Source: JBDRCC01 sp043822065 [NCBI: archaeon] (GTDB lineage: Archaea; Undinarchaeota; CAZHTU01). Taken from it: DNA of 64,000 nucleotides. The notes beneath the pieces were generated by a model. The model did not search any database. It saw nothing but the letters and a program-made list of their open reading frames with translations, and was not told where the DNA came from. Positions 1 to 64,000 of this stretch are shown piece by piece (the first letter of the stretch is position 1; each line of letters begins with the position of its first letter). Location of the stretch: the NCBI GenBank assembly GCA_043822065.1, contig JBDRCC010000022.1, positions 14,189 through 78,188 on the forward strand, given 5' to 3'. A program made the translations under genes and the position numbers.

Positions 1-3
1 ATT

Positions 4-1362
4 GTGGACGGCGTGGAGCAGAGAAAAAAAGTACGGCTGAATTTCAGGACGCGGAAGAAGATACGGGCACGGAACGCCCCTGCGACCGTAAGCGAAGAGC
101 TCTGGGAGGCAGTTAAGGCGTCCCTCAAGGAAAAAGATGTCAAGATTGTCGTAAGGGGGGAAGAGGACCTGGCAGTGATGCCAGTGGTGATGCTCGCACC
201 AGAGGGGGCGCAAGTCGTTTATGGGCAGCCAAAAGAGGGCGTTGTGCTTCTGACGGTAACGGAGGAGCTGAAGGAGCGTGTCGCCAGCCTCTTCATTGAT
301 TACTACATCAAGCGCGGAAAGGAGTTTTTTGAACGCATACAAAAAAAGGACAAAGTCTTTGTAGTGCACCACACAGACGCCGACGGATGCACTTCCGGCG
401 CCCTCGTCCTGAAGAAGCTGGAGGAGATTGGCGTGACCAAGGTGGAAGCGGCATCTCCGCAGAACAGCCCGGTCATTGAGAAAGGCATACGGGACAGGAT
501 AAAGGAGTTCGCGCCGGACGCCCGGATTGTGGTTGACATGGGAAATGAGAACACGAAATACCTGAGAAAATTGTCAAGGCGGATAAAGGTCTGCGTCATA
601 GACCACCACAAGCTTTTCAGCCCTGATTTCGGAAGGACAGTCCTTGTGAACCCGCACCTTGCAAAGGCGCCGCTTTCCATGAACCCATCGGCAGCATATT
701 TTGTGCAGAAGTGCACGCAGGGGCCTGCGTGGCTTTCTGTTGTAGGCAGCATAGGGGACAAGGGGCTTGGCAAGATACGGGACATGGAACGGCAGGTAAG
801 GGAGGCTGACAACATAACCATCTCCGAGCTTGAGGAGTGCGGCATACTAGTGAACTCGGCTGAAGCTTACGAGAACGGCGGGGCGCAGATTGCGCTCAAG
901 GCGCTTCTTGAGTGCAAAAAGCCAAAGGACCTCCTTTACGGCTATAGGGAGAACACGGTCAAGCTCAGAAAGATGAAAGAAATGGTCCATGGATGCGTCC
1001 TGGACATAATAAAGAACCACAAAAAGAGCGCGAAGTTCTATAACGACGTGAAGCTGGTGGCCCTGGAAGTCGGGACACAGTACAGCATAAAGTCGAATGT
1101 CGCAGACTTCCTGCAGGACAAGCACCCGAAGTGGGTTGTTATGATATACCGGAAGGAAAACGGAAGGGTCAACCTCAGCGTCAGGACGCACACCAAGGTC
1201 GACCTTGCAAGCGCGCTTAAGGTTGCGCTTAAGGGGATAGGCAAGGGCGGCGGGCATGCACCGGCTGCCGGCGGCATGGTAAAGGCAAAGGACTTTGACA
1301 AGTTTATGGAGCGGTTCAAGGCGGAAGTGGGCAGGCGCCAGAAATTACTTATAAGGGGTTGA
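4..1362 (+). CDS. DHH-family phosphoesterase, RecJ-like (5' end may lie outside window)
   Basis: Predicted single-strand nuclease or phosphoesterase of the archaeal RecJ/GAN-like DHH group. The DHH core is visible: HTDADG at about residues 123-128, DMGNEN near 178 and DHH at 200-202, followed by a C-terminal DHHA1 domain with GGGHAPAAGG from about residue 415. The first ~100 residues form an extra N-terminal region I do not recognise. The GTG at position 4 is only the first possible start in the window and the frame stays open to the edge, so the protein may begin upstream. A leaderless thyX follows 15 nt downstream. The family is certain; the substrate (DNA, RNA or nucleotide) cannot be read from the sequence. 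Confidence 0.85.
   Translation: MDGVEQRKKVRLNFRTRKKIRARNAPATVSEELWEAVKASLKEKDVKIVVRGEEDLAVMPVVMLAPEGAQVVYGQPKEGVVLLTVTEELKERVASLFIDYYIKRGKEFFERIQKKDKVFVVHHTDADGCTSGALVLKKLEEIGVTKVEAASPQNSPVIEKGIRDRIKEFAPDARIVVDMGNENTKYLRKLSRRIKVCVIDHHKLFSPDFGRTVLVNPHLAKAPLSMNPSAAYFVQKCTQGPAWLSVVGSIGDKGLGKIRDMERQVREADNITISELEECGILVNSAEAYENGGAQIALKALLECKKPKDLLYGYRENTVKLRKMKEMVHGCVLDIIKNHKKSAKFYNDVKLVALEVGTQYSIKSNVADFLQDKHPKWVVMIYRKENGRVNLSVRTHTKVDLASALKVALKGIGKGGGHAPAAGGMVKAKDFDKFMERFKAEVGRRQKLLIRG
1348..1355 (+). promoter_or_regulatory. TATA box of thyX
   Basis: The sequence CTTATAAG is centred about 27 nt before the thyX ATG, the normal archaeal TATA-to-start spacing. It lies inside the last codons of the upstream DHH gene and implies a leaderless thyX mRNA. 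Confidence 0.55.
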
Positions 1363-1377
1363 CTTTCCCTTACGCCG

Positions 1378-2085
1378 ATGAGGGTAAAGCTTATTTCGCA
1401 CACGCCAAATCCGGACATAGTATGTGCGGCGGCGGCTTACACAACGATAAAGGACAAGCCCCCAAGCGAGCTTTTCAAGGAGCTCATGAAGGACAAAAAA
1501 AGGGCTGAAAAAGTCCTCAGGAACGTCGTCGGGTACGGGCACCACTCAGTCATAGAGCACGCCTATTTCACGTTCAGCATCGAGGGCATCTCGAGGAGCT
1601 GCTCCCACCAGCTCGTGCGCCACAGGATGGCATCGTATTCCCAGCAGAGCCAGAGGTATGTCAAATTCGAGGAGATGAATTACGTCACGCCGAAGACCGT
1701 AAAGGGCGCGGTCAAGGCGAAATACGACAAAAAGATGGGAGAGATTGCTGACTTCTACCGCGAGATGCTTGACGCAGGGATACCTGCAGAGGACGCAAGG
1801 TTCGTATTTCCAAACGCAGCGCACACGAACATAGTCGTGACAATGAATGCAAGGTCGCTAATGAACTTCTTTGGCATAAGGTGCTGCTACAACGCGCAGT
1901 GGGAGATAAAGGGGCTCGCTGACAAAATGCTGGTTGAGGCCAGGAAGGTTGCCCCGGTAATATTCGAGAAAGCCGGGCCGCGCTGCCTGCATTACGGCTA
2001 CTGCCCCGAAGGGGCAAGGACTTGCGGCAGGATTACCGAGGTGAGGGGAGAATATGAAAGAGGCGCTAAGGGAAAAGGTAAGTGA
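1378..2085 (+). CDS. thyX: Flavin-dependent thymidylate synthase ThyX
   Basis: Makes dTMP from dUMP using methylene-THF as carbon donor and NADPH/FAD as reductant, so no dihydrofolate is produced. The ThyX signature is present at residues 81-91 (RHR, then seven residues, then S), within RHRMASYSQQS, together with GHHSVIEH at about 54-61. Its 235 residues are typical. The start is placed at the ATG 27 nt after a TATA box. It overlaps the cyclo-ligase gene by 32 nt, so both folate genes are probably co-transcribed. ThyX explains why no DHFR is needed beside the folate genes of this window. Confidence 0.96.
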   Translation: MRVKLISHTPNPDIVCAAAAYTTIKDKPPSELFKELMKDKKRAEKVLRNVVGYGHHSVIEHAYFTFSIEGISRSCSHQLVRHRMASYSQQSQRYVKFEEMNYVTPKTVKGAVKAKYDKKMGEIADFYREMLDAGIPAEDARFVFPNAAHTNIVVTMNARSLMNFFGIRCCYNAQWEIKGLADKMLVEARKVAPVIFEKAGPRCLHYGYCPEGARTCGRITEVRGEYERGAKGKGK

Positions 2086-2605
2086 AAGCAACAGGGGCGC
2101 CAGTGACCTTGTAATGAAGAGCCTCAAGATTGCTGAGGCGGTAATGTGCCTTCCAGAGTACGAGGAGGCAGACATGATACTGTTTTATGTATCGCAGGGC
2201 GACGAGGTAAGGACGCACGGGCTGATTAAGGACTCGCTTTATATCGGCAAGGGGGTCGCCGTGCCAGTAAGCAACACCCAGACTGGCGAAATCGAGGTTT
2301 ATGAGATAAAGGACTTCTCCGAGCTTGTCCCAGGCGCCTACGGCATCCTTGAACCGGCGCCAAAGTTCAGGAGGCATATAGATAGCGCAGAGATAGACCT
2401 TGTAGTAGTCCCGGGCGTTGCCTTCGACGAAAACGGGAACCGGCTGGGGCGCGGCAAGGGCTATTACGACAAGTTCCTTGCAAAGCTCCCAAAGACGGTG
2501 CCAAGAATCGCCCTCGCTTACGAACACCAGATTGTGGGCGAGGTGCCTGCGGAAGGGCACGACGCCAAGGTGGACAAGATTATCACGGAAACGCGGGTTA
2601 TTTAG
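2054..2605 (+). CDS. 5-formyltetrahydrofolate cyclo-ligase
   Basis: ATP-dependent conversion of 5-formyl-THF to 5,10-methenyl-THF, a repair reaction for the dead-end folate made by serine hydroxymethyltransferase. The family signature GRGKGYYDK is at about residues 132-140, preceded by a VVVPGVAFD strand. At 183 residues the length is normal. The start lies inside the 3' end of thyX (32-nt overlap). The neighbours glyA, gcvT and thyX all handle folate one-carbon units, which supports the assignment over the distant family members of unknown role. Confidence 0.93.
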   Translation: MKEALREKVSESNRGASDLVMKSLKIAEAVMCLPEYEEADMILFYVSQGDEVRTHGLIKDSLYIGKGVAVPVSNTQTGEIEVYEIKDFSELVPGAYGILEPAPKFRRHIDSAEIDLVVVPGVAFDENGNRLGRGKGYYDKFLAKLPKTVPRIALAYEHQIVGEVPAEGHDAKVDKIITETRVI

Positions 2606-2777
2606 GCGCCTTTTGCGTTTTTGCCTGGTTCGGGCATTTATCTGTTGCCTACCCAGGTCAATGGAGTACTTGACTCGTTGCAGAGGGAGTGGTTTTGCGT
2701 GAAAGAGTGAGTGAGGCATCCGATAATAGAAAAAATCATTTAAAGAGGTAACATATTAGTATCCGCAAGGGGTTTTG
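2606..2777. other. Intergenic region with glyA promoter
   Basis: These 172 nt contain no credible gene. A TATA-like CATTTAAAG lies near 2736-2744, about 35-40 nt before glyA, and a purine-rich AAGGGG sits just before the start, so glyA seems to have a short leader with a ribosome site. I looked for a glycine-riboswitch-like fold and saw none that I could support. Confidence 0.45.
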
Positions 2778-4031
2778 ATGGGAATCAGGGACAAGCTTCA
2801 GAAAGTAGACCAGCGAGTCTACGATTTGATTAAGAAAGAGGAGAAACGGCAGGAGTACGGGCTCGAGCTGATTCCCTCTGAGAATTATCCTTCCGTCGCT
2901 GTTATGGAGGCGGAAAAGAGCATTATGATGGACAAGTACGCTGAGGGCTACCCAGGCAAGAGGTATTACGGCGGGTGCGCAGTTATTGACGAGGTTGAGA
3001 GCCTGTGCATAGAAAGGGCGTGCAAGCTGATGAAAATGGACCACGCCAACGTCCAGAGCCAGACAGGGAGCATGGCGAACTTCCAGGTATTCCTTAGCAT
3101 GCTTAATTTCGGGGACACCTACCTGTCGATGGACCTGAGCCACGGGGGGCATTTGTCCCACGGGAGCCCGGTTAATTTCTCAGGCAAGTTCTACAATGTG
3201 ATTCCATATCACGTCAAGAGGGAAACTGGAAAAATTGATTACGAGGAGCTCGAGAGGCTGGCAAAGAAGCACAAGCCCAAGCTCATTCTGGCTGGGGCGT
3301 CGGCATATCCTGGAAAGTTCGATTTCAAGAGGTTCAGGGAGATTGCTGACCTGGTTGACGCCTGCCTGCTGGCTGACATTGCGCATTTCGCAGGGCTTAT
3401 AGTCTCCGGCGACCACCCGCACCCGGCGAAGCACTGCGATTTCATAACGAGCACGAGCCAGAAGACCTTGAGGGGCCCGAGGGGCGGGCTAATCTGGTGC
3501 AAAGGTGAGTATGCAAAGCAGATTGACAAGACAGTCTTCCCGATGACGCAGGGCGGACCGTACGAGCACGTGATTGCTGCGAAGGCTGTCTGCTTCAAGG
3601 AGGCGCTCACCTCGGCATTCAAGAAGTACGGGCACCAGATTGCGAAGAACGCCAAGGCGCTGTCCAGCGAGCTGATGAGGCTCGGCTGGAAGCTTTGCAT
3701 GGACGGAACGGAAAACCACCTTATGCTCATGAACATGATTGAGTACCCTGCAAAGGGCAAGGAAGTTCAGGAGCTGCTGGACTCTATCGGGCTGTGCGTG
3801 AACAAGCAGATGATACCTTTCGACCCGGAAAAGCCGTTCACCCCGAGCGGGGTGCGGCTTGGAACGCCCGCAGCTACGACAAGGGGAATGAGGGAGCGGG
3901 AGATGAAAAAGATTGCCGGCTTCATTGACAGGGCTATCAGGAACAGGGAAAACAAGAAAGAGATTTCCAAGATAAAAGGCGAGGTCAGGGGGCTTTGCAC
4001 TAAGTTCCCAATTTACAGGGTGCGAAAATGA
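2778..4031 (+). CDS. glyA: Serine hydroxymethyltransferase
   Basis: PLP enzyme interconverting serine and glycine with transfer of the hydroxymethyl group to THF (or a THF analogue). The PLP lysine is in STSQKTLRGPRGG, at about residue 229; DIAH at about 200-203 supplies the cofactor-binding Asp and His. The ATG at 2778 is preferred over the TTG one codon earlier, because AAGGGG lies just upstream. It is the first gene of a glycine and lipoate run: glyA, lplB, gcvT, gcvH, gcvPA, gcvPB. lplB starts 4 nt before its stop. Folate rather than methanopterin is inferred from ThyX, FolD and FolC in this window. Confidence 0.97.
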   Translation: MGIRDKLQKVDQRVYDLIKKEEKRQEYGLELIPSENYPSVAVMEAEKSIMMDKYAEGYPGKRYYGGCAVIDEVESLCIERACKLMKMDHANVQSQTGSMANFQVFLSMLNFGDTYLSMDLSHGGHLSHGSPVNFSGKFYNVIPYHVKRETGKIDYEELERLAKKHKPKLILAGASAYPGKFDFKRFREIADLVDACLLADIAHFAGLIVSGDHPHPAKHCDFITSTSQKTLRGPRGGLIWCKGEYAKQIDKTVFPMTQGGPYEHVIAAKAVCFKEALTSAFKKYGHQIAKNAKALSSELMRLGWKLCMDGTENHLMLMNMIEYPAKGKEVQELLDSIGLCVNKQMIPFDPEKPFTPSGVRLGTPAATTRGMREREMKKIAGFIDRAIRNRENKKEISKIKGEVRGLCTKFPIYRVRK

Positions 4032-4324
4032 GGATTAAGAACGACTACAAAGTCGCAGGGGGGAAGCTCGTAAGGGTTGAAGGCGAATCAGCAGGAGAAA
4101 GGATACAGAGCATAAGGATAACTGGGGACTTTTTTATGTTCCCGGAAGATGGGATTGAGAAGATTGAGAATGGGCTTTCCGACTGCGCACTTGAGAAGGG
4201 CATGATAGCCAAGAAAACCGCTGATGTAATCGCTAAGAACAAGATACAAGTCCAGGGGTTCACGCCGGAGGACTTGGCGGAGGCAATCGTCGGCGGGGTT
4301 CAAAATGAAACGGCTTCACCTTGA
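4028..4324 (+). CDS. lplB: Lipoate-protein ligase accessory domain LplB
   Basis: A 98-residue protein that matches the C-terminal accessory domain of lipoate-protein ligases, encoded separately. In Thermoplasma the catalytic LplA needs such a separate LplB to activate and transfer lipoate. Here the sequence shows the G-I-R-I-T-G-D-F-F core with FPED and the C-terminal ..VQGFTPEDLAEAIVGG segment typical of this domain. It overlaps glyA by 4 nt and gcvT by 20 nt, so it sits inside the glycine cleavage operon, next to the gene of its likely target GcvH. The catalytic partner is encoded ~12 kb away (lplA, 16178-16942). Confidence 0.82.
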   Translation: MRIKNDYKVAGGKLVRVEGESAGERIQSIRITGDFFMFPEDGIEKIENGLSDCALEKGMIAKKTADVIAKNKIQVQGFTPEDLAEAIVGGVQNETASP

Positions 4325-5426
4325 GGAATGGCACAACCAGCATGCAAGGATGGGTGAGTTCGCCGGCTGGCACACGCCGATATGGTATACGAGCATAAAT
4401 GACGAGCACATGACGGTTAGGGAAAAGGCAGGGGTGTTCGACATCTCGCACATGGGCGAATTCTATTTTGAGGGGAAGGACGCAGAGGCGTTTCTTGACA
4501 AAGTATGCGTAAGCGACATCGCAGGGCTGACGGCTGATGTTTCAAAGTACACATGCATACTGAACGACAACGGCGGCATAATGGACGAGGCAGTTATCTA
4601 CAGGATAGACGCGACCCACTTCAAGATGGTGTGCGACGCAGTCTGCTATGACAAGCTCAAGGGCTGGTTTGCAAAGGTCAGGGAAGGGATGGAGCTAAAT
4701 GTGATTGACAAGACGGAGGACCTTGTCCTTCTCGCGATACAGGGGCCGGACGCGTATTCAGTGTCTGACAAGATGGGGATTGCGGCGAGGGAGATGCCGA
4801 GGTTCGGGTTCAGGCATATAGCTTACAAAGGCAGGGAAGTCCTGCTATCAAATTCAGGGTACACTGGGGAGAATGGCTTCGAGCTGTTGTTTGATGATAA
4901 GAAGCCAGTACACCCTGACCCGAAGAAGGTCGGCGAGCCGACGTTTGCGCTTCAGGTATGGAATGACCTACTGTCGGCTGGCGCAAAGCCGGTCGGGCTT
5001 GGCTGCAGGGACAGCCTGAGGATTGAGTGCGGATTCACTTTGTACGAGCATGAGGACACTGAGGAAGTCAACCCCCTTGAGGTTAACTTCAACTGGATGA
5101 TAAAATGGGATAAGGATTTCATAGGCAAGGAAGCGCTGGTTAATGCGAAGGCTGCAGGAATAAAAAGGAAAATGAAGGGATTTGAGATGGCTGACCGCGC
5201 GATACCCAGGCAAGGGTATGATGTAATGCAGAATGGAAAAAAGGTCGGGGTTGTCACGAGCGGGACGATGCCGCCGACATCTGGGAAGGGCATAGGGCTC
5301 GGGCTTTTCGACTCGGCAGTCGAGGGGGACGTCGACATCATGATCCGTGGAAAGGAAACAAAAGCTAAAATAGTAAAGCCGCCTTTCTACGACAAGCAAA
5401 AGTACGGAATGAAACGAGAGGCTTAG
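4305..5426 (+). CDS. gcvT: Glycine cleavage system T protein (aminomethyltransferase)
   Basis: Releases ammonia from the aminomethyl-lipoyl arm of GcvH and forms methylene-THF. The 373-residue protein has the GcvT hallmarks: an HMGEF segment near residue 50, AIQGP near 145, SNSGYTGENGFELL near 185 and a C-terminal VTSGTMPPT barrel segment. It starts 20 nt inside lplB. Its last codons (YGMKRE plus one residue and a stop) are repeated 126 nt downstream, just before gcvH, on the far side of a palindromic element; this suggests that the gene end was duplicated by an insertion. Confidence 0.96.
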   Translation: MKRLHLEEWHNQHARMGEFAGWHTPIWYTSINDEHMTVREKAGVFDISHMGEFYFEGKDAEAFLDKVCVSDIAGLTADVSKYTCILNDNGGIMDEAVIYRIDATHFKMVCDAVCYDKLKGWFAKVREGMELNVIDKTEDLVLLAIQGPDAYSVSDKMGIAAREMPRFGFRHIAYKGREVLLSNSGYTGENGFELLFDDKKPVHPDPKKVGEPTFALQVWNDLLSAGAKPVGLGCRDSLRIECGFTLYEHEDTEEVNPLEVNFNWMIKWDKDFIGKEALVNAKAAGIKRKMKGFEMADRAIPRQGYDVMQNGKKVGVVTSGTMPPTSGKGIGLGLFDSAVEGDVDIMIRGKETKAKIVKPPFYDKQKYGMKREA

Positions 5427-5528
5427 AAAAGTATAATGGTCGGTAAGGAAAAGGTATCGGAACCTACGAATCTGCAAGATTCGTACGAACGTACAAGCGA
5501 AGCTTGTAGTAAACGTAGTTTTTCTGAT
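5427..5528. repeat. Palindromic (REP/MITE-like) element between gcvT and gcvH
   Basis: About 100 nt separate gcvT from gcvH in an otherwise tightly packed operon. They contain two strong hairpins: TACGAATC/GATTCGTA around a TGCAA loop (5465-5485) and TACAAGC/GCTTGTA around GAA (5492-5508). AACCTACG (5461-5468) and CGTAGTTT (5514-5521) could form an alternative outer stem. The element is flanked by two copies of the gcvT end, at 5403-5426 and 5529-5552. It looks like an inserted palindromic repeat; no second copy is visible in this window. Confidence 0.55.
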
Positions 5529-5552
5529 TACGGAATGAAAAGGGAGGTTTAA
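5529..5552 (+). repeat. Second copy of the gcvT 3' end, holding the gcvH ribosome site
   Basis: Encodes the same tail as gcvT (YGMKRE plus one residue, then a stop) and aligns with 5403-5426 over 24 nt with four substitutions. This downstream copy contains the GGGAGG that serves as ribosome site for gcvH at 5555. It is therefore probably the original gcvT-gcvH junction, and the copy now ending gcvT is the duplicated one that has drifted. Confidence 0.5.
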
Positions 5553-5554
5553 GA

Positions 5555-5959
5555 ATGCAGGTAGGTGACTACAACATAAAGGAAGGTTTGTACTACCTTG
5601 ACTCGCACGAGTGGGTTGAGATTAAGGGGAATACTGCGACAATAGGCCTGAGCGACTACGCACAGAAGTCGCTTGGTGATGTTGCATACATCGACGTGCC
5701 GCAGGTTGGCAAGGAAGTGAGCCAGAAGGCTGAGCTTTGCGAAATTGAGTCGGTCAAGGCTGTTGACCATGTCTATTCGCCGCTGTCCGGAAAGGTTGTA
5801 GGGGCGAACAGCGAGCTAACGAATTCGCCGGATAAGATAAACAGCGACCCGTACGGTGCGTGGATTGTGAAGATTGAAATTAAGGACGAAAGCGAAAAGG
5901 CGAACCTGAAGGACGCCAACGCGTATGCTGAGTTCGTCAAGGGGCTTGCTGCAAAATAA
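5555..5959 (+). CDS. gcvH: Glycine cleavage system H protein
   Basis: Lipoyl carrier of the glycine cleavage complex; it shuttles the aminomethyl group from GcvP to GcvT. The lipoyl lysine lies in EIESVKAV at residue 68, and the SDYAQKSLGDVAYIDVP segment at about 33-49 is typical. Its 134 residues are standard. A strong GGGAGG ribosome site is 8 nt before the ATG. gcvPA starts 2 nt after its stop. Lipoylation would need LplA/LplB or LipA, all of which are in this window. Confidence 0.97.
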   Translation: MQVGDYNIKEGLYYLDSHEWVEIKGNTATIGLSDYAQKSLGDVAYIDVPQVGKEVSQKAELCEIESVKAVDHVYSPLSGKVVGANSELTNSPDKINSDPYGAWIVKIEIKDESEKANLKDANAYAEFVKGLAAK

Positions 5960-5961
5960 TC

Positions 5962-7287
5962 ATGCGGTATATTCCAAACCTTTCAAGAAAGGACGAACTG
6001 CTGAAAGAGGCAGGGCTGAAAAGGGAGGACCTTTTCGGCGACGTCCCGAAGGACTGCAGGACGGCTGGGCTCAACCTCCCTGAGCCGCTGCCGGAGCTTG
6101 AGGTCAGGCGGAAGGTTATAGGGATTCTTTCCAAGAACAAAGTTCCGAGGGCAAGCTTCCTCGGCGGCGGGGTCAGGAACCACTTTGTGCCGGAGCACGT
6201 AAGGCATTTGGCAGGCAGGTCGGAGTTTTACACTGCGTACACGCCGTACCAGCCGGAGATTTCTCAGGGGATGCTCCAGACACTGTTCGAATACCAGTCA
6301 ATGGTTGCGGAGCTGACCGGGCTGGAAGCCGTCAACTCATCCATGTATGACTTTTCCACCGCACTTGCTGAGGCTGCATTGATGGCAAAGAGGGCGACCA
6401 GCAGGAGCGAATTCTTGGTTCCAAAGCTAATGTCGCCAAAGAGGAAGGCCGTGCTGAGGACGTACGTTCAGGGCGCAGGAATGAGCCTAATCGAAATTGA
6501 AGCCCAGAAGAATGGCCAGCTTGATTTGGAGGACCTGAAGAAAAAAGTCTCTGACAGGACGGCGGGCGTTTACGTTGAAAACCCGGCATACTTAGGGTAT
6601 TTTGAAGAGGGAGTTGAGGAAGTTTCTGATATAATCCACAAGGCAGGCGGTTTGTTTGTCGTGGGCGCAGACCTGATATCGCTCGGAATCGCAAAGGCGC
6701 CGGGGGACTACGGCGCAGACATAGTCATCGGAGAGGGGCAGCTGCTTGGGAACCCGCCCTCCTACGGCGGGCCGTACGTAGGCGCGTTCGCCGTCAGGGC
6801 AGACCAGGGCCTCGTGAGGAAAATGCCAGGCAGGATAATCGGGATGACGGAAGACGCGGACAAGAACCGCGGGTTCGTGATGACTCTCCAGACAAGGGAG
6901 CAGCACATAAGGCGGGAGAGCGCGACATCGAACATCTGCTCGAACGAGGCGCTGTGCGCGGTGACCGCGGCGATATACCTCGCCACGCTTGGGCGAAATG
7001 GGCTGAGAGAAGTTGCAGAGGCGTGCGCGAAGAATGCGAATTATGTTATGCGGGAGATTGGTAAGCTGGATGGGTTTGAGGCACCAGTGTATGATTCAAA
7101 GCACTTCTGCGAGTTCACAGTGAAGTGCCCCAAGGACGTTGACGGGATAAACCGCAAGCTGATGGAAAATGGGATTCATGGCGGGTCTAAGGTCGAGTTC
7201 CTAAAGGATACTGCACTGTACGCGGTGACCGAAGCCCACACGAAGAAGGACGTCGATGAGCTGCTGGAGGGGCTGAAGAATGTATAA
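5962..7287 (+). CDS. gcvPA: Glycine dehydrogenase (decarboxylating) subunit 1
   Basis: First half of the two-subunit glycine decarboxylase (P protein) found in archaea and many bacteria. Visible family segments are YTPYQPEISQG near residue 93, NSSMYD near 125, and GEGQLLGNPPSYGGPY near 257. The 441-residue length is normal for the subunit that lacks the PLP lysine. It overlaps gcvPB by 8 nt, so the two chains are translationally coupled, as expected for an obligate heteromer. Confidence 0.96.
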   Translation: MRYIPNLSRKDELLKEAGLKREDLFGDVPKDCRTAGLNLPEPLPELEVRRKVIGILSKNKVPRASFLGGGVRNHFVPEHVRHLAGRSEFYTAYTPYQPEISQGMLQTLFEYQSMVAELTGLEAVNSSMYDFSTALAEAALMAKRATSRSEFLVPKLMSPKRKAVLRTYVQGAGMSLIEIEAQKNGQLDLEDLKKKVSDRTAGVYVENPAYLGYFEEGVEEVSDIIHKAGGLFVVGADLISLGIAKAPGDYGADIVIGEGQLLGNPPSYGGPYVGAFAVRADQGLVRKMPGRIIGMTEDADKNRGFVMTLQTREQHIRRESATSNICSNEALCAVTAAIYLATLGRNGLREVAEACAKNANYVMREIGKLDGFEAPVYDSKHFCEFTVKCPKDVDGINRKLMENGIHGGSKVEFLKDTALYAVTEAHTKKDVDELLEGLKNV

Positions 7288-8734
7288 GCAGGCACACGGC
7301 GACAGCAGGCTTATATTCGAGAAGTCGGACTCTTCGACAGGGTACTCCCTGCCAAAGCCATTCGGGACGGAATTTAGCATTCCCGAAAAGCTGAAGCGGA
7401 AGGAACTGAACCTCCCTGAGGTCAGCGAAGTCGAGGTCGTCAGGCATTACACTAATTTGTCCCAGCGGAACTTCGGGGTAGACAATGGGTTTTACCCGCT
7501 TGGGAGCTGCACCATGAAGTACAACCCGAAGATTAACGAGGCGATGGCTGGGCACGAGCTTGTTGTGGATATGCACCCGGAGCAACTGGAGGAAACTGCG
7601 CAGGGCTGCCTTGAGCTGGCGTATAATCTTGGCGAAGTCCTGAAAGAAGTAAGCGGAATGGACGCAGTAAGCCTCCAGCCGGCCGCCGGCGCGCACGGCG
7701 AGTATATAGGATGCATGATAATCCGCGCCTGCCACAAGGGCAAGGGGCAGGACAGGAATGAGATAATCGTCCCGGATTCGGCGCACGGGACAAATCCGGC
7801 GTCGGCGGCGATGGCTGGGTTCAAAGTGGTCCAGGTGCCTTCGCTTGAGGACGGGACAGTTGACATAGAAGCGCTGAAGGCGGCGGTGTCTGGCAGAACT
7901 GCCGGGCTCATGCTAACCAACCCGAACACCCTTGGAATATTCGAGCACAACATCAAAGAGATTGCGAGGATTGTGCACGGGGCGGGCGGGCTGTTGTATT
8001 ATGATGGGGCAAACTTAAACGCGATAATGGGCTTCTGCAAGCCAGGCGAGATGGGGTTTGACGTCATGCACATAAACCTGCACAAGACCTTTGCCACACC
8101 GCACGGCGGCGGCGGGCCTGGAAGCGGCCCGGTGCTTGTGAAAAAGGAACTGGCAAAATTCCTGCCAGTGCCAGTTGTTGAGAAAACGGGCAGCAAGTTC
8201 AGGCTGAATTATAACCTGCCGGAGTCGATTGGGCCTTCAAAGTCTTCGATAGGGAATTTTGGTGTGCTGGTCAAGGCGTACACTTACACGCTGACGATGG
8301 GGAAGATGCTCAAGGACGCCTCAGAGATTGCCGTCCTGAACTCGAACTACATGGCGCAGAAGCTGAAGCAGGACTATGAGATGCCGGGGAAGGAAATCCG
8401 AAAGCACGAGTTTGTGCTGTCAGCGGAGAAAATAAAAACCGAAACTGGCTGTTCGGCGCTGGACATCGGAAAACGGCTTTTGGACTACGGGCTGCATGCC
8501 CCGACGATTTATTTCCCCCTGATTGTCCACGAGGCGCTGATGATTGAGCCGACTGAGACGGAAGCCAAGGAAAATCTTGATAGGTATATTGACGCCCTGA
8601 AAAAAATAAAGGAAGAGGCGTACAAGAGCCCTGACCTTCTGCACGGGGCGCCGGCAAACACCTCGGTCAGGCGGCTGGATGTTACCAAGGCGATAAGGGA
8701 GCCTGTCCTCAGCTGGAAGATGGTTAAGAAGTAA
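7280..8734 (+). CDS. gcvPB: Glycine dehydrogenase (decarboxylating) subunit 2
   Basis: PLP-bearing half of the P protein; it decarboxylates glycine and hands the aminomethyl group to the lipoyl arm of GcvH. The PLP lysine is in HINLHKTFATPHGG at about residue 269. LGSCTMKYNPK near 74-84 and the AAGAHGEY loop near 135-142 are typical. At 484 residues it is complete. It is the last gene of the glycine run; a non-coding region with a candidate small RNA follows. Confidence 0.97.
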   Translation: MYKQAHGDSRLIFEKSDSSTGYSLPKPFGTEFSIPEKLKRKELNLPEVSEVEVVRHYTNLSQRNFGVDNGFYPLGSCTMKYNPKINEAMAGHELVVDMHPEQLEETAQGCLELAYNLGEVLKEVSGMDAVSLQPAAGAHGEYIGCMIIRACHKGKGQDRNEIIVPDSAHGTNPASAAMAGFKVVQVPSLEDGTVDIEALKAAVSGRTAGLMLTNPNTLGIFEHNIKEIARIVHGAGGLLYYDGANLNAIMGFCKPGEMGFDVMHINLHKTFATPHGGGGPGSGPVLVKKELAKFLPVPVVEKTGSKFRLNYNLPESIGPSKSSIGNFGVLVKAYTYTLTMGKMLKDASEIAVLNSNYMAQKLKQDYEMPGKEIRKHEFVLSAEKIKTETGCSALDIGKRLLDYGLHAPTIYFPLIVHEALMIEPTETEAKENLDRYIDALKKIKEEAYKSPDLLHGAPANTSVRRLDVTKAIREPVLSWKMVKK

Positions 8735-8762
8735 GCTAGTATTGGAAATATATACCAAAAGG

Positions 8763-8770
8763 GTATAAAT
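8763..8770 (+). promoter_or_regulatory. TATA box for the candidate RNA
   Basis: GTATAAAT lies 21-28 nt before the first base of the long outer stem of the candidate RNA. This is the expected archaeal TATA-to-transcription-start distance and supports an independent transcript. Confidence 0.5.
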
Positions 8771-8790
8771 GATAAGATGCTTATCTTCTA

Positions 8791-8910
8791 TGCTGCGGAA
8801 ATGGCGTATTGCGGCCGGCAACGTCTGCAATGGATCATGCACTGAAAATGTGCATGTGAACCGATTACAACTTGGGCACCTTTTCTGCAGCACTTTTTGC
8901 GTTTTTTAGA
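8791..8910 (+). ncRNA. Candidate structured small RNA, novel
   Basis: An 11-bp outer stem pairs 8791-8801 (TGCTGCGGAAA) with 8882-8892 (TTTCTGCAGCA), with one G-U pair; after a T-T mismatch two further G-C pairs extend it. Inside it sit a 7-bp hairpin CATGCAC/GTGCATG (8836-8842 with 8850-8856) and a 5-bp stem ATTGC/GCAAT (8808-8812 with 8827-8831), giving a multi-branch junction. A TATA box precedes it at the right distance, and T-runs at 8894-8898 and 8902-8907 can serve as an archaeal terminator. It is not a tRNA, 5S or SRP RNA by any motif I can see. It could also be an untranslated regulatory RNA from the gcv operon end. Not confirmed. Confidence 0.45.
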
Positions 8911-8950
8911 GGGTAGGTTAGGTGATGCTGGCAAAATTCTAATATTTTTA

Positions 8951-9150
8951 ATTATTTTCAATATTGTAGATAATTAAAATAATGAGATTTTGGTACGCAT
9001 ATTTGAAAAAATCGGCGTTTTGCATATGTTTTTAGTTAATTTAACAGTATTATTGGCTATAAATAATTATTTTCATTATTGTAAATATTTAATTAGGATA
9101 GAATAAAAGTTTAATTAGTGTATTATTTTCAATATAGAAATGAATAAATT
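8951..9150. repeat. Three AT-rich imperfect repeats
   Basis: A motif close to ATTATTTTCAATATTGTA occurs at 8951-8968, 9065-9082 and 9122-9135 (the third only partly), in the same orientation and embedded in almost pure A/T sequence. Spacings are irregular (about 114 and 57 nt). They could be binding sites for a regulator or chromatin protein, or simply low-complexity drift. There is no coding potential. Confidence 0.4.
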
Positions 9151-9164
9151 TAAAGAATCCTGCC

Positions 9165-9198
9165 AGAAAGCTATAAACTAAGCCGCAATTAGCTTTCT
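9165..9198. promoter_or_regulatory. 9-bp inverted repeat around the HAD-gene TATA box
   Basis: AGAAAGCTA (9165-9173) and TAGCTTTCT (9190-9198) form a perfect inverted repeat with a 16-nt spacer. The left arm overlaps the TATA box CTATAAAC and the right arm ends at the base before the ATG. It could be an operator or, if transcription starts upstream, a hairpin hiding the start codon. Confidence 0.4.
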
Positions 9199-9888
9199 AT
9201 GATAAAAGCAGTTGCCTTCGACCTTGACAACACCCTGATTGACTTTGTCAGGTTCAAGGAGGAGACTGCAAAAGCCGCTGCAAATGCGCTCGTTGCCAAT
9301 GGCCTCGGTGCAAAGCCAAACGAGGTCAAGAAAAAGATTTGGGAAGTTTACGACAAACACGGAGTCGAGTACCAGAAGACATTTGCTACCCTCTTGGGCG
9401 ACCACTACAAGATTCGCGACCCTAACAAGTTCGAGAGGCTGCAGCAGGCTGCGATAAACGCATACCTCGCCCGCAAGCTTGAGGTGCTGCGGCCTTACCC
9501 CTCGGTCAAGCCGACCCTCCGGGCTCTTAGAAAAAAGGGCTGTCTGCTATGCATAGTCACCGACGCCCCGCGGAACAAGGCTTGGCAGCGGCTCCTGCTA
9601 TGCGGGCTCCAGGACAGCTTTGATTTCGTCATCACTAAGGACGACACGAACCGGGCAAAGCCAAGCACGCTTCCATTCAGAGCGCTCCTAAAAAAGACTG
9701 GGCTCATGCCGAAACAGGTCCTTTTCGTCGGCGACGACCCGAAGAAGGACATAATGGGGGCAAAGAAGGTCGGGATGCTGACTGCGCTTGCAGAGTACGG
9801 CTGGGTGCTCCACAGAAACAGCAGGATTAAGCCGGATTTTTATCTTAAAAGGCCATCCGGGATACTGCAAATCCTCAGACAAGCTTAA
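9199..9888 (+). CDS. HAD-superfamily hydrolase
   Basis: Cytosolic phosphatase-type enzyme. Motif I is DLDNT at residues 8-12, motif II the T of VTDAPRN near 118, motif III the K of RAKPS near 155 and motif IV GDDPKKD near 179. The 229-residue length and an alpha-helical cap between motifs I and II fit the archaeal TIGR02253-like or YjjG-like subgroup. The substrate is unknown. It stands alone after the non-coding region; the P-type ATPase starts 36 nt downstream and may share its transcript. Confidence 0.88.
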   Translation: MIKAVAFDLDNTLIDFVRFKEETAKAAANALVANGLGAKPNEVKKKIWEVYDKHGVEYQKTFATLLGDHYKIRDPNKFERLQQAAINAYLARKLEVLRPYPSVKPTLRALRKKGCLLCIVTDAPRNKAWQRLLLCGLQDSFDFVITKDDTNRAKPSTLPFRALLKKTGLMPKQVLFVGDDPKKDIMGAKKVGMLTALAEYGWVLHRNSRIKPDFYLKRPSGILQILRQA

Positions 9889-9924
9889 TAATATATAGTC
9901 GGAGGGATTTGTACTAATACTCCC

Positions 9925-12630
9925 ATGGTGCAACACCATAACTGGCACAGCATCGACATAGAGGATACTGCAAGGAGCCTCAGTGCGGACATCCGCGGGC
10001 TTGCGAGCGGGGACGCATCCCGCCGGCTTGGGGAGTACGGCAAAAACAAGCTCGAGGGCGGCAAGAGGATAACCACTGTCGAAATTTTCCTCCGCCAGTT
10101 CAAGAACTTCATAATATACGTCCTGATTGGTGCTGCAGCAATCTCGTACTACCTTGGCGAAATGCTTGATGTTTGGATAATAACCTTTGTAATATTCTTT
10201 GTTGCGTTCCTGGGGTTCTACCAGGAATTCCGCGCCGAGCGGTCAATGGAGTCCCTCAAGGAGCTTTCTGCTCCGCACGCGGTGGTCATGAGGGACGGCG
10301 TCAAGAAGGAGATTCTCGCTGAGGAAATAGTGCCAGGCGATGTCATCCTTCTCGAGGCGGGGCGCAGGATCCCAGCGGACGCCAGGATTATAGACGCCAC
10401 GGACCTCAAGTCTGATGAGTCAGCCCTCACTGGCGAATCAATACCGGTATTGAAGAAGGCTGGGACCCTGCCTCCGGACGTCCCGCTCGCAGAGAGGGAC
10501 AATATGGTCTTCGTCGGGACGCACATAGTCGACGGAATCGGCAGCGCCCTCGTTGTCTCCACTGGCATGCACACCGAGATAGGCAAGGTTGCGAAGATGA
10601 TTGAGCAGGTCGGGGAAATTGAGACGCCAATAAAGACCAAGCTGAACACGCTCGGAAAAAGGCTGACGATGATGGTACTTGCGGTCTGCGCTCTAGTAGT
10701 AGTTGTCCAGTATGCCAGAGGGGCAAGTTTGACCAGCACGATGGTTGTGGTCGCGGCGCTTGCAGTTTCAGGAATGCCAGAGAGCCTGCCTGCAGTGGTT
10801 ACGGTCACCTTAGCGTCCGGGGTCAAGCGGATGAGCAAGCACAATGCTATAATACGGGTACTCCCCACGGTCGAGACACTAGGCTCCGCCACGGTCATTT
10901 GCACTGACAAAACCGGCACGCTGACGCACGGCACCATGACCGTCAGGAAATTATTCGCAAACTCAGAGATGCTTGAACTCACAGGCAGGGGCTCGGAGCT
11001 GGAGGGGGACTTTTATCTCAAAGAAAAAGCCGTCGGCCCAAAGGGCGTTGAGTTCCTGCTCAAAGCGGCTGCCCTGTGCAACGACGCCTACTTGGAAGAG
11101 GAGAAAGAGCGCGAGTCAGAGGAGCTGATAGTCATCGGAGACCCAACAGAAGGAGCACTCCTCGTTGCGGCAGCAAAGGGGAAAATACTCCAGGAGCAGA
11201 TAAAGAAGGAATACCCTCGCATTGGCGAGGTCCCGTTTAACTCAGACCGGATGCGGATGACTACGGTGCACACCACTGAGAAAGAGAAAAAAATTGCGTT
11301 TACAAAGGGGGCACCTGAAAAAATCATAGACTTGTGCAACCGGATTTACCTCAGGGGAACGGTCACAAAGATGACTGATAAGCAGCGCAAGGAGCTGCAT
11401 GACGTCTACCGCAGGATGGGTGAGGACGCCCTGCGGGTGCTTGCAGTAAGCTACCGTGAGGTGCCTGACAAGGTTGAGGACTACACCGAGACGCTTGAAA
11501 CTGGCTTGGTGTTCATTGGCCTCATGGGGATGATAGACCCGCCCAGGGAAGAGGCAATCTCGGCGATAACCGCCTGCAAGACGGCTGGAATCAAGGTGAT
11601 AATGATAACTGGTGACAACAAGATAACTGCTGAGGCTATCGGAAAGGAGCTCGGGCTAACCCAAAAGGGCTCAAAAATCATCACCAGCGCGGAGCTTAAC
11701 AAGATGAGCGACGCCGAGTTCGATGTGATAGTAGAAGACGTCGCGATATATGCCAGAGCGTCCCCCTCTGACAAGCTCAGGATAGTATCCGCTCTCCAGA
11801 AGAAGGGGCATATTGTCGCAATGACTGGGGACGGTGTCAACGACGCGCCAGCGCTGAAGAAGGCGGACGTCGGCGTCGCCATGGGCAAGGGGGGGACTGA
11901 CGTCGCACGCGAGGCTGCGGACATGATACTGACAGACGACAACTTCGCGACAATAGTCAATGCCATAAGCGAAGGGAGGACTATTTTTGACAACATAAAG
12001 AAGTTTGTCTACTACATGCTCGCTGGCAACATCGCGGAGATAACAATAACTGCCACGGCATTGATTTTCGGTGCACCCTTCCTGCCATTCACCGCCCTGA
12101 TGATACTCTGGATAAACCTTGTCACCAGCGACTTCCCCGCGATGGGCTTGGGGCTGGAGCCGCCGGAGACTGCCATAATGAGCCGCCCCCCACGGAACCC
12201 GGACGAGAACGTCCCCTCTATGCGCCTGATACTGGGGCTTACCGAAGTCGGCTCGATAATTTGCATCGGCGTCATCCTGCTCTTTGTCATGAAGGTCGGC
12301 ATTTGGCAGATGCCGCTCGATAGGGCGAGGACTGTGGCCTTTGCGACCCTGATAGCATTCGAGCTGTTCCACGCATTCAACTCGCGCTCCCTGACGCAGT
12401 CGATATTCACCATGGGGCTTATGAGCAACAAGCCGCTCCTCGTAGGCGTAGCTGCGTCGGTGGCCACGAGCCTGTTTGTTATATACTACCCGCCGCTCCA
12501 GAGCATATTCGGCACGAGCGCGCTGACACTTTGGGACTGGGCAAGGGTTCTTGCGGTGGCATCAACGGTGCTGATTTTCGTCGAACTGAAAAAGCACTTC
12601 GGCAGGGAAGTAGAGTACCAGAAGGTCTAG
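9925..12630 (+). CDS. P-type cation-transporting ATPase, divergent ion site
   Basis: Membrane ion pump of the P2 family (Ca2+/Na+ type). It has an N-terminal actuator region, the phosphorylation site DKTGT with Asp328, KGAPE in the nucleotide domain, TGDGVNDAP in the hinge and about ten membrane segments over 901 residues. The ion-binding helices differ from canonical Ca2+ pumps: M4 reads PESLP (residues 285-289) instead of PEGLP, and M6 reads NLVTSDFP (731-738) where the other ATPase of this window has NLLTDGLP. M5 keeps GNIAE. Ion specificity is therefore open. It is convergent with the gene at 12627, with a 4-nt overlap. Confidence 0.92.
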
Positions 12631-13031
12631 CTTCGTGAAGAGTCTGCGAGCTTCCGGAAGTAGACGACAAAGCCCCAGAGAAAGTCATAAAGGTATTTTG
12701 CCTGGTTTTCTGCAGAATTAATCTTCAGGACCGCCATTTTTATTGCCGGCTCCATCTGTGCGTAGGATATGTGGACGGAAAGCACCATGTCCCGCCCTTC
12801 CATAAAGGCAGGAGTCTTGGCATCAGGCTCGGCTGGGTACTTGTAGCAGCAAGACAGCCCGACGAGGGCGGAAAACAATATCTGGTGCCTGTACTTCTCG
12901 TTTCCGGAAATGAGCTTTGAAAGCCTGCCGAGCTTTTTCGGGTCGCAGAACAGGTGCCCGCCAGCCGCGGCTATCTGCACCTCCATAGTATGCGGAATTT
13001 CTATCAGGCTGCAAAACTCGGACTGGTTCAT
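12627..13031 (-). CDS. Hypothetical protein, partner of the methyltransferase
   Basis: I do not recognise this 134-residue protein. It is soluble, with no signal peptide or clear membrane helix, a few cysteines (a CC pair near residue 60) and a mixed alpha/beta composition. It starts 1 nt after the stop of the upstream methyltransferase gene on the same strand, so the two are surely co-transcribed. A helper subunit or substrate of that enzyme is possible but not shown. Confidence 0.6.
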   Translation of the reverse strand: MNQSEFCSLIEIPHTMEVQIAAAGGHLFCDPKKLGRLSKLISGNEKYRHQILFSALVGLSCCYKYPAEPDAKTPAFMEGRDMVLSVHISYAQMEPAIKMAVLKINSAENQAKYLYDFLWGFVVYFRKLADSSRS

Positions 13032-13032
13032 T

Positions 13033-14121
13033 TTAGCCTTTTTTCACCCCGTACCAGACATGGTCTATCAGGAAGTCTTGAAGGTTCTGCGGCGGGGTGT
13101 ACCTCCAGATATCTGGAACGCCAAGCTTCGCAAAGAGCGCCTTGAGGGATTCCTCGTTTTTTATGGACGTCATGTCATCCCGCTCCCGGTCTGTGAACAT
13201 TATAAAGCCGCCGGGCTTAAGAACCCGCAGGATCTCCCTAATGGTCGCCTCCTGCGAAAAAACATATGGCAGGACTGAAATGGCGATGGCGCAGTCAAAG
13301 GTTTTGCCCTTGGCCGGGATTTTGTCAGGCTTAATCTGGGCGAAGGATACATTTTTTACACCATGCTTTTTTGCCATCATGCCAGCCACCCGAAGCATCG
13401 AGGGGCTTGGGTCGACGGCAAGTGTCTTCTCTGAAACCTCCTCCAAACAAAACAAAGTTGAGCCGTCTCCGGTCCCATAGTCGATGCTATGTTTGAAAAG
13501 AGCTTTCCCTTTCTTATACTCGAAGCCGGCAAGCCTAAGGCAGTCCACAAGGGCTACGGCAAAAGCGCAGGAAGAGTATTCCCTCGCCCAGGAGTAAACC
13601 ATGGAAGAGACTGCCCACTCTATCCGCTCCATCTTTGCCCAAAGCCGGGGAATGTCCCGCTTAAGGTACCTAAGAGTTGGCTTAGAGAAGAAGACGGGGT
13701 AGTACATTTTGGTGCCGAGGTTTTCCGGGCTGTCCTCTGCAACGAGGAAGAGGTGGCATCTATCGCCTTTCGTGGGGAACAGCAGGACATAGGTCAGCTT
13801 AAACTTGCCAGGGGAGAATACACGCGTTAGCGAATATTCAAGGCCAAACGGCAGGTAGGATGCAATATTGAGTGATTCGTTTTCGACCAGCTTGACCTCC
13901 TTCGCGGCAAGCCGCTTTGCGAGGTTAGAATACTTCTCAAAGCGCTTAGCTGGCACGTTGTCGACGGGGATTGGGAATTCGAGTATTAAGCCGAATGACG
14001 TGTAGTCGTTGTGCGCAGACAGTATCTTGCCGACCAGCTCCGCAGTAGGCTTTTTCATGACGTCGGATTCCTCGTGAAGCTGTTTTCGGAATATGCCCTC
14101 TGCCTGCTCCGGATGTATCAT
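13033..14121 (-). CDS. Class I SAM-dependent methyltransferase with unknown N-terminal domain
   Basis: The C-terminal ~170 residues form a Rossmann methyltransferase. Motif I is an unusual DYGTGDG, an acidic AVDPSPSML loop follows, then AIAISVLPYV and the post-motif LKPGGFIMFTDRE. The N-terminal ~190 residues are not recognised and may bind the substrate. I start at the ATG at 14121 rather than the upstream TTG, because a TATA-like CTTATATAT lies 22-30 nt before this ATG and includes the codons after the TTG. This gives 362 residues. The substrate is unknown. Confidence 0.72.
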   Translation of the reverse strand: MIHPEQAEGIFRKQLHEESDVMKKPTAELVGKILSAHNDYTSFGLILEFPIPVDNVPAKRFEKYSNLAKRLAAKEVKLVENESLNIASYLPFGLEYSLTRVFSPGKFKLTYVLLFPTKGDRCHLFLVAEDSPENLGTKMYYPVFFSKPTLRYLKRDIPRLWAKMERIEWAVSSMVYSWAREYSSCAFAVALVDCLRLAGFEYKKGKALFKHSIDYGTGDGSTLFCLEEVSEKTLAVDPSPSMLRVAGMMAKKHGVKNVSFAQIKPDKIPAKGKTFDCAIAISVLPYVFSQEATIREILRVLKPGGFIMFTDRERDDMTSIKNEESLKALFAKLGVPDIWRYTPPQNLQDFLIDHVWYGVKKG

Positions 14122-14233
14122 ATTAGACGTATTGCAATATGGATATATAAGCCTAACCAAACGGCTTAGTCCTTGCGCTCAGAAAATAGCGATAAAAAGT
14201 AAGGTTTAAGACAGGAATAGCCTTTTAGGTTGC

Positions 14234-15010
14234 ATGCCATTCCTAAAAAAGCTCGCGCTGTTCTTCATTGGAGGATTTTTAGGGCTGTTCCTGAGCCTGT
14301 TCATCCTTGGGCAGGCGATGGACAAGACAGTATTTAGCGCAGATTTTTATGACGCAGAGTTTGAGAAGTACGGGATGTATGATTTTATGCTCGAACAGAT
14401 GACGCCGCCGGATGCCAGCCAGGAGACGCTGGAGTCTTTTGAAAAGTATTATACTAAGGACTGGCTCCGAGGCCAGTTCAGCGGGAACCTCCAAAACATA
14501 TTTGCCTACCTCAAAGGCGAAAGCGATGAGCTGGTACTTGGCTACTCGCTCGTAGAGATAAAAGAAAGGATGTTAGAGGACAACCCGACCGCAGACTTGA
14601 GCGGCATCCCGGACAGGACTGAAAATGCAGCCCTCCCTAACCAGGAGCTTGTCGAGAGCTTTCGGGCAGTCTTCATTTTATTCTACCGGTTTTCTGGCCT
14701 TGCCCTGCCACTGGCGGGGGCGTGTATCGTCTTAGTATTTGCAGTCTCGCGTGACGCAGTATTTACTGCCAGAAGAGTGGGCAGGTCGGTCATGAATACT
14801 GGGCTTTCATTCGTGGTGCTTTATTATGCCAGCGCGTATCTGCCCAGCGGAGGAATGCCTGCTGCAGGAGGGCTCTCGCTTGAGGTTGTTGCACCCATTA
14901 TGGCGGACGCGCTCCTGCCATTTAGGGCGTACGGCTTCTGGTTTGCTGGCATTGGGGCGGTCGTGTACGCACTTGCCATAGCTGCGGGCAGGCATCGTGG
15001 CAATCAATAA
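14234..15010 (+). CDS. Integral membrane protein, unknown
   Basis: A 258-residue protein with an N-terminal membrane helix (about residues 7-27), a ~110-residue hydrophilic segment and three further helices near 148-170, 185-203 and 235-255. The extracellular-type segment is acidic and rich in Glu and Tyr. No catalytic motif is seen. The start at the ATG is preceded by TTTTAGG. The next gene begins 38 nt downstream behind a TATTAAAG, so it may be separately expressed. Confidence 0.6.
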   Translation: MPFLKKLALFFIGGFLGLFLSLFILGQAMDKTVFSADFYDAEFEKYGMYDFMLEQMTPPDASQETLESFEKYYTKDWLRGQFSGNLQNIFAYLKGESDELVLGYSLVEIKERMLEDNPTADLSGIPDRTENAALPNQELVESFRAVFILFYRFSGLALPLAGACIVLVFAVSRDAVFTARRVGRSVMNTGLSFVVLYYASAYLPSGGMPAAGGLSLEVVAPIMADALLPFRAYGFWFAGIGAVVYALAIAAGRHRGNQ

Positions 15011-15048
15011 AGTTTATTAAAGCGAACAGGTAATAGGGGACTGGGGAT

Positions 15049-15738
15049 ATGTTCGGCAAAAAGAAATATTTGGACAACAAGCGGGACACTGTCTACTGCC
15101 CGATACGCGAAAGCATGTGCAGTATTGCCGAAATCTGCCCTGCGGCAGGCAAGGATGACGATTACCAGGGGCTTGCCCTCCTCATAGGTGTTGCGGAGGA
15201 CGAGACCTGGAGGCAGTTTGCAGAAATTATGCCTGACACCTATTTTGTGCTGGCTGAGCTTGATGGGGAATCGCTCGATACGCAGATTAAAAGAGCAAGA
15301 AAGGCTGGAATTGAAAACTTCGGCGTAAAGCAGGTTTCTGGAAGTGGGGTCCCGTTCAGCGACAAGATGTTCAAGCGCATTGAATCCCATTACGTGCTTA
15401 CTTCCCAAGGCAGCCGGGGAAAGGTTAGGTTTGCAAAACCTATCCTGGACGAGTATTTCCGCGTGCTAGACGACGATGGCGTGCTGCTGATATCTGGGGA
15501 ATTGAGGATAAAGGGCGGGGACGAGGAAGACTATGTAAAAGAGCTCCACGCATATCTGGAGGGAAAGAGGAAAGAGGGGTACACGGTCGGCATGCACACT
15601 ATGCCGCTCTCTGAGACTGGGACATACTACGGGCAGGTAAACATAACGTACTACATCTCAAAGGATAAGGCTGCCCTCAAGCGTGAACTCAACAGGGTCA
15701 AAAAAGTATACGGCCTGAAGGACGTTGAGCTAAAGTAG
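15049..15738 (+). CDS. Methyltransferase-fold protein with N-terminal cysteines
   Basis: The C-terminal half resembles a class I methyltransferase: ILDEYFRVLDDDGVLLISGELR near residues 131-152 looks like the helix and strand after motif III, but the glycine-rich SAM loop is poorly preserved. The N-terminus has CPIRESMCSIAEIC, three Cys within residues 21-34, which suggests a metal site or disulfides. The length is 229 residues. The function is unknown; a degenerate or binding-only methyltransferase is my best guess. Confidence 0.55.
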   Translation: MFGKKKYLDNKRDTVYCPIRESMCSIAEICPAAGKDDDYQGLALLIGVAEDETWRQFAEIMPDTYFVLAELDGESLDTQIKRARKAGIENFGVKQVSGSGVPFSDKMFKRIESHYVLTSQGSRGKVRFAKPILDEYFRVLDDDGVLLISGELRIKGGDEEDYVKELHAYLEGKRKEGYTVGMHTMPLSETGTYYGQVNITYYISKDKAALKRELNRVKKVYGLKDVELK

Positions 15739-15790
15739 AGTGGCAGTTGGGGGAGTAATTATTTATAGTTGGTTTTATTTCCAAGAAGCC

Positions 15791-15997
15791 ATGAAGCCAA
15801 AGCTGACAAGAGAGTCGAGCAATGAGGATTTCAGGCAAGACTACCTTTTATGGCGGAAGCAGCCGCTTGACGAGGAGCTTGCAAAATTTGAGAGCATATT
15901 AAAGGGCTGGGAGTCGAAACGGGCAGAAGCCGAAAAGGAGATTGCCTGGTACTCAAATCAAGCCAATATAATAAAAGAGGTCCTCGCCCAAAAGTAA
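15791..15997 (+). CDS. Small coiled-coil protein, unknown
   Basis: A 68-residue charged protein, mostly helix (EELAKFESILKGWESKRAEA). I start at ATG 15791 because an ATTTATAG TATA box lies about 27 nt upstream; the longer frame from 15740 would run through that TATA box. It is convergent with the zinc-ribbon gene at 16001, with 3 nt between the stops. No function can be named. Confidence 0.5.
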   Translation: MKPKLTRESSNEDFRQDYLLWRKQPLDEELAKFESILKGWESKRAEAEKEIAWYSNQANIIKEVLAQK

Positions 15998-16000
15998 AGC

Positions 16001-16162
16001 TTATTTTGGGAGGGGGATTGGCGTGCCAGTGTCCTTGCCCTCTTTCTCTCTTCGCCTGCACATCTTACAGACGCCTTTCTTTTCAGATTCCTGGATCGTC
16101 TTCAGCGTCCACCAAGAGTCCATTGGAAGGCCGCAGTCCTTGCAGCGGGATATTTTTGCCAT
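16001..16162 (-). CDS. 53-residue zinc-ribbon protein
   Basis: This small frame has two CxxC knuckles, CKDC at residues 7-10 and CKMC at 32-35, separated by a helix with WW. The tail is basic, then proline-rich. It lies 15 nt downstream of lplA on the same strand, so it may belong to the lipA-lplA transcript. Conserved codon-like composition and the paired CxxC motifs support it as a gene. The role is unknown. Confidence 0.55.
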   Translation of the reverse strand: MAKISRCKDCGLPMDSWWTLKTIQESEKKGVCKMCRRREKEGKDTGTPIPLPK

Positions 16163-16177
16163 GAGCACAATAAGGAT

Positions 16178-16942
16178 TTATCTTTTATAAAGCCACTCGT
16201 CCGTGCCGTATTTTGTTTTCGCAAGCTCCTCTGCGAGCTCAAGCTCATAGTCAGTAAGGCCTGAGACCTTGAACTTGCCAAAGACCTTTTCGAAGCCCTT
16301 CGCCATCGCCTTTTCGACTTCCGCGCCGCCGACGTTTTTGCTTTTCCCAATCAGTTCGAGCTGCTGGTTTATGTTCGTAACCCTGTCCTTAATTGACTGG
16401 AGGATTTTGTCCGCCATCTTCGCCTTCGAGACGTTGAGGACTGAGAAAAGCAGGTCCATGTCTGTTCCGTACATCATGGTCCCGTGCTGGAGGACTGCGC
16501 CCCATTTCCGGGTCTGTGCCGAGCCAGAAATCTTCTTCCCGCCTGCGAGCACGTCGTTTATCGGCTTGAACTCCGCGGCGATTCCAAACTCCGCAAGAGC
16601 GTTGACAAGCCCCTGGCAGATTAGCTTGTAGGAGTCCTGGATGTTGCTGCTGACCGATTTTTCCGAGAGGATGACAGAATAGGTTATCTCGCCGTTGTAA
16701 TCGTGAAAAACCGCCCCTCCTCCAGTTATCCTCCGGACTGCGTCGACGCTAGACTTCAGCCGGTTTTCGTGGAATATCTCCTGCTCATAAGACTGGAAGT
16801 AGCCAAGGCTGACTGATGATGGGTTGAACTTGAAAAGCCTGAAAGTGTCCGGAACCTTGCCCTCGGACCTGGCACGGAGGATTGCTTCGTCGATTGCCAT
16901 TGACAACGCGGCGTTATCTTCGCGTAATGGAACCAGCCTCAT
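16178..16942 (-). CDS. lplA: Lipoate-protein ligase A, catalytic subunit
   Basis: Attaches lipoate (or octanoate) to the lysine of GcvH. Family motifs are clear: RRITGGGAVFHD at about 70-81 for the adenylate/lipoate pocket, and the conserved lysine in AGGKKISGSAQ near 136. The protein has 254 residues and lacks the C-terminal accessory domain, which is encoded separately as lplB at 4028. I start at ATG 16942, where the family similarity begins; it overlaps lipA by 29 nt. A pure octanoyltransferase (LipM-like) is a weaker alternative. Confidence 0.88.
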   Translation of the reverse strand: MRLVPLREDNAALSMAIDEAILRARSEGKVPDTFRLFKFNPSSVSLGYFQSYEQEIFHENRLKSSVDAVRRITGGGAVFHDYNGEITYSVILSEKSVSSNIQDSYKLICQGLVNALAEFGIAAEFKPINDVLAGGKKISGSAQTRKWGAVLQHGTMMYGTDMDLLFSVLNVSKAKMADKILQSIKDRVTNINQQLELIGKSKNVGGAEVEKAMAKGFEKVFGKFKVSGLTDYELELAEELAKTKYGTDEWLYKR

Positions 16943-17792
16943 TTTCCAATTTGAAATAAAACTCCGCAGCTTTATAGGAGCTTCGCACGAACGGTCCTGA
17001 CGCCACATACCTGAACCCTTTTTCAATGCCAACCCGCTCGTATTCCTCGAACTTGGAGGGGTGGACATACTCTGCGACTTCGGCGTTTTCCTTTGTCGGC
17101 TGGAGGTACTGCCCTATAGTCAGGAAATCTGTGCCTGCCGAGCGCAGGTCGTCCATCGCTTCCTCAACTTCGTCCTGGGTTTCGCCGACACCGACCATTA
17201 TGCCAGATTTTGTATATAAATTTGGATCGATTTCCTTAAGCTTTTTGAGAACTGCAAGTGACGTTCCGTATCCTGCGCGCCTGTCCCGCATTTTTGGAGC
17301 CAGCCTTGCAACGACTTCGATATTGTGGGCGACGACATTCGGCCGGGCGGAAGAAATCATAGTCAGGCGTTTTTCGTCGGCTCCAAAATCAGGGATGAGC
17401 GCTTCGACAGGTATGCCTGCCGCACGCACGGACTTGATGCAGCTTGCAAAGTGACCTGCGCCGGCGTCAGGAAGGTCGTCCCGGTCGACAGAAGTCAGGA
17501 CTGCGTACTTTAACCCCCATTTGGTTGCAACCTTCGCCAGGCTCGCAGGCTCTTTTGAGTTCAGCGGCTCGCCTTTGCTGCCTGTGCGTACTGAACAAAA
17601 GCTGCAGTGGCGGGTGCAAACGTGGCCCATGAGCATAAAGGTTGCAGTCCCAGAATCCCAGCAGGCGCCCTGGTTCGGGCAGCGCGCGCCCTGGCAGACA
17701 GTATAAAGCCCATGCTCGCTGAGGTCCCTGAGAATGCTGTTGTAATTGGGGCTGAATTTTGGGTGGACCCTGAGCCACTCTGGCTTTCTCAT
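16914..17792 (-). CDS. lipA: Lipoyl synthase
   Basis: Radical-SAM enzyme inserting two sulfurs into octanoyl-GcvH. Both clusters are visible: the auxiliary CX4CX5C at Cys33, 38 and 44, and the radical-SAM CX3CX2C at Cys59, 63 and 66. The C-terminal RSSYKA carries the serine ligand of the auxiliary cluster. It is the canonical bacterial-type LipA, not the LipS1/LipS2 pair known from other archaea. ATG 17792 gives 292 residues. It is divergent from the NAD kinase-like gene, with 50 nt between the starts. Confidence 0.94.
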   Translation of the reverse strand: MRKPEWLRVHPKFSPNYNSILRDLSEHGLYTVCQGARCPNQGACWDSGTATFMLMGHVCTRHCSFCSVRTGSKGEPLNSKEPASLAKVATKWGLKYAVLTSVDRDDLPDAGAGHFASCIKSVRAAGIPVEALIPDFGADEKRLTMISSARPNVVAHNIEVVARLAPKMRDRRAGYGTSLAVLKKLKEIDPNLYTKSGIMVGVGETQDEVEEAMDDLRSAGTDFLTIGQYLQPTKENAEVAEYVHPSKFEEYERVGIEKGFRYVASGPFVRSSYKAAEFYFKLENEAGSITRR

Positions 17793-17842
17793 GTCGATAT
17801 TATGGGCGCAAAGCAATTAAAAGTTGTCGGATTAGCAGTAGC

Positions 17843-18964
17843 ATGCTCGCGGGGTTCATAGTAAATCCCATAGCCGGGATGGGTGGAAAAGTAGGCTTAA
17901 AAGGCACCGACGGCCAGGTCAGGAGGGCGCTAGAACTTGGGGCAAAAATGGTAGCGCCGGAGCACGCAAGGGAGTTTCTTGGCGCGCTGAAGAAGGACAT
18001 AGAATTTATCACCTGCCCTGGCGAAATGGGCGAGGATTACCTAAGGGGCTCGAGGTTCGGCTTTGAGGTTGCAGGCAAAAAAAAGCTCCAGCATGGCGAG
18101 GATGGCATGCCGAAAACGACTGCCGCAGACACTAAGAGGATGGCAAAAAGGATTCTCGAGGAAAAGCCGCACATAATCGTCTTTGTTGGCGGGGACGGGA
18201 CTGCAAGAGATGTATACTCGGCAGTCAAGGACAACATCCCCATTCTTGGAGTCCCTTCCGGTGTCAAGGTCTACTCCTCCGTCTTCGGAGGATCACCAGA
18301 TGAGTCAGCTGCGCTCTTAGATATGTTTGCGGACGGGGCAGTGCCTGCAAAAGCCTGCGAAGTCCTCGACATTGATGAAGCAAAATACAGAAAGGGCATT
18401 CTAGACACAAAGCTGGTGGGCTACGCAAAAGTGCCGTACTACGAGTCGCTGATACCTGGCGGCAAATCAGCGAGCACGATTTCAGAGGAGGAGGAGCACG
18501 AGGCGATTGCGAAGAGGATAGCTTACGAGATTGATGCGGGACTGTACCTGTTCGGGCCTGGGACGACGGTAGCCGAATGCTCGAAGATGCTCGGGCTAAA
18601 GCACACCCTCTTAGGGGTTGACATAGTGGAAGTCGACAGGCAGAGGAAACCGTGCGTGCTGAAGCTTGACGCAAACGAGAGGGACATTCTCGCGGAGATG
18701 AAAAGGCACGGGAACAGGGTGAAGGTAATCGTCTCCCCCATCGGAAAGCAGGGGTTCATCTTTGGCAGGGGGAACCAGCAGATTTCAGAAAACGTGCTGA
18801 AATACGTTTCCAAGGAGGACGTCCTGGTTGTCGCGACGCAGAACAAGCTGAACGAGGTCAAATTCTTGAGGGTCGACGTCAACCCAGAGATAAATTCAAG
18901 GTTCCAGGGATACATGAAGGTCATTGTCAGCTACAGTGACAGCAAAATACAAAAGGTAGTCTGA
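17843..18964 (+). CDS. ATP-NAD kinase family protein (COG3199-like)
   Basis: Likely NAD kinase or a related diacylglycerol-kinase-fold enzyme. NPIAGMGG near residues 8-15 and GGDGTARDV near 114-122 are the nucleotide-binding motifs of the archaeal ATP-NAD kinase/AcoX group. Its 373 residues are typical for this group and longer than classical NAD kinases. It is followed by a flavoprotein, folD and purN with almost no spacing, so NADP supply for FolD is a plausible link. Substrate specificity is inferred. Confidence 0.82.
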   Translation: MLAGFIVNPIAGMGGKVGLKGTDGQVRRALELGAKMVAPEHAREFLGALKKDIEFITCPGEMGEDYLRGSRFGFEVAGKKKLQHGEDGMPKTTAADTKRMAKRILEEKPHIIVFVGGDGTARDVYSAVKDNIPILGVPSGVKVYSSVFGGSPDESAALLDMFADGAVPAKACEVLDIDEAKYRKGILDTKLVGYAKVPYYESLIPGGKSASTISEEEEHEAIAKRIAYEIDAGLYLFGPGTTVAECSKMLGLKHTLLGVDIVEVDRQRKPCVLKLDANERDILAEMKRHGNRVKVIVSPIGKQGFIFGRGNQQISENVLKYVSKEDVLVVATQNKLNEVKFLRVDVNPEINSRFQGYMKVIVSYSDSKIQKVV

Positions 18965-18978
18965 CATCAGGATAAAAT

Positions 18979-20286
18979 ATGAAAGCCGTAGTAATCGGGG
19001 CTGGGGTTGCAGGGACGACTGCCGCGCTTGAACTTAAAAAGCTGGACCGGCGGTCAGAAGTGGTCCTGCTTGAAGCAACCAAATACCCGGAATACTCCCA
19101 CTGCGGAATGCCGTTTTCCCTTGAGGGCATGTTCCCGCCCGAGAGCCTTATCTCCCACCCGGCAGAGTTCTATAAACGTGCAGGGATAGACCTCCGGCTG
19201 AATGCAAAAGTCAAAAAAATAAAGCCGAAGGAGCGGAAAGTAATTCTTGAGGGCAAAGAAGAGGGTTATGACTACCTAATAATTGCCACTGGCGGAAAGG
19301 CGTTTGTCCCGCCAATTGAGGGAATTGACAAGGAAGGGGTAGCCGGCCTCAACGTAATGGACGAGCTCAAGGAGCTCTTGCGGCTTTCTAAGAAATCAAA
19401 GAGGGCGGTCGTCATAGGCGCCGGCCTCATCGGGCTTGAGACTGCAGTTGCGCTGGAGAGCCTTGGCATTGAAGTGACCGTCGTAGAGATGTTGAACCAG
19501 ATCATCCCGATAATCGACAAGGACATGGCAGAGTATGCCCAGCGCCACATGGAATCCAGAGGAGTAGAATTCAAGCTCGAGAAAAAAGTAGAGCGCATAC
19601 TCGGCAAGGGCAATGTTGAGGGCGTCATGGTTTCTGGGGAGAAAATTGGCTGTGACCTTGTCGTCCTTGCGACAGGCACGCTGGCGAACTCCGGCCTGGC
19701 GAAGGACGCAGGGCTTAAGGCTGGCCCGTTCGGAATAGAGGTTGACGAGTACCTGCGAACAAGCGATGAGAGGATATACGCCATCGGGGACAGTATCCAG
19801 GTAAAAGACTTTTTTTGCAGGAAGTCGTCGGCTGCGCGGCTGAGCAGCATTGCGCTTATCCAGGGAAGAGTCGCCGCGGCAAACATCGCCGGCAGAAAAA
19901 AGAGGTTCGACGGCGGGCTCAACTCCACTGTGACAAAGCTCTTCGACCTGGAAGTGGGGCGGGTTGGGCTTGATTCGAACCTGGCTGGATGCCTTGGGGT
20001 TGAGGTGCAGAGCTCAAAATTCAAGGGCGCATCCAGGATTGAGTATTACCCTGATAAAAAGGACGTGGTTGTAAAGATAATATTCGACAAAAGAGGGAAA
20101 GTGCTTGGGTTCCAGTCGGTCGGGCCGGACTCGTTTGGAAGGGTTGCGGCGCTGGCAATCGGCATACAAAAGGGTGTGACGCTTGAGGACCTGACAAAAG
20201 TGGAGTTCCCCTTCGCCCCGCCAATTTCGCCGGCAATCGAGCCTATCCACGTCGCCGCCGAGCTCGGGCTCAGGAGGCTGAAATGA
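18979..20286 (+). CDS. FAD-dependent pyridine nucleotide-disulfide oxidoreductase (CoA-disulfide reductase / NADH oxidase type)
   Basis: Two Rossmann folds (GAGVAGTTAA at residue 8, GAGLIGLETA near 142) and a single redox cysteine Cys42 in SHCGMPF identify the CoA-disulfide reductase/NADH oxidase branch. IYAIGDSIQV near 271 is the FAD-binding motif. At 435 residues it is complete. It could regenerate CoA from its disulfide or act as a peroxide-forming or water-forming NAD(P)H oxidase; the sequence alone does not decide. Its stop overlaps the start of folD in ATGA. Confidence 0.88.
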   Translation: MKAVVIGAGVAGTTAALELKKLDRRSEVVLLEATKYPEYSHCGMPFSLEGMFPPESLISHPAEFYKRAGIDLRLNAKVKKIKPKERKVILEGKEEGYDYLIIATGGKAFVPPIEGIDKEGVAGLNVMDELKELLRLSKKSKRAVVIGAGLIGLETAVALESLGIEVTVVEMLNQIIPIIDKDMAEYAQRHMESRGVEFKLEKKVERILGKGNVEGVMVSGEKIGCDLVVLATGTLANSGLAKDAGLKAGPFGIEVDEYLRTSDERIYAIGDSIQVKDFFCRKSSAARLSSIALIQGRVAAANIAGRKKRFDGGLNSTVTKLFDLEVGRVGLDSNLAGCLGVEVQSSKFKGASRIEYYPDKKDVVVKIIFDKRGKVLGFQSVGPDSFGRVAALAIGIQKGVTLEDLTKVEFPFAPPISPAIEPIHVAAELGLRRLK

Positions 20287-21128
20287 CTGCAAAGCTGATG
20301 GATGGGAAGGCGGCTGCGCAGGAGGTAGTCGACGCGCTGAAAAAGGAGGTATCCAGCTTCACTAAAAAGCCAGGGCTTGCGCTTATTCTCGTCGGAGACG
20401 ACCCGGCGTCGAAGATTTATACTGCCAGCAAGGAGAAGCGCTGTGCAGAGATAGGCATCAGGTCGGAGATGAACCGCCTGCCGGAGAAGACGAGCCAGAG
20501 GGAGCTCATTTCGCTGATTGAGAAGCTGAACAAAGACAACAGCATCCACGGGATAATCGTCCAGCTTCCCCTGCCAAAGCACCTTGACCCGGCCGAAGCT
20601 GCAGCCAAGATAAGCCAGGACAAGGATGTCGACGGGATTTCCCCTGCAAATATGGGGCGGCTTTTGAGGGGGGAAGACTGCCTTGTGCCGTGCACCCCGC
20701 AGGGCATAATGTACCTGCTGAAAAAGTATGGGGTTGAGATAAACGGCAAACGGGCGTCAATCGTCGGGAGGTCAAACATCGTAGGCAAACCGGTTTCAGT
20801 CCTTCTGCTCAACGAGCACGCAACAGTAACCATATGCCATTCGAGGACGGCAGACCTTTGCGCAGAGACAAAAAAGGCTGACATCCTCGTCGCCGCGGTT
20901 GGGAAAGCAAGGATGATTAAGGCAGACATGGTCAAGAAAGGGGCGGCAGTCATCGACGTCGGCATGAACCGGACCGCAGACGGCCTCGCGGGTGATGTGG
21001 ATTTTGACTCAGTGAGCAAAATCGCAGGCTGGATAACGCCAGTGCCGGGCGGGGTGGGCTTGATGACTGTTGCTATGCTCATGAAAAACACGGTTGAAGC
21101 CTACAAGAGGCTGGAGGGCTTGAAATGA
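20283..21128 (+). CDS. folD: Methylenetetrahydrofolate dehydrogenase / methenyltetrahydrofolate cyclohydrolase
   Basis: Bifunctional cytosolic enzyme linking methylene-THF and 10-formyl-THF with NADP. Signatures: the catalytic lysine in YTASKEK near residue 44-50, VQLPLPKHLD near 94-103, GRSNIVGKP near 162 and DVGMNR near 224. The length is 281 residues. It overlaps the upstream flavoprotein and the downstream purN by 4 nt each, so it is tightly coupled to purine synthesis. This is the hub of the folate pathway in the window. Confidence 0.96.
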   Translation: MTAKLMDGKAAAQEVVDALKKEVSSFTKKPGLALILVGDDPASKIYTASKEKRCAEIGIRSEMNRLPEKTSQRELISLIEKLNKDNSIHGIIVQLPLPKHLDPAEAAAKISQDKDVDGISPANMGRLLRGEDCLVPCTPQGIMYLLKKYGVEINGKRASIVGRSNIVGKPVSVLLLNEHATVTICHSRTADLCAETKKADILVAAVGKARMIKADMVKKGAAVIDVGMNRTADGLAGDVDFDSVSKIAGWITPVPGGVGLMTVAMLMKNTVEAYKRLEGLK

Positions 21129-21739
21129 CAAACATTGCAGTTCTTGTTTCCGGCCGCGGCTCAAACCTGCAGGCGCTGATTGACCGGGCTGAGTCGGGAT
21201 ACATCCCTGGCAAAATCACAGTCGTCATTTCCAACAAGAAAGATGCCTACGGGCTCGAGAGGGCGCGAAAGCATGGAATCCCAGCGGAGTATGTCCATAT
21301 GGAACCAGGCGAAGCGCGCGAGGAATATGACAAAAAAATAATTACGGTTCTTGAAAAATACAAGGTGGACCTCGTGTGCCTCGCAGGCTACATGTTCATT
21401 GTCAGCCCGCAATTCGTCAAGAGATACAAGTACTGCATGATGAATGTCCACCCGGCTTTGCTTCCGGCATTTGCAGGCGGGACGCACGCCCAGAAAGAGG
21501 CGATTGACTGGGGCGTCAAGGTCGCAGGATGCACGGTCCATTTCGTCACAGACGAGGTTGACGGAGGGCCGATAATAGTCCAAAAGACGGTCCCTGTGCT
21601 TGAGAACGATAATATTGAAACGATCTCAAGAAGGATTCTCAGGCAGGAGCACAGGGCGTATTCGGAAGCAGTCAGGCTCTTCTGCGAGGGGAGACTCAAA
21701 GTGGAGGGCAGAAAAGTGAAGGTGCTCCCTGAGAAATGA
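21125..21739 (+). CDS. purN: Phosphoribosylglycinamide formyltransferase (10-formyl-THF)
   Basis: Third step of purine synthesis, GAR to FGAR. VSGRGSNLQAL near residue 7, the catalytic region NVHPALLPAFAGGTHAQ near 108 and TVHFVTDEVDGGPII near 137 match PurN. The length is 204 residues. It uses the 10-formyl-THF that FolD, directly upstream, would make. Many archaea use formate-dependent PurT instead, so PurN fits the folate theme here. Confidence 0.96.
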   Translation: MTNIAVLVSGRGSNLQALIDRAESGYIPGKITVVISNKKDAYGLERARKHGIPAEYVHMEPGEAREEYDKKIITVLEKYKVDLVCLAGYMFIVSPQFVKRYKYCMMNVHPALLPAFAGGTHAQKEAIDWGVKVAGCTVHFVTDEVDGGPIIVQKTVPVLENDNIETISRRILRQEHRAYSEAVRLFCEGRLKVEGRKVKVLPEK

Positions 21740-21761
21740 TTTAAAATGGAGGGGGATTAGT

Positions 21762-22493
21762 TTGGCTATGAAACCTAAGATGTTAGACGCTCTAAAGCTG
21801 GAGCCGGCGGAAAAGCTGACTGTACTGATTGGGCTTTTTATTGCATCGCTTGTTGCTGCAAACCTCCTTGGAAACAAGATAAGCGTCCTTGCCGGGATAA
21901 GCGTCTCAGTCGGCATATTCGCGTACCCGATAACGTTCCTTATTGCGAACATATTCGGGGAAGTTGACGGGCCAAGAATCCCCAGAATGCTTGTTGTAAG
22001 CGGCATCGTCTCGATAATTGCAGTTTTGGTGCTCACGTCAGTCTCGATTGCCCTGCCGCCAGCGGCGCGGTTCACCTACAACGACGCATACGTGCAGGTG
22101 TTTTCCTCGACCCGCAGGATAATGGTCGGGAGCCTCGTAGCATTTGCATTCGCGCAGATGCTCAACATCCGGCTCTTCGACGCGCTCAAGGGGCGCCTAT
22201 CCGGCAAGCATGCATGGCTTAGGTACAACGCAGCAGTCACAACGAGCCAGTTTTTCGACACTGCAGTATTCTACTTCATTGCGTTCTACAAATTGACGCC
22301 AACGTTCACGGGGCCATTCGTTATTTCACTCATATTCCCCTACTGGTTCATGAAGTGCGCCTTCTCGCTCCTCAGCACGCCGGTTTTCTACGGCGGCGTG
22401 AAATGGTTCAAGAAAGGCGCAAAGCCAGGGCTTCCGCCCATGGCAATCCCAGTTTCGGCGCCTCAGCCTGCGGCCCACAGGAAAAAAAGGTAA
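21762..22493 (+). CDS. VUT family transporter (queuosine/archaeosine precursor type)
   Basis: Membrane protein of 243 residues (241 from the alternative ATG at 21768) with about six helices and the VUT hallmarks ANLLGNK, ITFLIANIFGE and TTSQFFDTAVFYFIAFY. This family imports 7-deazaguanine precursors in bacteria. GGAGGGGG lies 6 nt before the TTG at 21762, which favours that start. It follows purN by 22 nt. The substrate here is inferred. Confidence 0.85.
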   Translation: MAMKPKMLDALKLEPAEKLTVLIGLFIASLVAANLLGNKISVLAGISVSVGIFAYPITFLIANIFGEVDGPRIPRMLVVSGIVSIIAVLVLTSVSIALPPAARFTYNDAYVQVFSSTRRIMVGSLVAFAFAQMLNIRLFDALKGRLSGKHAWLRYNAAVTTSQFFDTAVFYFIAFYKLTPTFTGPFVISLIFPYWFMKCAFSLLSTPVFYGGVKWFKKGAKPGLPPMAIPVSAPQPAAHRKKR

Positions 22494-22829
22494 TCAGCCG
22501 AGGAGCTTTTCAATCCGCGCTGCGAACTCAGGGCACCCATGGACATTGTTGCGGAGGCTCCCGACTGCGCGGCGGTACTGGGCTACCGTTCCCAGGAGGA
22601 GGACATCCGTCTGCTTGACTTTGCAGGTCACAGTCCCGGCTGCGACTGCAGCGTCTCCGCCGGCAGAAAGCATTGTCTGCTTCAATATGTTTGCGGACCC
22701 AGCTGGAACTTTTTCAATCAGAATAAGCCGGAATTTTGCCTTTGGGAGCATTATTTCAATGCCCTCCCTCTGGCTTCCGAGGTCCCGCATCGCCTTTTCA
22801 GCATCGATTTCAGGTATCCGCCTGTCCAT
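22494..22829 (-). CDS. Stand-alone domain resembling the N-terminal part of long dihydropteroate synthases
   Basis: The 111-residue protein recalls the extra N-terminal domain of the long DHPS proteins of some bacteria and archaea, through a central ILKQTMLSAGGDAAVAAGTV segment and TDVLLLGTVAQYRR. No pterin-binding barrel follows, so it lacks the DHPS catalytic part. It is 20 nt downstream of folC on the same strand, which supports a folate-related role, perhaps as a partner of a DHPS-like barrel encoded elsewhere. The assignment rests on remembered similarity, not on a search. Confidence 0.55.
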   Translation of the reverse strand: MDRRIPEIDAEKAMRDLGSQREGIEIMLPKAKFRLILIEKVPAGSANILKQTMLSAGGDAAVAAGTVTCKVKQTDVLLLGTVAQYRRAVGSLRNNVHGCPEFAARIEKLLG

Positions 22830-22849
22830 GCTCTGAGAACCCCTGCTGC

Positions 22850-24097
22850 TTATTTAGGAGTTTCGAAGGAAACCACTTTACGCCACCTCTGCCGCGCCTC
22901 GCCGGCAAGGAAAATTGAGCCGGTTATTACAACTATTGAATCTGAATCTGCCTCCTTGAGGGCAGAGTCGACTGCCTTGCTGAGCGGTGTGCGTATTGCA
23001 AAGTTTCCGCTTGCGTAACTAACCATTTTTTCTGGGTCTGCAGACCTCGGCTTCGAATATTTGGTCAAGATTATTTTTGAGGCGGATTTGGATATCCGTC
23101 CGAGCATGGCGCGTATGTCCTTGTCCTTTGATGCACCAAAGACAAATATTTTTCTTTTTCTGATTGAGTCGAGTGTGCTGCAGAGCGCGTCTACGCCGGC
23201 AGGGTTGTGGTCGGCGGACAGAATGACAATCGGGCGTGTTTGCATGACCTCGAACCGCCCCGGCCAAAAGGAGTTAGAAATTCCTCTGACAATATGCTCC
23301 TGTTTTATTCCAAGCACCTCTGCTGCAGAAACTGCAACCGCTGCATTTTTCCTCTGGAAGCCGCCAAGCATCTTTGTCTCGAGGCTGTAGCCGTTTATCC
23401 TGAAAGCCTGGCGTTTGAAGTCTGAAGAGATTGGAGCTATCCCGCGGCTCGACGCCCGGATTAGCCTGCAGTTCTTCACCTTGCACACGTTGGAAAGGTA
23501 CTGGACGACCTCCTGCTTGTCAGAGCCGGTAACGAGCACCTTGCCCTGCCGGATTATGCCTGCCTTCTCCTTTGCTATTTCTAGAACCGTGCTGCCAAGT
23601 ACCTTCGTGTGGTCTAAGTCGACGTTAGTTATTATCGACAGCTCAGGCTCTGCGACATTGGTCGCATCATATCTTCCGCCAAGACCAACTTCTATAACAG
23701 CGTAATCAACGTTCTTTTCTAAGAAGTACAGAAAAGCCGCGGCAGTTAAGACTTCAAAGTGGGTTGCGCCGTATTTTTCCTGAAGCGGCCTGATTCTCGA
23801 AATGAGCCGCGCAAGGTCCCGCCCGGGTATCTTAGTTTTGTCAACGAGGATGCGCTCGCGGTCGTCACTCAGAGGAGGGGAGGTGTATGTCCCCACCTTT
23901 AGTCCGGATTCCAAGAGGATAGAGCTTAGCATCATCGAGACTGAACCCTTGCCGTTTGTGCCGCCAACTATCACGGTCTTGCATTTGAGCTGGGGGCTGC
24001 CAAGCTCCGCGCATATTTGTCGGATTCGCCCGAGCCCGAGGTGGGAGCCGAACTGCTCAAGCCCCTCAAGGTATGCTTTAGTCTCAGCGAGATTCAT
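22850..24097 (-). CDS. folC: Folylpolyglutamate synthase / dihydrofolate synthase
   Basis: Mur-ligase-fold enzyme that adds glutamate to folates (and possibly to dihydropteroate). The P-loop GGTNGKGSVS is near residues 45-54; ITNVDLDHTKVLG near 157-169 and SADHNPAGVDAL near 288 are family motifs. The length is 415 residues. Together with FolD, ThyX and PurN it argues that this archaeon uses true folate. It is transcribed divergently from the zinc-ribbon gene at 24206. Confidence 0.93.
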   Translation of the reverse strand: MNLAETKAYLEGLEQFGSHLGLGRIRQICAELGSPQLKCKTVIVGGTNGKGSVSMMLSSILLESGLKVGTYTSPPLSDDRERILVDKTKIPGRDLARLISRIRPLQEKYGATHFEVLTAAAFLYFLEKNVDYAVIEVGLGGRYDATNVAEPELSIITNVDLDHTKVLGSTVLEIAKEKAGIIRQGKVLVTGSDKQEVVQYLSNVCKVKNCRLIRASSRGIAPISSDFKRQAFRINGYSLETKMLGGFQRKNAAVAVSAAEVLGIKQEHIVRGISNSFWPGRFEVMQTRPIVILSADHNPAGVDALCSTLDSIRKRKIFVFGASKDKDIRAMLGRISKSASKIILTKYSKPRSADPEKMVSYASGNFAIRTPLSKAVDSALKEADSDSIVVITGSIFLAGEARQRWRKVVSFETPK

Positions 24098-24167
24098 TAA
24101 AACCCCAAAATCAAGCCTCCGAACGCCCCGCGATTTAAATTAGTTGCCTTTTTCAAAAAAGAAACAT

Positions 24168-24175
24168 TTATATCC
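24168..24175 (+). promoter_or_regulatory. TATA box of the small zinc-ribbon gene
   Basis: The TATA element in AACATTTATATCC lies about 30-38 nt before the ATG at 24206, leaving room for a short leader that carries GGTGGTG as ribosome site. Confidence 0.5.
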
Positions 24176-24205
24176 AGTTCTGCAAATATCTTAGTGGTGG
24201 TGCAC

Positions 24206-24430
24206 ATGACGGAAGTATCGTGCCCAGATTGTCAAAACAAAATTAAGATAGACAAAGAACTGTCTGAAGAGCCAACGGACATCTCCTGCCCAGAGTGCCT
24301 TTCAGACCTTAGGGTTACCAAGAACGGAGACGACGTTACCGTCCGCTCGATAGAGGAGGCTGAGCTCCTCGGCGTAGTAAAGAAAGACGAAAGCAAGTAC
24401 TCAGATTCTGCGTTCGGCCAGTATGACTAA
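24206..24430 (+). CDS. Small zinc-ribbon protein (LysW-like fold)
   Basis: A 74-residue acidic protein with two zinc knuckles, CPDC near residue 6 and CPEC near 29. It resembles the zinc ribbon of the LysW amino-carrier but lacks the C-terminal EDWGE tail, whose last Glu carries substrates; the tail here ends DSAFGQYD. No lysine or arginine pathway genes adjoin it. The ATG is preferred over the GTG at 24194 because GGTGGTG precedes it. It is convergent with purH (4-nt overlap). Confidence 0.7.
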   Translation: MTEVSCPDCQNKIKIDKELSEEPTDISCPECLSDLRVTKNGDDVTVRSIEEAELLGVVKKDESKYSDSAFGQYD

Positions 24431-25359
24431 ATCCCGTGCTTGAATGCGCGTATGCCTGTGAATGCAAGGGCTATGCCCTTCAGGTCTGCGGCTTTTATGA
24501 CTTCCTCGTCCCGCTTAGAGCCACCCGGCTCGATTGCCGCAGTCACCCCGATTTTTGCGGCTTCGCCGATGCTGTCTGCAAACGGGAAGAACCCGTCTGA
24601 CGCGAGGACTGGGTGTTTTACGCCTTTTTCCTTGGCTTTCTGGATTGTTATCCTGACTGAGTCCACGCGGTTCGGCTGTCCGGTGCCTATTCCGACAGTC
24701 ACCTGATCCTTTGCCAGGACGATGCCGTTCGACTTGACGTGTTTGACCACTTTCCAGGCAAAGAGCAGGTCCTCGAACTGGGCCGCGGTCGGCTTTTTTG
24801 CCGTGACTATTTTCAGCCCAGCCTTTGTGACTTTTTTCGTATCGTGCTGCTGGACAAGGTAGAATTTCCCAACCTTGACAACGTCAGGCTGCCTGAAGTC
24901 AAGAAGAGAAGTCTTTACGACCCGGAGGTCGGGCTTCGTCCGGAGGACTTTGAGCGCGTCTGGCGAGTAGGATGGGGCTATGATGACTTCTTTGAAGGAT
25001 TTCACAATCTCTTTTGCGGTCTTTTGGTCAACCTGCCGGTTTGCCGCGACAATGCCGCCGAATGCAGAGATGGGATCCGCCTCAAGGGCGCGCTTGTATG
25101 CGGTTGATATGTCCTTCGCAACAGCAACCCCGCATGGCAGCTGGTGCTTTATTATTGCAACAGCCGGCTTGGAGAATTCATAGACGAGCTCCTCGGCACA
25201 GGCTGCGTCGAAGATGTTGTTGTAGGAGAGCTCCTTGCCCTGGTACTGCTTTATTTTGCCGCCGGAGGAATAGACTGCAGCAGGCTGGTGCGGGTTCTCG
25301 CCGTAGCGTGGAGTCATGACTTTTTTCAGCTTCAGCTTGAATTCGCGCGGAAATGCCAT
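24427..25359 (-). CDS. purH: AICAR transformylase, stand-alone PurH C-domain
   Basis: Formylates AICAR with 10-formyl-THF, the ninth step of purine synthesis. PRYGENPHQ at about 18-25, the catalytic Lys71-His72 in IIKHQLPCG, SAFGGIVA and GQPNRVDSV are typical AICARFT motifs. The IMP cyclohydrolase half of bacterial PurH is absent; archaea usually use a separate PurO for that step. Starting at ATG 25359 gives 310 residues. It complements PurN and FolD encoded nearby. Confidence 0.92.
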   Translation of the reverse strand: MAFPREFKLKLKKVMTPRYGENPHQPAAVYSSGGKIKQYQGKELSYNNIFDAACAEELVYEFSKPAVAIIKHQLPCGVAVAKDISTAYKRALEADPISAFGGIVAANRQVDQKTAKEIVKSFKEVIIAPSYSPDALKVLRTKPDLRVVKTSLLDFRQPDVVKVGKFYLVQQHDTKKVTKAGLKIVTAKKPTAAQFEDLLFAWKVVKHVKSNGIVLAKDQVTVGIGTGQPNRVDSVRITIQKAKEKGVKHPVLASDGFFPFADSIGEAAKIGVTAAIEPGGSKRDEEVIKAADLKGIALAFTGIRAFKHGI

Positions 25360-25469
25360 GGATAAACATACGTAGGGGGCGTTAAATAGATTTTCGGGCA
25401 AGCATAAATTTTTTAAATAGGGAGTTCATTCATACACAATCTTGGTTTTTAGGGATGTGGGCACAATAG

Positions 25470-26858
25470 ATGGGTAAAGACCTTCCGTCGAAGTACATAA
25501 AGCCCAGGTGGCCGTTTCTCCAGTGCGACAAGAGGGGCTACATGGTCATCGATGGAGTCCCCATACGCGACATCATAAAAAAGCACGGCACGCCAATTTA
25601 CGTAATGGTCGAGAGCGAGATACGGCGCAGGATGCAGATGTTCAAGCACGGAATTCCTTACCCGAAGGTAAAGATACAGTACGCAAGCAAGTGCAACTCC
25701 AACCTTGAGATACTGAGGATAGCAAAGGAGGAGGGGCTTGAGCAGGACGCGAGCAGCACTGGCGAGATAATCCTTGGGCTTATGGCCGGGTTCAAGCCGG
25801 AGCAGATAAACTACACTAACCTGTACAAGACGGAGCAGGATGTCCTTTTTGCTGCGAAAATAGGCGTCAATTCAGTTTCTGCAGACTCGGTAGAGGAGCT
25901 TCGGATGATTGCAAAGGTCTGCAAGAGCATAAAGCACCACATAAAAATCGCACTGCGGATAAACCCGATGATTGACGTCGGGAGCTACACATCGCGGAAG
26001 CTGAAGTACGGCATTCCGCACCACTACGCCAAGAGGGCGATAGACTTTGTGAAAAAAAGCCCGTACATGCAGCTTGTCGGCCTGCACTTCCACGGAGGAT
26101 ACATCTCCAACCCAAAGATTTACGAGGAGGCGGCGAAAAAGCTGCTCAACCTGGCAAAGTACTGTGAAAGCATAGGTGTAAAGCTGAAGTTCATAGACCT
26201 TGGCGGGGGGTTCCCGATAAAGCACACGAACCGGGAAGTATTCACAGTGCAGGACTTCGGGCCAAAGTTTGCGGAGTTCTTCAGGAAGCAGCTAGAGGTG
26301 ATGGGGCTGCCGATGTACACGCTCATCTTCGAGCCGGGAAAGGCGATTGTAGGGAACGCAGGAATCGGGCTTACGACTGTTGTGAGCAGCAAGAGGGTCT
26401 CGCGGAGGAATTTCCTTGTGGTAGACGCGTCAACTTACGCCTTCGTCCCGGACCCGCTGATATGCGACTGGTATTATGAAATACTGCCTGCAAGCGACCT
26501 GAAGCGGAGGAGGTCGACGGTCTATGACATAGGCGGCAGCACATGCGACGCATGGGACATAATAGGGACTAACAGGTGGCTGCCCACGATGTCTGCAGGG
26601 GAAAACCTCGCGATAATGGACTGCGGCGCGTACAGCTCGGTCCTTGCATCGAATTTCAACACGCTGAAGAAGGCGTCAATGGTCATGGTATGGAAGGATG
26701 GGACGTTCAGCCTGATACGGAGGCGGGACAGGTACTCTGAGATGTTTGCGCCTGAGCTTGACGTCCTGCGCGAGCCTAAGCCCAAGGAGCTGAAGAGCCT
26801 CTACAACACATACCGCGTAGATATACAAAAATTCTGGGGAAACAAGAAGAAAAAATGA
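25470..26858 (+). CDS. Fold-III PLP decarboxylase, probably arginine (or ornithine/DAP) decarboxylase
   Basis: Alanine-racemase-fold decarboxylase of 462 residues. The PLP lysine is Lys74 in YASKCNSN; HFHGG (206-210), GGGFP (245-249) and EPGK (288-291) bind the phosphate. The active-site segment is STCDAWD (Cys359), closer to the TCDGLD of ornithine/arginine decarboxylases than to the CESSD of diaminopimelate decarboxylases. Agmatinase starts within its stop codon (ATGA), so an arginine-to-agmatine step is the best inference. A leader with TATA TTTTTAAATAG precedes it. Substrate not proven. Confidence 0.8.
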   Translation: MGKDLPSKYIKPRWPFLQCDKRGYMVIDGVPIRDIIKKHGTPIYVMVESEIRRRMQMFKHGIPYPKVKIQYASKCNSNLEILRIAKEEGLEQDASSTGEIILGLMAGFKPEQINYTNLYKTEQDVLFAAKIGVNSVSADSVEELRMIAKVCKSIKHHIKIALRINPMIDVGSYTSRKLKYGIPHHYAKRAIDFVKKSPYMQLVGLHFHGGYISNPKIYEEAAKKLLNLAKYCESIGVKLKFIDLGGGFPIKHTNREVFTVQDFGPKFAEFFRKQLEVMGLPMYTLIFEPGKAIVGNAGIGLTTVVSSKRVSRRNFLVVDASTYAFVPDPLICDWYYEILPASDLKRRRSTVYDIGGSTCDAWDIIGTNRWLPTMSAGENLAIMDCGAYSSVLASNFNTLKKASMVMVWKDGTFSLIRRRDRYSEMFAPELDVLREPKPKELKSLYNTYRVDIQKFWGNKKKK

Positions 26859-27727
26859 CCTATCTGCCGCGCTATAATTTTGGGATGCTGCCGGAGGAGT
26901 ACTCCAACTACAAGGACTCGCGAGTGGTCATACTGCCGGTGCCGTACGGCGCTACTGTTTCTTACATGGCGGGAACGCACTTGGGGCCGGACGCCGTAAT
27001 AAAGGCTTCCCAGAACATGGAGTTGTATGACCGGAAACTTGGCAGCATTTTCGAATGCGGGATACACACCCTCCCCAGCCTTGAGCCAGTCATCGACCCG
27101 GAGGAGATGGTAAACCAGGTTGAGGTGGCGTGCACTGAGCACCTTAAGAAGGGAAAATTCGTCGCCATGATTGGCGGGGAGCACTCGCTTACAACCGGAG
27201 CCGTTCGGGCGGCAAAAACAGAATACAGAGATTTGTCAGTACTCCAGCTTGACGCGCACGCAGACCTGCGGGAGGAGTACGAGGGCACAAAGTACAACCA
27301 CGCCTGCGTCATGAACTGCGTCTCTGAAATATGCGATTTTGCAGGCGTCGGGATACGAAGCCTTTCGGAAGAGGAAGGCGAGCTTATCAAAGCCAAAGGC
27401 TGCAAGGAGTATTACGCTGAGGACATTGCAAAGAGGGCTGGCGCAATGGACAACGCGATAGAAAGCCTCTCGAACGATGTCTACGTCACAATCGACCTCG
27501 ACGCGTTCGACCCGTCAATAATGCCGGCTGTCGGCACGCCTGAGCCTGGCGGGCTCGGCTGGTACCAAACTCTGGACTTCCTCGAAAAAGTTTTTAAGAA
27601 AAAAAACGTTGTGGGGTTCGACATCGTAGAGCTTTGCCCGATTCCAGGAATCATCTTCCCAGATTTCACAGCGGCAAAGCTGGTTTACAAGCTCATAGGA
27701 TTCAAGGCAAGGGAGGGGTTCAAGTGA
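26855..27727 (+). CDS. speB: Agmatinase / ureohydrolase
   Basis: Mn2+-dependent ureohydrolase making putrescine and urea from agmatine. Metal ligands are in GGEHS (His110), DAHAD (133-137) and DLDAFDPS (214-221). The 290-residue length is typical. It overlaps the decarboxylase upstream by 4 nt and the Hsp20 gene downstream by 4 nt. The pair makes a two-step route from arginine to putrescine. Arginase or a guanidino-acid hydrolase are weaker alternatives. Confidence 0.9.
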   Translation: MTYLPRYNFGMLPEEYSNYKDSRVVILPVPYGATVSYMAGTHLGPDAVIKASQNMELYDRKLGSIFECGIHTLPSLEPVIDPEEMVNQVEVACTEHLKKGKFVAMIGGEHSLTTGAVRAAKTEYRDLSVLQLDAHADLREEYEGTKYNHACVMNCVSEICDFAGVGIRSLSEEEGELIKAKGCKEYYAEDIAKRAGAMDNAIESLSNDVYVTIDLDAFDPSIMPAVGTPEPGGLGWYQTLDFLEKVFKKKNVVGFDIVELCPIPGIIFPDFTAAKLVYKLIGFKAREGFK

Positions 27728-28296
27728 TAGCGAGAAAAAAGAAGCCAGAGGAGACTCCTTGGTGGAGGAAGTACACGGCAGCACATGTCAGCGGAGACGT
27801 GCCCGTTCTCAGGGAGGGGGCGAAAGACAGGGAAGAGGAGAGATACGAAATGGCGGAATTTGACCCGTTCAAGGATATGGAAGGCATATTCAAGGCGTTC
27901 TTAGGCACCGAGCCGCTCAAGCTCAAGATGAGCATGCGGCCCCGCCTGCTGAAGATGGAGGGCGGAAGTTTTAGGGAGCCGGTAGCCAAGCTCAAGGATA
28001 CTGGAAAGGAGATTGCTGCTGCAATTGAGCTTCCTGGCTGCAGGAAAGAGGATATAAACGTCAAGATAGAAAACGACAGCCTGATTGTGGATGCCATGAT
28101 GCAGAAAAAGTCTGAGAAGCGCGGCGAAGGCTTTGCAAGCCTTTCGACAAGCTATAACGGCTTCAGGCGCGTTATAGCCCTGCCGGTGCCAGTTGAGCGG
28201 GAAGGCACGAGGGCGAAGTACGAGAACGGCATACTCACTGTGATAATGCGGAAGCGGAAAGGGGGCGCCGGGCCGAGCGACGTTGAGGTGGAATGA
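27724..28296 (+). CDS. Small heat shock protein, Hsp20 family
   Basis: ATP-independent chaperone. The alpha-crystallin domain spans about residues 85-180, with the ELPGCRKEDINVKI strand near 104-118 and a C-terminal ENGILTVIMRKRK. An unusually long N-terminal arm (~85 residues, basic at first and then acidic) precedes it. GTG 27724 overlaps the agmatinase stop (GTGA), which fixes the start; 190 residues. It ends in ATGA with a tiny membrane protein gene. Confidence 0.85.
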   Translation: MIARKKKPEETPWWRKYTAAHVSGDVPVLREGAKDREEERYEMAEFDPFKDMEGIFKAFLGTEPLKLKMSMRPRLLKMEGGSFREPVAKLKDTGKEIAAAIELPGCRKEDINVKIENDSLIVDAMMQKKSEKRGEGFASLSTSYNGFRRVIALPVPVEREGTRAKYENGILTVIMRKRKGGAGPSDVEVE

Positions 28297-28457
28297 ACCC
28301 AGCATACATAATCTCGTTGCTGATAAACGCCGGCTTGATTTATGTCGGCTACCAGACCTACCTCGGAGCGATGAGCCCGGCCTACGCAGGCGGTGTACTC
28401 GTCACGATAGGGGTGCTGGCGCTTATTGCCTCGGTACTAAAGCTTTTAACAGGGTAG
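28293..28457 (+). CDS. 54-residue membrane protein
   Basis: The ATG overlaps the Hsp20 stop (ATGA). The product has two hydrophobic segments, about residues 4-21 and 31-50, joined by a short YLGAMSPAYAGG turn, so it is a helical hairpin membrane protein. No family is recognised. Tight coupling to the decarboxylase-agmatinase-Hsp20 run supports it as real. Confidence 0.6.
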   Translation: MNPAYIISLLINAGLIYVGYQTYLGAMSPAYAGGVLVTIGVLALIASVLKLLTG

Positions 28458-28466
28458 TCATCAAAA

Positions 28467-28476
28467 ACTTTAAAAG
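28467..28476 (+). promoter_or_regulatory. TATA box of the hydrogenase operon
   Basis: ACTTTAAAAG lies 22-31 nt before the hydB ATG at 28498, so the hydBGDA transcript is probably leaderless. Confidence 0.5.
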
Positions 28477-28497
28477 AGGTTTGCCCGTTATAGCAAG

Positions 28498-29457
28498 ATG
28501 ACAGGTAGGAGATTCATCACAAAGGCGGATTTCCAGCTATTTCTAAGCAAGCTATTGAAGGGGCACAAGGTCATCGCTCCTGCCAAGAACGGGAGCGGGC
28601 ACGTATACAAGCAGATTTCTGAAGCAAAGGAGGCTGACTTTGAATTTCAGAACACAATGTATTCCCCAAAGGAGTTCTTCTACCCACACAAAGAAACGCT
28701 GTTTGACTTCAACGGGGCCGTCAGCGTGCCAAACATAACGGAAAAGCGCGCGATAGTCGGGATAAGGCCGTGCGACATGAACGCCCTTTTGGTGCTCGAC
28801 AAGATTTTCATGGAAGACTATTACTACAGGACGCGGCGCGAGAACACAGTATACCTCGCGTTCAACTGCACTGAGGCGTGCGAGAACTGCTTCTGCTGCT
28901 ACGATAATTTCCACTTACTGAGGGAGGGCTCATACGACCTTGCATTTACGCCAGCTGAAGGCGGATATGTTGTCGAAATCGGTTCGAAAAAGGGCGAAAA
29001 GCTGATTGACGCAAAACTGTTCCGGGACACTGACAAAAAGCCCATCCGAAATCTGGTCTGCAAAACCCATCTTTCAAAGGACCAGATAAGCAAGATGCGA
29101 GCTAACGCCAGCCATGCCGTATGGAAGGAGAACGCAAAGAAGTGCCTAAGCTGCACCGCGTGCACAGTCTCCTGCCCGACCTGCCTCTGCTTTGACATAG
29201 AGGACATCCCAAACATCGAGCTAAACGGCGGAAAGCGCATCCGCAGGAACTCGTCATGCCAGCTAAAGGACTTTACAAGGGTCGCAGGCAACTTCCATTT
29301 CAGGGAATCGCGGGAGGGCAGGCTCAAACACAGGGTATACCACAAGTGGGTCTACCACCCGGACCAGTACGGAGAATTCCTCTGCGTCGGCTGCGGAAGG
29401 TGCATCACCAACTGCCCGACGGGCATAAGCATGGTGGAGATGGTGAACAAGCTATGA
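28498..29457 (+). CDS. hydB: [NiFe] hydrogenase/sulfhydrogenase beta subunit (HydB)
   Basis: Iron-sulfur electron-transfer subunit of the cytosolic NADP-linked group 3b hydrogenase. Two C-terminal [4Fe-4S] motifs are visible, CLSCTACTVSCPTC near residues 219-232 and CVGCGRCITNCPTG near 300-313, and a central cysteine group EACENCFCCYD near 125-135 is typical of the family. At 319 residues it is complete. It starts the hydB-hydG-hydD-hydA operon, the same order as in Pyrococcus, and overlaps hydG in ATGA. Confidence 0.92.
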   Translation: MTGRRFITKADFQLFLSKLLKGHKVIAPAKNGSGHVYKQISEAKEADFEFQNTMYSPKEFFYPHKETLFDFNGAVSVPNITEKRAIVGIRPCDMNALLVLDKIFMEDYYYRTRRENTVYLAFNCTEACENCFCCYDNFHLLREGSYDLAFTPAEGGYVVEIGSKKGEKLIDAKLFRDTDKKPIRNLVCKTHLSKDQISKMRANASHAVWKENAKKCLSCTACTVSCPTCLCFDIEDIPNIELNGGKRIRRNSSCQLKDFTRVAGNFHFRESREGRLKHRVYHKWVYHPDQYGEFLCVGCGRCITNCPTGISMVEMVNKL

Positions 29458-30314
29458 AAAAGGCAACAAGGAAAAGAAAAAGCAACAATGCAGTGTCCAC
29501 GATTGGAAAGATTAATGGCTCTTGCGCTGACAATGACTTGGTCCCGAGGAAGCACAGGCTCGTAAAAATCGTTCCGCTTTCTCCGGATACGACGCTGTTC
29601 AGGATAGACTGCGGCATGAGCCACATGCCCGGGCAGTTTGTCCAGGCTTCCGTCCTTGGGGTTGGCGAAGCCCCAGTATCAATATCATCCTGGTCTGACA
29701 AGTACCTCGACCTTTCAGTCAGGCGGGTCGGAAATGTCACTGGTGCAATGCACCACATGAAGGTCGGCCACGCGATAGGCATAAGGGGGCCGTTCGGGAA
29801 TGGATTCCCGATGAAAGAGCTTGAGGGGAAAAATCTTATACTCCTTGGTGGCGGGTGCGGAGTCGCGCCGATGAGGGGCGTTGTAGAGTACCTTGCAAAG
29901 AACCGGAAGAAATACGGGGAAGTTGACCTGCTATTCGGCTTCAGGAGCTATGATGACATACTTTTCAAGAAGGAAGGGCCTAAATGGAAAAAGAGCTTCA
30001 ATGTTTACCTCACGCTCGACAGGGGCTCAACGGCAGGAGTGTGCTCGGAGGGGACTGTTGTCGACCTGCTTTCCACAGTAAAGCCCTCGAACAAAAACGC
30101 CGCAGTAATGATTTGCGGCCCGCACGTCATGATGAAGTATTCGGTCCTGAAGCTGAAGGAGCTCGGGTTCAAGGAGGAGCAGATTTATGTCTCGCTTGAG
30201 CGGCTGATGCAGTGCGGAAACGGCAGGTGCGGCCACTGCATGGTCGGCGGGAAGTACGTCTGCAAGGACGGGCCGGTGTTCAGGTTCGACGAGGCAAAGC
30301 TGTTAGAGGACTAG
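29454..30314 (+). CDS. hydG: Hydrogenase gamma subunit, FAD/NAD(P)-binding (HydG)
   Basis: Flavin subunit passing electrons between NAD(P)H and the iron-sulfur chain. An FAD-binding barrel (MPGQFVQAS) and an NAD-binding fold (LLGGGCGVAPMRG) are followed by a [2Fe-2S] site with Cys254, 259, 262 and 270. The ATG at 29454 overlaps the hydB stop and gives 286 residues; the basic KKATRKRKSNN start is an extra tail. hydD starts directly after its stop. Confidence 0.93.
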   Translation: MKKATRKRKSNNAVSTIGKINGSCADNDLVPRKHRLVKIVPLSPDTTLFRIDCGMSHMPGQFVQASVLGVGEAPVSISSWSDKYLDLSVRRVGNVTGAMHHMKVGHAIGIRGPFGNGFPMKELEGKNLILLGGGCGVAPMRGVVEYLAKNRKKYGEVDLLFGFRSYDDILFKKEGPKWKKSFNVYLTLDRGSTAGVCSEGTVVDLLSTVKPSNKNAAVMICGPHVMMKYSVLKLKELGFKEEQIYVSLERLMQCGNGRCGHCMVGGKYVCKDGPVFRFDEAKLLED

Positions 30315-31088
30315 ATGTACAACATAAACAAGAGGCTAAAGGTCGGGTTCTTCGGTCTTACCAGCTGTGCTGGGTGCCACCTTAGCTTTGTGTTCATAGA
30401 GGACGAGCTTCTGAAGTTCTTTGAAGCGCTTGACATACAGCACTTCAGGATGATAGGCAAGAAAAAGCTTAAGGGGAAGTTCGACCTGGCATTTGTTGAG
30501 GGCGCGGTTGTGAGCAAAGAGGATTTACAAACAGTCCTTGACGTCAGAAAAAGGTCGAAAAAGGTTGTAGCTCTCGGCACATGCGCAACGTATGGCGGCG
30601 TGCCGGCAATAAAGAACTACGGGCACAGCGAAGAGGCACACGTCCATGACAAGAACAATCTAGAGGTCGGGGTTTACGGCATCGGGCATTACATCGATGT
30701 AGACTACTACCTCAGGGGCTGCCCACCAGAGTCGTCGGAGATTGTCAAAGTGACCAAGGAGCTCCTCGTTGGGCAGGATATAAGGCGAAACGTTGACTTC
30801 CCGGTCTGTAAGGAATGCAGGGAGCGCGGAAACGAATGCCTGCTCCAAAAGGGGCAGTACTGCATGGGCCCGATAACGTATGGGGGCTGCCACGCAAGGT
30901 GCCCGAGCGTCGGGGTGCAGTGCCTTGGGTGCAGGGGGCCGCTTGAGGACAGCAACATCGAGGCCGCCATGGAGCTTTACGAGAAAAACGGCTACACAAA
31001 GGACGACGTCAAGAGGATGTTCATCAAGTTCGCATCAACTTCGAGGATATACTGGACTGACGAGGTGAAAAAATGGCTCGAGAAATAA
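30315..31088 (+). CDS. hydD: [NiFe] hydrogenase small (delta) subunit
   Basis: Carries iron-sulfur clusters next to the NiFe site. The proximal-cluster cysteines begin at TSCAGCH (Cys18, Cys21), followed by GTCATYGG near 94-101 and a cysteine-rich C-terminal part (CKECRERGNECLLQKGQYC, CHARCPSVGVQCLGC). The length is 257 residues. It overlaps the large-subunit gene by 16 nt. Confidence 0.94.
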   Translation: MYNINKRLKVGFFGLTSCAGCHLSFVFIEDELLKFFEALDIQHFRMIGKKKLKGKFDLAFVEGAVVSKEDLQTVLDVRKRSKKVVALGTCATYGGVPAIKNYGHSEEAHVHDKNNLEVGVYGIGHYIDVDYYLRGCPPESSEIVKVTKELLVGQDIRRNVDFPVCKECRERGNECLLQKGQYCMGPITYGGCHARCPSVGVQCLGCRGPLEDSNIEAAMELYEKNGYTKDDVKRMFIKFASTSRIYWTDEVKKWLEK

Positions 31089-32356
31089 CCCTTGACCACA
31101 TAGCAAAGATAGAGGGGCACGCCACACTCAAGGTAAAGATTGAGAAGAACGAGATTAAGGAAGTCAACCTAAACGTTACAGAGGGCAGCAGGTATTTCGA
31201 GAAGATACTCAAGGGGCGGAAATACGACGAGGCGCCCTACTTAACGACGAGGATATGCGGGATATGCTCATGCATACACAACGTCGGCTCCCTAAAAGCA
31301 GTGGAGAACGCGTTCGGCGTCCAGGTAACAGAGCAAACTGCGCTCATGCGCGAGAGAGTGATATCTGGAGAGCGTATACGGAGCCATGCCGCCCACCTTT
31401 ACATGTTTGTGCTCCCAGAGTACCTCGGCTTCGAGTCGGCAGTAGATCTTGCAAGCGAAAAGAAGGAGACCGTCCTCAAGGCTCTGGAGCTCGTAAAGCT
31501 CGGGAACAACATCATAGAGACGTTTGCAGGGCGGTCGATGCACCCGATTTCGACAATACTCGGCGGGTTTTCGCACTATCCTGAGCGGAAGCAGCTGGAC
31601 GACCTTCTTGACAGGCTCAAGGCGAGCAGGAAATTCGCAGAGGACACTGCCAAGCTCTTCAAGGGCATTAAGGTTCCGAAGTTTGAGAGGGAAACGCAGT
31701 ACTTCTGCCTCGACGACAAGAAGACCTATCCAACTGCACACGGCGAGATAAGCTGCATAGGAAAGATGTGCGTCCCGACGATGACGTTTGCCACGCATGC
31801 TAAGCAGTACTTCGTCCCGTACTCGACCGCCAAACACGTCACGGTTGAAGGGGAGAGCTACTACGTCGGCTCGCTCGCGAGGATTAACAACTGCAGGCAG
31901 TACCTTAGGCCGCGGGCAAGGAAAATGCTCAACGGCATCAAGTTCCCGAACTACAACCCGTACATGAACAACTTCTGCCAGGCTGTCGAAACTGTCCACC
32001 ACGTAGAGAACATGATTGACTTCCTGGAGAACTATGAAATAAAGGAGGAAAAGCTGGTGAAGGTAGTTCCGAAGGCAAGCAGGGGCATATCCGCAGTCGA
32101 GGCGCCAAGGGGGCTTTTGTTCCATGACTACACGTTTGATGCGAACGGGATAATCACTCACGCAGACATAATAACCCCGACAAGCCAGAACCTCAAGAAC
32201 ATTGAGGACGACCTAAAGGTTCTTCTGCCGCAGATACTAAGCAAAGGCAAGGAAGAGGTTGTCCGCGACATCAAAAAGCTAATCCGCGCCTACGACCCGT
32301 GCATCAGCTGCTCGACGCACTTTTTGACGATTGAGGGGCTTGACGGCGCGTTCTAG
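31073..32356 (+). CDS. hydA: [NiFe] hydrogenase large (alpha) subunit
   Basis: Catalytic subunit. The NiFe ligands are in RICGICSCIHN (Cys62, Cys65) and DPCISCSTH (Cys410, Cys413) near the C-terminus. A tail of about 11 residues after the His would be removed by the maturation protease; a HycI-like protease is encoded at 33608. Sequence type and gene order match the bidirectional group 3b sulfhydrogenase, which uses NAD(P)H and can reduce sulfur or polysulfide. No hyp maturation genes are in the window. Confidence 0.95.
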   Translation: MAREITLDHIAKIEGHATLKVKIEKNEIKEVNLNVTEGSRYFEKILKGRKYDEAPYLTTRICGICSCIHNVGSLKAVENAFGVQVTEQTALMRERVISGERIRSHAAHLYMFVLPEYLGFESAVDLASEKKETVLKALELVKLGNNIIETFAGRSMHPISTILGGFSHYPERKQLDDLLDRLKASRKFAEDTAKLFKGIKVPKFERETQYFCLDDKKTYPTAHGEISCIGKMCVPTMTFATHAKQYFVPYSTAKHVTVEGESYYVGSLARINNCRQYLRPRARKMLNGIKFPNYNPYMNNFCQAVETVHHVENMIDFLENYEIKEEKLVKVVPKASRGISAVEAPRGLLFHDYTFDANGIITHADIITPTSQNLKNIEDDLKVLLPQILSKGKEEVVRDIKKLIRAYDPCISCSTHFLTIEGLDGAF

Positions 32357-32394
32357 GAAGAAGGTTTATATTTGCCAAAGGCTAGTTGATTAGT

Positions 32395-33633
32395 ATGGAT
32401 AAGGGCGAACCGTCCTACTGGAGGGTCAGCGAGAGGATAAGCAGCGGCAGGGAGATGCTCAAGGAGGTCGCCATAGATGGGTACAACGACACCTTTGCGT
32501 TTATCCTCCCCATGCACTTTTCTGCGGCGATATACCAACTCACGAGCGCGACTTCCCAGCTCATGAGCATTCTTGACCCGCGGTCCGATTTTTTCAAGAC
32601 AACGAAGGACTCGTTCCAGAAGGCAGAAGGAAGGTATGTGGTATCGCAGTCACTTGGCAAGGGCATGCAGGGGCTGGAAACGCTCTACTGGGAAAGGGTA
32701 AACATCCGGGCTTACCTCGCAGAGGCGGAGCAGATACTCTCTGCAGAGCTCCTTGACATGGAAAGCGAGGAAGGGGAGGTTGAGAGCCTGGAGGGCATCC
32801 TCCGCAAGTTCCGGTCGTTCCCGGACGACCTGGAGCATATGCTAAGGGCGCTTAAAACTATAGGCAGGGATAGCGACGGCGCGGTAAGGGTTAAGGAGGA
32901 TGTTGAAGAGACGAAGGCGCTCGTCGAGGAGGCGAAAGCCATGCGAAAGCGCCTTGCCGATTTCTCAAAGGAGCAGGGGGAGGAGATTCGCCTGAAGAAA
33001 AATGAAGTTGCGAAAGAGCCTGCAAAGAAGAGGGTCGAGGTGCTGATAGCAGCGTTCCAGCAGCAGGCGGTTATGTTTGAGCTGTTTACCTGCCTCTGCG
33101 AGGTTCTGAATGGCTTTTTCACTGCAAACAGCGGAAAGAAGTCAAAATCTGAAAATAAGATTGAGGGATTCCATAAGAAGGCAGTCCGGATTGCAGAGGA
33201 CATACTGAAAAAAAGCAGGGAGGACCTACAAAAGGACCAGGAAGCAAGTGTGCACCTTGTACTCAAAAAGCAGGCAGAAATCGTGGAGGAAATGGTTGAG
33301 CCGCTGTTCGAGACCGCGGAGGAGCTCAACGCGCTTGCCGAGAGCTACAACTGGCAGAGGGTGCCGCCAAGGGACGAAAAAGAGGAAATGAAGTTCCGCG
33401 ATGAATCCGTCAAGGAGATTAAAAAGCATCTCGATGCGATGGAAAAACTCAAAGAGAAGGTCAGCAAGCCGAAAGGCGATGACGAGTGGGCCCGCATGCA
33501 CAGGAGATACAAGGCCCTGAGGGACATGTTCTGGGAGCTGACGTTCATAGTCTCCGCATTCTCGGACAAGTACAAGCCCCGTGAAAAGCCGCCGGACACT
33601 AGCCCGCTCAGAATGTTCCGGAAAGGAGCTTAA
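32395..33633 (+). CDS. Large helical/coiled-coil protein, unknown
   Basis: A 412-residue, strongly helical and charged protein, with heptad-like Glu/Lys-rich stretches around residues 110-240 and 270-380. There is no signal peptide and no recognised catalytic motif. The ATG at 32395 lies about 27 nt after a TTTATATT TATA box, so it is leaderless. It sits between the hydrogenase operon and the convergent hydrogenase protease gene (26-nt overlap), but nothing in the sequence ties it to hydrogenase. Confidence 0.65.
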   Translation: MDKGEPSYWRVSERISSGREMLKEVAIDGYNDTFAFILPMHFSAAIYQLTSATSQLMSILDPRSDFFKTTKDSFQKAEGRYVVSQSLGKGMQGLETLYWERVNIRAYLAEAEQILSAELLDMESEEGEVESLEGILRKFRSFPDDLEHMLRALKTIGRDSDGAVRVKEDVEETKALVEEAKAMRKRLADFSKEQGEEIRLKKNEVAKEPAKKRVEVLIAAFQQQAVMFELFTCLCEVLNGFFTANSGKKSKSENKIEGFHKKAVRIAEDILKKSREDLQKDQEASVHLVLKKQAEIVEEMVEPLFETAEELNALAESYNWQRVPPRDEKEEMKFRDESVKEIKKHLDAMEKLKEKVSKPKGDDEWARMHRRYKALRDMFWELTFIVSAFSDKYKPREKPPDTSPLRMFRKGA

Positions 33634-33973
33634 GCAGGTCGTTTTTTATTTTCTTCTTGTCTCCGGACTGGGGTATGCCGATTATCTTGATATCCCTGAG
33701 TTTTCCAGCCTTATCGAGAACCTGCAAGTAAAATGAAAGGTCGAAGTCGTGGACGGTCGAGCTTGACGGCTTTTTTAGCTCGGCTACGGAAACCTCGCGG
33801 ACCGTGTCAATGCCGGCAACCACATCCACGATTACAAAGCCCTCCTCCAAGTCAGAGTACTTCAGCACATCCTCCGGCGAGTCGCACATGACGGCGCCAG
33901 GGACGCCGGCAAGAAGCTCCTTGGCAAGGGAGTCTTCGGGGACGAATTCGTTGCCAAAGGCGAGTATTTTCAT
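33608..33973 (-). CDS. Hydrogenase maturation protease, HycI/HyaD family
   Basis: Nickel-dependent endopeptidase that trims the C-terminal tail of the hydrogenase large subunit. The GNEFVPEDSLA segment at residues 7-17 corresponds to the family GNxxxxDDG region, FVIVDVVAGID near 46-56 holds the second acidic ligand, and VHDFDLSFYL near 74-83 the His. The length is 121 residues, slightly short for the family. A TATTTAAATA TATA box near 34000 gives a leaderless start. Confidence 0.82.
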   Translation of the reverse strand: MKILAFGNEFVPEDSLAKELLAGVPGAVMCDSPEDVLKYSDLEEGFVIVDVVAGIDTVREVSVAELKKPSSSTVHDFDLSFYLQVLDKAGKLRDIKIIGIPQSGDKKKIKNDLLKLLSGTF

Positions 33974-33997
33974 AATCTCAAAAAAAGGTCATAACTA

Positions 33998-34008
33998 TTT
34001 AAATATTG
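33998..34008 (-). promoter_or_regulatory. TATA box of the hydrogenase protease gene
   Basis: On the minus strand, TATTTAAATA lies about 25-35 nt before the ATG at 33973, matching leaderless expression. Confidence 0.45.
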
Positions 34009-34073
34009 TTAATTCAGCTTAATGGCATACAAATACGATAGACGTATATACTCTTCAGGATTTCTCATGATTG

Positions 34074-34469
34074 ATGGTTAATAAAAGAGCCGCCGCCGGA
34101 TTAAGCCTTTTAATTGCAGTGCTTGTTGCCATATCCGGATGCATAGATATAGGAAAACCAGATATGCCTAAGGAGCCAAAATTCATGCCTGATGCTGCGT
34201 TTAATGTTTCATGCGAAGCTGATTCGGACTGCACAATGGCTGGAGAACGGTTTTCTAAGGACCATTGCTGCGCAGGTTGCGGGCCCATTCCGGTAAATGT
34301 AAAGGCGGCTGAGATTAGAGAAAACTGGATATCAGATAATTGCGGGCCCATATACCATACCGCTTATTATTGCCCAGTGTATGAGTGTGTCCAGGTGGGG
34401 GTGCCAGGGGCAGCAATCAAAAAACTTATCTGCAAAGACAATTCTTGCACATTAGAAGAGACAGTTTAG
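34074..34469 (+). CDS. Predicted cysteine-rich lipoprotein
   Basis: A 131-residue exported protein. A basic start (VNKR) leads into a hydrophobic stretch ending in a lipobox-like ISGC near residues 20-23. The mature part has at least ten cysteines (CEADSDC, CCAGCGP, CGP, CPVYEC, CKDNSC), suggesting a disulfide-knotted extracellular domain. Its A/T-rich codons differ from its neighbours. It stands between the hydrogenase protease and a tRNA gene. ATG 34074 is used; a TTG precedes it directly. Confidence 0.65.
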   Translation: MVNKRAAAGLSLLIAVLVAISGCIDIGKPDMPKEPKFMPDAAFNVSCEADSDCTMAGERFSKDHCCAGCGPIPVNVKAAEIRENWISDNCGPIYHTAYYCPVYECVQVGVPGAAIKKLICKDNSCTLEETV

Positions 34470-34506
34470 ACGGTGCATTCTTTAAAGAATCAAAGAAAGA
34501 GGTATA

Positions 34507-34579
34507 TAGCCCCGGGTGGGTTCGAACCACCGTCTCAGGCTCCAAAGGCCTAAATGCTTGACCACTACACCACGGGGCT
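34507..34579 (-). tRNA. tRNA-Gln (anticodon TTG)
   Basis: On the minus strand, AGCCCCG (34579-34573) pairs with CGGGGCT (34514-34508) as acceptor stem with discriminator A. The anticodon stem TAGGC/GCCTG closes the loop CTTTGGA, giving anticodon TTG (reads CAA, Gln). The T arm GGTGG-TTCGAAC-CCACC is perfect. No intron and no encoded CCA. A TATA-like CTTTAAAC at 34603-34610, overlapping the end of the GNAT gene, is a likely promoter. Confidence 0.95.
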
Positions 34580-34604
34580 ATGAGAAGTTATAGAGTTAGG
34601 GGGT

Positions 34605-35096
34605 TTAAAGAGGTTTCTTTTTGGTGGGCTGCAGGAGCTTCTTGTAGATATACATCCTGTGTTTGTATCCCTGGCCTTCTTTGAGTTTCCCTCTTTTGTA
34701 GAGCCTGAACCCCATTGCGCGGTAGAAAGCACGCGTTTTTGCATAAGGCTCATACTCGGGCGTACATTCACCAACAGTTTCTACGGTGACATATTCAACG
34801 CCTGCCTTTCTCAGTTCTCCTTCCAGCCTTTTGAAAAGCCGCTCACCTATGCCCTTCCCATGCATCGAGGAATGGACGCCTATCCACTCGAGCTCTGCCC
34901 CGCCACCCTTCGTGCGTATTGTAATGAATCCAACAAGCCTCTTGCCGCTTACGGCAACGAATGTCTTCTGAAAGCGGACGTCTAACGGAATGTTCAGGAG
35001 GGCATCCTTGTCAAACCAGTCGGGATGGAGGCTTTTGACTATCAGTTTTATCCCCTCTATATCAGCTGGTCTGTATTGCCGGATTTGTATTTTCAT
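34605..35096 (-). CDS. GNAT-family N-acetyltransferase
   Basis: Acetyl-CoA-dependent transferase of 163 residues. The acetyl-CoA loop is in SSMHGKGIGERLFKRLE near residues 78-94 (Q/RxxGxG/A type), and a C-terminal TRAFYRAMGFRLYKRG segment is typical. ATG 35096 (MKIQIRQYRPAD) is where GNAT similarity begins. It overlaps the HD-domain gene by 4 nt. The substrate (protein N-terminus or small molecule) is unknown. Confidence 0.87.
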   Translation of the reverse strand: MKIQIRQYRPADIEGIKLIVKSLHPDWFDKDALLNIPLDVRFQKTFVAVSGKRLVGFITIRTKGGGAELEWIGVHSSMHGKGIGERLFKRLEGELRKAGVEYVTVETVGECTPEYEPYAKTRAFYRAMGFRLYKRGKLKEGQGYKHRMYIYKKLLQPTKKKPL

Positions 35097-36277
35097 TTTA
35101 GGTTCAGGACTTTCCTCGCAGCCTCCCCGACTTGCTTTGTATTCTCCTTCGGGCAGAAGACCATTGCTTCCCAGTAGTCCCATTGCGCCTCTTCGAGGGT
35201 CCGTATTGAAGTCGACGCCTCGGACGCCTTGATTAGTTTTCCAGCTGACTTGACTGAAAGGTCCATGTCCCGCTGGCTGTAGAGCGGCTCAGGTATGTCG
35301 AGGATTGCATAGCCATCGATTATGCCTGCGGCCTCGCAGATTTCGCGCTCAAGCTTCGCTATCTCCTTCGGCTGTGCGCTTAAGCTGAGCAGGTATTCAG
35401 TAAGCAGAGGGCCTGCCTGCCGCTTGTTCACCTGGAAAGCTCGCTTGAAGAGATTCCTTGCCTCGACCCTGCGGAATATCTCTTTCGGGTAGCCGGCAGA
35501 GCCGCGAAGGGCTGAGGTTACCGTGATGTCGTCCATCAGGTAAAGGTCCGTGGGGCGTATGTGCCCGTCGAGAATCGCACGCTCTAAGGCGCGGACGAAC
35601 ATTGACTCGGCTATCCTATTTGTGTGGTGCTCGTAGACCGAAGAATACATGAGGAACCTTGCGCGGAGGAGGGACTCTGCAGCCTGGACCCCGCCGGTCA
35701 GGACAAGCTTCCCGCGATGGAGCTTGATGGTCGAAAGCAGGCGTTCAAGGTCGATTACCCCGTAGGCTGCGCCGGTGTAGTATGAGTCCCTGACGAGATA
35801 GTCCATCCGGTCAACGTCCAGCTCGCCGTGGAGCAGCTCGGAATATTTTTCGCCCCCAGATATTAATCCAACTACCTTTTTTGGAGCAATCCCGCCTGCA
35901 GATAGTATCCCTTTAAGCTCCGACTTGAGTATCAGCTCCCTTGCTATCTCCTCGTGCCCTTTTTTCAGGAACCTTCGCATCATTCGCTCGCTTGTGTGCG
36001 AAAAGGGGCCGTGGCCGATGTCGTGGAGAAGCGCCGCCGCGCGGAGAAGCCTTATGCTTGAAGCTGGAAGCCGCAGGTTCCGTGCAAGCTTTCCGGCGAG
36101 GTGGCAAACTCCAAGGGAGTGCTCGAAACGGGTGTGGTTTGCGCCCGGGTAAACAAGATAAGCAAGGCCAAGCTGGCGGATATTCCTCAGCCGCTGGACG
36201 TAAGGCGAGTCGATGAGCTGGACTTCAAGCTTTGTCAGGGCAATGTTTCCATGTATTGCGTCCCTGATGTCGTGCAT
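35093..36277 (-). CDS. HD-domain phosphohydrolase
   Basis: Metal-dependent phosphohydrolase of the dNTPase-like (SAMHD1/YwfO) group. RFEHSLGVCHLAGKLA, LLHDIGHGPFSHTSE (HD motif near residue 71) and the later HGELDVDRMDYLVRDSYYTG are the family metal and substrate motifs. I start at ATG 36277 because a TTTATTAA TATA box lies ~25 nt upstream; an ATG at 36346 would overlap the divergent methyltransferase start. It has 394 residues. The substrate (dNTP or dGTP) is inferred from the family. Confidence 0.85.
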   Translation of the reverse strand: MHDIRDAIHGNIALTKLEVQLIDSPYVQRLRNIRQLGLAYLVYPGANHTRFEHSLGVCHLAGKLARNLRLPASSIRLLRAAALLHDIGHGPFSHTSERMMRRFLKKGHEEIARELILKSELKGILSAGGIAPKKVVGLISGGEKYSELLHGELDVDRMDYLVRDSYYTGAAYGVIDLERLLSTIKLHRGKLVLTGGVQAAESLLRARFLMYSSVYEHHTNRIAESMFVRALERAILDGHIRPTDLYLMDDITVTSALRGSAGYPKEIFRRVEARNLFKRAFQVNKRQAGPLLTEYLLSLSAQPKEIAKLEREICEAAGIIDGYAILDIPEPLYSQRDMDLSVKSAGKLIKASEASTSIRTLEEAQWDYWEAMVFCPKENTKQVGEAARKVLNLK

Positions 36278-36296
36278 GGATTTTTTAAGGAGTGCG

Positions 36297-36308
36297 CCAT
36301 TAATAAAG
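36297..36308. promoter_or_regulatory. Shared divergent TATA region (HD hydrolase / m5C methyltransferase)
   Basis: CCATTAATAAAG contains ATTAAT and reads as a TATA-like box on both strands, about 25 nt from the HD start on the left and about 40 nt from the methyltransferase start on the right. Confidence 0.4.
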
Positions 36309-36344
36309 GGTATGCTGGTGCCGGAGTGGTATTCGAAAAGGTGC

Positions 36345-37205
36345 ATGGAATTGGTGCCTGACGCAGAGGAATACCTCAGGTCACTTGAAAAGCCATTGCC
36401 CCAAAGCATAAGGGCCACCGCAAGGATATCTCCTGAGGCGCTCAAAGGCAGGATGGAGGCGAAGGGATTCATCCTAGAGGCAGTTCCGCACCTTGAACGG
36501 GCATTCATAGTCAGGAAAGCCCCTTTCAGCCTCGGCTCGACGCCAGAGTATCTGCTAGGCTATTATTACATACAGTCCATCGCACCCCAGATGCCTGTCG
36601 GGGCCATGCCACGGGGAAAAATCGGGATAGACCTTTGTGCAGCACCCGGCGGGAAGAGTGTCCAGCTTTCTGAAAAGGTTGACGTGCTAATCTCTATAGA
36701 CATTGACAGCACGCGGATTAAGTCGCTCAGGTCAAACCTCGCACGCTGTGGGGTTGAGAATGCGATACTTCTCAGGATGGACGGGAACAAAATTTCGGAG
36801 CTGGGGATAACCGCAGACCGCATTCTTGTCGACGCCCCCTGCTCTGGAGAGGGGGTAATACGCTCGCACCCGGAAAGGCTAAGCACCCTCCAGGAAGGCG
36901 ATTTCGCAAAGTACGGCGAGCGCCAGAAGGAGCTCCTTAAGTCGGCGGCGGCTGTACTTGAGAAGGGCGGAACGCTCGTATATTCTGTCTGCTCGCTCAG
37001 TCCTGAGGAATGCGAGATGATTGCCGAGTACGCAATAACCGAGCTTGGCCTGAAAATCGTTGGCACGGAAACCAGCTTTGGCGAGAAGGGGATGACTGAG
37101 GCATTTGGCAAAAAGCTGAACACTGAAGTTGAAAAAGCAGTCAGGGTCTGGCCGCACAAAAGCGATACGGAGGGATTTTTCATTGCAAAGTTCAATAAGG
37201 TTTGA
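36345..37205 (+). CDS. RNA m5C methyltransferase, NOL1/NOP2/Sun family
   Basis: Methylates C5 of cytosine in tRNA or rRNA. LCAAPGGKS is the SAM-binding motif near residues 101-109, VDAPCSGEGV near 163 gives the motif-IV Cys and YSVCSLSPEEC near 211 the motif-VI catalytic Cys. The length is 286 residues from ATG 36345. The short N-terminal region before the catalytic domain lacks a PUA domain, but the next gene encodes a PUA-type protein and overlaps it by 23 nt. Confidence 0.9.
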   Translation: MELVPDAEEYLRSLEKPLPQSIRATARISPEALKGRMEAKGFILEAVPHLERAFIVRKAPFSLGSTPEYLLGYYYIQSIAPQMPVGAMPRGKIGIDLCAAPGGKSVQLSEKVDVLISIDIDSTRIKSLRSNLARCGVENAILLRMDGNKISELGITADRILVDAPCSGEGVIRSHPERLSTLQEGDFAKYGERQKELLKSAAAVLEKGGTLVYSVCSLSPEECEMIAEYAITELGLKIVGTETSFGEKGMTEAFGKKLNTEVEKAVRVWPHKSDTEGFFIAKFNKV

Positions 37206-37653
37206 GGAGGCAACTGAGGATGAGGAAAAGTGGCTGCGCGAGCAGCTAAGGATGAAGCACTTCGGGACTTTGTTTCTTGAAGGCAAGAAGATAATTATCG
37301 CGAAGGGCAGGTGGAATGAGATTTATGCCGTAGACGAGAAGCTTTATGCAGTCTACAAGAGGATGAGGCGGCAGCCGTATTCGCTCGGCCTGCAAATAGG
37401 CGAGGGCAAGCGGGAGCTGAAGCCTGCGCTGCCGATTGCCAAGTACTGCAGGAACAAGATGAGCATAAGAAGCAGCCAGGAGAACCACATAACGTACGGC
37501 GGCGACCCCGCCCAAGAGGTCAAAGGCGTGCTTGACGGGGACTTTGTTGTCATGGTAAATGGCAGGGATGAGCCGCTCGGGTATGGAAAAGTCCAGCGCA
37601 ACAGAGTCAAGAACATAAAGGATATCGGCTGGTATCTGAGAGAAGGGGGGTAA
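37183..37653 (+). CDS. Nip7-like PUA-domain protein
   Basis: RNA-binding protein of the archaeal Nip7/pre-PUA type, linked to ribosome assembly. The C-terminal PUA core includes EVKGVLDGDFVVMVNGRDEPLGYG near residues 110-135. A TTG start at 37183 fits a good GGAGGG ribosome site about 9 nt upstream, giving 156 residues; the longer frame from 37129 would lie fully inside the methyltransferase. It overlaps that gene by 23 nt, so the two RNA-acting proteins are co-expressed. A role as separate PUA partner of the methyltransferase is possible. Confidence 0.72.
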   Translation: MQSSIRFEEATEDEEKWLREQLRMKHFGTLFLEGKKIIIAKGRWNEIYAVDEKLYAVYKRMRRQPYSLGLQIGEGKRELKPALPIAKYCRNKMSIRSSQENHITYGGDPAQEVKGVLDGDFVVMVNGRDEPLGYGKVQRNRVKNIKDIGWYLREGG

Positions 37654-37654
37654 A

Positions 37655-37894
37655 TTAAACCTTGATTGTAGTGTGAAGCCGTACAACTTTTACGCCAGAC
37701 ATTTTTTCTAATCTTTCACAGATTTGTGTAATCTCTTTTGGGGAATCAGCGCCAATCTTCAGTATCCAATCATATTCGCCAAAGAGGGGGTGGTATTCGA
37801 GTATGCCAAGCTCTTTGGACCTGTCATCAAGTTGTTTTTTAACAGCCATGCGTTTGCCGTCCTCTGCAGTAATAAAAAGGAATGCCAGCGCCAT
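37655..37894 (-). CDS. Stand-alone Lrp/AsnC ligand-binding (RAM) domain protein 1
   Basis: A 79-residue RAM (ACT-like) domain without the DNA-binding half of Lrp regulators. YDWILKIGADSPKEITQICERL and GVKVVRLHTTIKV are typical. Such proteins sense amino acids, often by pairing with full Lrp-type regulators. Its upstream region shares a ~31-bp element with the second RAM gene at exactly the same distance (22 nt) from the ATG. Confidence 0.85.
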   Translation of the reverse strand: MALAFLFITAEDGKRMAVKKQLDDRSKELGILEYHPLFGEYDWILKIGADSPKEITQICERLEKMSGVKVVRLHTTIKV

Positions 37895-37916
37895 GGAGGA
37901 TTATTGTAAAGACTAT

Positions 37917-37947
37917 TATTAAATGTTTTCTATGAAAAACCATTAAA
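37917..37947 (-). promoter_or_regulatory. Conserved element upstream of RAM protein 1 (copy 1)
   Basis: The element reads TATTAAATG, two variable bases, TTCTATGAAAAACCA and a TTAAA end. It aligns nearly base for base with 38219-38251. In the direction of the RAM gene the TTTAATA TATA box is nearest the start, 22 nt before the ATG. The imperfect palindrome TTCTAT(A)GAA at its centre is a candidate operator. Confidence 0.55.
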
Positions 37948-37953
37948 TGGCAG

Positions 37954-38196
37954 CTAACGCTCTTTGCCAGTCAGGAGCTTTACTTCCAAAACGCCGCCTA
38001 AGCCGCGAACTTTTTCATATACCTTGCCGAGGTCAGCTATGGTTTGAGTTTCTACCTGCAGGAGAAAATCGTGTACTCCAGTAAGGGGGTATATCCGTAC
38101 TATCCCTAATTTGCTAGACATCCCGTCTAACCGCTTGTACACCGCATGGTTGCTGAGCTGGTTTTCTGTTTCGACTAACAGGAACGAGGTTATCAT
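37954..38196 (-). CDS. Stand-alone Lrp/AsnC ligand-binding (RAM) domain protein 2
   Basis: An 80-residue RAM-only paralogue of the previous gene, with HDFLLQVETQTIADLGKVYEKV and GVLEVKLLTG. It lacks a helix-turn-helix. Both genes run in the same direction and have near-identical upstream elements, so they look like a tandem duplication kept under one control. The promoter of the divergent FKBP gene overlaps its element. Confidence 0.82.
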   Translation of the reverse strand: MITSFLLVETENQLSNHAVYKRLDGMSSKLGIVRIYPLTGVHDFLLQVETQTIADLGKVYEKVRGLGGVLEVKLLTGKER

Positions 38197-38218
38197 ATAT
38201 TAGGATTCTCAGAATAAG

Positions 38219-38251
38219 TATTAAATGCGTTCTATAGAAAAACCATTTAAA
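38219..38251. promoter_or_regulatory. Conserved element upstream of RAM protein 2 and FKBP (copy 2)
   Basis: Nearly the same as copy 1, with a complete palindrome TTCTATAGAA at 38230-38239. Left of it, minus-strand TTTAATA serves the RAM gene; right of it, CATTTAAAG, about 27 nt before the ATG at 38274, can serve as TATA box of the FKBP gene. It is therefore a likely bidirectional promoter with a shared operator. Confidence 0.55.
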
Positions 38252-38273
38252 GGGCGGCGGTTAATTACTGCGC

Positions 38274-38981
38274 ATGGCAGACAAAGTACAGAAAGGGGAT
38301 TTTGTAAAAATAGATTATGTCGGCAGGATAAAGGCGACGAACAGGATTTTCGACCTGACCGATGAGGCTCTCGCCAAGAAGGAGAACATTTACGACAAAG
38401 AGCAGGAGTACAAGCCTAAGACGGTTGTTGTTGGTGCGCGTCACATAATCCACGGGCTTGACGAAAAGATTGACGGGCTGGAGATTGGGAAAAAGGTGAC
38501 TATAGACGTCGCCCCATCTAACGGCTTTGGCTCGCGAAACCCTGAGTTCATCAAAGTGTTTCCGGTGAACCGGTTCAAGGACCAGAAGGTCCCTCTGGTG
38601 CCTGGCGCCCCGGTGCAGATTGGCGGCATACCGGGCACCATCTCGTCTGTCTCCGGCGGAAGGGTCAGGGTTGACTTCAACCACCCGCTCGCAGGCAGGG
38701 AGCTAGCTTATGAGATAACGGTCGTAGGGAAAATCACCGACAAAAAGGAAAAGGTAAACGGCCTGCTTGACCTGCATTACGGCGCTGGCAATTTTGGGAT
38801 AAATTTCGAGGGGAAAAACCTTGAGATAACTATTCCAGACGATGTTAAGCAGGAGTGGATGCGGGCGAAGAGTTCCGTAATAAGCGACGCGCTTGAGTAC
38901 CTTGGGGTAGAAAAAGTAAGGCTAATTGAGGAGTTCCAGAGGAGAAAGGAGCCCTCGAAAAAAGAGAGCCAGAAGAAGTAG
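38274..38981 (+). CDS. FKBP-type peptidyl-prolyl cis-trans isomerase (long archaeal form)
   Basis: Cytosolic folding catalyst of the SlyD-like archaeal FKBP type. The FKBP strand DFVKIDYVGRI, the active-site region HIIHGLDEKIDGLEIGKK and the inserted IF chaperone domain (about residues 80-140, with VDFNHPLAGRELAYEITV) are visible. The length of 235 residues includes a C-terminal extension of about 75 residues found in the long archaeal class. The tail is basic. Confidence 0.92.
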   Translation: MADKVQKGDFVKIDYVGRIKATNRIFDLTDEALAKKENIYDKEQEYKPKTVVVGARHIIHGLDEKIDGLEIGKKVTIDVAPSNGFGSRNPEFIKVFPVNRFKDQKVPLVPGAPVQIGGIPGTISSVSGGRVRVDFNHPLAGRELAYEITVVGKITDKKEKVNGLLDLHYGAGNFGINFEGKNLEITIPDDVKQEWMRAKSSVISDALEYLGVEKVRLIEEFQRRKEPSKKESQKK

Positions 38982-39086
38982 ATTTGCCTCCCAAAAGAAA
39001 AGCATAAAAGGAAGGAAACCCTTAAATATGTGGCAAATCTAAGAAGTTTGCTATTTACGATTGCCTACTGTTAGGGAGGAATTAAA

Positions 39087-40211
39087 GTGGAAACCATAAT
39101 CAAAACAGCCGTGAAGAAAAGTGAAGGGCCAACGCCGATAAAAGTCGCGAGGGGCTCTTCGAGGGAAGACAAGAGTCTTGAAGACCTTTTGATGAGCCAC
39201 CGGACAAGAATAAGGGTAATCGGCGCTGGCGGTGCCGGAAACAACACCCTTTCCCGGCTTATGGAAGTTGGAATAAAGGGCACGGAAGCCATTGCGGTCA
39301 ACACAGACGCGCAGGACCTTCTCTACACACGCGCTGACAAGAAGATTCTCATTGGAAAGGAGACCACTGAAGGCCTCGGCGCAGGCTCTGACCCTAAAGT
39401 TGGAGAAGCTGCCGCGAAGGAGACTGAGAGTGAAATAAAGGCTGCACTTGCCGGCTCGGACATGGTATTCCTCACATGCGGTCTCGGCGGGGGAACTGGC
39501 ACAGGTGCAATCCCGGTAATTGCTGAAATCGCAAAGAAATCTGGCGCACTCACCATAGCAGTAGTAACACTCCCATTCACAGTAGAAGGCATGATGCGGT
39601 GGGAAAACGCCAGGAACGGCCTCGAGAGGCTGCGCAAGGTAGCGGACACGGTGATTCTGATACCAAACGACAAGCTGCTTGAGCTCGTGCCGGAGCTTCC
39701 GCTGAACGCGGCGTTCAAGGTCGCGGACGAAATACTCGTCAACGCCGTAAAGGGCATTGCTGAGCTCGTCACGGAGGAGGGCCTCGTCAACCTCGACTTC
39801 GCCGACATAAAGGCGATAATGAAGGACGGCGGGACTGCAATGATAGGGCTCGGAGAGTCCGACACCGAGAACAGGGCAATTGACTCTGTCGAGAAGGCAC
39901 TGCTCAACCCGCTGCTCGATGTTGACATCAACGGCGCGAAGGGCGCCCTGATAAACATAACGGGCGGAGCTGATATGTCGCTAAAAGACGCGAGAATTGT
40001 CATGGAGACAATCTCAGAGAAGCTCGACCCGGCCGCAAGGGTAATATGGGGCGCAAGAATCGACAAGGAGCTCCAGAACCTGATGCGTGTAATGCTGATT
40101 GTTACCGGCCTCAGGCCCCAGGCGCAGATTATTCCTGGCGGCATGCCGATTTCAATAGGGGAGAAGAGAACAGCAATGGAGGAAGAATACGGAATAGATT
40201 TCGTAGTCTAG
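39087..40211 (+). CDS. ftsZ: Cell division GTPase FtsZ
   Basis: Tubulin-like GTPase forming the division ring. The nucleotide motif GAGGAGNN is near residues 47-54, the tubulin signature GGGTGTG at 134-140 and the T7-like NLDFADIK near 232-239. The length is 374 residues. The GTG start has GGGAGGA about 9 nt upstream, and a CTTAAATAT TATA box lies ~65 nt before it. Its 5' gene order (ftsZ-secE-nusG-rpl11) is common in archaea. A SepF anchor is encoded at 49536. Confidence 0.97.
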   Translation: METIIKTAVKKSEGPTPIKVARGSSREDKSLEDLLMSHRTRIRVIGAGGAGNNTLSRLMEVGIKGTEAIAVNTDAQDLLYTRADKKILIGKETTEGLGAGSDPKVGEAAAKETESEIKAALAGSDMVFLTCGLGGGTGTGAIPVIAEIAKKSGALTIAVVTLPFTVEGMMRWENARNGLERLRKVADTVILIPNDKLLELVPELPLNAAFKVADEILVNAVKGIAELVTEEGLVNLDFADIKAIMKDGGTAMIGLGESDTENRAIDSVEKALLNPLLDVDINGAKGALINITGGADMSLKDARIVMETISEKLDPAARVIWGARIDKELQNLMRVMLIVTGLRPQAQIIPGGMPISIGEKRTAMEEEYGIDFVV

Positions 40212-40215
40212 CCCC

Positions 40216-40383
40216 ATGCCCCTGAAAGAATATCTTGACTACAAGGAATACAAGAGGGTATTGCAGATAACGCGCAAGCCTGACATGAATGAGTCAAAGA
40301 TAATCATAAAGGCGACGAGCGTGGGGATGATGGTAATCGGGGCAATCGGCTTCGTCATTGCTATTATTGCTACAGTACTATGA
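40216..40383 (+). CDS. secE: Preprotein translocase subunit SecE (Sec61 gamma)
   Basis: A 55-residue single-span membrane protein. An amphipathic start (LKEYLDYKEYKRVLQITRKPD) is followed by one hydrophobic helix near residues 34-54, as in archaeal SecE/Sec61-gamma. It starts 4 nt after ftsZ and overlaps nusG in ATGA. This position directly before nusG is the standard archaeal and bacterial order and supports the assignment. Confidence 0.9.
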   Translation: MPLKEYLDYKEYKRVLQITRKPDMNESKIIIKATSVGMMVIGAIGFVIAIIATVL

Positions 40384-41135
40384 GTGAACAGGAAAACCAG
40401 GATAACTCGGCGGCAGGCGGAACTGTCGCAGAAGAGACTGAAGAGAAGTTCGAGGCTAATGTCAAGAAGGTCAACAAGGAGATTGAAGAGGTCACCGAAG
40501 AGCTTGAGGAGATGAGCCAGCAAGTCGAAAAGCTTGAGCTCCCGAAGTTAAAGGAATCGGAGACGCTGTGGGACGTCAAAAAAGCTGAAGTGCCCCCTGC
40601 GCCGAAGGGCGCACAGGACGAGGAGCCGGAACCGGCCAAGGAAGCCCCGACGGACAGCCGCCTTTACGCTATAAGGACTACGGTCGGCAAGGAAGGCACA
40701 GTAGCCGACTTCATAAGCAACAGGGTAAAACAGGAAAAGCTTGTAGTCAGGTCAGTCATAGCCCCTGCCGCGCTCAAGGGATACGTAATACTCGAGTCCC
40801 CTGACAAGGGCGAAGTGAGCAAGGCGGTCCTGAACATACAGCACGTACGCGGCCTTATTGCGGGCGAGGTCCAGTTCGACGAAATAATCCACTACCTTGA
40901 GGCGAAAGCGGCCAAGGAGATACCTGAAAAGGCGCTTGTCGAGCTCATAAGCGGCCCGTTCAAGGGCGAAAAGGCAAAGGTTGTTAGGGTCGACAAGTCA
41001 AAGGACTCGATAACTGTCGAGCTCATAGAGGCGACAGTCCCAATACCGCTGACTGTAAAAATGGACGCAGTAAGGGTCCTTGCTGCGAGCACTGACGTTC
41101 TTGAAGATAAGAAGCTGATAGCGCAGGAGGAATAG
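40380..41135 (+). CDS. nusG: Transcription elongation factor Spt5/NusG with long acidic N-terminal extension
   Basis: Binds RNA polymerase with Spt4 and raises processivity. The NGN domain spans about residues 95-175 (LYAIRTTVGKEGTVADFI...) and a KOW domain follows (ISGPFKGEKAKVVRVD). Ordinary archaeal Spt5 has ~150 residues; here 251, because ~90 residues of acidic coiled coil (EEVTEELEEMSQQVEKLE) precede the NGN domain. This recalls the acidic N-terminus of eukaryotic Spt5. rpl11 starts directly after its stop. Confidence 0.93.
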   Translation: MSEQENQDNSAAGGTVAEETEEKFEANVKKVNKEIEEVTEELEEMSQQVEKLELPKLKESETLWDVKKAEVPPAPKGAQDEEPEPAKEAPTDSRLYAIRTTVGKEGTVADFISNRVKQEKLVVRSVIAPAALKGYVILESPDKGEVSKAVLNIQHVRGLIAGEVQFDEIIHYLEAKAAKEIPEKALVELISGPFKGEKAKVVRVDKSKDSITVELIEATVPIPLTVKMDAVRVLAASTDVLEDKKLIAQEE

Positions 41136-41615
41136 ATGAAGAAACAGACAGTCGATGTTATGGTTGAGGGCGGCAAGGCATCCGCCGGAGCCACGATGGG
41201 CTCTGCCCTCGGGCCGCTTGGGGTTAACATCGGGCAGATAATCGCAAAGATAAACGAGAAGACCAAGGAATTTTCCGGGATGAAGGTCCCCGTAAAGATA
41301 ATAGTCGACCCAAAGACGAAGGAGTTCGACATAGAGGTCGGAACGCCGCCAACGTCTGCGCTCATAACAAAGGAGCTTAACATCCAGAAGGGCGCCGGAG
41401 ACCAGAAGATGATAGTCGGCAACCTGAAGTTCGAAAGCGCGGTAAAGATAGCCAAAATGAAGGGCGATTCGCTCTCGGGCAAAACTCTCGCTAAGAAGGT
41501 CAAAGAGATAATAGGGACCTGCAAGAGCATGGGCGTCACAGTCGAAGGCAAAGACCCAACGCAGGTGCAGCATGAGATTGATTCCGGCGACTACAATTCA
41601 AAGCTCTCTGCCTGA
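41136..41615 (+). CDS. rpl11: Ribosomal protein uL11
   Basis: Large-subunit stalk-base protein. The N-terminal [20 protein letters not shown] with GVNIGQI and the C-terminal rRNA-binding [22 protein letters not shown] segment are typical. The length is 159 residues. The usual partners L1, L10 and P1/L12 do not follow; a signal-peptidase-like gene comes next, behind its own TATTTATAAA box near 41610-41619. Confidence 0.97.
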
Positions 41616-41657
41616 GAAATATTTATAAACACCATTTCCCACAGTCTTATAGGGAAT

Positions 41658-42197
41658 ATGCACTGGCACAGGGAATTCGCAATCGGGCTGTATTTTATCG
41701 GAGTAATGGTAGGCATAGCCGGGGGCTTTCTCCTGTGGGGCAATGACTCCGTGCAGGCAATGGAGTACAAGGTTGCCCCGCTGGCAGTATTGCCGGAGTA
41801 CGCACTCCAGGCAGAGGACCAGCCAGCAGGCGAGGCTTTTGAGAAGTCGTGGTCATATTACATGCCGGAAAAAACCAAGTGCCATAACAACGGTGATGGG
41901 ACGTCAAGGTGCGACGTTTACTTCAGCATAGAAAGCAAGCGGCTTTACTCCCAGGACACCTCAGAGTGCTGCAACAGCATGTACCCGACCATAAAGACTG
42001 GCGACGGCGTCCTGATGGTTGACGCCGCTGGGCAGGAGCTGCGGGCTGGCATGATAGTCGTCCACGACGGCATCCGCCACAGGATTATTTCGATAGACGG
42101 GGATATGGTAACGACCAAAGGGGACAATAATGACTACCCTGACGAGCCAGTCCACATCTCCCAAATAGAAGCAATAGTCGTCGGCATCCTCGAGTAA
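41658..42197 (+). CDS. S26-type signal peptidase-like protein
   Basis: Membrane-anchored serine protease related to archaeal signal peptidase I. One helix near residues 8-27 anchors it. The catalytic Ser107 lies in NSMYPT, the His141 of RHRII replaces the bacterial Lys as in archaeal enzymes, and GDNND at 155-159 is the last conserved box. Unusually, about 75 residues with four cysteines lie between the anchor and the Ser. It is probably a specialised peptidase; the substrate is unknown. Confidence 0.78.
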   Translation: MHWHREFAIGLYFIGVMVGIAGGFLLWGNDSVQAMEYKVAPLAVLPEYALQAEDQPAGEAFEKSWSYYMPEKTKCHNNGDGTSRCDVYFSIESKRLYSQDTSECCNSMYPTIKTGDGVLMVDAAGQELRAGMIVVHDGIRHRIISIDGDMVTTKGDNNDYPDEPVHISQIEAIVVGILE

Positions 42198-42249
42198 AAG
42201 AAACCAGCGGATAGAAAATTGTTTTAAGCTTCTTGACATTCAGTTCAGC

Positions 42250-43011
42250 GTGGAGATTGAGATAGACCTGAAAAAGTCGGCATTCGAAAACGCCGCCGAC
42301 TATTTTGAGCGGGGAAAAAAGCTGAAAAAAAAGCTCGAGGGCGCGACGGAGGCGCTGAGGAACGCAAAGTTCCAGCACGCTGACGCCTCGAAGGAGCTCA
42401 AAAAGGAGAAAGAGAAGAAGAAAAAAAGGAAATGGTACGACGCGTTCAGGCACTTTTTCACCTCAGAGGGCATGCTAGTGGTTGCAGGCAAAGACGCGCG
42501 CTCGAACGAGGAGCTTGTCAAAAAGCATCTTGAAAAGGGCGACATTGTTTTCCATGCAGACATAATAGGCGCGGCATTCGCAGTAATAAAGGCCCAAGGG
42601 AAAGCCGCTGGCGACGCCAGCCTTGAAGAGGCAGCACAGTTTGCGGCGTCATACTCGCGCGCCTGGCTGCGGGGGCTCGGCGCGATGGACGTCTACTGGG
42701 TAACGCCAGAGCAGGTGACGAAGCACGCCCCATCCGGGGAGTACCTCGGGAGGGGGGCATTCATGATTGAGGGAAAAAAGAACTATTTCCATGACGTAGA
42801 GCTTGCACTGTCATTCGGCGAAAGGGATGGGGCGCTTGTATGGGGACCAGATAAAACGGTCAGGAGGGTCTGCGAAAGGGCAGTGACTGTAAAGCCAGGG
42901 GATGTGCCTGCAAAAGAGCTTGCCGCAGGAATCAAGAAGCAGGTGGGGGTTGGCGAGGCAGGGGAAATTGAGAGGCTCATACCATACGGAAAAGGCAGTT
43001 TTAGGCGGTAA
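42250..43011 (+). CDS. Stand-alone NFACT-R (DUF814) protein, RqcH-related
   Basis: The product has a basic coiled coil (about residues 20-65) followed by an NFACT-R domain: RKWYDAFRHFFTSEGMLVVAGKDARSNE and LEKGDIVFHADI are its signatures, and SYSRAWLRGLGAMDVYWV comes later. RqcH/NEMF proteins join NFACT-N, a helical hairpin, coiled coil and NFACT-R over ~650 residues; here only the last two parts are present (253 residues). GTG start. Its role in ribosome rescue is inferred from the domain. Confidence 0.82.
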   Translation: MEIEIDLKKSAFENAADYFERGKKLKKKLEGATEALRNAKFQHADASKELKKEKEKKKKRKWYDAFRHFFTSEGMLVVAGKDARSNEELVKKHLEKGDIVFHADIIGAAFAVIKAQGKAAGDASLEEAAQFAASYSRAWLRGLGAMDVYWVTPEQVTKHAPSGEYLGRGAFMIEGKKNYFHDVELALSFGERDGALVWGPDKTVRRVCERAVTVKPGDVPAKELAAGIKKQVGVGEAGEIERLIPYGKGSFRR

Positions 43012-43060
43012 AGAGGCATTCTCGATATTTATAAAAAGAATTTTCACTAACTCCTAAAGC

Positions 43061-43870
43061 ATGGATAAGCCCGAACTCAGGGAGAGCAGGAACCAGCTCC
43101 TGGATGAGAAAAGGAAGCTCATAGAGGAAACCAGGTCCATTTCAGACCAGATGAATGCGCTCAGGGAGGAGGCTGCCAAGCTGAAGAAGGAGAGGGACGA
43201 GCTGAACGCCCTCGTAAAGGACAGCAAGACAGAACGCGAACTGGCGAACAAGAAGATGAAGAGCATCGGCATGCCGAATGTCGATTTTGGGGTTTACAGG
43301 GGGCTTGACGGGACTGAGGCGCTGAAGAAAGAGCTGGAGGGCCTTGAATGGACCTACCAGACAAGCTCGCTTACGCCTGAAAAGGACAAGAAGATGGCTA
43401 AGAAGATTACAGAGCTCCAGGAGCTCCTGAAAATTGCGCAGGAGAGGGACTCCAAGAGAAAAGAGGTTAGGGAGAAAATGGGGACAAGCGAAAACGTGAG
43501 GAAGGAGCAGAAGGCGTTCCATATGAGTGTTCTAAGGTATGCAGAGGAATCTGAAAAGCGCCACAAGAAGCTGATGGAAAACTACCGGAAGCTTGACGAG
43601 CTCAAAAAGAGGAAAGGGGAGATAAGCAACAGCCTGGACGGGCTGAAGGGAAAAGTAGACGGCATAAACGACCAGCTGCTGAGCAGGGAGGAGAAGGAAG
43701 CCATTGAAAGGCGCAAAGAAGCCAATAGAAAGATGCAGGACGAGGTCAGGATCATAGCTGAGAAATACAAGCACGTAAAGATGAAGCTTGACAATGGTGG
43801 GATACTCACCAAGGACGACTTTCTGATACTCCAGAGGTACGAGCAGCATAATGAACAAAAAGAGGCTTGA
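43061..43870 (+). CDS. Archaeal coiled-coil protein (COG1340-like)
   Basis: A 269-residue, almost entirely helical protein with long Glu/Lys/Arg heptads from residue 4 to about 60 and again from 100 to 250, interrupted by a short GMPNVDFGVYRGLDG loop near 70-83. It resembles the widespread archaeal coiled-coil proteins of unknown role. It overlaps the M20 peptidase gene by 20 nt. A TATTTATAAAA TATA box precedes it. Confidence 0.7.
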   Translation: MDKPELRESRNQLLDEKRKLIEETRSISDQMNALREEAAKLKKERDELNALVKDSKTERELANKKMKSIGMPNVDFGVYRGLDGTEALKKELEGLEWTYQTSSLTPEKDKKMAKKITELQELLKIAQERDSKRKEVREKMGTSENVRKEQKAFHMSVLRYAEESEKRHKKLMENYRKLDELKKRKGEISNSLDGLKGKVDGINDQLLSREEKEAIERRKEANRKMQDEVRIIAEKYKHVKMKLDNGGILTKDDFLILQRYEQHNEQKEA

Positions 43871-44951
43871 GCAGACGCTCATAGACCTTATAAGAATACA
43901 GAGCACCAGCGGCAATGAGGGTGCGATAGCAGATTATGTCGTCCATGAATTCTCAAAGATAGGCTACAGGGCATCAATTGACAAAGAGGGCAATGTTTAC
44001 GCGGAGGCGGGCCGCGGAAAAAAGAGCCTGATGTTTAACGCGCATTTGGATACTGTCCCGCCCCACCCGGGGATGAAAAGGCCATATGAGCCTGCGAAGC
44101 GCGGCAGGAGGGTATACGGGCTGGGCGCGACGGACTGCAAGGCAGGGATTGCCTGCATAATCGAGCTTGCCAGAAGCATTCCTCCGGAGGGAAAGCTAAA
44201 GTTCCTTTTCACGGTCAGGGAGGAGTCATCGGCATCCGGTCGGCCGAGAGGGAGCATATCCGCCTCAAAAAAGCACATGGCAGACTTCTGCATAGTTGCG
44301 GAGCCCACATACAAGGAGAAAGTCCCGCAGGTCGCCGCCGGCGCCAGGGGGCGGACTCTTCTGAAAATAGACGTCAAGGGCAAGAGCAGCCACTCGTCCA
44401 GGCCGGAGGACGGCGTAAACGCCATAGAGGAGGCGATGAAGCTTTTCAAGAAGCTTGAAAAAGTGTATCTCAACAAAAGGAGATACCACGACGTGATCCT
44501 CCACGAAACGCTTTCCGTAGTTAACATGGAAGTAAAGAGCACTGCGAACAACGTAATCCCGGACAACTGCAGGATTACCGTCGACTACAGGACTTTGCCA
44601 GGGAGGAAAGACGCACTTAAGGTCATTAAAAGGCTAATAAGCGAGGCGGGGGTCAAGGCAAAGCCGCACGTCGTATTCAGCTCCCCTGGATACGTGCTGA
44701 TGAATGAAATAAAGCCGCTTGGGCAGCTAAGGAGCGCCCTGCATGATGAGTTTGGAGGGGCGCCGGTTACCAGCATAGCGTTGGGAAAGGCGGATGCCGA
44801 GTACTTCCACCGTGCAGGCACGAAAACGGTAATATGCGGACCTGGCATCAGCAGGCTGTGCCATTCTGCGGACGAATATGCGCGAGTGGACTTGATGGCT
44901 AAGTGGACAACCGCAGTCGAGAGTTTTGTCAAAAATTATTTCAACGGATAG
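43851..44951 (+). CDS. M20-family metallopeptidase/deacylase
   Basis: Di-zinc amidohydrolase related to ArgE, DapE and carboxypeptidase G2. Metal and catalytic residues: HLD at 65-67, the bridging Asp95 in ATDCKAG, and EE at 124-125. A dimerisation domain lies between about residues 165 and 275. The length is 366 residues. The substrate cannot be told; next to it is a P-loop protein of the DUF1611 kind. No arginine or lysine pathway gene adjoins, so an ArgE or DapE label would be a guess. Confidence 0.83.
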   Translation: MNKKRLEQTLIDLIRIQSTSGNEGAIADYVVHEFSKIGYRASIDKEGNVYAEAGRGKKSLMFNAHLDTVPPHPGMKRPYEPAKRGRRVYGLGATDCKAGIACIIELARSIPPEGKLKFLFTVREESSASGRPRGSISASKKHMADFCIVAEPTYKEKVPQVAAGARGRTLLKIDVKGKSSHSSRPEDGVNAIEEAMKLFKKLEKVYLNKRRYHDVILHETLSVVNMEVKSTANNVIPDNCRITVDYRTLPGRKDALKVIKRLISEAGVKAKPHVVFSSPGYVLMNEIKPLGQLRSALHDEFGGAPVTSIALGKADAEYFHRAGTKTVICGPGISRLCHSADEYARVDLMAKWTTAVESFVKNYFNG

Positions 44952-44966
44952 GAGTTAAAAAGCGCG

Positions 44967-45962
44967 ATGAAAGTAAAAAGGACGTCGGTGATAAGGCGGA
45001 TTGCGAGAGGTGACCTTGACGAGGTGAGGCGCGTGAGGCGCAAGCCGACGAGCGGCGACGTCGTGAAAGTCAACGTATCCAAGATTGGCTTCTGCAAGCA
45101 CTTTGAGAATGTGCATGGGAGGCTCGGGATGTTTTTCAGGAACAACGAGCTCTACTGCGCGATGGGGACGAGGTACGCAACGGCAGAGTACGAGGCAATA
45201 GTCCCTGGCAAGACGCCCAAGACCCTTGACCTCCTGAATGCGGGAGGCGTCTGCGGAAAAGTCATAGGCAGGAACGTGATGGTGTCCGAGCCTACGAAGC
45301 TTGAGTTTGAGGGCTATGTAGTCAAGGGGAGCCATGTGGTGAATATCGCAGACTATGCGCTGCCAGTCCTGAAAAAGAAAAAAATTCCAACCATATTTGT
45401 AGTCGGCAGCGATATGGACTCTGGAAAAACAACGACCGCAGGCACGATAATCAGCTCCCTGGTTGACGGCGGGTTCAGGGTAAATGGCGGCAAGGTTACC
45501 GGAGTTGCCAGGGTGAGGGACATCTACTCGATGAAGGACGCAGGCGCCTCAAAGATAGCGGACATAATAGACGCAGGACGGAGCTCGACCTACCTCCTGA
45601 ATATCGACGAGCTCATGGACACGTTCTGGAGGATACACACCAACCTGGCGAAGGACGACCCGGATTACATTGTTCTGGAGATTGCAGACGGCATATTTGA
45701 GAAGGAAAACGAGATGCTGCTGAAGAACGAGGACCTCCGCAGGATGATAAGCAAGCTAGTTTTTGCAGCAGGGGATGCCATAGGCGCACAGGGAGGGGTA
45801 AGGTACCTGAACGAGCACTACAGGCTCAATGTAGACGCAGTCTCAGGCATATTCTCAAACTCGGCGCTTTCAAAGAGGGAGCTTGGCAGGAAGATAAGCG
45901 TCCCGATATTCAGCAACCTCCCTGAAGAAGAGGAGGGAGTAGTCGAGTTGCTGACCAAATAG
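44967..45962 (+). CDS. P-loop NTPase of the DUF1611 type
   Basis: A 331-residue protein with a Walker A GSDMDSGKTTT at about 147-157 and a downstream VLEIADGIFEKE near 222-233 that may act as Walker B. The N-terminal ~135 residues form a separate domain. This matches the DUF1611 family of unknown function, often beside peptidoglycan-peptide or amino-acid epimerase and peptidase genes. It starts 15 nt after the M20 gene, so both probably act together. Confidence 0.68.
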   Translation: MKVKRTSVIRRIARGDLDEVRRVRRKPTSGDVVKVNVSKIGFCKHFENVHGRLGMFFRNNELYCAMGTRYATAEYEAIVPGKTPKTLDLLNAGGVCGKVIGRNVMVSEPTKLEFEGYVVKGSHVVNIADYALPVLKKKKIPTIFVVGSDMDSGKTTTAGTIISSLVDGGFRVNGGKVTGVARVRDIYSMKDAGASKIADIIDAGRSSTYLLNIDELMDTFWRIHTNLAKDDPDYIVLEIADGIFEKENEMLLKNEDLRRMISKLVFAAGDAIGAQGGVRYLNEHYRLNVDAVSGIFSNSALSKRELGRKISVPIFSNLPEEEEGVVELLTK

Positions 45963-45983
45963 CGGCAAGGTGCTCTTTGGCTA

Positions 45984-45994
45984 AATTTATATAG
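45984..45994 (+). promoter_or_regulatory. TATA box of hel308
   Basis: AATTTATATAG is 21-31 nt before the GTG at 46015; AGAGGT just before the GTG could also act as ribosome site. Confidence 0.5.
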
Positions 45995-46014
45995 CCGCCG
46001 GAAAAGAGGTTATT

Positions 46015-49000
46015 GTGGAGATAGAAGACTTATTGAAAACCCACCCAGGGCTTGAGAAGGTGGTAGGCATACTCAGGCAGAGCGGGGTCCAGAAGCTTTA
46101 TCCGCCCCAGGCCGAGTGCTTCAGTAAAAAAGTCCTGGACGGAAAAAACCTTGTCCTTTCTATTCCGACGGCATCCGGGAAAACCCTTGTCGCGGAGATA
46201 GTCATGATGCAGCACGTCCTCGCAGGCAAGAAGGCAGTATACCTCGTGCCCCTGCGGGCGCTCGCCTCTGAGAAGTACCAGGAGTTCAGGGAAAAATACT
46301 CTGGGCTCTGCAGGGTGGGCATGTCGAGCGGGGATTACGACAGGGTGGATGCGGGGCTTGGCGCCTGCGACATAATCATCCTGACGATAGAGAAAATGGA
46401 TTCGCTCATGCGGCACGACGTAAACTGGCTAAGCAAGATAGGCGTGGTCGTCGTCGACGAGATACACCTGCTTGACTCGCCGGACAGGGGACCGACCCTT
46501 GAGATGGTGATAACAAAGCTGAGGAAGTACAAGCCCTCAATCCTTGCCCTTTCTGCGACAATAGAGAACAGCGACGAGCTGGCGCAGTGGCTTGGCGCGG
46601 AGCTCGTTGAGAGCGACTTCAGGCCGGTCAGGCTTTCGAGGGGGGTTTTCCTGGACGGAAAGGTGAGCTTTGACATAAAGGAGGACATTGAGCTGAATGA
46701 TGAGGGCGACATTTCGCTTGTCCTTGCAAAGGACACTGTCTTGCAGGGGGGGCAGTCCCTTGTATTTGTAAACAGCAGGCGCTCGGCTGAGGCGGAAGCA
46801 GAAAAAATCTCAAAGTCAATGTACTCGCTTTTGGGGGAAAAGGAGCGGAAGCTCCTTGCAAAGGCCGCAGAGGATGTGCTTGGGGCGCTTGAAACCCCTA
46901 CCAAGCAGTGCAAGAGGCTTGCGAACTGCATACGGGGAGGCGCGGCGTTCCACCACGCAGGGCTGCACCTGAAACAGAGGGCTGTCGTGGAATCCTCATT
47001 CAAGGCCAACCTGATAAAAGTGGTTTCGGCGACGCCGACCCTTGCGGCCGGGGTAAACCTGCCAGCAAAGAGAGTGGTAATAAGGGATTATAAAAGGTAT
47101 ACTTCGTATGGGCTTGAACCGATTCCTGTTTTAGAGATCCATCAGATGTGCCTACCTTACACTGAAAAGATTTTGCTTGGTGATGGGTCGGAGGAGGAGA
47201 TTGGACGGCTAGTAGAAGATAAAAAAAGGATAGGCGTTCTTAGTTATAACCAAGAATCTGATTCGATAGAGCCAAAGAAAATAGAGAGATTTTATAAAAG
47301 CAAGTCGAGGCATTTCGTCGATATCGAGGTCTCTATAGGACATAAACTGAGGCTTACGCCAGACCATCCGGTTTTAGTATTCAACAACGGTAAAAAAACT
47401 TGGAAACGGGCTTGCAAACTGAAAAAAATGGACATGGTGCTTTGTCAGAATACTACACGCCGCCGCATGAAAAGCATACCTTACTTCTATGAATTCCTTA
47501 ACAAAGACAGGTCGTATTTGGTTGGAAGAGGCGAGCTAATAAAGGATGCAAGGGAGAGGCTGAGATGTACGGAAAAGGAACTTGCTAAGAGTATCGGAGC
47601 TAGTTATAGATCGATGTGGCACTACAAAACAAATAGAAAAGCCATGCCAGCGAAAATTGCATTGGAATTATGCAAGATTCTGGAGTTGGATGGCGCTGGG
47701 ATTACAAAAGTCTTTTCTAAAGTGAAAACTGCATATGGAAACACTATTAAACTCCCTCCAAAGATTTCTGAGGATTATCTGTGGTTGTGCGGCCTTATAG
47801 CAACAGACGGGAATCTTCAAGAGGCTTATGACCGATGTGGTTCGAGGTACTGTAAGATACGTATTTTCAACAATAACCGAAAAATAATCAACAGGGCTAC
47901 GTCTATATTGCGAGAATTCAATTTAGAGCCATGCTGTAGAAAGGTCGGAGATAAGTGTCACGCCATTGAGGTAGGTGCAACGCTGCTTGCAGATATCATT
48001 TCTATAAATTTTGGCATACCCTATGGAAACAAAACGGCTATTGTTAGGGTGCCAGATATAGTAAAATCGATGCCCCCGGCATATATTGGCTCATATCTCG
48101 CAGGTGTTTTCGATGGTGACGGCAATTACTTTGAACTTAAAAAGAGTGGTGTAGTAAAGGGCAGGCGAGTGCTATTTTCTACAGGGAGCAAACAGTTTGC
48201 AGATGGAATTCAAAAACTTTTGACACGGATAGGTATAACCAGCACAGTTAGAAAGGAGCGTGGCGGAAAAACATTTGGGATACGGGGAAAACTGGTAACC
48301 TTTCCAAGAGCAAATTACACCATCAGCTTCTGCAAGAAAGAGTATATCAATAGATTCCATAGATTCGTCAGACCTGTGAAATGTTCAATACCGGCTGTCA
48401 GGTATAGCGACTACCACAATATAAACAAGTTCTTTGACAGACCTGCTGAATACTCTTCCGTTCCAATAAAGAGGATTAGGCGAGTAGAGCTAAAGGATCC
48501 GGTGACTGCGTATAACTTGGGAGTAAAAGATAACAACAATTACATAGCGTCTAACATACTGGTACACAACTGCGGCCGTGCCGGAAGGCCGAAGTATGAC
48601 AGTGACGGGGAGGCCGTCCTGATAGCCAAAAGCCTTCCTGAGTACGAGCAGCTCTGGGAGCATTACATAGAGGGGCGGCCGGAGCCGATATCCTCGAAGC
48701 TTGGCGTCGAGCCGATACTAAGGACGCACATCCTTGGCATAATATCCCAGGGGCCGCTGACGCGGGAAAGCCTGGACAAGATGTTTGAGAGCACGTTCTA
48801 CGCATTCCAGTACGGAGATGTCTCCGCACTAGAGGAAATAATAAGCAGGGTTTTGGACTCCCTCTTTTCCTGGGGATTCCTAGAAGAGGAAGACCTGAAG
48901 TTCAGGTGCACCCGCCTTGGGAAGCGGGTGGCTGAGCTCTATATCGACCCGCTGACGGCATACGAATTCATCCGGCTTTTCGAGACTGAGATGGAGGAGA

Positions 49001-49542
49001 TGGTCCTCCTCACAATGATTTCCGATACGTCGGAAATGGGGATGCTTCCGGGCGTAAGGAGCGCTGAGGAGCCGTTCCTGTACGAGGAGTTCGAAAAGTA
49101 CAGCCTTGACGAGGACAAGATACGGGCGTTCAAGAACGCGCTTGTGTTCAGGGACTGGATGGATGAAAAGACTGAGGACGACATACTCGAGAGGCATAAC
49201 GTCGCGCCAGGGATACTCAAGGTCAGGCTGGACATTGCAGACTGGCTCCTCTACTCCTGCGTAGAGATAAACGCAATCCTCAAGAGGAATGAGGCGGCAA
49301 AGATGGTCCGCAGGCTCCGCACGCGCCTCAGCTACGGAGTGAAGGAGGAGCTGTCCCTGCTCGTAAGGGTCCGCGGAATAGGCCGCGTCAGGGCAAGGCG
49401 GCTGTTTAGCGCTGGCATAAAAAAGCCGTCTGACCTGAACAGCAGAAACTGCACAAAAGTGTCAAACCTTCTTGGAAAAAAGACTGCGGAGAAGATATAC
49501 TCTGACTTAAGAGCAAAAATCAGCAAGCGCGGAGTTCAGTAG
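46015..49542 (+). CDS. hel308: Hel308-type DNA helicase with intein
   Basis: Ski2-like 3'-5' DNA helicase for replication-fork repair. Motif I PTASGKT at 51-57, DEIH at 148-151, LSATIEN near 180 and SATPTLAAGVNLPAK near 342-356 are clear. Motif VI (QM/CGRAGRPKYD) is split by a 474-residue intein at residues 379-852. Without it the protein has 701 residues, the normal size, ending with a winged helix, a ratchet domain and an HhH region (VRGIGRVRARRL). GTG start. The 3' end overlaps the convergent sepF gene by 7 nt. Confidence 0.95.
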   Translation: MEIEDLLKTHPGLEKVVGILRQSGVQKLYPPQAECFSKKVLDGKNLVLSIPTASGKTLVAEIVMMQHVLAGKKAVYLVPLRALASEKYQEFREKYSGLCRVGMSSGDYDRVDAGLGACDIIILTIEKMDSLMRHDVNWLSKIGVVVVDEIHLLDSPDRGPTLEMVITKLRKYKPSILALSATIENSDELAQWLGAELVESDFRPVRLSRGVFLDGKVSFDIKEDIELNDEGDISLVLAKDTVLQGGQSLVFVNSRRSAEAEAEKISKSMYSLLGEKERKLLAKAAEDVLGALETPTKQCKRLANCIRGGAAFHHAGLHLKQRAVVESSFKANLIKVVSATPTLAAGVNLPAKRVVIRDYKRYTSYGLEPIPVLEIHQMCLPYTEKILLGDGSEEEIGRLVEDKKRIGVLSYNQESDSIEPKKIERFYKSKSRHFVDIEVSIGHKLRLTPDHPVLVFNNGKKTWKRACKLKKMDMVLCQNTTRRRMKSIPYFYEFLNKDRSYLVGRGELIKDARERLRCTEKELAKSIGASYRSMWHYKTNRKAMPAKIALELCKILELDGAGITKVFSKVKTAYGNTIKLPPKISEDYLWLCGLIATDGNLQEAYDRCGSRYCKIRIFNNNRKIINRATSILREFNLEPCCRKVGDKCHAIEVGATLLADIISINFGIPYGNKTAIVRVPDIVKSMPPAYIGSYLAGVFDGDGNYFELKKSGVVKGRRVLFSTGSKQFADGIQKLLTRIGITSTVRKERGGKTFGIRGKLVTFPRANYTISFCKKEYINRFHRFVRPVKCSIPAVRYSDYHNINKFFDRPAEYSSVPIKRIRRVELKDPVTAYNLGVKDNNNYIASNILVHNCGRAGRPKYDSDGEAVLIAKSLPEYEQLWEHYIEGRPEPISSKLGVEPILRTHILGIISQGPLTRESLDKMFESTFYAFQYGDVSALEEIISRVLDSLFSWGFLEEEDLKFRCTRLGKRVAELYIDPLTAYEFIRLFETEMEEMVLLTMISDTSEMGMLPGVRSAEEPFLYEEFEKYSLDEDKIRAFKNALVFRDWMDEKTEDDILERHNVAPGILKVRLDIADWLLYSCVEINAILKRNEAAKMVRRLRTRLSYGVKEELSLLVRVRGIGRVRARRLFSAGIKKPSDLNSRNCTKVSNLLGKKTAEKIYSDLRAKISKRGVQ
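47149..48570 (+). mobile_element. Intein with LAGLIDADG homing endonuclease and internal HTH
   Basis: It begins with Cys (CLPYTEKILLGDG, block A), has the block-B histidine in LTPDHPVLV and ends in ..NNNYIASNILVHN before a Cys (+1) of the host. Two LAGLIDADG-type motifs, LCGLIATDG and LAGVFDGDG, mark a homing endonuclease. Between splicing and endonuclease parts lies a helix-turn-helix-like segment (ERLRCTEKELAKSIGASYRS). Base use is more A/T-rich than in the host gene. It sits in helicase motif VI, a site where loss is hard because only exact removal restores function. Confidence 0.93.
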
Positions 49543-49994
49543 GTTATCGACCTTGTGTTGCGCTGGTACCTTGACGGCTCAGGATGCGCATCAAGCTCTT
49601 CTTCTACCCCGCTTTTCTCGCGGTAGGGCGCTATGGGATCGTACTCGGATTTTCCCTTCTTTCGGTCAATCCTTACTGCAGGAGGAGTAACAACCATGAG
49701 GTCCTCGCTAAGGCCGACTATGTCGCCGCCTATTGCATAAGTGGTCTTCTGGACGCGCCTTAGTGCGCGCCTGAGCTCGACCTTGTCTGAAGCGAACTGC
49801 GACTTAAGCTTCATTATGACGATGCTTTTCTTGTCGCGAAGGGAGTCAAGAACCTTGTCGACGTCAGTGAATTGCTCGAGTGTAATTACGCGCAGAGTGT
49901 ACTCGTAAGGCCCGGATGGGTGCTCCCAGTCAAGCTCTACAAGCTCCCTGCCCTGTGAAATATCCGCCCTGCTCTTCCCAAAGATAGATACCAT
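49536..49994 (-). CDS. sepF: Cell division protein SepF
   Basis: Membrane anchor of the archaeal FtsZ ring. The central VITLEQFTDVDKVLDSLRDKKSIVIMKLK is the SepF core (DUF552) followed by IGGDIVGLSEDLMVVTPPAV. The C-terminal ~45 residues are charged and likely disordered. ATG 49994 is chosen because a TTTATAT TATA box lies about 27 nt upstream; a GTG at 50003 is possible. FtsZ is encoded 8 kb upstream in the window. The end overlaps hel308 by 7 nt. Confidence 0.9.
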   Translation of the reverse strand: MVSIFGKSRADISQGRELVELDWEHPSGPYEYTLRVITLEQFTDVDKVLDSLRDKKSIVIMKLKSQFASDKVELRRALRRVQKTTYAIGGDIVGLSEDLMVVTPPAVRIDRKKGKSEYDPIAPYREKSGVEEELDAHPEPSRYQRNTRSITY

Positions 49995-50039
49995 GTGAAT
50001 CACTCTGAATATGCCATTACCATATAAATACTTTTGCCT

Positions 50040-50396
50040 TTAAATCGACTCGATTCTGCCCAAGACGTCCCATAAAACTGTCCTGCCGTGGAGGGGGATA
50101 TTTGGGTCCTCGACAATCTCCTCAACCCTCGAAAGCGCGTGGTTTTTCCTGACGTTGAGGTCGGGCTCGGACTGGTCGGTGATCATGGCTTTGACGTCAG
50201 TTATCGCGACCTTGACGTTTCTTGGAAGCGCAGGGTCCGAGAGGACATTCGAGAGGAAGTCCAGCAGGTCAGAAACGGTGCCTGCATATTCCCCAAGCTC
50301 GAAGCCCCCGCCCTGCTCATGGACAGTCTCCGCTATGGGATTGTCAACGTCTATAAGCTCGCAAGGCTCATTCTTTGCGTGGTTTGTCTTTTGCAT
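50040..50396 (-). CDS. UPF0147 family protein
   Basis: Small helical archaeal protein of unknown role. The family core from VLSDPALPRNVKVAITDVK to VEEIVEDPNIPLHGRTVLW is clear. The first ~30 residues (MQKTNHAKNEPCELIDVDNPI..) are an extension beyond the usual ~90-residue family length. The start is inside the 3' end of the DHH gene (29-nt overlap), so the two are co-transcribed. Confidence 0.85.
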   Translation of the reverse strand: MQKTNHAKNEPCELIDVDNPIAETVHEQGGGFELGEYAGTVSDLLDFLSNVLSDPALPRNVKVAITDVKAMITDQSEPDLNVRKNHALSRVEEIVEDPNIPLHGRTVLWDVLGRIESI

Positions 50397-51342
50397 TTTT
50401 TATCTGCTCGGATATAAGCTTCACTGCGAGCTCTATAGCATCAGGAAGCTTGCCGACATCGGGGCCGTTCGCCCCCGCGGCAGCGTCGTGGCCTGAGCCG
50501 GCGCCGCCGAGAAGCTCGCCCAGCCTCGGCATAATTTGCTGACCCAGATTAACTTTTGTTTGCTTAATAAAGTTTGCGCGGGCGCGGGCGCTTATTCTCG
50601 CTTCGGATGCAGCACAGCCGACCACTGCCGCATCTGCACCGGACGCAACAAGCGCCCTAGCAACTGAGGCCTCGAAGGAGCCGACTTCGGAAGTCACCAA
50701 AAGGAAGCCGCCGACGCGGTGTATCTGGCACCTCTGCCCCCCTTTTAGCCTTGCAATGCGCTCGGATTCTGACATCGGGGCGGAGAGCAGCTCCAGTATT
50801 TCACCATAGTTTAGTTTGTGCTCGTTCAGGAGCTTTGCAATGGTTGAGAATGCCTTGTTGTCAGCAACCTTTAGGAAGGCGGAATCGAAGATTATCCCTA
50901 CAAGGACAAGCTCTGCCATCTGCTTTGTCAGGGGAATTGAAAATCCTGAGTGGATTACGCTCGTGGTTGAGACTGCATTGCGGTCAACAAATTTCTTTCC
51001 GCTTATCCCGCCTGCCTGGTGGTGGTCTATGATGACGACTTCCGATCCTGCCAAGTCGACTCCAGGGAGCTGGTTTGGGGTTGCCGTGTCGACCAGGACA
51101 ACGAGGTCGTATGAGCGGATGTCGAATTCCGTGAGCGGCTTAATTTTTGAGTATGGGAGAATGCTTCTCGCCTGGAGCGACACGCCACCGGGGAAGGCCA
51201 TATCGACAGACGTTAAGCCCAGCTTCGCGAGGTATTGCGAGAGAAGTATGGTGCTGGCGACGGCATCAACGTCCGCATTGTGGTGAGTGAGTATTAGCAG
51301 CCGCTTTCCCTTCTTTCCCGTGAAAAATTCCTGGATTTTCAT
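50368..51342 (-). CDS. DHH-family phosphoesterase (NrnA/pAp-phosphatase-like)
   Basis: A 324-residue protein with THHNADVDA at about 18-26, VDTATPNQ near 89, IIDHHQAGG near 108-116 and a C-terminal GAGSGHDAAAGANG (DHHA1) near 280. This short form resembles oligoribonuclease/pAp phosphatase NrnA or archaeal nanoRNase-type proteins more than RecJ. It is divergent from the CPBP protease gene, with 45 nt between them. Confidence 0.86.
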   Translation of the reverse strand: MKIQEFFTGKKGKRLLILTHHNADVDAVASTILLSQYLAKLGLTSVDMAFPGGVSLQARSILPYSKIKPLTEFDIRSYDLVVLVDTATPNQLPGVDLAGSEVVIIDHHQAGGISGKKFVDRNAVSTTSVIHSGFSIPLTKQMAELVLVGIIFDSAFLKVADNKAFSTIAKLLNEHKLNYGEILELLSAPMSESERIARLKGGQRCQIHRVGGFLLVTSEVGSFEASVARALVASGADAAVVGCAASEARISARARANFIKQTKVNLGQQIMPRLGELLGGAGSGHDAAAGANGPDVGKLPDAIELAVKLISEQIKNAKDKPRKE

Positions 51343-51387
51343 TTTCGTAAGGTTTAAATACTTAGATTACCACTAAATAGTAGTAAC

Positions 51388-51894
51388 ATGGCGCACATAG
51401 TTGGCTATATGGACATCCTGTCCCATTACCAGTGGGGAACGTTTGAGCCATTTTCATTTATGTCGATTTCCTCTACGGCCCAGCTTGGCGAAATAGCCAA
51501 ATTCGGAGCCATTGCGGGGGTTTTCAACCTTGTTGTCATCCAAGTCATACTCGGCTTGCTGATGACGAGGAGGGTCATAAAGCTTGGAGGCCTCTCAATG
51601 TTCATGAGCCCGCACACGCCGTTTGAGGCGCTGGTCAAGGCCCCATTGCTTGAGGAGACAGTATACCGGCTGTTGGGGATGATTGCAGTTGTAGCCTTTA
51701 CCGGCTCGCTTGGTTGGGCAATTTTGCTCACATCGGTCGCTTTCGGGCTCGGCCACCTTTACCAGGGGCCGCTTGCCGCGCTAGCTTCGGTTGTTGCGGG
51801 GGCAGTATTCGCAGTGACATTCCTCGCAGGAGGGCTTGTCGCCGCGGTTGTCGCCCACTCAGTCGTCAACCTGATAGTTTTCCTGTCTTACTGA
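51388..51894 (+). CDS. CPBP-family intramembrane protease
   Basis: Polytopic membrane protein of 168 residues with the three CPBP (CAAX/Abi) motifs: EETVYR at 89-94, FGLGH ending at His123 and HSVVN at 157-161. The Glu and His residues form the intramembrane glutamic protease centre. The family is linked to prenyl-protein processing and to bacteriocin immunity. GGTTTAAATAC about 30 nt upstream is the TATA box. The 3' end overlaps prefoldin beta by 7 nt. Confidence 0.85.
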   Translation: MAHIVGYMDILSHYQWGTFEPFSFMSISSTAQLGEIAKFGAIAGVFNLVVIQVILGLLMTRRVIKLGGLSMFMSPHTPFEALVKAPLLEETVYRLLGMIAVVAFTGSLGWAILLTSVAFGLGHLYQGPLAALASVVAGAVFAVTFLAGGLVAAVVAHSVVNLIVFLSY

Positions 51895-52235
51895 CTGCCC
51901 TTGGCTCTCAGCTTTGACTCCAGGGTTTTCTGAAGGTCGGTGAGCTTTGTCTTGAGCTGGCTCTCCTGCTTGGTAAGGGATTTCATCCTTACGTCAAGAG
52001 TTTCCTTATCAGCCTCTAAGTCAGTCTTAAGGCGGGAAAGGTCTGCCTTGACCAAAATCCTGCCAACTGCCTTGTAGACGTCAGTATCAGCCTTGGAAGT
52101 CCTGAGCTCCTCAATTGCATTTTCAGTTTCCTTAATCCGCATGTTGGTCTGGAGCTTCTGGGTAGACACCATCTGGAGCTGCTGCTGCGCAACCTGGAAG
52201 CCGCGGAGTTCGCTCTGAAGTTTTTCGTCGGACAC
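51888..52235 (-). CDS. pfdB: Prefoldin beta subunit
   Basis: Chaperone subunit with two coiled-coil helices joined by a beta hairpin (DTDVYKAVGRILVKAD near residues 51-66). Its 115 residues are typical. A GTG start overlaps the last base of the pcc1 stop and has GGAGGTGAA just upstream. It closes the exosome superoperon, its usual place in archaea. Confidence 0.94.
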   Translation of the reverse strand: MSDEKLQSELRGFQVAQQQLQMVSTQKLQTNMRIKETENAIEELRTSKADTDVYKAVGRILVKADLSRLKTDLEADKETLDVRMKSLTKQESQLKTKLTDLQKTLESKLRAKGSQ

Positions 52236-52462
52236 TATTTTTCACCTCCCGTGAATTTTGTAGACATTTGCAGGAATGACAGGTATGAGTTGACGGATGC
52301 TTTCAGGCTCGAAAGGTCCGCTGCCTCGAGAGTAACGACGAGGCGCTTTCCGTCAGATTTCACGTCCTCCTTAACCCGCTTCGAGCGCTTTACAGTGTCA
52401 GGCTTAAGGCTTTTGGCTATTAGGCTTGGGTCTGAAAGCTCGAATATTATCTTTGCCTTCAT
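52235..52462 (-). CDS. pcc1: KEOPS complex subunit Pcc1
   Basis: Small dimerisation subunit of the KEOPS complex that makes t6A in tRNA. The 75-residue protein has the compact Pcc1 pattern (IFELSDPSLIAKSLKPDT... and LEAADLSSLKASVNSYLSFLQMS). It overlaps rpo12 in ATGA and precedes pfdB, the usual superoperon position, which supports the call. Confidence 0.85.
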   Translation of the reverse strand: MKAKIIFELSDPSLIAKSLKPDTVKRSKRVKEDVKSDGKRLVVTLEAADLSSLKASVNSYLSFLQMSTKFTGGEK

Positions 52463-52593
52463 CTAGCTGAAACTTTCTTCGCAAGGGGAAGACGCTTCTT
52501 GTAAAGAACGTGGTATCCGCAGTAGGGGCACCGTATCCGCTGGCTCATGTCTATTTTTTCAAGAGCCCGCCCGCAGCCTCCGCAGTCATACAT
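52459..52593 (-). CDS. rpo12: RNA polymerase subunit Rpo12 (RpoP)
   Basis: A 44-residue zinc-binding polymerase subunit. Zinc ligands are Cys4/Cys7 and Cys22/Cys25 ([16 protein letters not shown], the most conserved stretch). It overlaps eL43 by 8 nt and pcc1 by 4 nt. Confidence 0.94.
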
Positions 52594-52837
52594 TGCCCTT
52601 CACCTCAGTTATCGCGAGCTCCCTCGCAACAGTAGGAACATAAGTGCCTCCGGCAAACTTCTTGCCGCACTTTGAGCACTCCCAAATGGCAGTTGATGTC
52701 CTGCTTACGCGCTTAAAGCTGCAGAAGGGGCAGACATGCTTCTGTTTCTGGACGGCTTCAATCTCGGCTACCCTGCGCCGGACACTTGCACCGTACCTGG
52801 GGCCAAACCTGCCTGCACTTTTCACTTTTTTAGTCAT
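52586..52837 (-). CDS. rpl37ae: Ribosomal protein eL43 (L37Ae)
   Basis: Zinc-ribbon ribosomal protein of 83 residues. The ribbon is CPFC near 36-39 and CSKC near 54-57, between [14 protein letters not shown] and [14 protein letters not shown] box TTTATAAG is 21-28 nt upstream of its ATG, so the ribosomal/polymerase part of the superoperon has its own promoter after the rrp42 hairpin. Confidence 0.96.
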
Positions 52838-52874
52838 ATTCCTTCCCTTTGTCCTTCTGGCTTATAAAGTTTCT

Positions 52875-52898
52875 GCCGGGGCGGCAAGCCGCCCTGGC
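52875..52898 (-). terminator. GC-rich hairpin between rrp42 and eL43
   Basis: GCCGGGGCGGC and GCCGCCCTGGC form a 10-11 bp stem with a very short loop, 3 nt after the rrp42 stop. It is not followed by a T-run, so it is at most a processing or stability element. The eL43 promoter begins just beyond it. Confidence 0.4.
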
Positions 52899-52901
52899 GA
52901 G

Positions 52902-53699
52902 CTACTTTATTTTGAGGAGCTTTCTAACCTGCTTGCCCCGCTCAACGCTGTAGTCGATTGCCTTTGCAATCTCTTCCTGCGTAAAGGAGCCGGCCAGGCC
53001 CTTCTGCATTGCGCAGATTGCCCCGTCGGCCCTTGTGGTCACGGTAATCCTGCAGTCCATGCCCTGTTCCTCAGCCCTTGTGGAGTCGAGAACCAGCTTG
53101 TCACCGACTTTTATGACGGTGCATGGCACTGGGTGGTCCTTCAGAGGGAGCGGCTTTGAGTCCTCGCCAACCTCGACCTTGTCGCCGACTACCTTTGCGG
53201 ACTTGACCTTCGCGTTCATAAGCGCAGCAAGTGCTGCGATTCCAGCGGCATCAATCAGGCTTCCGTCTGAGTCTAAAACCCACAAGTCTACATAGACCAT
53301 CCAGACGTGCTTGCCGGACTCTATGACCAGCTTGCTCATGTCGATAGCCTTGGACTCGCGGATTCCGCGGTCAACCACCCTTGAGAGCTCGATTGACTCG
53401 TCGCTCGGCCTTCCGCCTTCGAACTCGGGGTCTGCCAGGGGCAGGAACTCCGAATTAACGGAAAGCGCGCCCTCGTCCGGAGTGTCCGGGTAGGGTGTGC
53501 CAAGCTCAATCTGGACGCCAGCCATAACTGTGGTCTTGCCCATCTTGACTAATGCAGAGCCGGAGGGCTTATCCAGTATAGGTGCCTGGAGTTCAATCAC
53601 CCGGAACTCATCTGCCTTTCGCCCGTCCATCCTGAGGTTGTCATTCAGCAGGCGGAGAACGTTCTCGCGCATTATTGGCGCTAATAGGTCGGTCGTCAT
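52902..53699 (-). CDS. rrp42: Exosome subunit Rrp42
   Basis: Non-catalytic RNase-PH-type subunit of the archaeal exosome ring. LRMDGRKADEFR near residues 24-35, EFLPLADPEFEGGRPSDESIELSRVVDRGIR near 80-115 and a C-terminal QEEIAKAIDYSVERG segment are typical. ATG 53699 (MTTDLLAPIM) overlaps rrp41 by 4 nt; 265 residues. Confidence 0.95.
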   Translation of the reverse strand: MTTDLLAPIMRENVLRLLNDNLRMDGRKADEFRVIELQAPILDKPSGSALVKMGKTTVMAGVQIELGTPYPDTPDEGALSVNSEFLPLADPEFEGGRPSDESIELSRVVDRGIRESKAIDMSKLVIESGKHVWMVYVDLWVLDSDGSLIDAAGIAALAALMNAKVKSAKVVGDKVEVGEDSKPLPLKDHPVPCTVIKVGDKLVLDSTRAEEQGMDCRITVTTRADGAICAMQKGLAGSFTQEEIAKAIDYSVERGKQVRKLLKIK

Positions 53700-54439
53700 T
53701 TTTGCACCTCCTCGGTTGCTATCTTTTCCTTGACGTACTTGTCCTTGAGCGCCTTGACTTGCATCTTGTAGATTGTGTCTACACCAGACCAAGCCAGGTC
53801 CATTGCTTTCCCAAACTCGTCTTTGGTCAGGTGGCCGTCAAGCTGCATCAAGGTTATTTTCCTTGACCTTGGAAGCATTGCAACTGGGAAGTCTGTCTCC
53901 CCTTCGGTGTCTTCCTTGCCTGCGACGTCGAGGACGAGCTGTCCGTCGACCTTCCCGACTGCGACCGATGTTACAAGGTCGCGCATGGGTATGCCTGCGT
54001 CTGCGAGCGCGACGGATGCGGCGTTTATTCCGGCAACCCTCGTGCTTGCGTCTGCCTGCAGAACCTCAATGGTCAGCTCAACCATCGTCTTTGGGTACTC
54101 CCTAAGGAAAAGGGCTGGTGTAAGGGCGTTGGCGGTCACCATAGATATCTCCGTGGAGCGCCTTGATGGCCCCGGCCTTATCCTCTCCTCAGTTGAGAAC
54201 GCTGCCATCCTGTACCTGCAGTTCAGAATCCCTGTCAATGGGTCCTGCTTGTGCTTGGGATGGAATTCCATCGGACCGAAAACTCCGGCTATTACCTTCG
54301 TTTTGCCCATTTCTATGTAGCAGGAGCCGTCGGCGTGGGCTAAGACTCCGGCTTCAATCTTCATTGGCCGGATTTCATTTAGCTTCCTTCCGTCGAGCCT
54401 CTTGCCGTTGGTTATTAGTGCGAGTTTCTTTTCGCTCAT
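53696..54439 (-). CDS. rrp41: Exosome subunit Rrp41 (catalytic)
   Basis: Phosphorolytic 3'-5' exoribonuclease. GKRLDGRKLNEIRPMK near residues 12-27, the arginine-rich RIRPGPSRRSTEIS near 85-98 for RNA and phosphate binding, and DIPMRD/VTSVAVGKVDGQLVLDV near 150-170 with the catalytic acidic residue are present. The length is 247 residues. It overlaps rrp4 and rrp42 by 4 nt each. Confidence 0.96.
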   Translation of the reverse strand: MSEKKLALITNGKRLDGRKLNEIRPMKIEAGVLAHADGSCYIEMGKTKVIAGVFGPMEFHPKHKQDPLTGILNCRYRMAAFSTEERIRPGPSRRSTEISMVTANALTPALFLREYPKTMVELTIEVLQADASTRVAGINAASVALADAGIPMRDLVTSVAVGKVDGQLVLDVAGKEDTEGETDFPVAMLPRSRKITLMQLDGHLTKDEFGKAMDLAWSGVDTIYKMQVKALKDKYVKEKIATEEVQK

Positions 54440-55317
54440 TTTTTCGCCTCCTTTGCCTTTGCTGGCTTTGCCTTGGAGGCAGCCGCCTTAGGCTTTACTG
54501 GCACTGGCCTCAGAACCTTCTTTTCAGCAGGCTCTTCTGGAAGGTCTTCCGCACCAGATGGTTTCGGTGGCTTGGCCATCTCAACCGGTGGGGCTTCGAC
54601 CGCCTTCTGGGCCGCCTGAACTGCCTGTACCACTGACTTCGGCACGTTCTTCTCTAGAAACGTCTTTATCCTGTCAGTGAGGCCGGATATGTGTGCCTCG
54701 CTGTCTATTTTCATTATTGCCTGGACTACGATGTTCTCAGTCTCAGGCGGCGCACGCACCCAGACGCGCCCGTTCTGCCCAACAAGTATGTCGCTGTTGG
54801 TGTATGACTTTATCATAGTCACCATGGTACCGTTCTTGCCTATCAGGCGAGGAACCTTGGTCGAGCTTATTTCGACAATCCTTCCGCCGTAGAGCTTCCT
54901 GAGGCCGCGCGACCTCATGCTGACGCCAATCTGCTTGGACTTTGTCACATTCATTACTTGGCAGAAGATGACATCTCCAACGTCGTAGTACCTCGTCAGC
55001 TCCTCGCCCTTCTCTATGAAGGAGGAAGAACCGGAGCTAAGCGGCAGTGTCGCCTCATACGGCGAATTTATGTTGACTATCCAGGACGAAAGCATTGTGT
55101 CCTGAATTATGCCAATTATATAGTCGTTCGTCTGCGGCATGTACCTGCCAGCCAGGGGGATTAGCTTCACGAAGTTTCCCCTGACTTCTATCAGACCGAG
55201 GCGGGAGGCGTATAAGCCTGGGCCGTCGCGGTATATTCCTGTTCCAGCCAGGTAATCTGACCCCTCGGCAACAATTTCGCCCGGGGTTACCAGCTGTTTG
55301 TCTTCAACTTTCAACAT
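54436..55317 (-). CDS. rrp4: Exosome cap subunit Rrp4
   Basis: RNA-binding cap of the exosome. An N-terminal domain, an S1 domain (about residues 65-135) and a KH domain (VPRLIGKNGTMVTMI near 154-168) are visible. A long low-complexity Pro/Ala/Lys tail of about 65 residues follows the KH domain and may be disordered. Its leader of roughly 50-60 nt has GGAGAAGTG as ribosome site and a palindrome over the TATA box. Confidence 0.94.
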   Translation of the reverse strand: MLKVEDKQLVTPGEIVAEGSDYLAGTGIYRDGPGLYASRLGLIEVRGNFVKLIPLAGRYMPQTNDYIIGIIQDTMLSSWIVNINSPYEATLPLSSGSSSFIEKGEELTRYYDVGDVIFCQVMNVTKSKQIGVSMRSRGLRKLYGGRIVEISSTKVPRLIGKNGTMVTMIKSYTNSDILVGQNGRVWVRAPPETENIVVQAIMKIDSEAHISGLTDRIKTFLEKNVPKSVVQAVQAAQKAVEAPPVEMAKPPKPSGAEDLPEEPAEKKVLRPVPVKPKAAASKAKPAKAKEAKK

Positions 55318-55373
55318 TTTATCACTTCTCCTTTTTGAGTGAATATCATTCTCACTGTTTTTTCTGCCGGCGC

Positions 55374-55392
55374 TTTTCCTTTTAAAGGAAAA
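55374..55392. promoter_or_regulatory. Palindrome over the rrp4 TATA box
   Basis: TTTTCCTTT and AAAGGAAAA form perfect 9-bp arms around one central T. The centre contains the minus-strand TATA-like CTTTAAAAGG. A repressor could bind here, or TBP contacts alone may explain it. Confidence 0.4.
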
Positions 55393-55423
55393 TGCCGCAT
55401 CACGTCTTTTTGAACTGTGATCG

Positions 55424-56116
55424 TTATAGCCTCTGCAGTATCTGGGACTCGAGCTCGCCCTTGCACACTGCGTTGAGCTCGCGGAAGAGGTCGTCCTGTA
55501 TCCCAGCCGGGATGGTTATCACGGCGGAATAGCTCCCGTCCGAGAGCCAGTCCTCGCGCTCCGGCTTGTGCTTCTTGACATGGGCGTATGCCTTGCCGGT
55601 GTACGCAGCCGGGATTTTTATTGCGAGCGTTATTGACTCGAACTTTATCGGGGCGAGGGGCTTCAGCTTGTTGAGTATGTCCGCGACCTGGTCCTCAACC
55701 TTCTTGAACGGGTCTATGCTGATCCTCGCCTCTTCGAACAGTATCTCTATCCTCTGCGGGGTGTAGGGCGTGTTTGCCTGCGGGTTTATCGCGTTCCGCA
55801 CTATCAGGTCTATCGCCTTTTTCCGCTTCACCTCTGACATCCGCTTCTTCTGCTCAGTGGTGAGGTGAAGCTCACCCTTCTTCAGGATGACCTTTACGAT
55901 CTCGTTGTGGTCGGTGGTCCCGAAGGCAGTTGTGAGCTTTGAAGTGGACGACTTCTCGCCCTTCCTTGCGTCGAAGAACACCTCGTCTGCCGCAAGGACA
56001 TCCTCATAGGCGCCGGTCTCCCTGAACTTCTGGGCCGCATCCGGGTCGACGAAGACCTCGAAGTGCTCGCCGTGTGAGTCTATCTTGGCTATTACTGCCT
56101 TGTCAATGGATATCAT
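55424..56116 (-). CDS. sdo1: Ribosome maturation protein SBDS
   Basis: Releases the anti-association factor from the large subunit in late ribosome assembly. The N-terminal FYSH domain (DKAVIAKIDSHGEHFEVFVDPD), the helical middle domain (RIEILFEEARISIDPFKKVEDQV) and the C-terminal ferredoxin-like domain are in the usual order over 230 residues. It overlaps psmA by 4 nt. Confidence 0.96.
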   Translation of the reverse strand: MISIDKAVIAKIDSHGEHFEVFVDPDAAQKFRETGAYEDVLAADEVFFDARKGEKSSTSKLTTAFGTTDHNEIVKVILKKGELHLTTEQKKRMSEVKRKKAIDLIVRNAINPQANTPYTPQRIEILFEEARISIDPFKKVEDQVADILNKLKPLAPIKFESITLAIKIPAAYTGKAYAHVKKHKPEREDWLSDGSYSAVITIPAGIQDDLFRELNAVCKGELESQILQRL

Positions 56117-56868
56117 TTCTTCTTCAGCTTTTCGAGAACTCTGTCAATCTCTCTCTGGACTTGTGTGTCAGAAAGAGAGATGTATCTCCTCGATTTCTTG
56201 TCTACGATTGAGATTTCTATGCTGTCAGAGTTGAACTTCTCCTCGGAGCCCTTGTAGAGCGCCTCGAGCGCGAGGTCGACTGCGTCCGCCTTCGACATGT
56301 TCGAGTCGTAGCTCTTCCGGAGTATCTCCTTTATCTTCTCGCTGTTCTCACCGATTGCCGTAGCCTTGTACTCCCAGTAGGACCCCGACGGGTCGGTCTC
56401 GTACAAGCGTGTCACACCGTCTGCGTTTACCCCTGCGAGCAGGAGCGCGACGCCGAACGGCCTCAGGCCCCCGACCTGGGTGTAAAGCTGCATATAGTCA
56501 GTGAGCTTTTTGCACATGTTCTCTGCGCTTATCGGCTCGCCATACGTGAGCCTGTGGCTCTGCGAGTCAACGCGCGCCTTGTCTACGAGCCGCCTTCCGT
56601 CTGCAACGAGCCCGGATGTTGCGGCGCCTGCGTGCTCATCAATCTGGTAAATCTTCGCCACGGAGTTTGCAATCATCAGCGGGTCGGTAATGTTCTTGTC
56701 TACCGCGAGGATTACGCCGTCCCTGTAGCTTATCCCGAGGGAGATTGTGCCCTTCTTCACGGCTTCCCGCGCGTATTCAACCTGGTACAGCCTGCCCTGC
56801 GGGCTGAAAACTGTAATAGCGCGGTCATAACCGGCCATTTGAGGTCCCATGTCTTCAAAATTTGGCAT
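56113..56868 (-). CDS. psmA: Proteasome subunit alpha
   Basis: Outer-ring, non-catalytic subunit of the 20S proteasome. The alpha signature YDRAITVFSPQGRLYQVEYAREA is at about residues 14-36, followed by KKGTISLGI. The length is 251 residues. The charged KLKKK end is usual. It lies 3 nt after pop5. The beta subunit is not in this window. Confidence 0.97.
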   Translation of the reverse strand: MPNFEDMGPQMAGYDRAITVFSPQGRLYQVEYAREAVKKGTISLGISYRDGVILAVDKNITDPLMIANSVAKIYQIDEHAGAATSGLVADGRRLVDKARVDSQSHRLTYGEPISAENMCKKLTDYMQLYTQVGGLRPFGVALLLAGVNADGVTRLYETDPSGSYWEYKATAIGENSEKIKEILRKSYDSNMSKADAVDLALEALYKGSEEKFNSDSIEISIVDKKSRRYISLSDTQVQREIDRVLEKLKKK

Positions 56869-56871
56869 TTT

Positions 56872-57210
56872 TCACCACCATTTTTTCTTCGCTTTTTTTA
56901 TAGTACCTGACACGCCCATTGAACTGAACCTTGCCGGCTTGCCGTTCACTGTTGAGGCAAGGGCAAGCAGGGCTTTTGCCTGGTCCTTTTGATCATGATT
57001 TATTTTCAGGATTCCTTTTTGCTTGTTCTCATCAAAATCTGTAAGCCAGAATCCCAGTCCGGCAAAACCTATTTCTCCTAAAGCCTTTATTCCTGTACTT
57101 GCAAGCGATTTATATACCTCCTCCTTCTTAAACGTTTCCTCGCCGGCAACTTCGAATACAACGTACCTCTGCCGCTTCTTCAGGGTCGGCGGAAGCCTCT
57201 TGACTTTCAT
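56872..57210 (-). CDS. rnp2: RNase P protein component 2 (Pop5)
   Basis: Protein subunit of archaeal RNase P for tRNA 5' processing. The RRM-like fold begins LPPTLKKRQRYVVFEV, and the ILKINHDQKDQAKALLALAS segment is typical. The length is 112 residues with a basic end. It overlaps rnp3 by 4 nt; Pop5 and Rpp30 form a heterotetramer, so the coupling makes sense. Confidence 0.93.
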   Translation of the reverse strand: MKVKRLPPTLKKRQRYVVFEVAGEETFKKEEVYKSLASTGIKALGEIGFAGLGFWLTDFDENKQKGILKINHDQKDQAKALLALASTVNGKPARFSSMGVSGTIKKAKKKWW

Positions 57211-57779
57211 CCTGAATCGCTCACCCCTTTGGCAATCCGCTTCTTCTTTCCGCGTATCTTTTTCAGGAGCTCGGCCGGATTTTTCGAAACCGCTGCGCTT
57301 GCCTCCTCCTCAGTCATCCCAAGGACTGCCAGGAGGCACTCGATGTCACGGGGGGACCGGAGCTGGTACCTGTTTTCAGGGCGGGTGCTGACGATTATCC
57401 TGTTTTTGCACCGCCTTGCAATCCGGAGAGCCTTCTCAAAGCAGCTGGCGGCCCGAACCCCAGTTTTGGAAAATATTACTGAATGCAAATCGAACTCTAC
57501 GAAGTCAGCTGACTTTCCGATTACGGTGTCGTACACGAGCCGCTCAAAATCCAGGCAGAGGACGTCCGCAGGGCAGCTCCGTGCGAGCTTTGCGTCGTGC
57601 GAAAGGTAGAGCGTGTAGTCTGCTTTGGCGCTTTTTGCCCGATCCCTCAGGACGCGCTCGTCTTTTGCATCTATCAGGGCGCCCCTGAGCCCGGAATCTG
57701 CGCCGATTACCCCGATGTCAGAATAGCCAAGCCGCTTAGCCTCATCCCTCAGGTCTGCTTTCACGTGGAAGTCAATCAT
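57207..57779 (-). CDS. rnp3: RNase P protein component 3 (Rpp30)
   Basis: TIM-barrel RNase P subunit. YSDIGVIG near residues 19-26, VEFDLHSVIFSKTGVRAAS near 91-110 and SPRDIECLLAVLGM near 140-153 are family segments. It has 190 residues, somewhat short because the barrel's N-terminal strand region is reduced. It overlaps the small membrane protein gene upstream by 4 nt. Confidence 0.9.
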   Translation of the reverse strand: MIDFHVKADLRDEAKRLGYSDIGVIGADSGLRGALIDAKDERVLRDRAKSAKADYTLYLSHDAKLARSCPADVLCLDFERLVYDTVIGKSADFVEFDLHSVIFSKTGVRAASCFEKALRIARRCKNRIIVSTRPENRYQLRSPRDIECLLAVLGMTEEEASAAVSKNPAELLKKIRGKKKRIAKGVSDSG

Positions 57780-58042
57780 ATTATTCTAGTGCTTTGGTGA
57801 GTTAAAGAGAACGCGACGACGAAAAAGAACCCGAGCATCGCCATTTGGAGGGATAGCGGCCTTGAGTTGCCGAGGGTGTTCTCCGTCGAGCAGGTGCTTA
57901 TGCCGCCTAACTTGGCGCGCACGGCTGAGAAGTAGCTCTCGCAGCAGAGCTTCTGGTCACAGCCGTCAACGAAGCCCATAATGCCCAGCCCCAGGAGTAG
58001 GAGCGAAATAAGGAGTGATGCCGTGAATGTGCTTGCGTCCAT
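57776..58042 (-). CDS. Small cysteine-containing membrane protein
   Basis: An 88-residue protein with two hydrophobic helices (about residues 5-26 and 66-84) and, between them, a loop with CDQKLCCES and STC cysteines that probably form disulfides on the outside. I do not recognise a family. It overlaps rnp3 by 4 nt and is thus inserted in the exosome/RNase P superoperon between eL15 and Rpp30. Confidence 0.6.
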   Translation of the reverse strand: MDASTFTASLLISLLLLGLGIMGFVDGCDQKLCCESYFSAVRAKLGGISTCSTENTLGNSRPLSLQMAMLGFFFVVAFSLTHQSTRII

Positions 58043-58118
58043 GTTATCTTAGAGTGTCTCCCCTATGATTCCAAAAAGCAGCAGGAGTATTTAATTATTC
58101 TCAGGAGAGCCCCAGAAG

Positions 58119-58325
58119 CTACTCGGAGTCCGACTCAGATTCGGCTTCGGAGCCAGAATCTGGCTCAGGCTTGTCCTTGCCAGGCGCTTCGCGCTTGCCC
58201 TTTAAGGGGTCTGTTTCCTCATCCTCGGGCGACTCGTCGTCCTTTTTTTCCAAGTCGAATTCCTCGGCGTAGTCGCCGTAGTCGATGTTAGACTCATCCT
58301 CTGGATAGTCTGTCTCTTGCGCCAT
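58119..58325 (-). CDS. Small acidic, probably disordered protein
   Basis: A 68-residue protein, very rich in Asp, Glu, Ser and Pro, ending in a Ser/Glu repeat (SGSEAESESDSE). There is no fold to predict. A TATA box TTTATATAG is about 25-32 nt before the ATG, so the start is well supported and leaderless. Function unknown; it also lies inside the superoperon stretch. Confidence 0.6.
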   Translation of the reverse strand: MAQETDYPEDESNIDYGDYAEEFDLEKKDDESPEDEETDPLKGKREAPGKDKPEPDSGSEAESESDSE

Positions 58326-58348
58326 GCTATCCCACTATATAGAAGGGC

Positions 58349-58357
58349 TATATAAAA
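58349..58357 (-). promoter_or_regulatory. TATA box of the small acidic protein gene
   Basis: On the minus strand TTTATATAG is 24-32 nt before the ATG at 58325. Confidence 0.5.
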
Positions 58358-58444
58358 ATTTCCATTGAGATGGGTATATGTGCGTATATGTCAGTCACCG
58401 GACAGACTTCACCGTGCCAGTATTGCCATCTAATCCGAGACGGG

Positions 58445-58996
58445 CTACTTGCCCCGGTTCTTGTTCGCGGCAAGTGAAGGCCGCATTTTCTCTGCGCCCT
58501 TGCCCTTGTTACGCAGACCGCGGGATTTCTTGCCTGCAGAGGTCAAGCCCCTGAAGACGCGGTTCTTGTGCTGCGGCTCTGCAATCCAGGCGAGGTTCTT
58601 GTCGCCTTTTATCGCAGGGTGGTCTGGGTCAATCAGGATTACCTCGAAATATGCTGACTTCCCGTCCTCAGCAAGATAATACGAGTTCAGGACCTCAAGG
58701 TTCAGGTACCTCCTCTGGACCCGCTCCTCAGCAATCCACTGGAGGGACTTCTTAGGTGAATACCGGTTTATGCCCGCGTGTGTGGGCCGTCTTCCGCCAG
58801 CAGGCCTCGGCCTTGTCCTTCCGCCGCGCTTTACCCGCGCGCGGACAATGACGAAGCCCTGCTTCGCCTTGTATCCAACGGACCTCGCCCTGTCGAGCCG
58901 TGTGGGCCTCTCGACGCGGACTATCGCGTCGGATTTCCTCCACGCGATAAGGCTTGGCTTGTCTTCAGTCAGTTTCAGGTATTTGTAGAATGACAT
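58445..58996 (-). CDS. rpl15e: Ribosomal protein eL15
   Basis: Large-subunit protein of 183 residues. [30 protein letters not shown] near the N-terminus and [27 protein letters not shown] are characteristic. The internal ATG 58996 (MSFYKYLK) is the normal eL15 start, with GGAGGATAAG just before it. It stands at the head of the superoperon. A ~80-nt leader follows a CTTTATAATG box near 59072-59081. Confidence 0.94.
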
Positions 58997-59173
58997 CTTA
59001 TCCTCCATATCCGTTCAGGGCCAAATGGCACCCACATCCTCGGACAAGTGGCAAGTATTAGGCGGCGCCCATTATAAAGTTTTTGCAGGGGCTTTGCACG
59101 CATCGAGTTGCGTGGAGATATAGACAAAATATATAAATGGTCGAATAAATGATATTCGCACAGGGGTAAAATT
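58997..59173. other. Divergent promoter region between eL15 and eL21
   Basis: 177 nt without a gene. Minus-strand CTTTATAATG (59072-59081) serves eL15, leaving a leader of roughly 50-60 nt. Plus-strand ATATATAAAT (59129-59138) serves eL21, with a short leader carrying GGGG. A small hairpin CACGCA/TGCGTG lies between them at about 59097-59114. Confidence 0.5.
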
Positions 59174-59473
59174 ATGCCAGGAAATAAGACAGCTGGACCT
59201 AGGTATAGGTCGCGAAACATAATGAAGAAGCCGGTCAGGGAAAAGGGGCTTCCGCCGATAGGGCGCTTTATGGAAAAGTATGAGGTCGGGGATAGGGTCG
59301 TTATAAAGGTGGAGCCGGCAGTTCCGGAGGGAATGCCATTTATCAAGTTCAACGGCAAGTGTGGAAAAGTAATCGAGAAGCGCGGCAGGGCGTACGTTGT
59401 AAGCTTCAAGGACAAGGACAAGCGCAAGTCCGCGATATGCACCCCGGTCCACATGAGGAGGTTCAAGGAATAA
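59174..59473 (+). CDS. rpl21e: Ribosomal protein eL21
   Basis: Large-subunit protein of 99 residues with YRSRNIMKKPVREKGLPPI, the KYEVGDRVVIKVEPAVPEGMP SH3-like core and the C-terminal VHMRRFK. It starts the conserved archaeal run eL21-Rpo4-DUF655-KsgA. Its stop shares one base with the rpo4 ATG. Confidence 0.96.
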   Translation: MPGNKTAGPRYRSRNIMKKPVREKGLPPIGRFMEKYEVGDRVVIKVEPAVPEGMPFIKFNGKCGKVIEKRGRAYVVSFKDKDKRKSAICTPVHMRRFKE

Positions 59474-59808
59474 TGGTAATGAAAATACTGAAGGAGGAGC
59501 CGGTAAGCCTTGCGGAAGTCAAGGAGCTCCTCGACGGCCAAAAGGTGAAAAAGGACGAGGAAGCGACCTACGAGCAGAAGCAGACAATCGAGTACGTAAA
59601 GGAGTTCTCCAAATTCAAGCCGGCAAAGGTAAAGACCGCAATCGAGTCGCTAATTGCCCTTGGGATTAACCGGAAGGAGGCAGTAAAGATATTGGACATT
59701 GCCCCCCAGGAGCCGAAAGAGATGAAGCTCATATTCTCGAAAGTTCATTATTCGATAAGCGAAGACACCACGAACAAAGTTTTGGAGATTGTCAGAAGCT
59801 TGGAGTGA
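59473..59808 (+). CDS. rpo4: RNA polymerase subunit Rpo4 (RpoF)
   Basis: A 111-residue stalk subunit of RNA polymerase, partner of Rpo7. ILKEEPVSLAEVKELL at the start and the HRDC-like C-terminal part (KVKTAIESLIALGINRKEAVKILDIAP) are characteristic. It overlaps the downstream DUF655 gene as GTGA or sits 5 nt before its ATG. Confidence 0.92.
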   Translation: MVMKILKEEPVSLAEVKELLDGQKVKKDEEATYEQKQTIEYVKEFSKFKPAKVKTAIESLIALGINRKEAVKILDIAPQEPKEMKLIFSKVHYSISEDTTNKVLEIVRSLE

Positions 59809-59813
59809 GTTCT

Positions 59814-60467
59814 ATGGAGAAAATCGAAGAGAACGTCATTGTTCTGGACTATTTGCCTGAAGGAAGGGGCGGCAGGCCGCCGTTCCGGAGGGAGCCGCTG
59901 GCTATAGTCATGGGGATGAACTACTTCACCCTGCTCGAGGTCGTAACTAAGAAAGATGATGCAGGGAACTACATCAAGCTGAATATGAACGAGCATGCTT
60001 ACATTGGCAAGGGCGAGAGGAACAAGATACACTTCATAAAAAGGAGGATATCCTTCGACGAGCTGACGGCAGTCGCCCAGTCTGAAGTGGAGGTTGCCGT
60101 AAGGGATATCGTAAAGGAGCAGGAGAAGCGGTTTGTCGACTTCTTCAACAAGTCCCAGCCGCTGACGACAAGGCAGCACCAGCTGGAGCTTCTACCGAAG
60201 ATTGGCAAGAAGCTGATGTGGGAGCTCCTCGCTGAGAGGGGCAAAAAGCCTTTCGAGGGCTTTGCCGACATAAAGGCGCGGGTGAAGAACATGCCTGATC
60301 CGTCGGAGATAATAATCGAAAAGATAATGGAAGAGATAAGGGGGCTAAGCAAGTATTTCATATTCTCGGCAAACCCGCCGCAGAAGGATGAGCAGGAAGG
60401 CTTCGGCCAGCACAACGACAGGGGCGGCTACAGAAGGGGACCGCCGAGGCGCAGACCACCGGCTTAG
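59814..60467 (+). CDS. DUF655 RNA/DNA-binding protein
   Basis: Conserved archaeal protein of unknown role, predicted to bind nucleic acid through an OB-like N-terminal part and a helix-hairpin-helix region near LLPKIGKKLMWELLAERGKKPFEGF (about 125-150). A basic GGYRRGPPRRRPPA tail is RNA-binding-like. ATG 59814 gives 217 residues; GTG 59805 overlapping the rpo4 stop is an alternative. ksgA starts right after its stop. Confidence 0.85.
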   Translation: MEKIEENVIVLDYLPEGRGGRPPFRREPLAIVMGMNYFTLLEVVTKKDDAGNYIKLNMNEHAYIGKGERNKIHFIKRRISFDELTAVAQSEVEVAVRDIVKEQEKRFVDFFNKSQPLTTRQHQLELLPKIGKKLMWELLAERGKKPFEGFADIKARVKNMPDPSEIIIEKIMEEIRGLSKYFIFSANPPQKDEQEGFGQHNDRGGYRRGPPRRRPPA

Positions 60468-61247
60468 ATGAGCATTCTCCAGGAAATAAGAAAATACGGA
60501 CTTCGGCTCGGACAGGACAAAGTGTTCCTTATTGATGAAAACTTTCTTGACAAGGAGGTCGGCTACGCCCAGATAACTAAAGGCGACACCGTCCTTGAAA
60601 TCGGCTGCGGAATTGGCAACCTGACGGAGCGGCTTGTTGAAAAGGCAGGAAAGGTGATAGCTGTCGAGAAGGATGCAAACCTCGCCAAAATCTGCAGGGT
60701 GCGGGTGCAGGCTAAGAATCTTGAGGTTATCACTGGCGACGCCCTGAAAATTGCGCTGCCAAGGTTCGACAGGGCAGTCTCAAATCTGCCGTACAGCATC
60801 TCGGCGCCCATAACGTTCCGGCTCCTTGAGCAGGATTTCAAAACTGCAGTCCTCGTTTACCAGAAGGAGTTCGGCGACAAGATGGTGGCGCAGCCAGGGG
60901 ACTCGAATTATGGCAGGCTCAGTGTTATGGTGCAGGCAAAGGCTGATGTCGAGCTCCTCGACGCGATACCAAAAACTTGTTTTACCCCGGTGCCGAAGGT
61001 AGATTCTAGAATAATACGGCTGACGCCAAGGCGCCGCGACCTGCCGGATAATTTTGCAGACGTCGTCAGGGCGCTGTTCCAGCACAGGCGGAAGCTTTGC
61101 AAAAACGCGCTGTCAGATTCCGCACATGAGCTGAAGGGATTCGACGCCAAAAAAAGTGCGAAGGATGTCTGCCCGCAAAAAAATGTGTTCAAACTGTCCA
61201 TTGAGGAGATAGTCCAGCTCTGCAAAAAAATGCAGGCACATCATTAA
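60468..61247 (+). CDS. ksgA: 16S rRNA adenine dimethyltransferase KsgA/Dim1
   Basis: Dimethylates two adjacent adenines at the 3' end of 16S rRNA. The SAM motif LEIGCGIGN is at about 43-51, and the catalytic NLPYS at 106-110. The C-terminal FQHRRKLCKNAL near 204-215 is typical. The length is 259 residues. Position at the end of the eL21-Rpo4-DUF655 run is standard for archaea. Confidence 0.96.
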   Translation: MSILQEIRKYGLRLGQDKVFLIDENFLDKEVGYAQITKGDTVLEIGCGIGNLTERLVEKAGKVIAVEKDANLAKICRVRVQAKNLEVITGDALKIALPRFDRAVSNLPYSISAPITFRLLEQDFKTAVLVYQKEFGDKMVAQPGDSNYGRLSVMVQAKADVELLDAIPKTCFTPVPKVDSRIIRLTPRRRDLPDNFADVVRALFQHRRKLCKNALSDSAHELKGFDAKKSAKDVCPQKNVFKLSIEEIVQLCKKMQAHH

Positions 61248-61272
61248 TAAATGCGTAATCCTTTACTTAGCC

Positions 61273-63930
61273 ATGGAAAGCAACTGGTACAAGGTGCCTC
61301 ACCGGGAAGTCCTGAAGCTTCTTAACACCAGCGAGAGGGGGCTTAGCAGCGAAGAGGTAAAAAAGCGGCTTTTTGAGCACGGCCACAATGAGCTCCCGAA
61401 GCCGTCAAAGAAGACAATCTTTGAGCATCTGGTTGAGCAGTTCAAGAACACGCTTATAGTTATACTGATAATAGCGACCATAGTTTCCGCCCTCCTCGGG
61501 GAGATTCTTGATGCGGCAGTTATAATGATAATAGTCCTGCTGAACGCAGTGATGGGGCTTGTCCAGGAATTCAAAGCGGAAAAGGCGCTAGAGGCGCTTG
61601 AAAAGATGGGTGCGCCGCATGCCATTGTCCTTAGGGACGGCAGCGAGGAGCGTGTTGAGGTTAGGGAGCTTGTTCCAGGCGATATTCTGCTTCTTGAAGT
61701 CGGGAACCGGATTCCTGCAGATGCCAGGCTTATTGAGAGCATTAACTTGAAGGTCGACGAATCTGCATTGACAGGGGAAAGCGCCCCGGTCTCGAAGAGG
61801 ATTGAGCCGCTTTCAGAGGAAAAGCCGCTCGCAGAGAGGTCGAGCATGCTTTACATGAACACCCTCGTCACCTATGGGCGGGCTAAGGCAGTCATTGTCG
61901 AGACGGGCAAGAGGACAGAGGTGGGCAAGATTGCAACCCTCATAGAGCAAAGCGAAGAGGTAAAGACCCCGCTCCAGGAGAAGCTTGCAGTCTTCGGCAA
62001 GAAGCTCGGCATGTTCATACTCGTAGTCTGCGCCGTTGTCGCAGTGGGCGGCGTCCTGCGCGACCATATGCTTTGGATGGATGCCTTCCTCGTGGGCGTA
62101 AGCCTGGCTGTTGCTGCCATACCCGAAGGGCTGCCCGCAGTCGTGACCATTGTCCTAGCAATCGGGCTGCAAAAGATGGCTACTAAAAATGCTGTCGTCA
62201 GAAAGCTCCAGGCAGTTGAGAGCCTCGGAAGCGCGGACGTCATATGCTCAGACAAGACTGGGACGATAACAAAGAACCAGATGACTGTTACAGAGGTCTG
62301 GACGGACAGGAGGGTTGCAATCAGCGGAGAGGGCTACAGCCCAGTTGGGAAGTTCTCCATAAACGGAAAAGAGGTAACCCCTGCCAAGGACGGGCACTTG
62401 TCCCTCCTCCTTAAGACTGGGATGCTGTGCAACAATGCCCACCTCAGGCACGGCGCGCAATGGGAGGTCGTTGGTGACCCGACTGAAGGGAGCCTTGTCG
62501 TCGCCGGGAAAAAGGCCGGGCTGAATGAGGAGACGCTCAGAAGGGATAACAAGTTTGTGGATGAGATACCGTTTGACTCGAACCGGAAGATGATGAGTTC
62601 CATATACCGCGCTGGCGGGAAGGAAACTGCGTATGTCAAAGGCGCCCAGGAAGTGATAATCAGGCTCTGCACAAAGAAGTACAAAAACGGCAAGGTCGTG
62701 AAGATGGGCGAGAGGGACAGGCAGTCCCTGCTCAAGCAGAATTCTGAGATGGGCTCACGGGCCCTGCGCGTGCTGGCGCTTGCCTATCGCGACGTATCAA
62801 AGCCCTTCACTAGCGAGAATGTCGAGAAGGACTTAGTATACTTAGGGATGGCTGGCATGATAGACCCGCCAAGGGAGGAAGCCATTGCCGCGATAAGGGA
62901 GTGCAACATAGCAGGCATACGGGTAGTGATGATAACTGGTGACAACCTCATAACCGCGACGGCGATAGCGAAGCAGGTCGGGCTTCCGGTCAAGAGGGTC
63001 CTCACGGGGATGGAGCTTGAGAAGATGTCGCTCCAGGAGTTTGAGGGGATTGTTGAAGAGGTATCCGTCTACGCCAGGGTCTCGCCGGAGCACAAGGTGA
63101 AGATTCTTGAGGCACTGAAGGACAAGGGGCACATAGTCGCCATGACCGGCGACGGGATAAACGACGCCCCCGCCCTGAAGAGGGCTGATATAGGCGTTGC
63201 GATGGGCATCTCCGGCACGGACGTCGCACAGGGCGCCGCAGACATGATTCTGCTCGACGACAACTTTGCCTCCATCGTGAACGCGGTAGAGGAGGGCAGG
63301 GGGATATACGACAACATAATGAAGTTCATAAAATACCTGATATCGACCAACACCGGTGAGGTGCTGACGGTCTTTTTCGGGATGATGCTCAAGTTCCCCT
63401 TGGTTGTCCTGCCGCTCCAGCTTCTTTGGATAAACCTGCTGACTGACGGGCTCCCGGCAGTTGCCCTTGGCTTCGAGCCTAAGGACAAGGATATAATGAC
63501 GAGGAAGCCGAGGAAGCCGGACGATCCGATATTCGGCAGGGAGCTCATAACAACCGCAGCCCTAGTCGGCAGCATAATGTGCATCCTTGCGCTGTTCACG
63601 TTCTGGTGGTATGGCTTTGGCATTAAGGCGCAGACCATGGCGTTCACCCTCCTGGCTGTGCTCCAGCTGTTCAACGCCCAGAACTGCAGGAGCGAGAAGT
63701 CGCTGTTCTCAATAGGCCTGCTTAGGAACAGGAAGCTGATATGGGCAATACTTGTCTCGTTCGCCCTACAGCTCGCAGTTGTCTACCTCCCACCGCTCCA
63801 GGTGGCCTTCCACACGACAGCCCTCAGCCTTATGGAATGGGGCTGGATATTCCTGATGGCGTCCACGGTAATCGCCGCCATGGAAATCAAAAAGATGCTC
63901 GCTAGGAAAGCCGGCTCAGGCGCTCAGTAG
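61273..63930 (+). CDS. P-type Ca2+-like cation-transporting ATPase
   Basis: An 885-residue P2-type pump with canonical motifs: the phosphorylated Asp327 in SDKTGTI, PEGLP (284-288) in M4, KGAQEV, TGDGINDAP and M6 NLLTDGLP (721-728). These match PMR1/SERCA-like Ca2+ (or Ca2+/Mn2+) pumps. It is a paralogue of the pump at 9925, whose M4 and M6 motifs differ. The ATG is 25 nt after the ksgA stop. The extreme 3' end overlaps a partial minus-strand frame. Confidence 0.93.
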   Translation: MESNWYKVPHREVLKLLNTSERGLSSEEVKKRLFEHGHNELPKPSKKTIFEHLVEQFKNTLIVILIIATIVSALLGEILDAAVIMIIVLLNAVMGLVQEFKAEKALEALEKMGAPHAIVLRDGSEERVEVRELVPGDILLLEVGNRIPADARLIESINLKVDESALTGESAPVSKRIEPLSEEKPLAERSSMLYMNTLVTYGRAKAVIVETGKRTEVGKIATLIEQSEEVKTPLQEKLAVFGKKLGMFILVVCAVVAVGGVLRDHMLWMDAFLVGVSLAVAAIPEGLPAVVTIVLAIGLQKMATKNAVVRKLQAVESLGSADVICSDKTGTITKNQMTVTEVWTDRRVAISGEGYSPVGKFSINGKEVTPAKDGHLSLLLKTGMLCNNAHLRHGAQWEVVGDPTEGSLVVAGKKAGLNEETLRRDNKFVDEIPFDSNRKMMSSIYRAGGKETAYVKGAQEVIIRLCTKKYKNGKVVKMGERDRQSLLKQNSEMGSRALRVLALAYRDVSKPFTSENVEKDLVYLGMAGMIDPPREEAIAAIRECNIAGIRVVMITGDNLITATAIAKQVGLPVKRVLTGMELEKMSLQEFEGIVEEVSVYARVSPEHKVKILEALKDKGHIVAMTGDGINDAPALKRADIGVAMGISGTDVAQGAADMILLDDNFASIVNAVEEGRGIYDNIMKFIKYLISTNTGEVLTVFFGMMLKFPLVVLPLQLLWINLLTDGLPAVALGFEPKDKDIMTRKPRKPDDPIFGRELITTAALVGSIMCILALFTFWWYGFGIKAQTMAFTLLAVLQLFNAQNCRSEKSLFSIGLLRNRKLIWAILVSFALQLAVVYLPPLQVAFHTTALSLMEWGWIFLMASTVIAAMEIKKMLARKAGSGAQ

Positions 63931-64000
63931 GGTCAACAGAAGGTTTCTCGTGCCCGGGGCAATGCCCAGCGTGAATATTGCAAAATAAAGCAGGCTCCGC
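63916..64000 (-). CDS. Partial hydrophobic protein (3' end only, cut by the window edge)
   Basis: A minus-strand frame enters from the right edge and ends at 63916. The ~27 visible residues (LLYFAIFTLGIAPGTRNLLL) look like the last membrane segment of a transport or membrane protein. It overlaps the end of the ATPase gene by 15 nt (convergent). Too short to name. Confidence 0.35.
   Translation of the reverse strand, partial: RSLLYFAIFTLGIAPGTRNLLLTLLSA

What the first reader, a model, noticed from the sequence alone, without database searches (positions are those of the whole stretch)
8763..8910. Candidate new structured RNA after the glycine cleavage operon
Seen: a TATA box 21-28 nt before an 11-bp outer stem, a multi-branch interior with a perfect 7-bp hairpin and a 5-bp stem, then two T-runs. 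Together they look like a self-contained transcription unit of about 100 nt. Inference: an independent small RNA, or a regulatory RNA acting on glycine/folate genes. It matches none of the tRNA, 5S, SRP, RNase P, C/D or H/ACA layouts I know.
Basis: partly seen in the sequence, partly recalled or inferred. Interest (0 to 1): 0.7.

Follow-up and report, generated by a model that had tools for sequence, protein, structure and literature searches.

The report
New cloverleaf RNA in small archaea
Next to a glycine-breakdown operon in an uncultured archaeon lies a gene for a small folded RNA that matches no RNA family in the Rfam library; a distant archaeon carries the same folded RNA in an unrelated place, with paired letters changed together, so it is a real RNA of its own, though its job is unknown.

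Summary
Window 8792-8891 folds into a closed four-helix RNA (8790-8895: -43.0 kcal/mol, z -4.5), with a TATA box 28 nt upstream and T-runs after the closing helix. No Rfam family matches credibly. A covariance model of this one sequence found a full-length homologue in a distant genome, G515 (E 1.1e-10); the reverse search returned only the window locus (E 8.5e-15). The copies share 60 of 114 columns, yet each forms 35 of 37 pairs, 12 with both partners changed; 0 of 20,000 permutations of the substitutions reached either value. Both GNRA loops, a bulged U and part of the P4 loop are kept, as is a TATA-like box 28-29 nt before P1. The flanking genes are unrelated, so glycine/folate control is not supported. 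A 39-codon ORF across it has non-coding codon usage and is not open in G515. Most likely this is a stand-alone trans-acting RNA, probably protein-bound; the function is inferred. Only two copies are known, the shared fold is not the minimum-energy fold of the second, and no transcript was examined.

The parts
8764..8769 (+). TATA box (TATAAA), first base 28 nt before the first base of P1; purine-rich AAAAGGG just upstream
   Evidence: the homologue has TTAAAT 29 nt before its P1. 27-29 nt upstream, TATAAA occurs for 0.46% and any of nine AT-boxes (TTAAAT among them) for 2.5% of 4558 intergenic positions (rule chosen after seeing the sites)
8771..8785 (.). palindrome GATAAG-ATG-CTTATC between TATA box and RNA start, possible operator; not seen in the homologue
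8790..8897 (+). proposed RNA transcript, about 105 nt; start inferred from TATA spacing (A8790 or G8792), end from the first T-run
   Evidence: the box-A distance of about 26 nt is from passages of PMC3491384; no transcript data
8792..8807 (+). P1 5' strand (16 positions paired with 8876-8891; two are mismatched in this copy)
   Evidence: 6 pairs changed on both sides
8808..8831 (+). P2 hairpin, 9 pairs, GCAA tetraloop 8818-8821 conserved
   Evidence: 3 pairs changed on both sides, loop 4 of 4 identical
8836..8856 (+). P3 hairpin, 7 bp plus a U-A pair closing a GAAA tetraloop (8844-8847), conserved bulged U at 8849
   Evidence: 2 pairs changed on both sides; loop and bulge identical; one pair has a gap in the homologue
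8861..8875 (+). P4 hairpin, 4 bp, 7-nt loop UUACAAC (4 of 7 loop positions conserved, xUAxAAx)
   Evidence: 1 pair changed on both sides, 1 of 4 pairs broken in the homologue; the weakest helix, not predicted by RNAalifold
8876..8891 (+). P1 3' strand
8892..8907 (+). 3' tail: ACUU conserved in the homologue, then T5 (8894-8898) and T6 (8902-8907), terminator-like; the homologue has no T-run of 5 or more
   Evidence: the bacterial-type hairpin-plus-T scan finds no terminator here
8790..8909 (+). open frame of 39 codons over the RNA, judged not to be a gene
   Evidence: codon score -0.33 bits/codon; 0.6% of 777 in-frame gene chunks score as low, 65% of 1162 other-frame chunks score as high; the homologue has stops in all three frames

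Best explanation
Window 8790-8897 is a stand-alone gene, single-copy in the window, for a structured non-coding RNA of about 105 nt. It has its own archaeal TATA promoter, and transcription probably stops in the T-runs just after the closing helix. The RNA forms a long closing helix (P1) leading into a four-way junction with three hairpins: P2 with a GCAA loop, P3 with a GAAA loop and a bulged U, and P4 with a 7-nt loop. Shown here: homology, compensated helices, conserved loops, similar promoter spacing, unrelated gene neighbourhoods. Inferred: it is transcribed, it acts in trans, and the conserved tetraloops, bulge and P4 loop are contact sites for a protein or for tertiary packing, so that it works as the RNA part of a small particle rather than as a cis switch for the glycine cleavage operon.
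For: Fold z -4.5; the lowest of 90 intergenic grid windows is -2.95. Full-length homologue G515:C12:90129-90241, E 1.1e-10, in a search of 39 genomes; the reciprocal model finds only 8786-8899 in the window, E 8.5e-15. Letters alone: alignment score 7.0 against a maximum of -1.5 in 5000 dinucleotide shuffles. 95.9% of cells paired against 31.5-48.6% with partners slid by 1-3 columns. G515 forms 35 of the 37 pairs and 12 are changed on both sides; 0 of 20,000 permutations of the substitutions reach either value. Loops are conserved more than stems: 17 of 26 unpaired interior columns identical against 38 of 74 paired ones. TATA-like box 28 and 29 nt before P1 in the two copies. Gene neighbourhoods differ. 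No credible Rfam match for either copy.
Against: Only two copies. No convincing third was found in searches of 28, 392, 39 and 394 genomes (the two large searches use stricter filters, the sets overlap, and the 392 were drawn from one large phylum), nor in 1.24 Mb of partial sequence from four genomes of G515's phylum. The shared fold is not the minimum-energy fold of the G515 copy: -29.0 against -39.0 kcal/mol, with P1 common to both. One P4 pair is broken and one P3 pair has a gap in G515. In the simple shuffle control, 1 of 500 shuffles reached the observed measures. G515 lacks a T-run of 5 or more. No expression data. Nothing tests the protein-particle role directly.
Confidence: 0.7

Rival explanations
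1. Cis-acting element of the glycine cleavage operon (3'-UTR structure or terminator) or leader/riboswitch of the downstream HAD hydrolase.
For: It lies about 55 nt after the gcvPB stop (8734) on the same strand and upstream of the HAD gene at 9199.
Against: Its own TATA box lies between gcvPB and the RNA, and T-runs and then about 290 nt of AT-rich DNA lie between RNA and HAD gene. The homologue has neither neighbour. No riboswitch family matches.
Confidence: 0.06
2. A diverged member of a known stable RNA (tRNA-like, 5S, SRP, RNase P, C/D or H/ACA guide) that the models miss.
For: The four-way cloverleaf layout with a 7-nt third loop is tRNA-like in topology (comparison recalled). G515 gives a sub-threshold LOOT RNA match, E 0.25.
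Against: ARAGORN finds no tRNA at either copy. Rfam matches up to E 10 are at chance level: window, E 7.1 on the other strand; G515, LOOT at 17.9 bits against a cut-off of 46.4 with a different layout starting in the promoter, and a CRISPR repeat model at E 7.9 downstream. No box C, and CUGA/ACA are not shared. P1 has 16 pairs instead of the 7 of a tRNA (recalled).
Confidence: 0.1
3. Leaderless small-protein gene of 39 codons (8790-8909) whose mRNA happens to fold.
For: ATG at 8790 sits where a leaderless start would be expected; the open frame is uninterrupted.
Against: Codon score at the non-coding level; an open frame of this length arises in 14% of letter shuffles. The homologue has stops in all three frames. 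Substitutions follow pairing.
Confidence: 0.02
4. RNA of a mobile element shared by horizontal transfer, which would explain the patchy occurrence in two distant genomes.
For: Convincing match in only 1 of 67 genomes searched in small sets, and that one is far from the window's lineage.
Against: Single copy in the window and one match in the whole G515 genome. By eye, no transposase among the ORFs of 120 aa or more 10 kb either side in G515. No match in phage or plasmid records; 22 viral contigs that fit a loose motif score at chance level.
Confidence: 0.1

Closest known systems
tRNA (RF00005) cloverleaf
   Same: closing helix plus three hairpins; no spacer between third hairpin and closing helix; 7-nt loop on the third hairpin (tRNA layout recalled)
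   Different: 16-pair closing helix, GNRA loops on hairpins 1 and 2, 4-nt joints, no tRNA detected by ARAGORN or Rfam
LOOT RNA (RF03000)
   Same: both carry a GAAA-capped hairpin; G515 scores 17.9 bits
   Different: the match starts in the promoter region, uses a different helix layout and is far below the 46.4-bit cut-off; the window copy does not match
Stand-alone sRNA genes of Nanoarchaeum equitans (PMC3491384, passages seen)
   Same: some carry their own promoter and terminator; box A about 26 nt before the start and a T-stretch are described for tRNA genes and the H/ACA sRNA
   Different: those are C/D and H/ACA guides and tRNAs; this RNA lacks the boxes
Orphan structured RNAs found by comparative genomics (e.g. 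PMC2864571, passages seen)
   Same: recognised by compensatory changes; many are said there to act in trans
   Different: none of the 4227 Rfam families searched matches this RNA credibly

Membership tests
stand-alone structured non-coding RNA | helices kept by compensatory changes in a homologue | tested here: met
   12 of 37 pairs changed on both sides; 0 of 20,000 permutations reach it; one homologue only
stand-alone structured non-coding RNA | own promoter, independent of the neighbouring genes | tested here: met
   TATA-like box 28-29 nt before P1 in both copies, different neighbours; sequence level only, no transcript
stand-alone structured non-coding RNA | discrete transcript | not testable with these tools
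   no RNA data held
stand-alone structured non-coding RNA | no conserved reading frame | tested here: met
   codon score non-coding; stops in all frames of the G515 copy
tRNA | detected by tRNA models | tested here: not met
   ARAGORN and Rfam find none at either copy
C/D box guide RNA | box C (RUGAUGA) and box D (CUGA); motifs recalled | tested here: not met
   no box C in either copy; CUGA only in the window, inside P3
H/ACA guide RNA | ACA just after the hairpin; motif recalled | tested here: not met
   ACA only in the P4 loop of the window, absent from G515
glycine/folate riboswitch | match to a riboswitch family, and gene context kept | tested here: not met
   no Rfam riboswitch match; context differs in G515
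LOOT RNA (RF03000) | score at or above 46.4 bits with the family layout | tested here: not met
   17.9 bits for G515, different layout; no match for the window

The most novel reading that the evidence does not exclude
This is a previously undescribed RNA class of deeply branching small-genome archaea: a compact four-way-junction RNA with two fixed GNRA tetraloops that packs into a defined tertiary fold and serves as the core of a new ribonucleoprotein (or a ribozyme), old enough to have diverged to 53% identity while keeping its fold, and missed because existing RNA libraries hold few sequences from these lineages.
Probability: 0.35. Interest if true: 0.8.

Novelty: new member of a known kind. 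Interest (0 to 1): 0.6.

Why it matters
Few structured RNAs are known from the small-genome archaea, whose genomes are largely unannotated for RNA (general knowledge). An RNA in which two distant copies each form 35 of 37 pairs and share their loop letters is under selection and probably has a specific partner. The two sequences and the named structure make it findable in any genome, so its distribution, transcript and binding partner become directly testable.

Tried and rejected
Glycine/folate regulation: rejected on genomic context. Small protein: rejected. Guide RNA boxes, tRNA and Rfam membership: rejected. Weak model hits rejected as chance: two in G770 (E 0.0035 and 0.072) and one in G906 (E 0.81) among 392 genomes, and three in G240 (E 0.06-0.84) among 39. 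By eye the G770 and G240 stretches read as a protein repeat containing TENV; I did not annotate those genes. DNA similarity searches gave only short matches at chance level or none. Pattern scans of viral contigs gave 0, 0 and 22 stretches, and the 22 score at chance level (best E 0.82).

Placing the window's genome: no genome is held for it. By FtsZ the best genome seen was G238 at 69%; 0 of 34 and 0 of 19 genomes passed the strict cut-offs in two other phyla. Other proteins gave no close relative.

The gcvPB scan (77 loci) served to reach genome handles. I read the region after gcvPB in L004 and searched the whole genomes of L004 and L001 by DNA similarity. The other 75 loci were not searched for the RNA.

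Paper searches on DPANN, archaeal or orphan structured RNAs showed no description of this RNA in the 8-15 titles and abstract openings listed each time. I read passages of PMC2864571 and PMC3491384 only. The library lacks most subscription papers.

Full report
What is there. The window is archaeal DNA by its gene content (inference); no whole genome is held for it. Between the end of gcvPB (8734) and a HAD-family hydrolase gene (9199) lie 464 bases. Their first part holds a TATA box (8764-8769), a palindrome (8771-8785), the proposed RNA (8790-8897) and T-runs (8894-8898, 8902-8907). The rest is AT-rich with three imperfect 29-nt repeats.

Is the fold more than chance? 8790-8895 folds at -43.0 kcal/mol against a shuffle mean of -28.96, z -4.49. 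On a grid of 2412 windows of 106 nt over both strands, 30 shuffles each, 1 had a lower z than this locus scored with the same script (-4.56) and 6 were at or below -4. Of the 90 grid windows that are nearly free of ORFs, none was at or below -3. The opposite strand folds too, less well (z -3.7). A fold of this strength is unusual for intergenic DNA here, but by itself it would not have proved an RNA.

The homologue. A covariance model (R1) of the window sequence alone was searched over 28 genomes (none at E of 1 or less), 392 genomes (two genomes, judged chance) and 39 genomes. The last gave G515:C12:90129-90241, E 1.1e-10, 46.3 bits, model positions 1-114; three weak hits in G240 in the same search were rejected. 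A model of the G515 copy alone (R3) searched against the whole window gave one match at E of 10 or less, 8786-8899, E 8.5e-15. R3 used the structure that I had refined on both copies, so it is not blind to the window. The letters alone also show kinship: global alignment score 7.0, against a mean of -18.2 and a maximum of -1.5 over 5000 dinucleotide shuffles. The G515 copy by itself folds with z -3.06. The genomes are distant: FtsZ gives no match at 1e-130 or better in any of the 19 genomes of G515's phylum, and in about 390 kb of G515 only three window proteins match at 1e-15, at 28-48% identity.

Compensation. With one gap in 114 columns, 60 columns are identical. For the 37-pair structure, 95.9% of cells pair: each copy forms 35 pairs; the window has two mismatches in P1, and G515 has one broken pair in P4 and one gapped pair in P3. 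Sliding partners by 1-3 columns drops pairing to 31.5-48.6%. 12 pairs differ on both sides between the two copies: 6 in P1, 3 in P2, 2 in P3, 1 in P4; in the tool's own shuffles 1 of 500 reached this. When the same substituted letters were permuted among the changed sites, pairs formed averaged 23.4 (maximum 32) and doubly changed pairs 2.9 (maximum 10) in 20,000 trials, against 35 and 12 observed. RNAalifold on the same two rows predicts 28 of these pairs without being told the structure, 10 of them changed on both sides; it leaves out P4 and the upper part of P3. The structure I named was refined on these two sequences, which favours it in the slid-partner control and to some extent in the permutation control.

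What is conserved outside pairs. GCAA (P2 loop) 4 of 4, GAAA (P3 loop) 4 of 4, the bulged U after the closing pair of GAAA, the P2/P3 joint 3 of 4, the P4 loop 4 of 7, the P3/P4 joint 1 of 4, the P2 mismatch 0 of 2; in all 17 of 26 columns, against 38 of 74 paired columns. The four bases after P1 (ACUU) are shared, while the six bases before it share one. Loops fixed and stems free to vary is the pattern of an RNA whose loops touch something; that reading is inference.

Promoter and ends. The first base of a TATA-like box is 28 nt (window) and 29 nt (G515) before P1. In the window, 27-29 nt upstream, TATAAA occurs for 0.46% and any of nine AT-boxes for 2.5% of 4558 intergenic positions (the rule was set after seeing the sites). 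In Nanoarchaeum equitans, box A about 26 nt before the start and a T-stretch after the gene are described for tRNA genes and the H/ACA sRNA, and some C/D sRNAs have their own signals (PMC3491384, passages). The start at A8790 or G8792 is thus a prediction. The window has T5 and T6 after P1; G515 has no run of five. A scan for bacterial-type terminators finds none.

Neighbourhood. In G515 the RNA lies between a gene with a DUF7118 match and an AAA_14/DUF4143 ATPase gene. Proteins predicted from the 20 kb around it (ORFs of 100 aa or more) have no match in the window at E of 1e-4 or better. It is single-copy in the window, and the whole-genome search of G515 shows one match. This argues against a cis role for glycine cleavage genes.

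Against this reading. Only two copies are known. The R2 search over 394 genomes found G515 alone, which is in the model; its first look passed no or one candidate in the genomes listed, so absence there is weak evidence. Partial sequence of G512, G513, G514 and G509, 1.24 Mb in all, gave nothing. The shared fold costs 10 kcal/mol over the minimum-energy fold of the G515 copy, which keeps P1 but rearranges the interior. P4 is weakly supported. Possible causes are tertiary contacts that the energy model ignores or a partly wrong interior; more homologues would decide.

Verdict. The fold and the homology are shown. A stand-alone RNA gene is strongly supported. Action in trans as a protein-bound RNA is the most likely mechanism and is inferred. 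No Rfam family fits, so the RNA appears to be a new family within the known kind 'orphan stand-alone structured RNA'.

Noticed in passing
window 8949-9148: Three imperfect copies of a 29-nt AT-rich repeat (TAATTATTTTCAATATTGTAGATAATTAA) between the RNA and the HAD gene, start-to-start spacing 115 and 56; possible regulator sites.
   Followed up: no
window 8771-8785: Perfect palindrome GATAAG-ATG-CTTATC between the TATA box and the predicted RNA start, absent from the G515 copy; it could be an operator controlling the RNA.
   Followed up: partly
window 46015-49542: A 1175-aa helicase-like open frame that looks interrupted by a long in-frame insert of the intein type (by eye from the translation).
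   Followed up: no
window 2775-8734: Glycine cleavage operon whose gcvPB has its best matches (up to 59%) mostly in bacteria, with a few distant archaeal MAGs; possible horizontal acquisition.
   Followed up: no
window 9925-12630 and 61273-63930: Two related cation-transporting P-type ATPase genes (by eye) about 50 kb apart; one locus of G515 matches both, at 43% and 48% identity.
   Followed up: no
window 58820-58960, minus strand: Another strongly folding stretch (z -3.5, 1 of 200 shuffles as good) that overlaps an open frame of 70 aa or more.
   Followed up: partly
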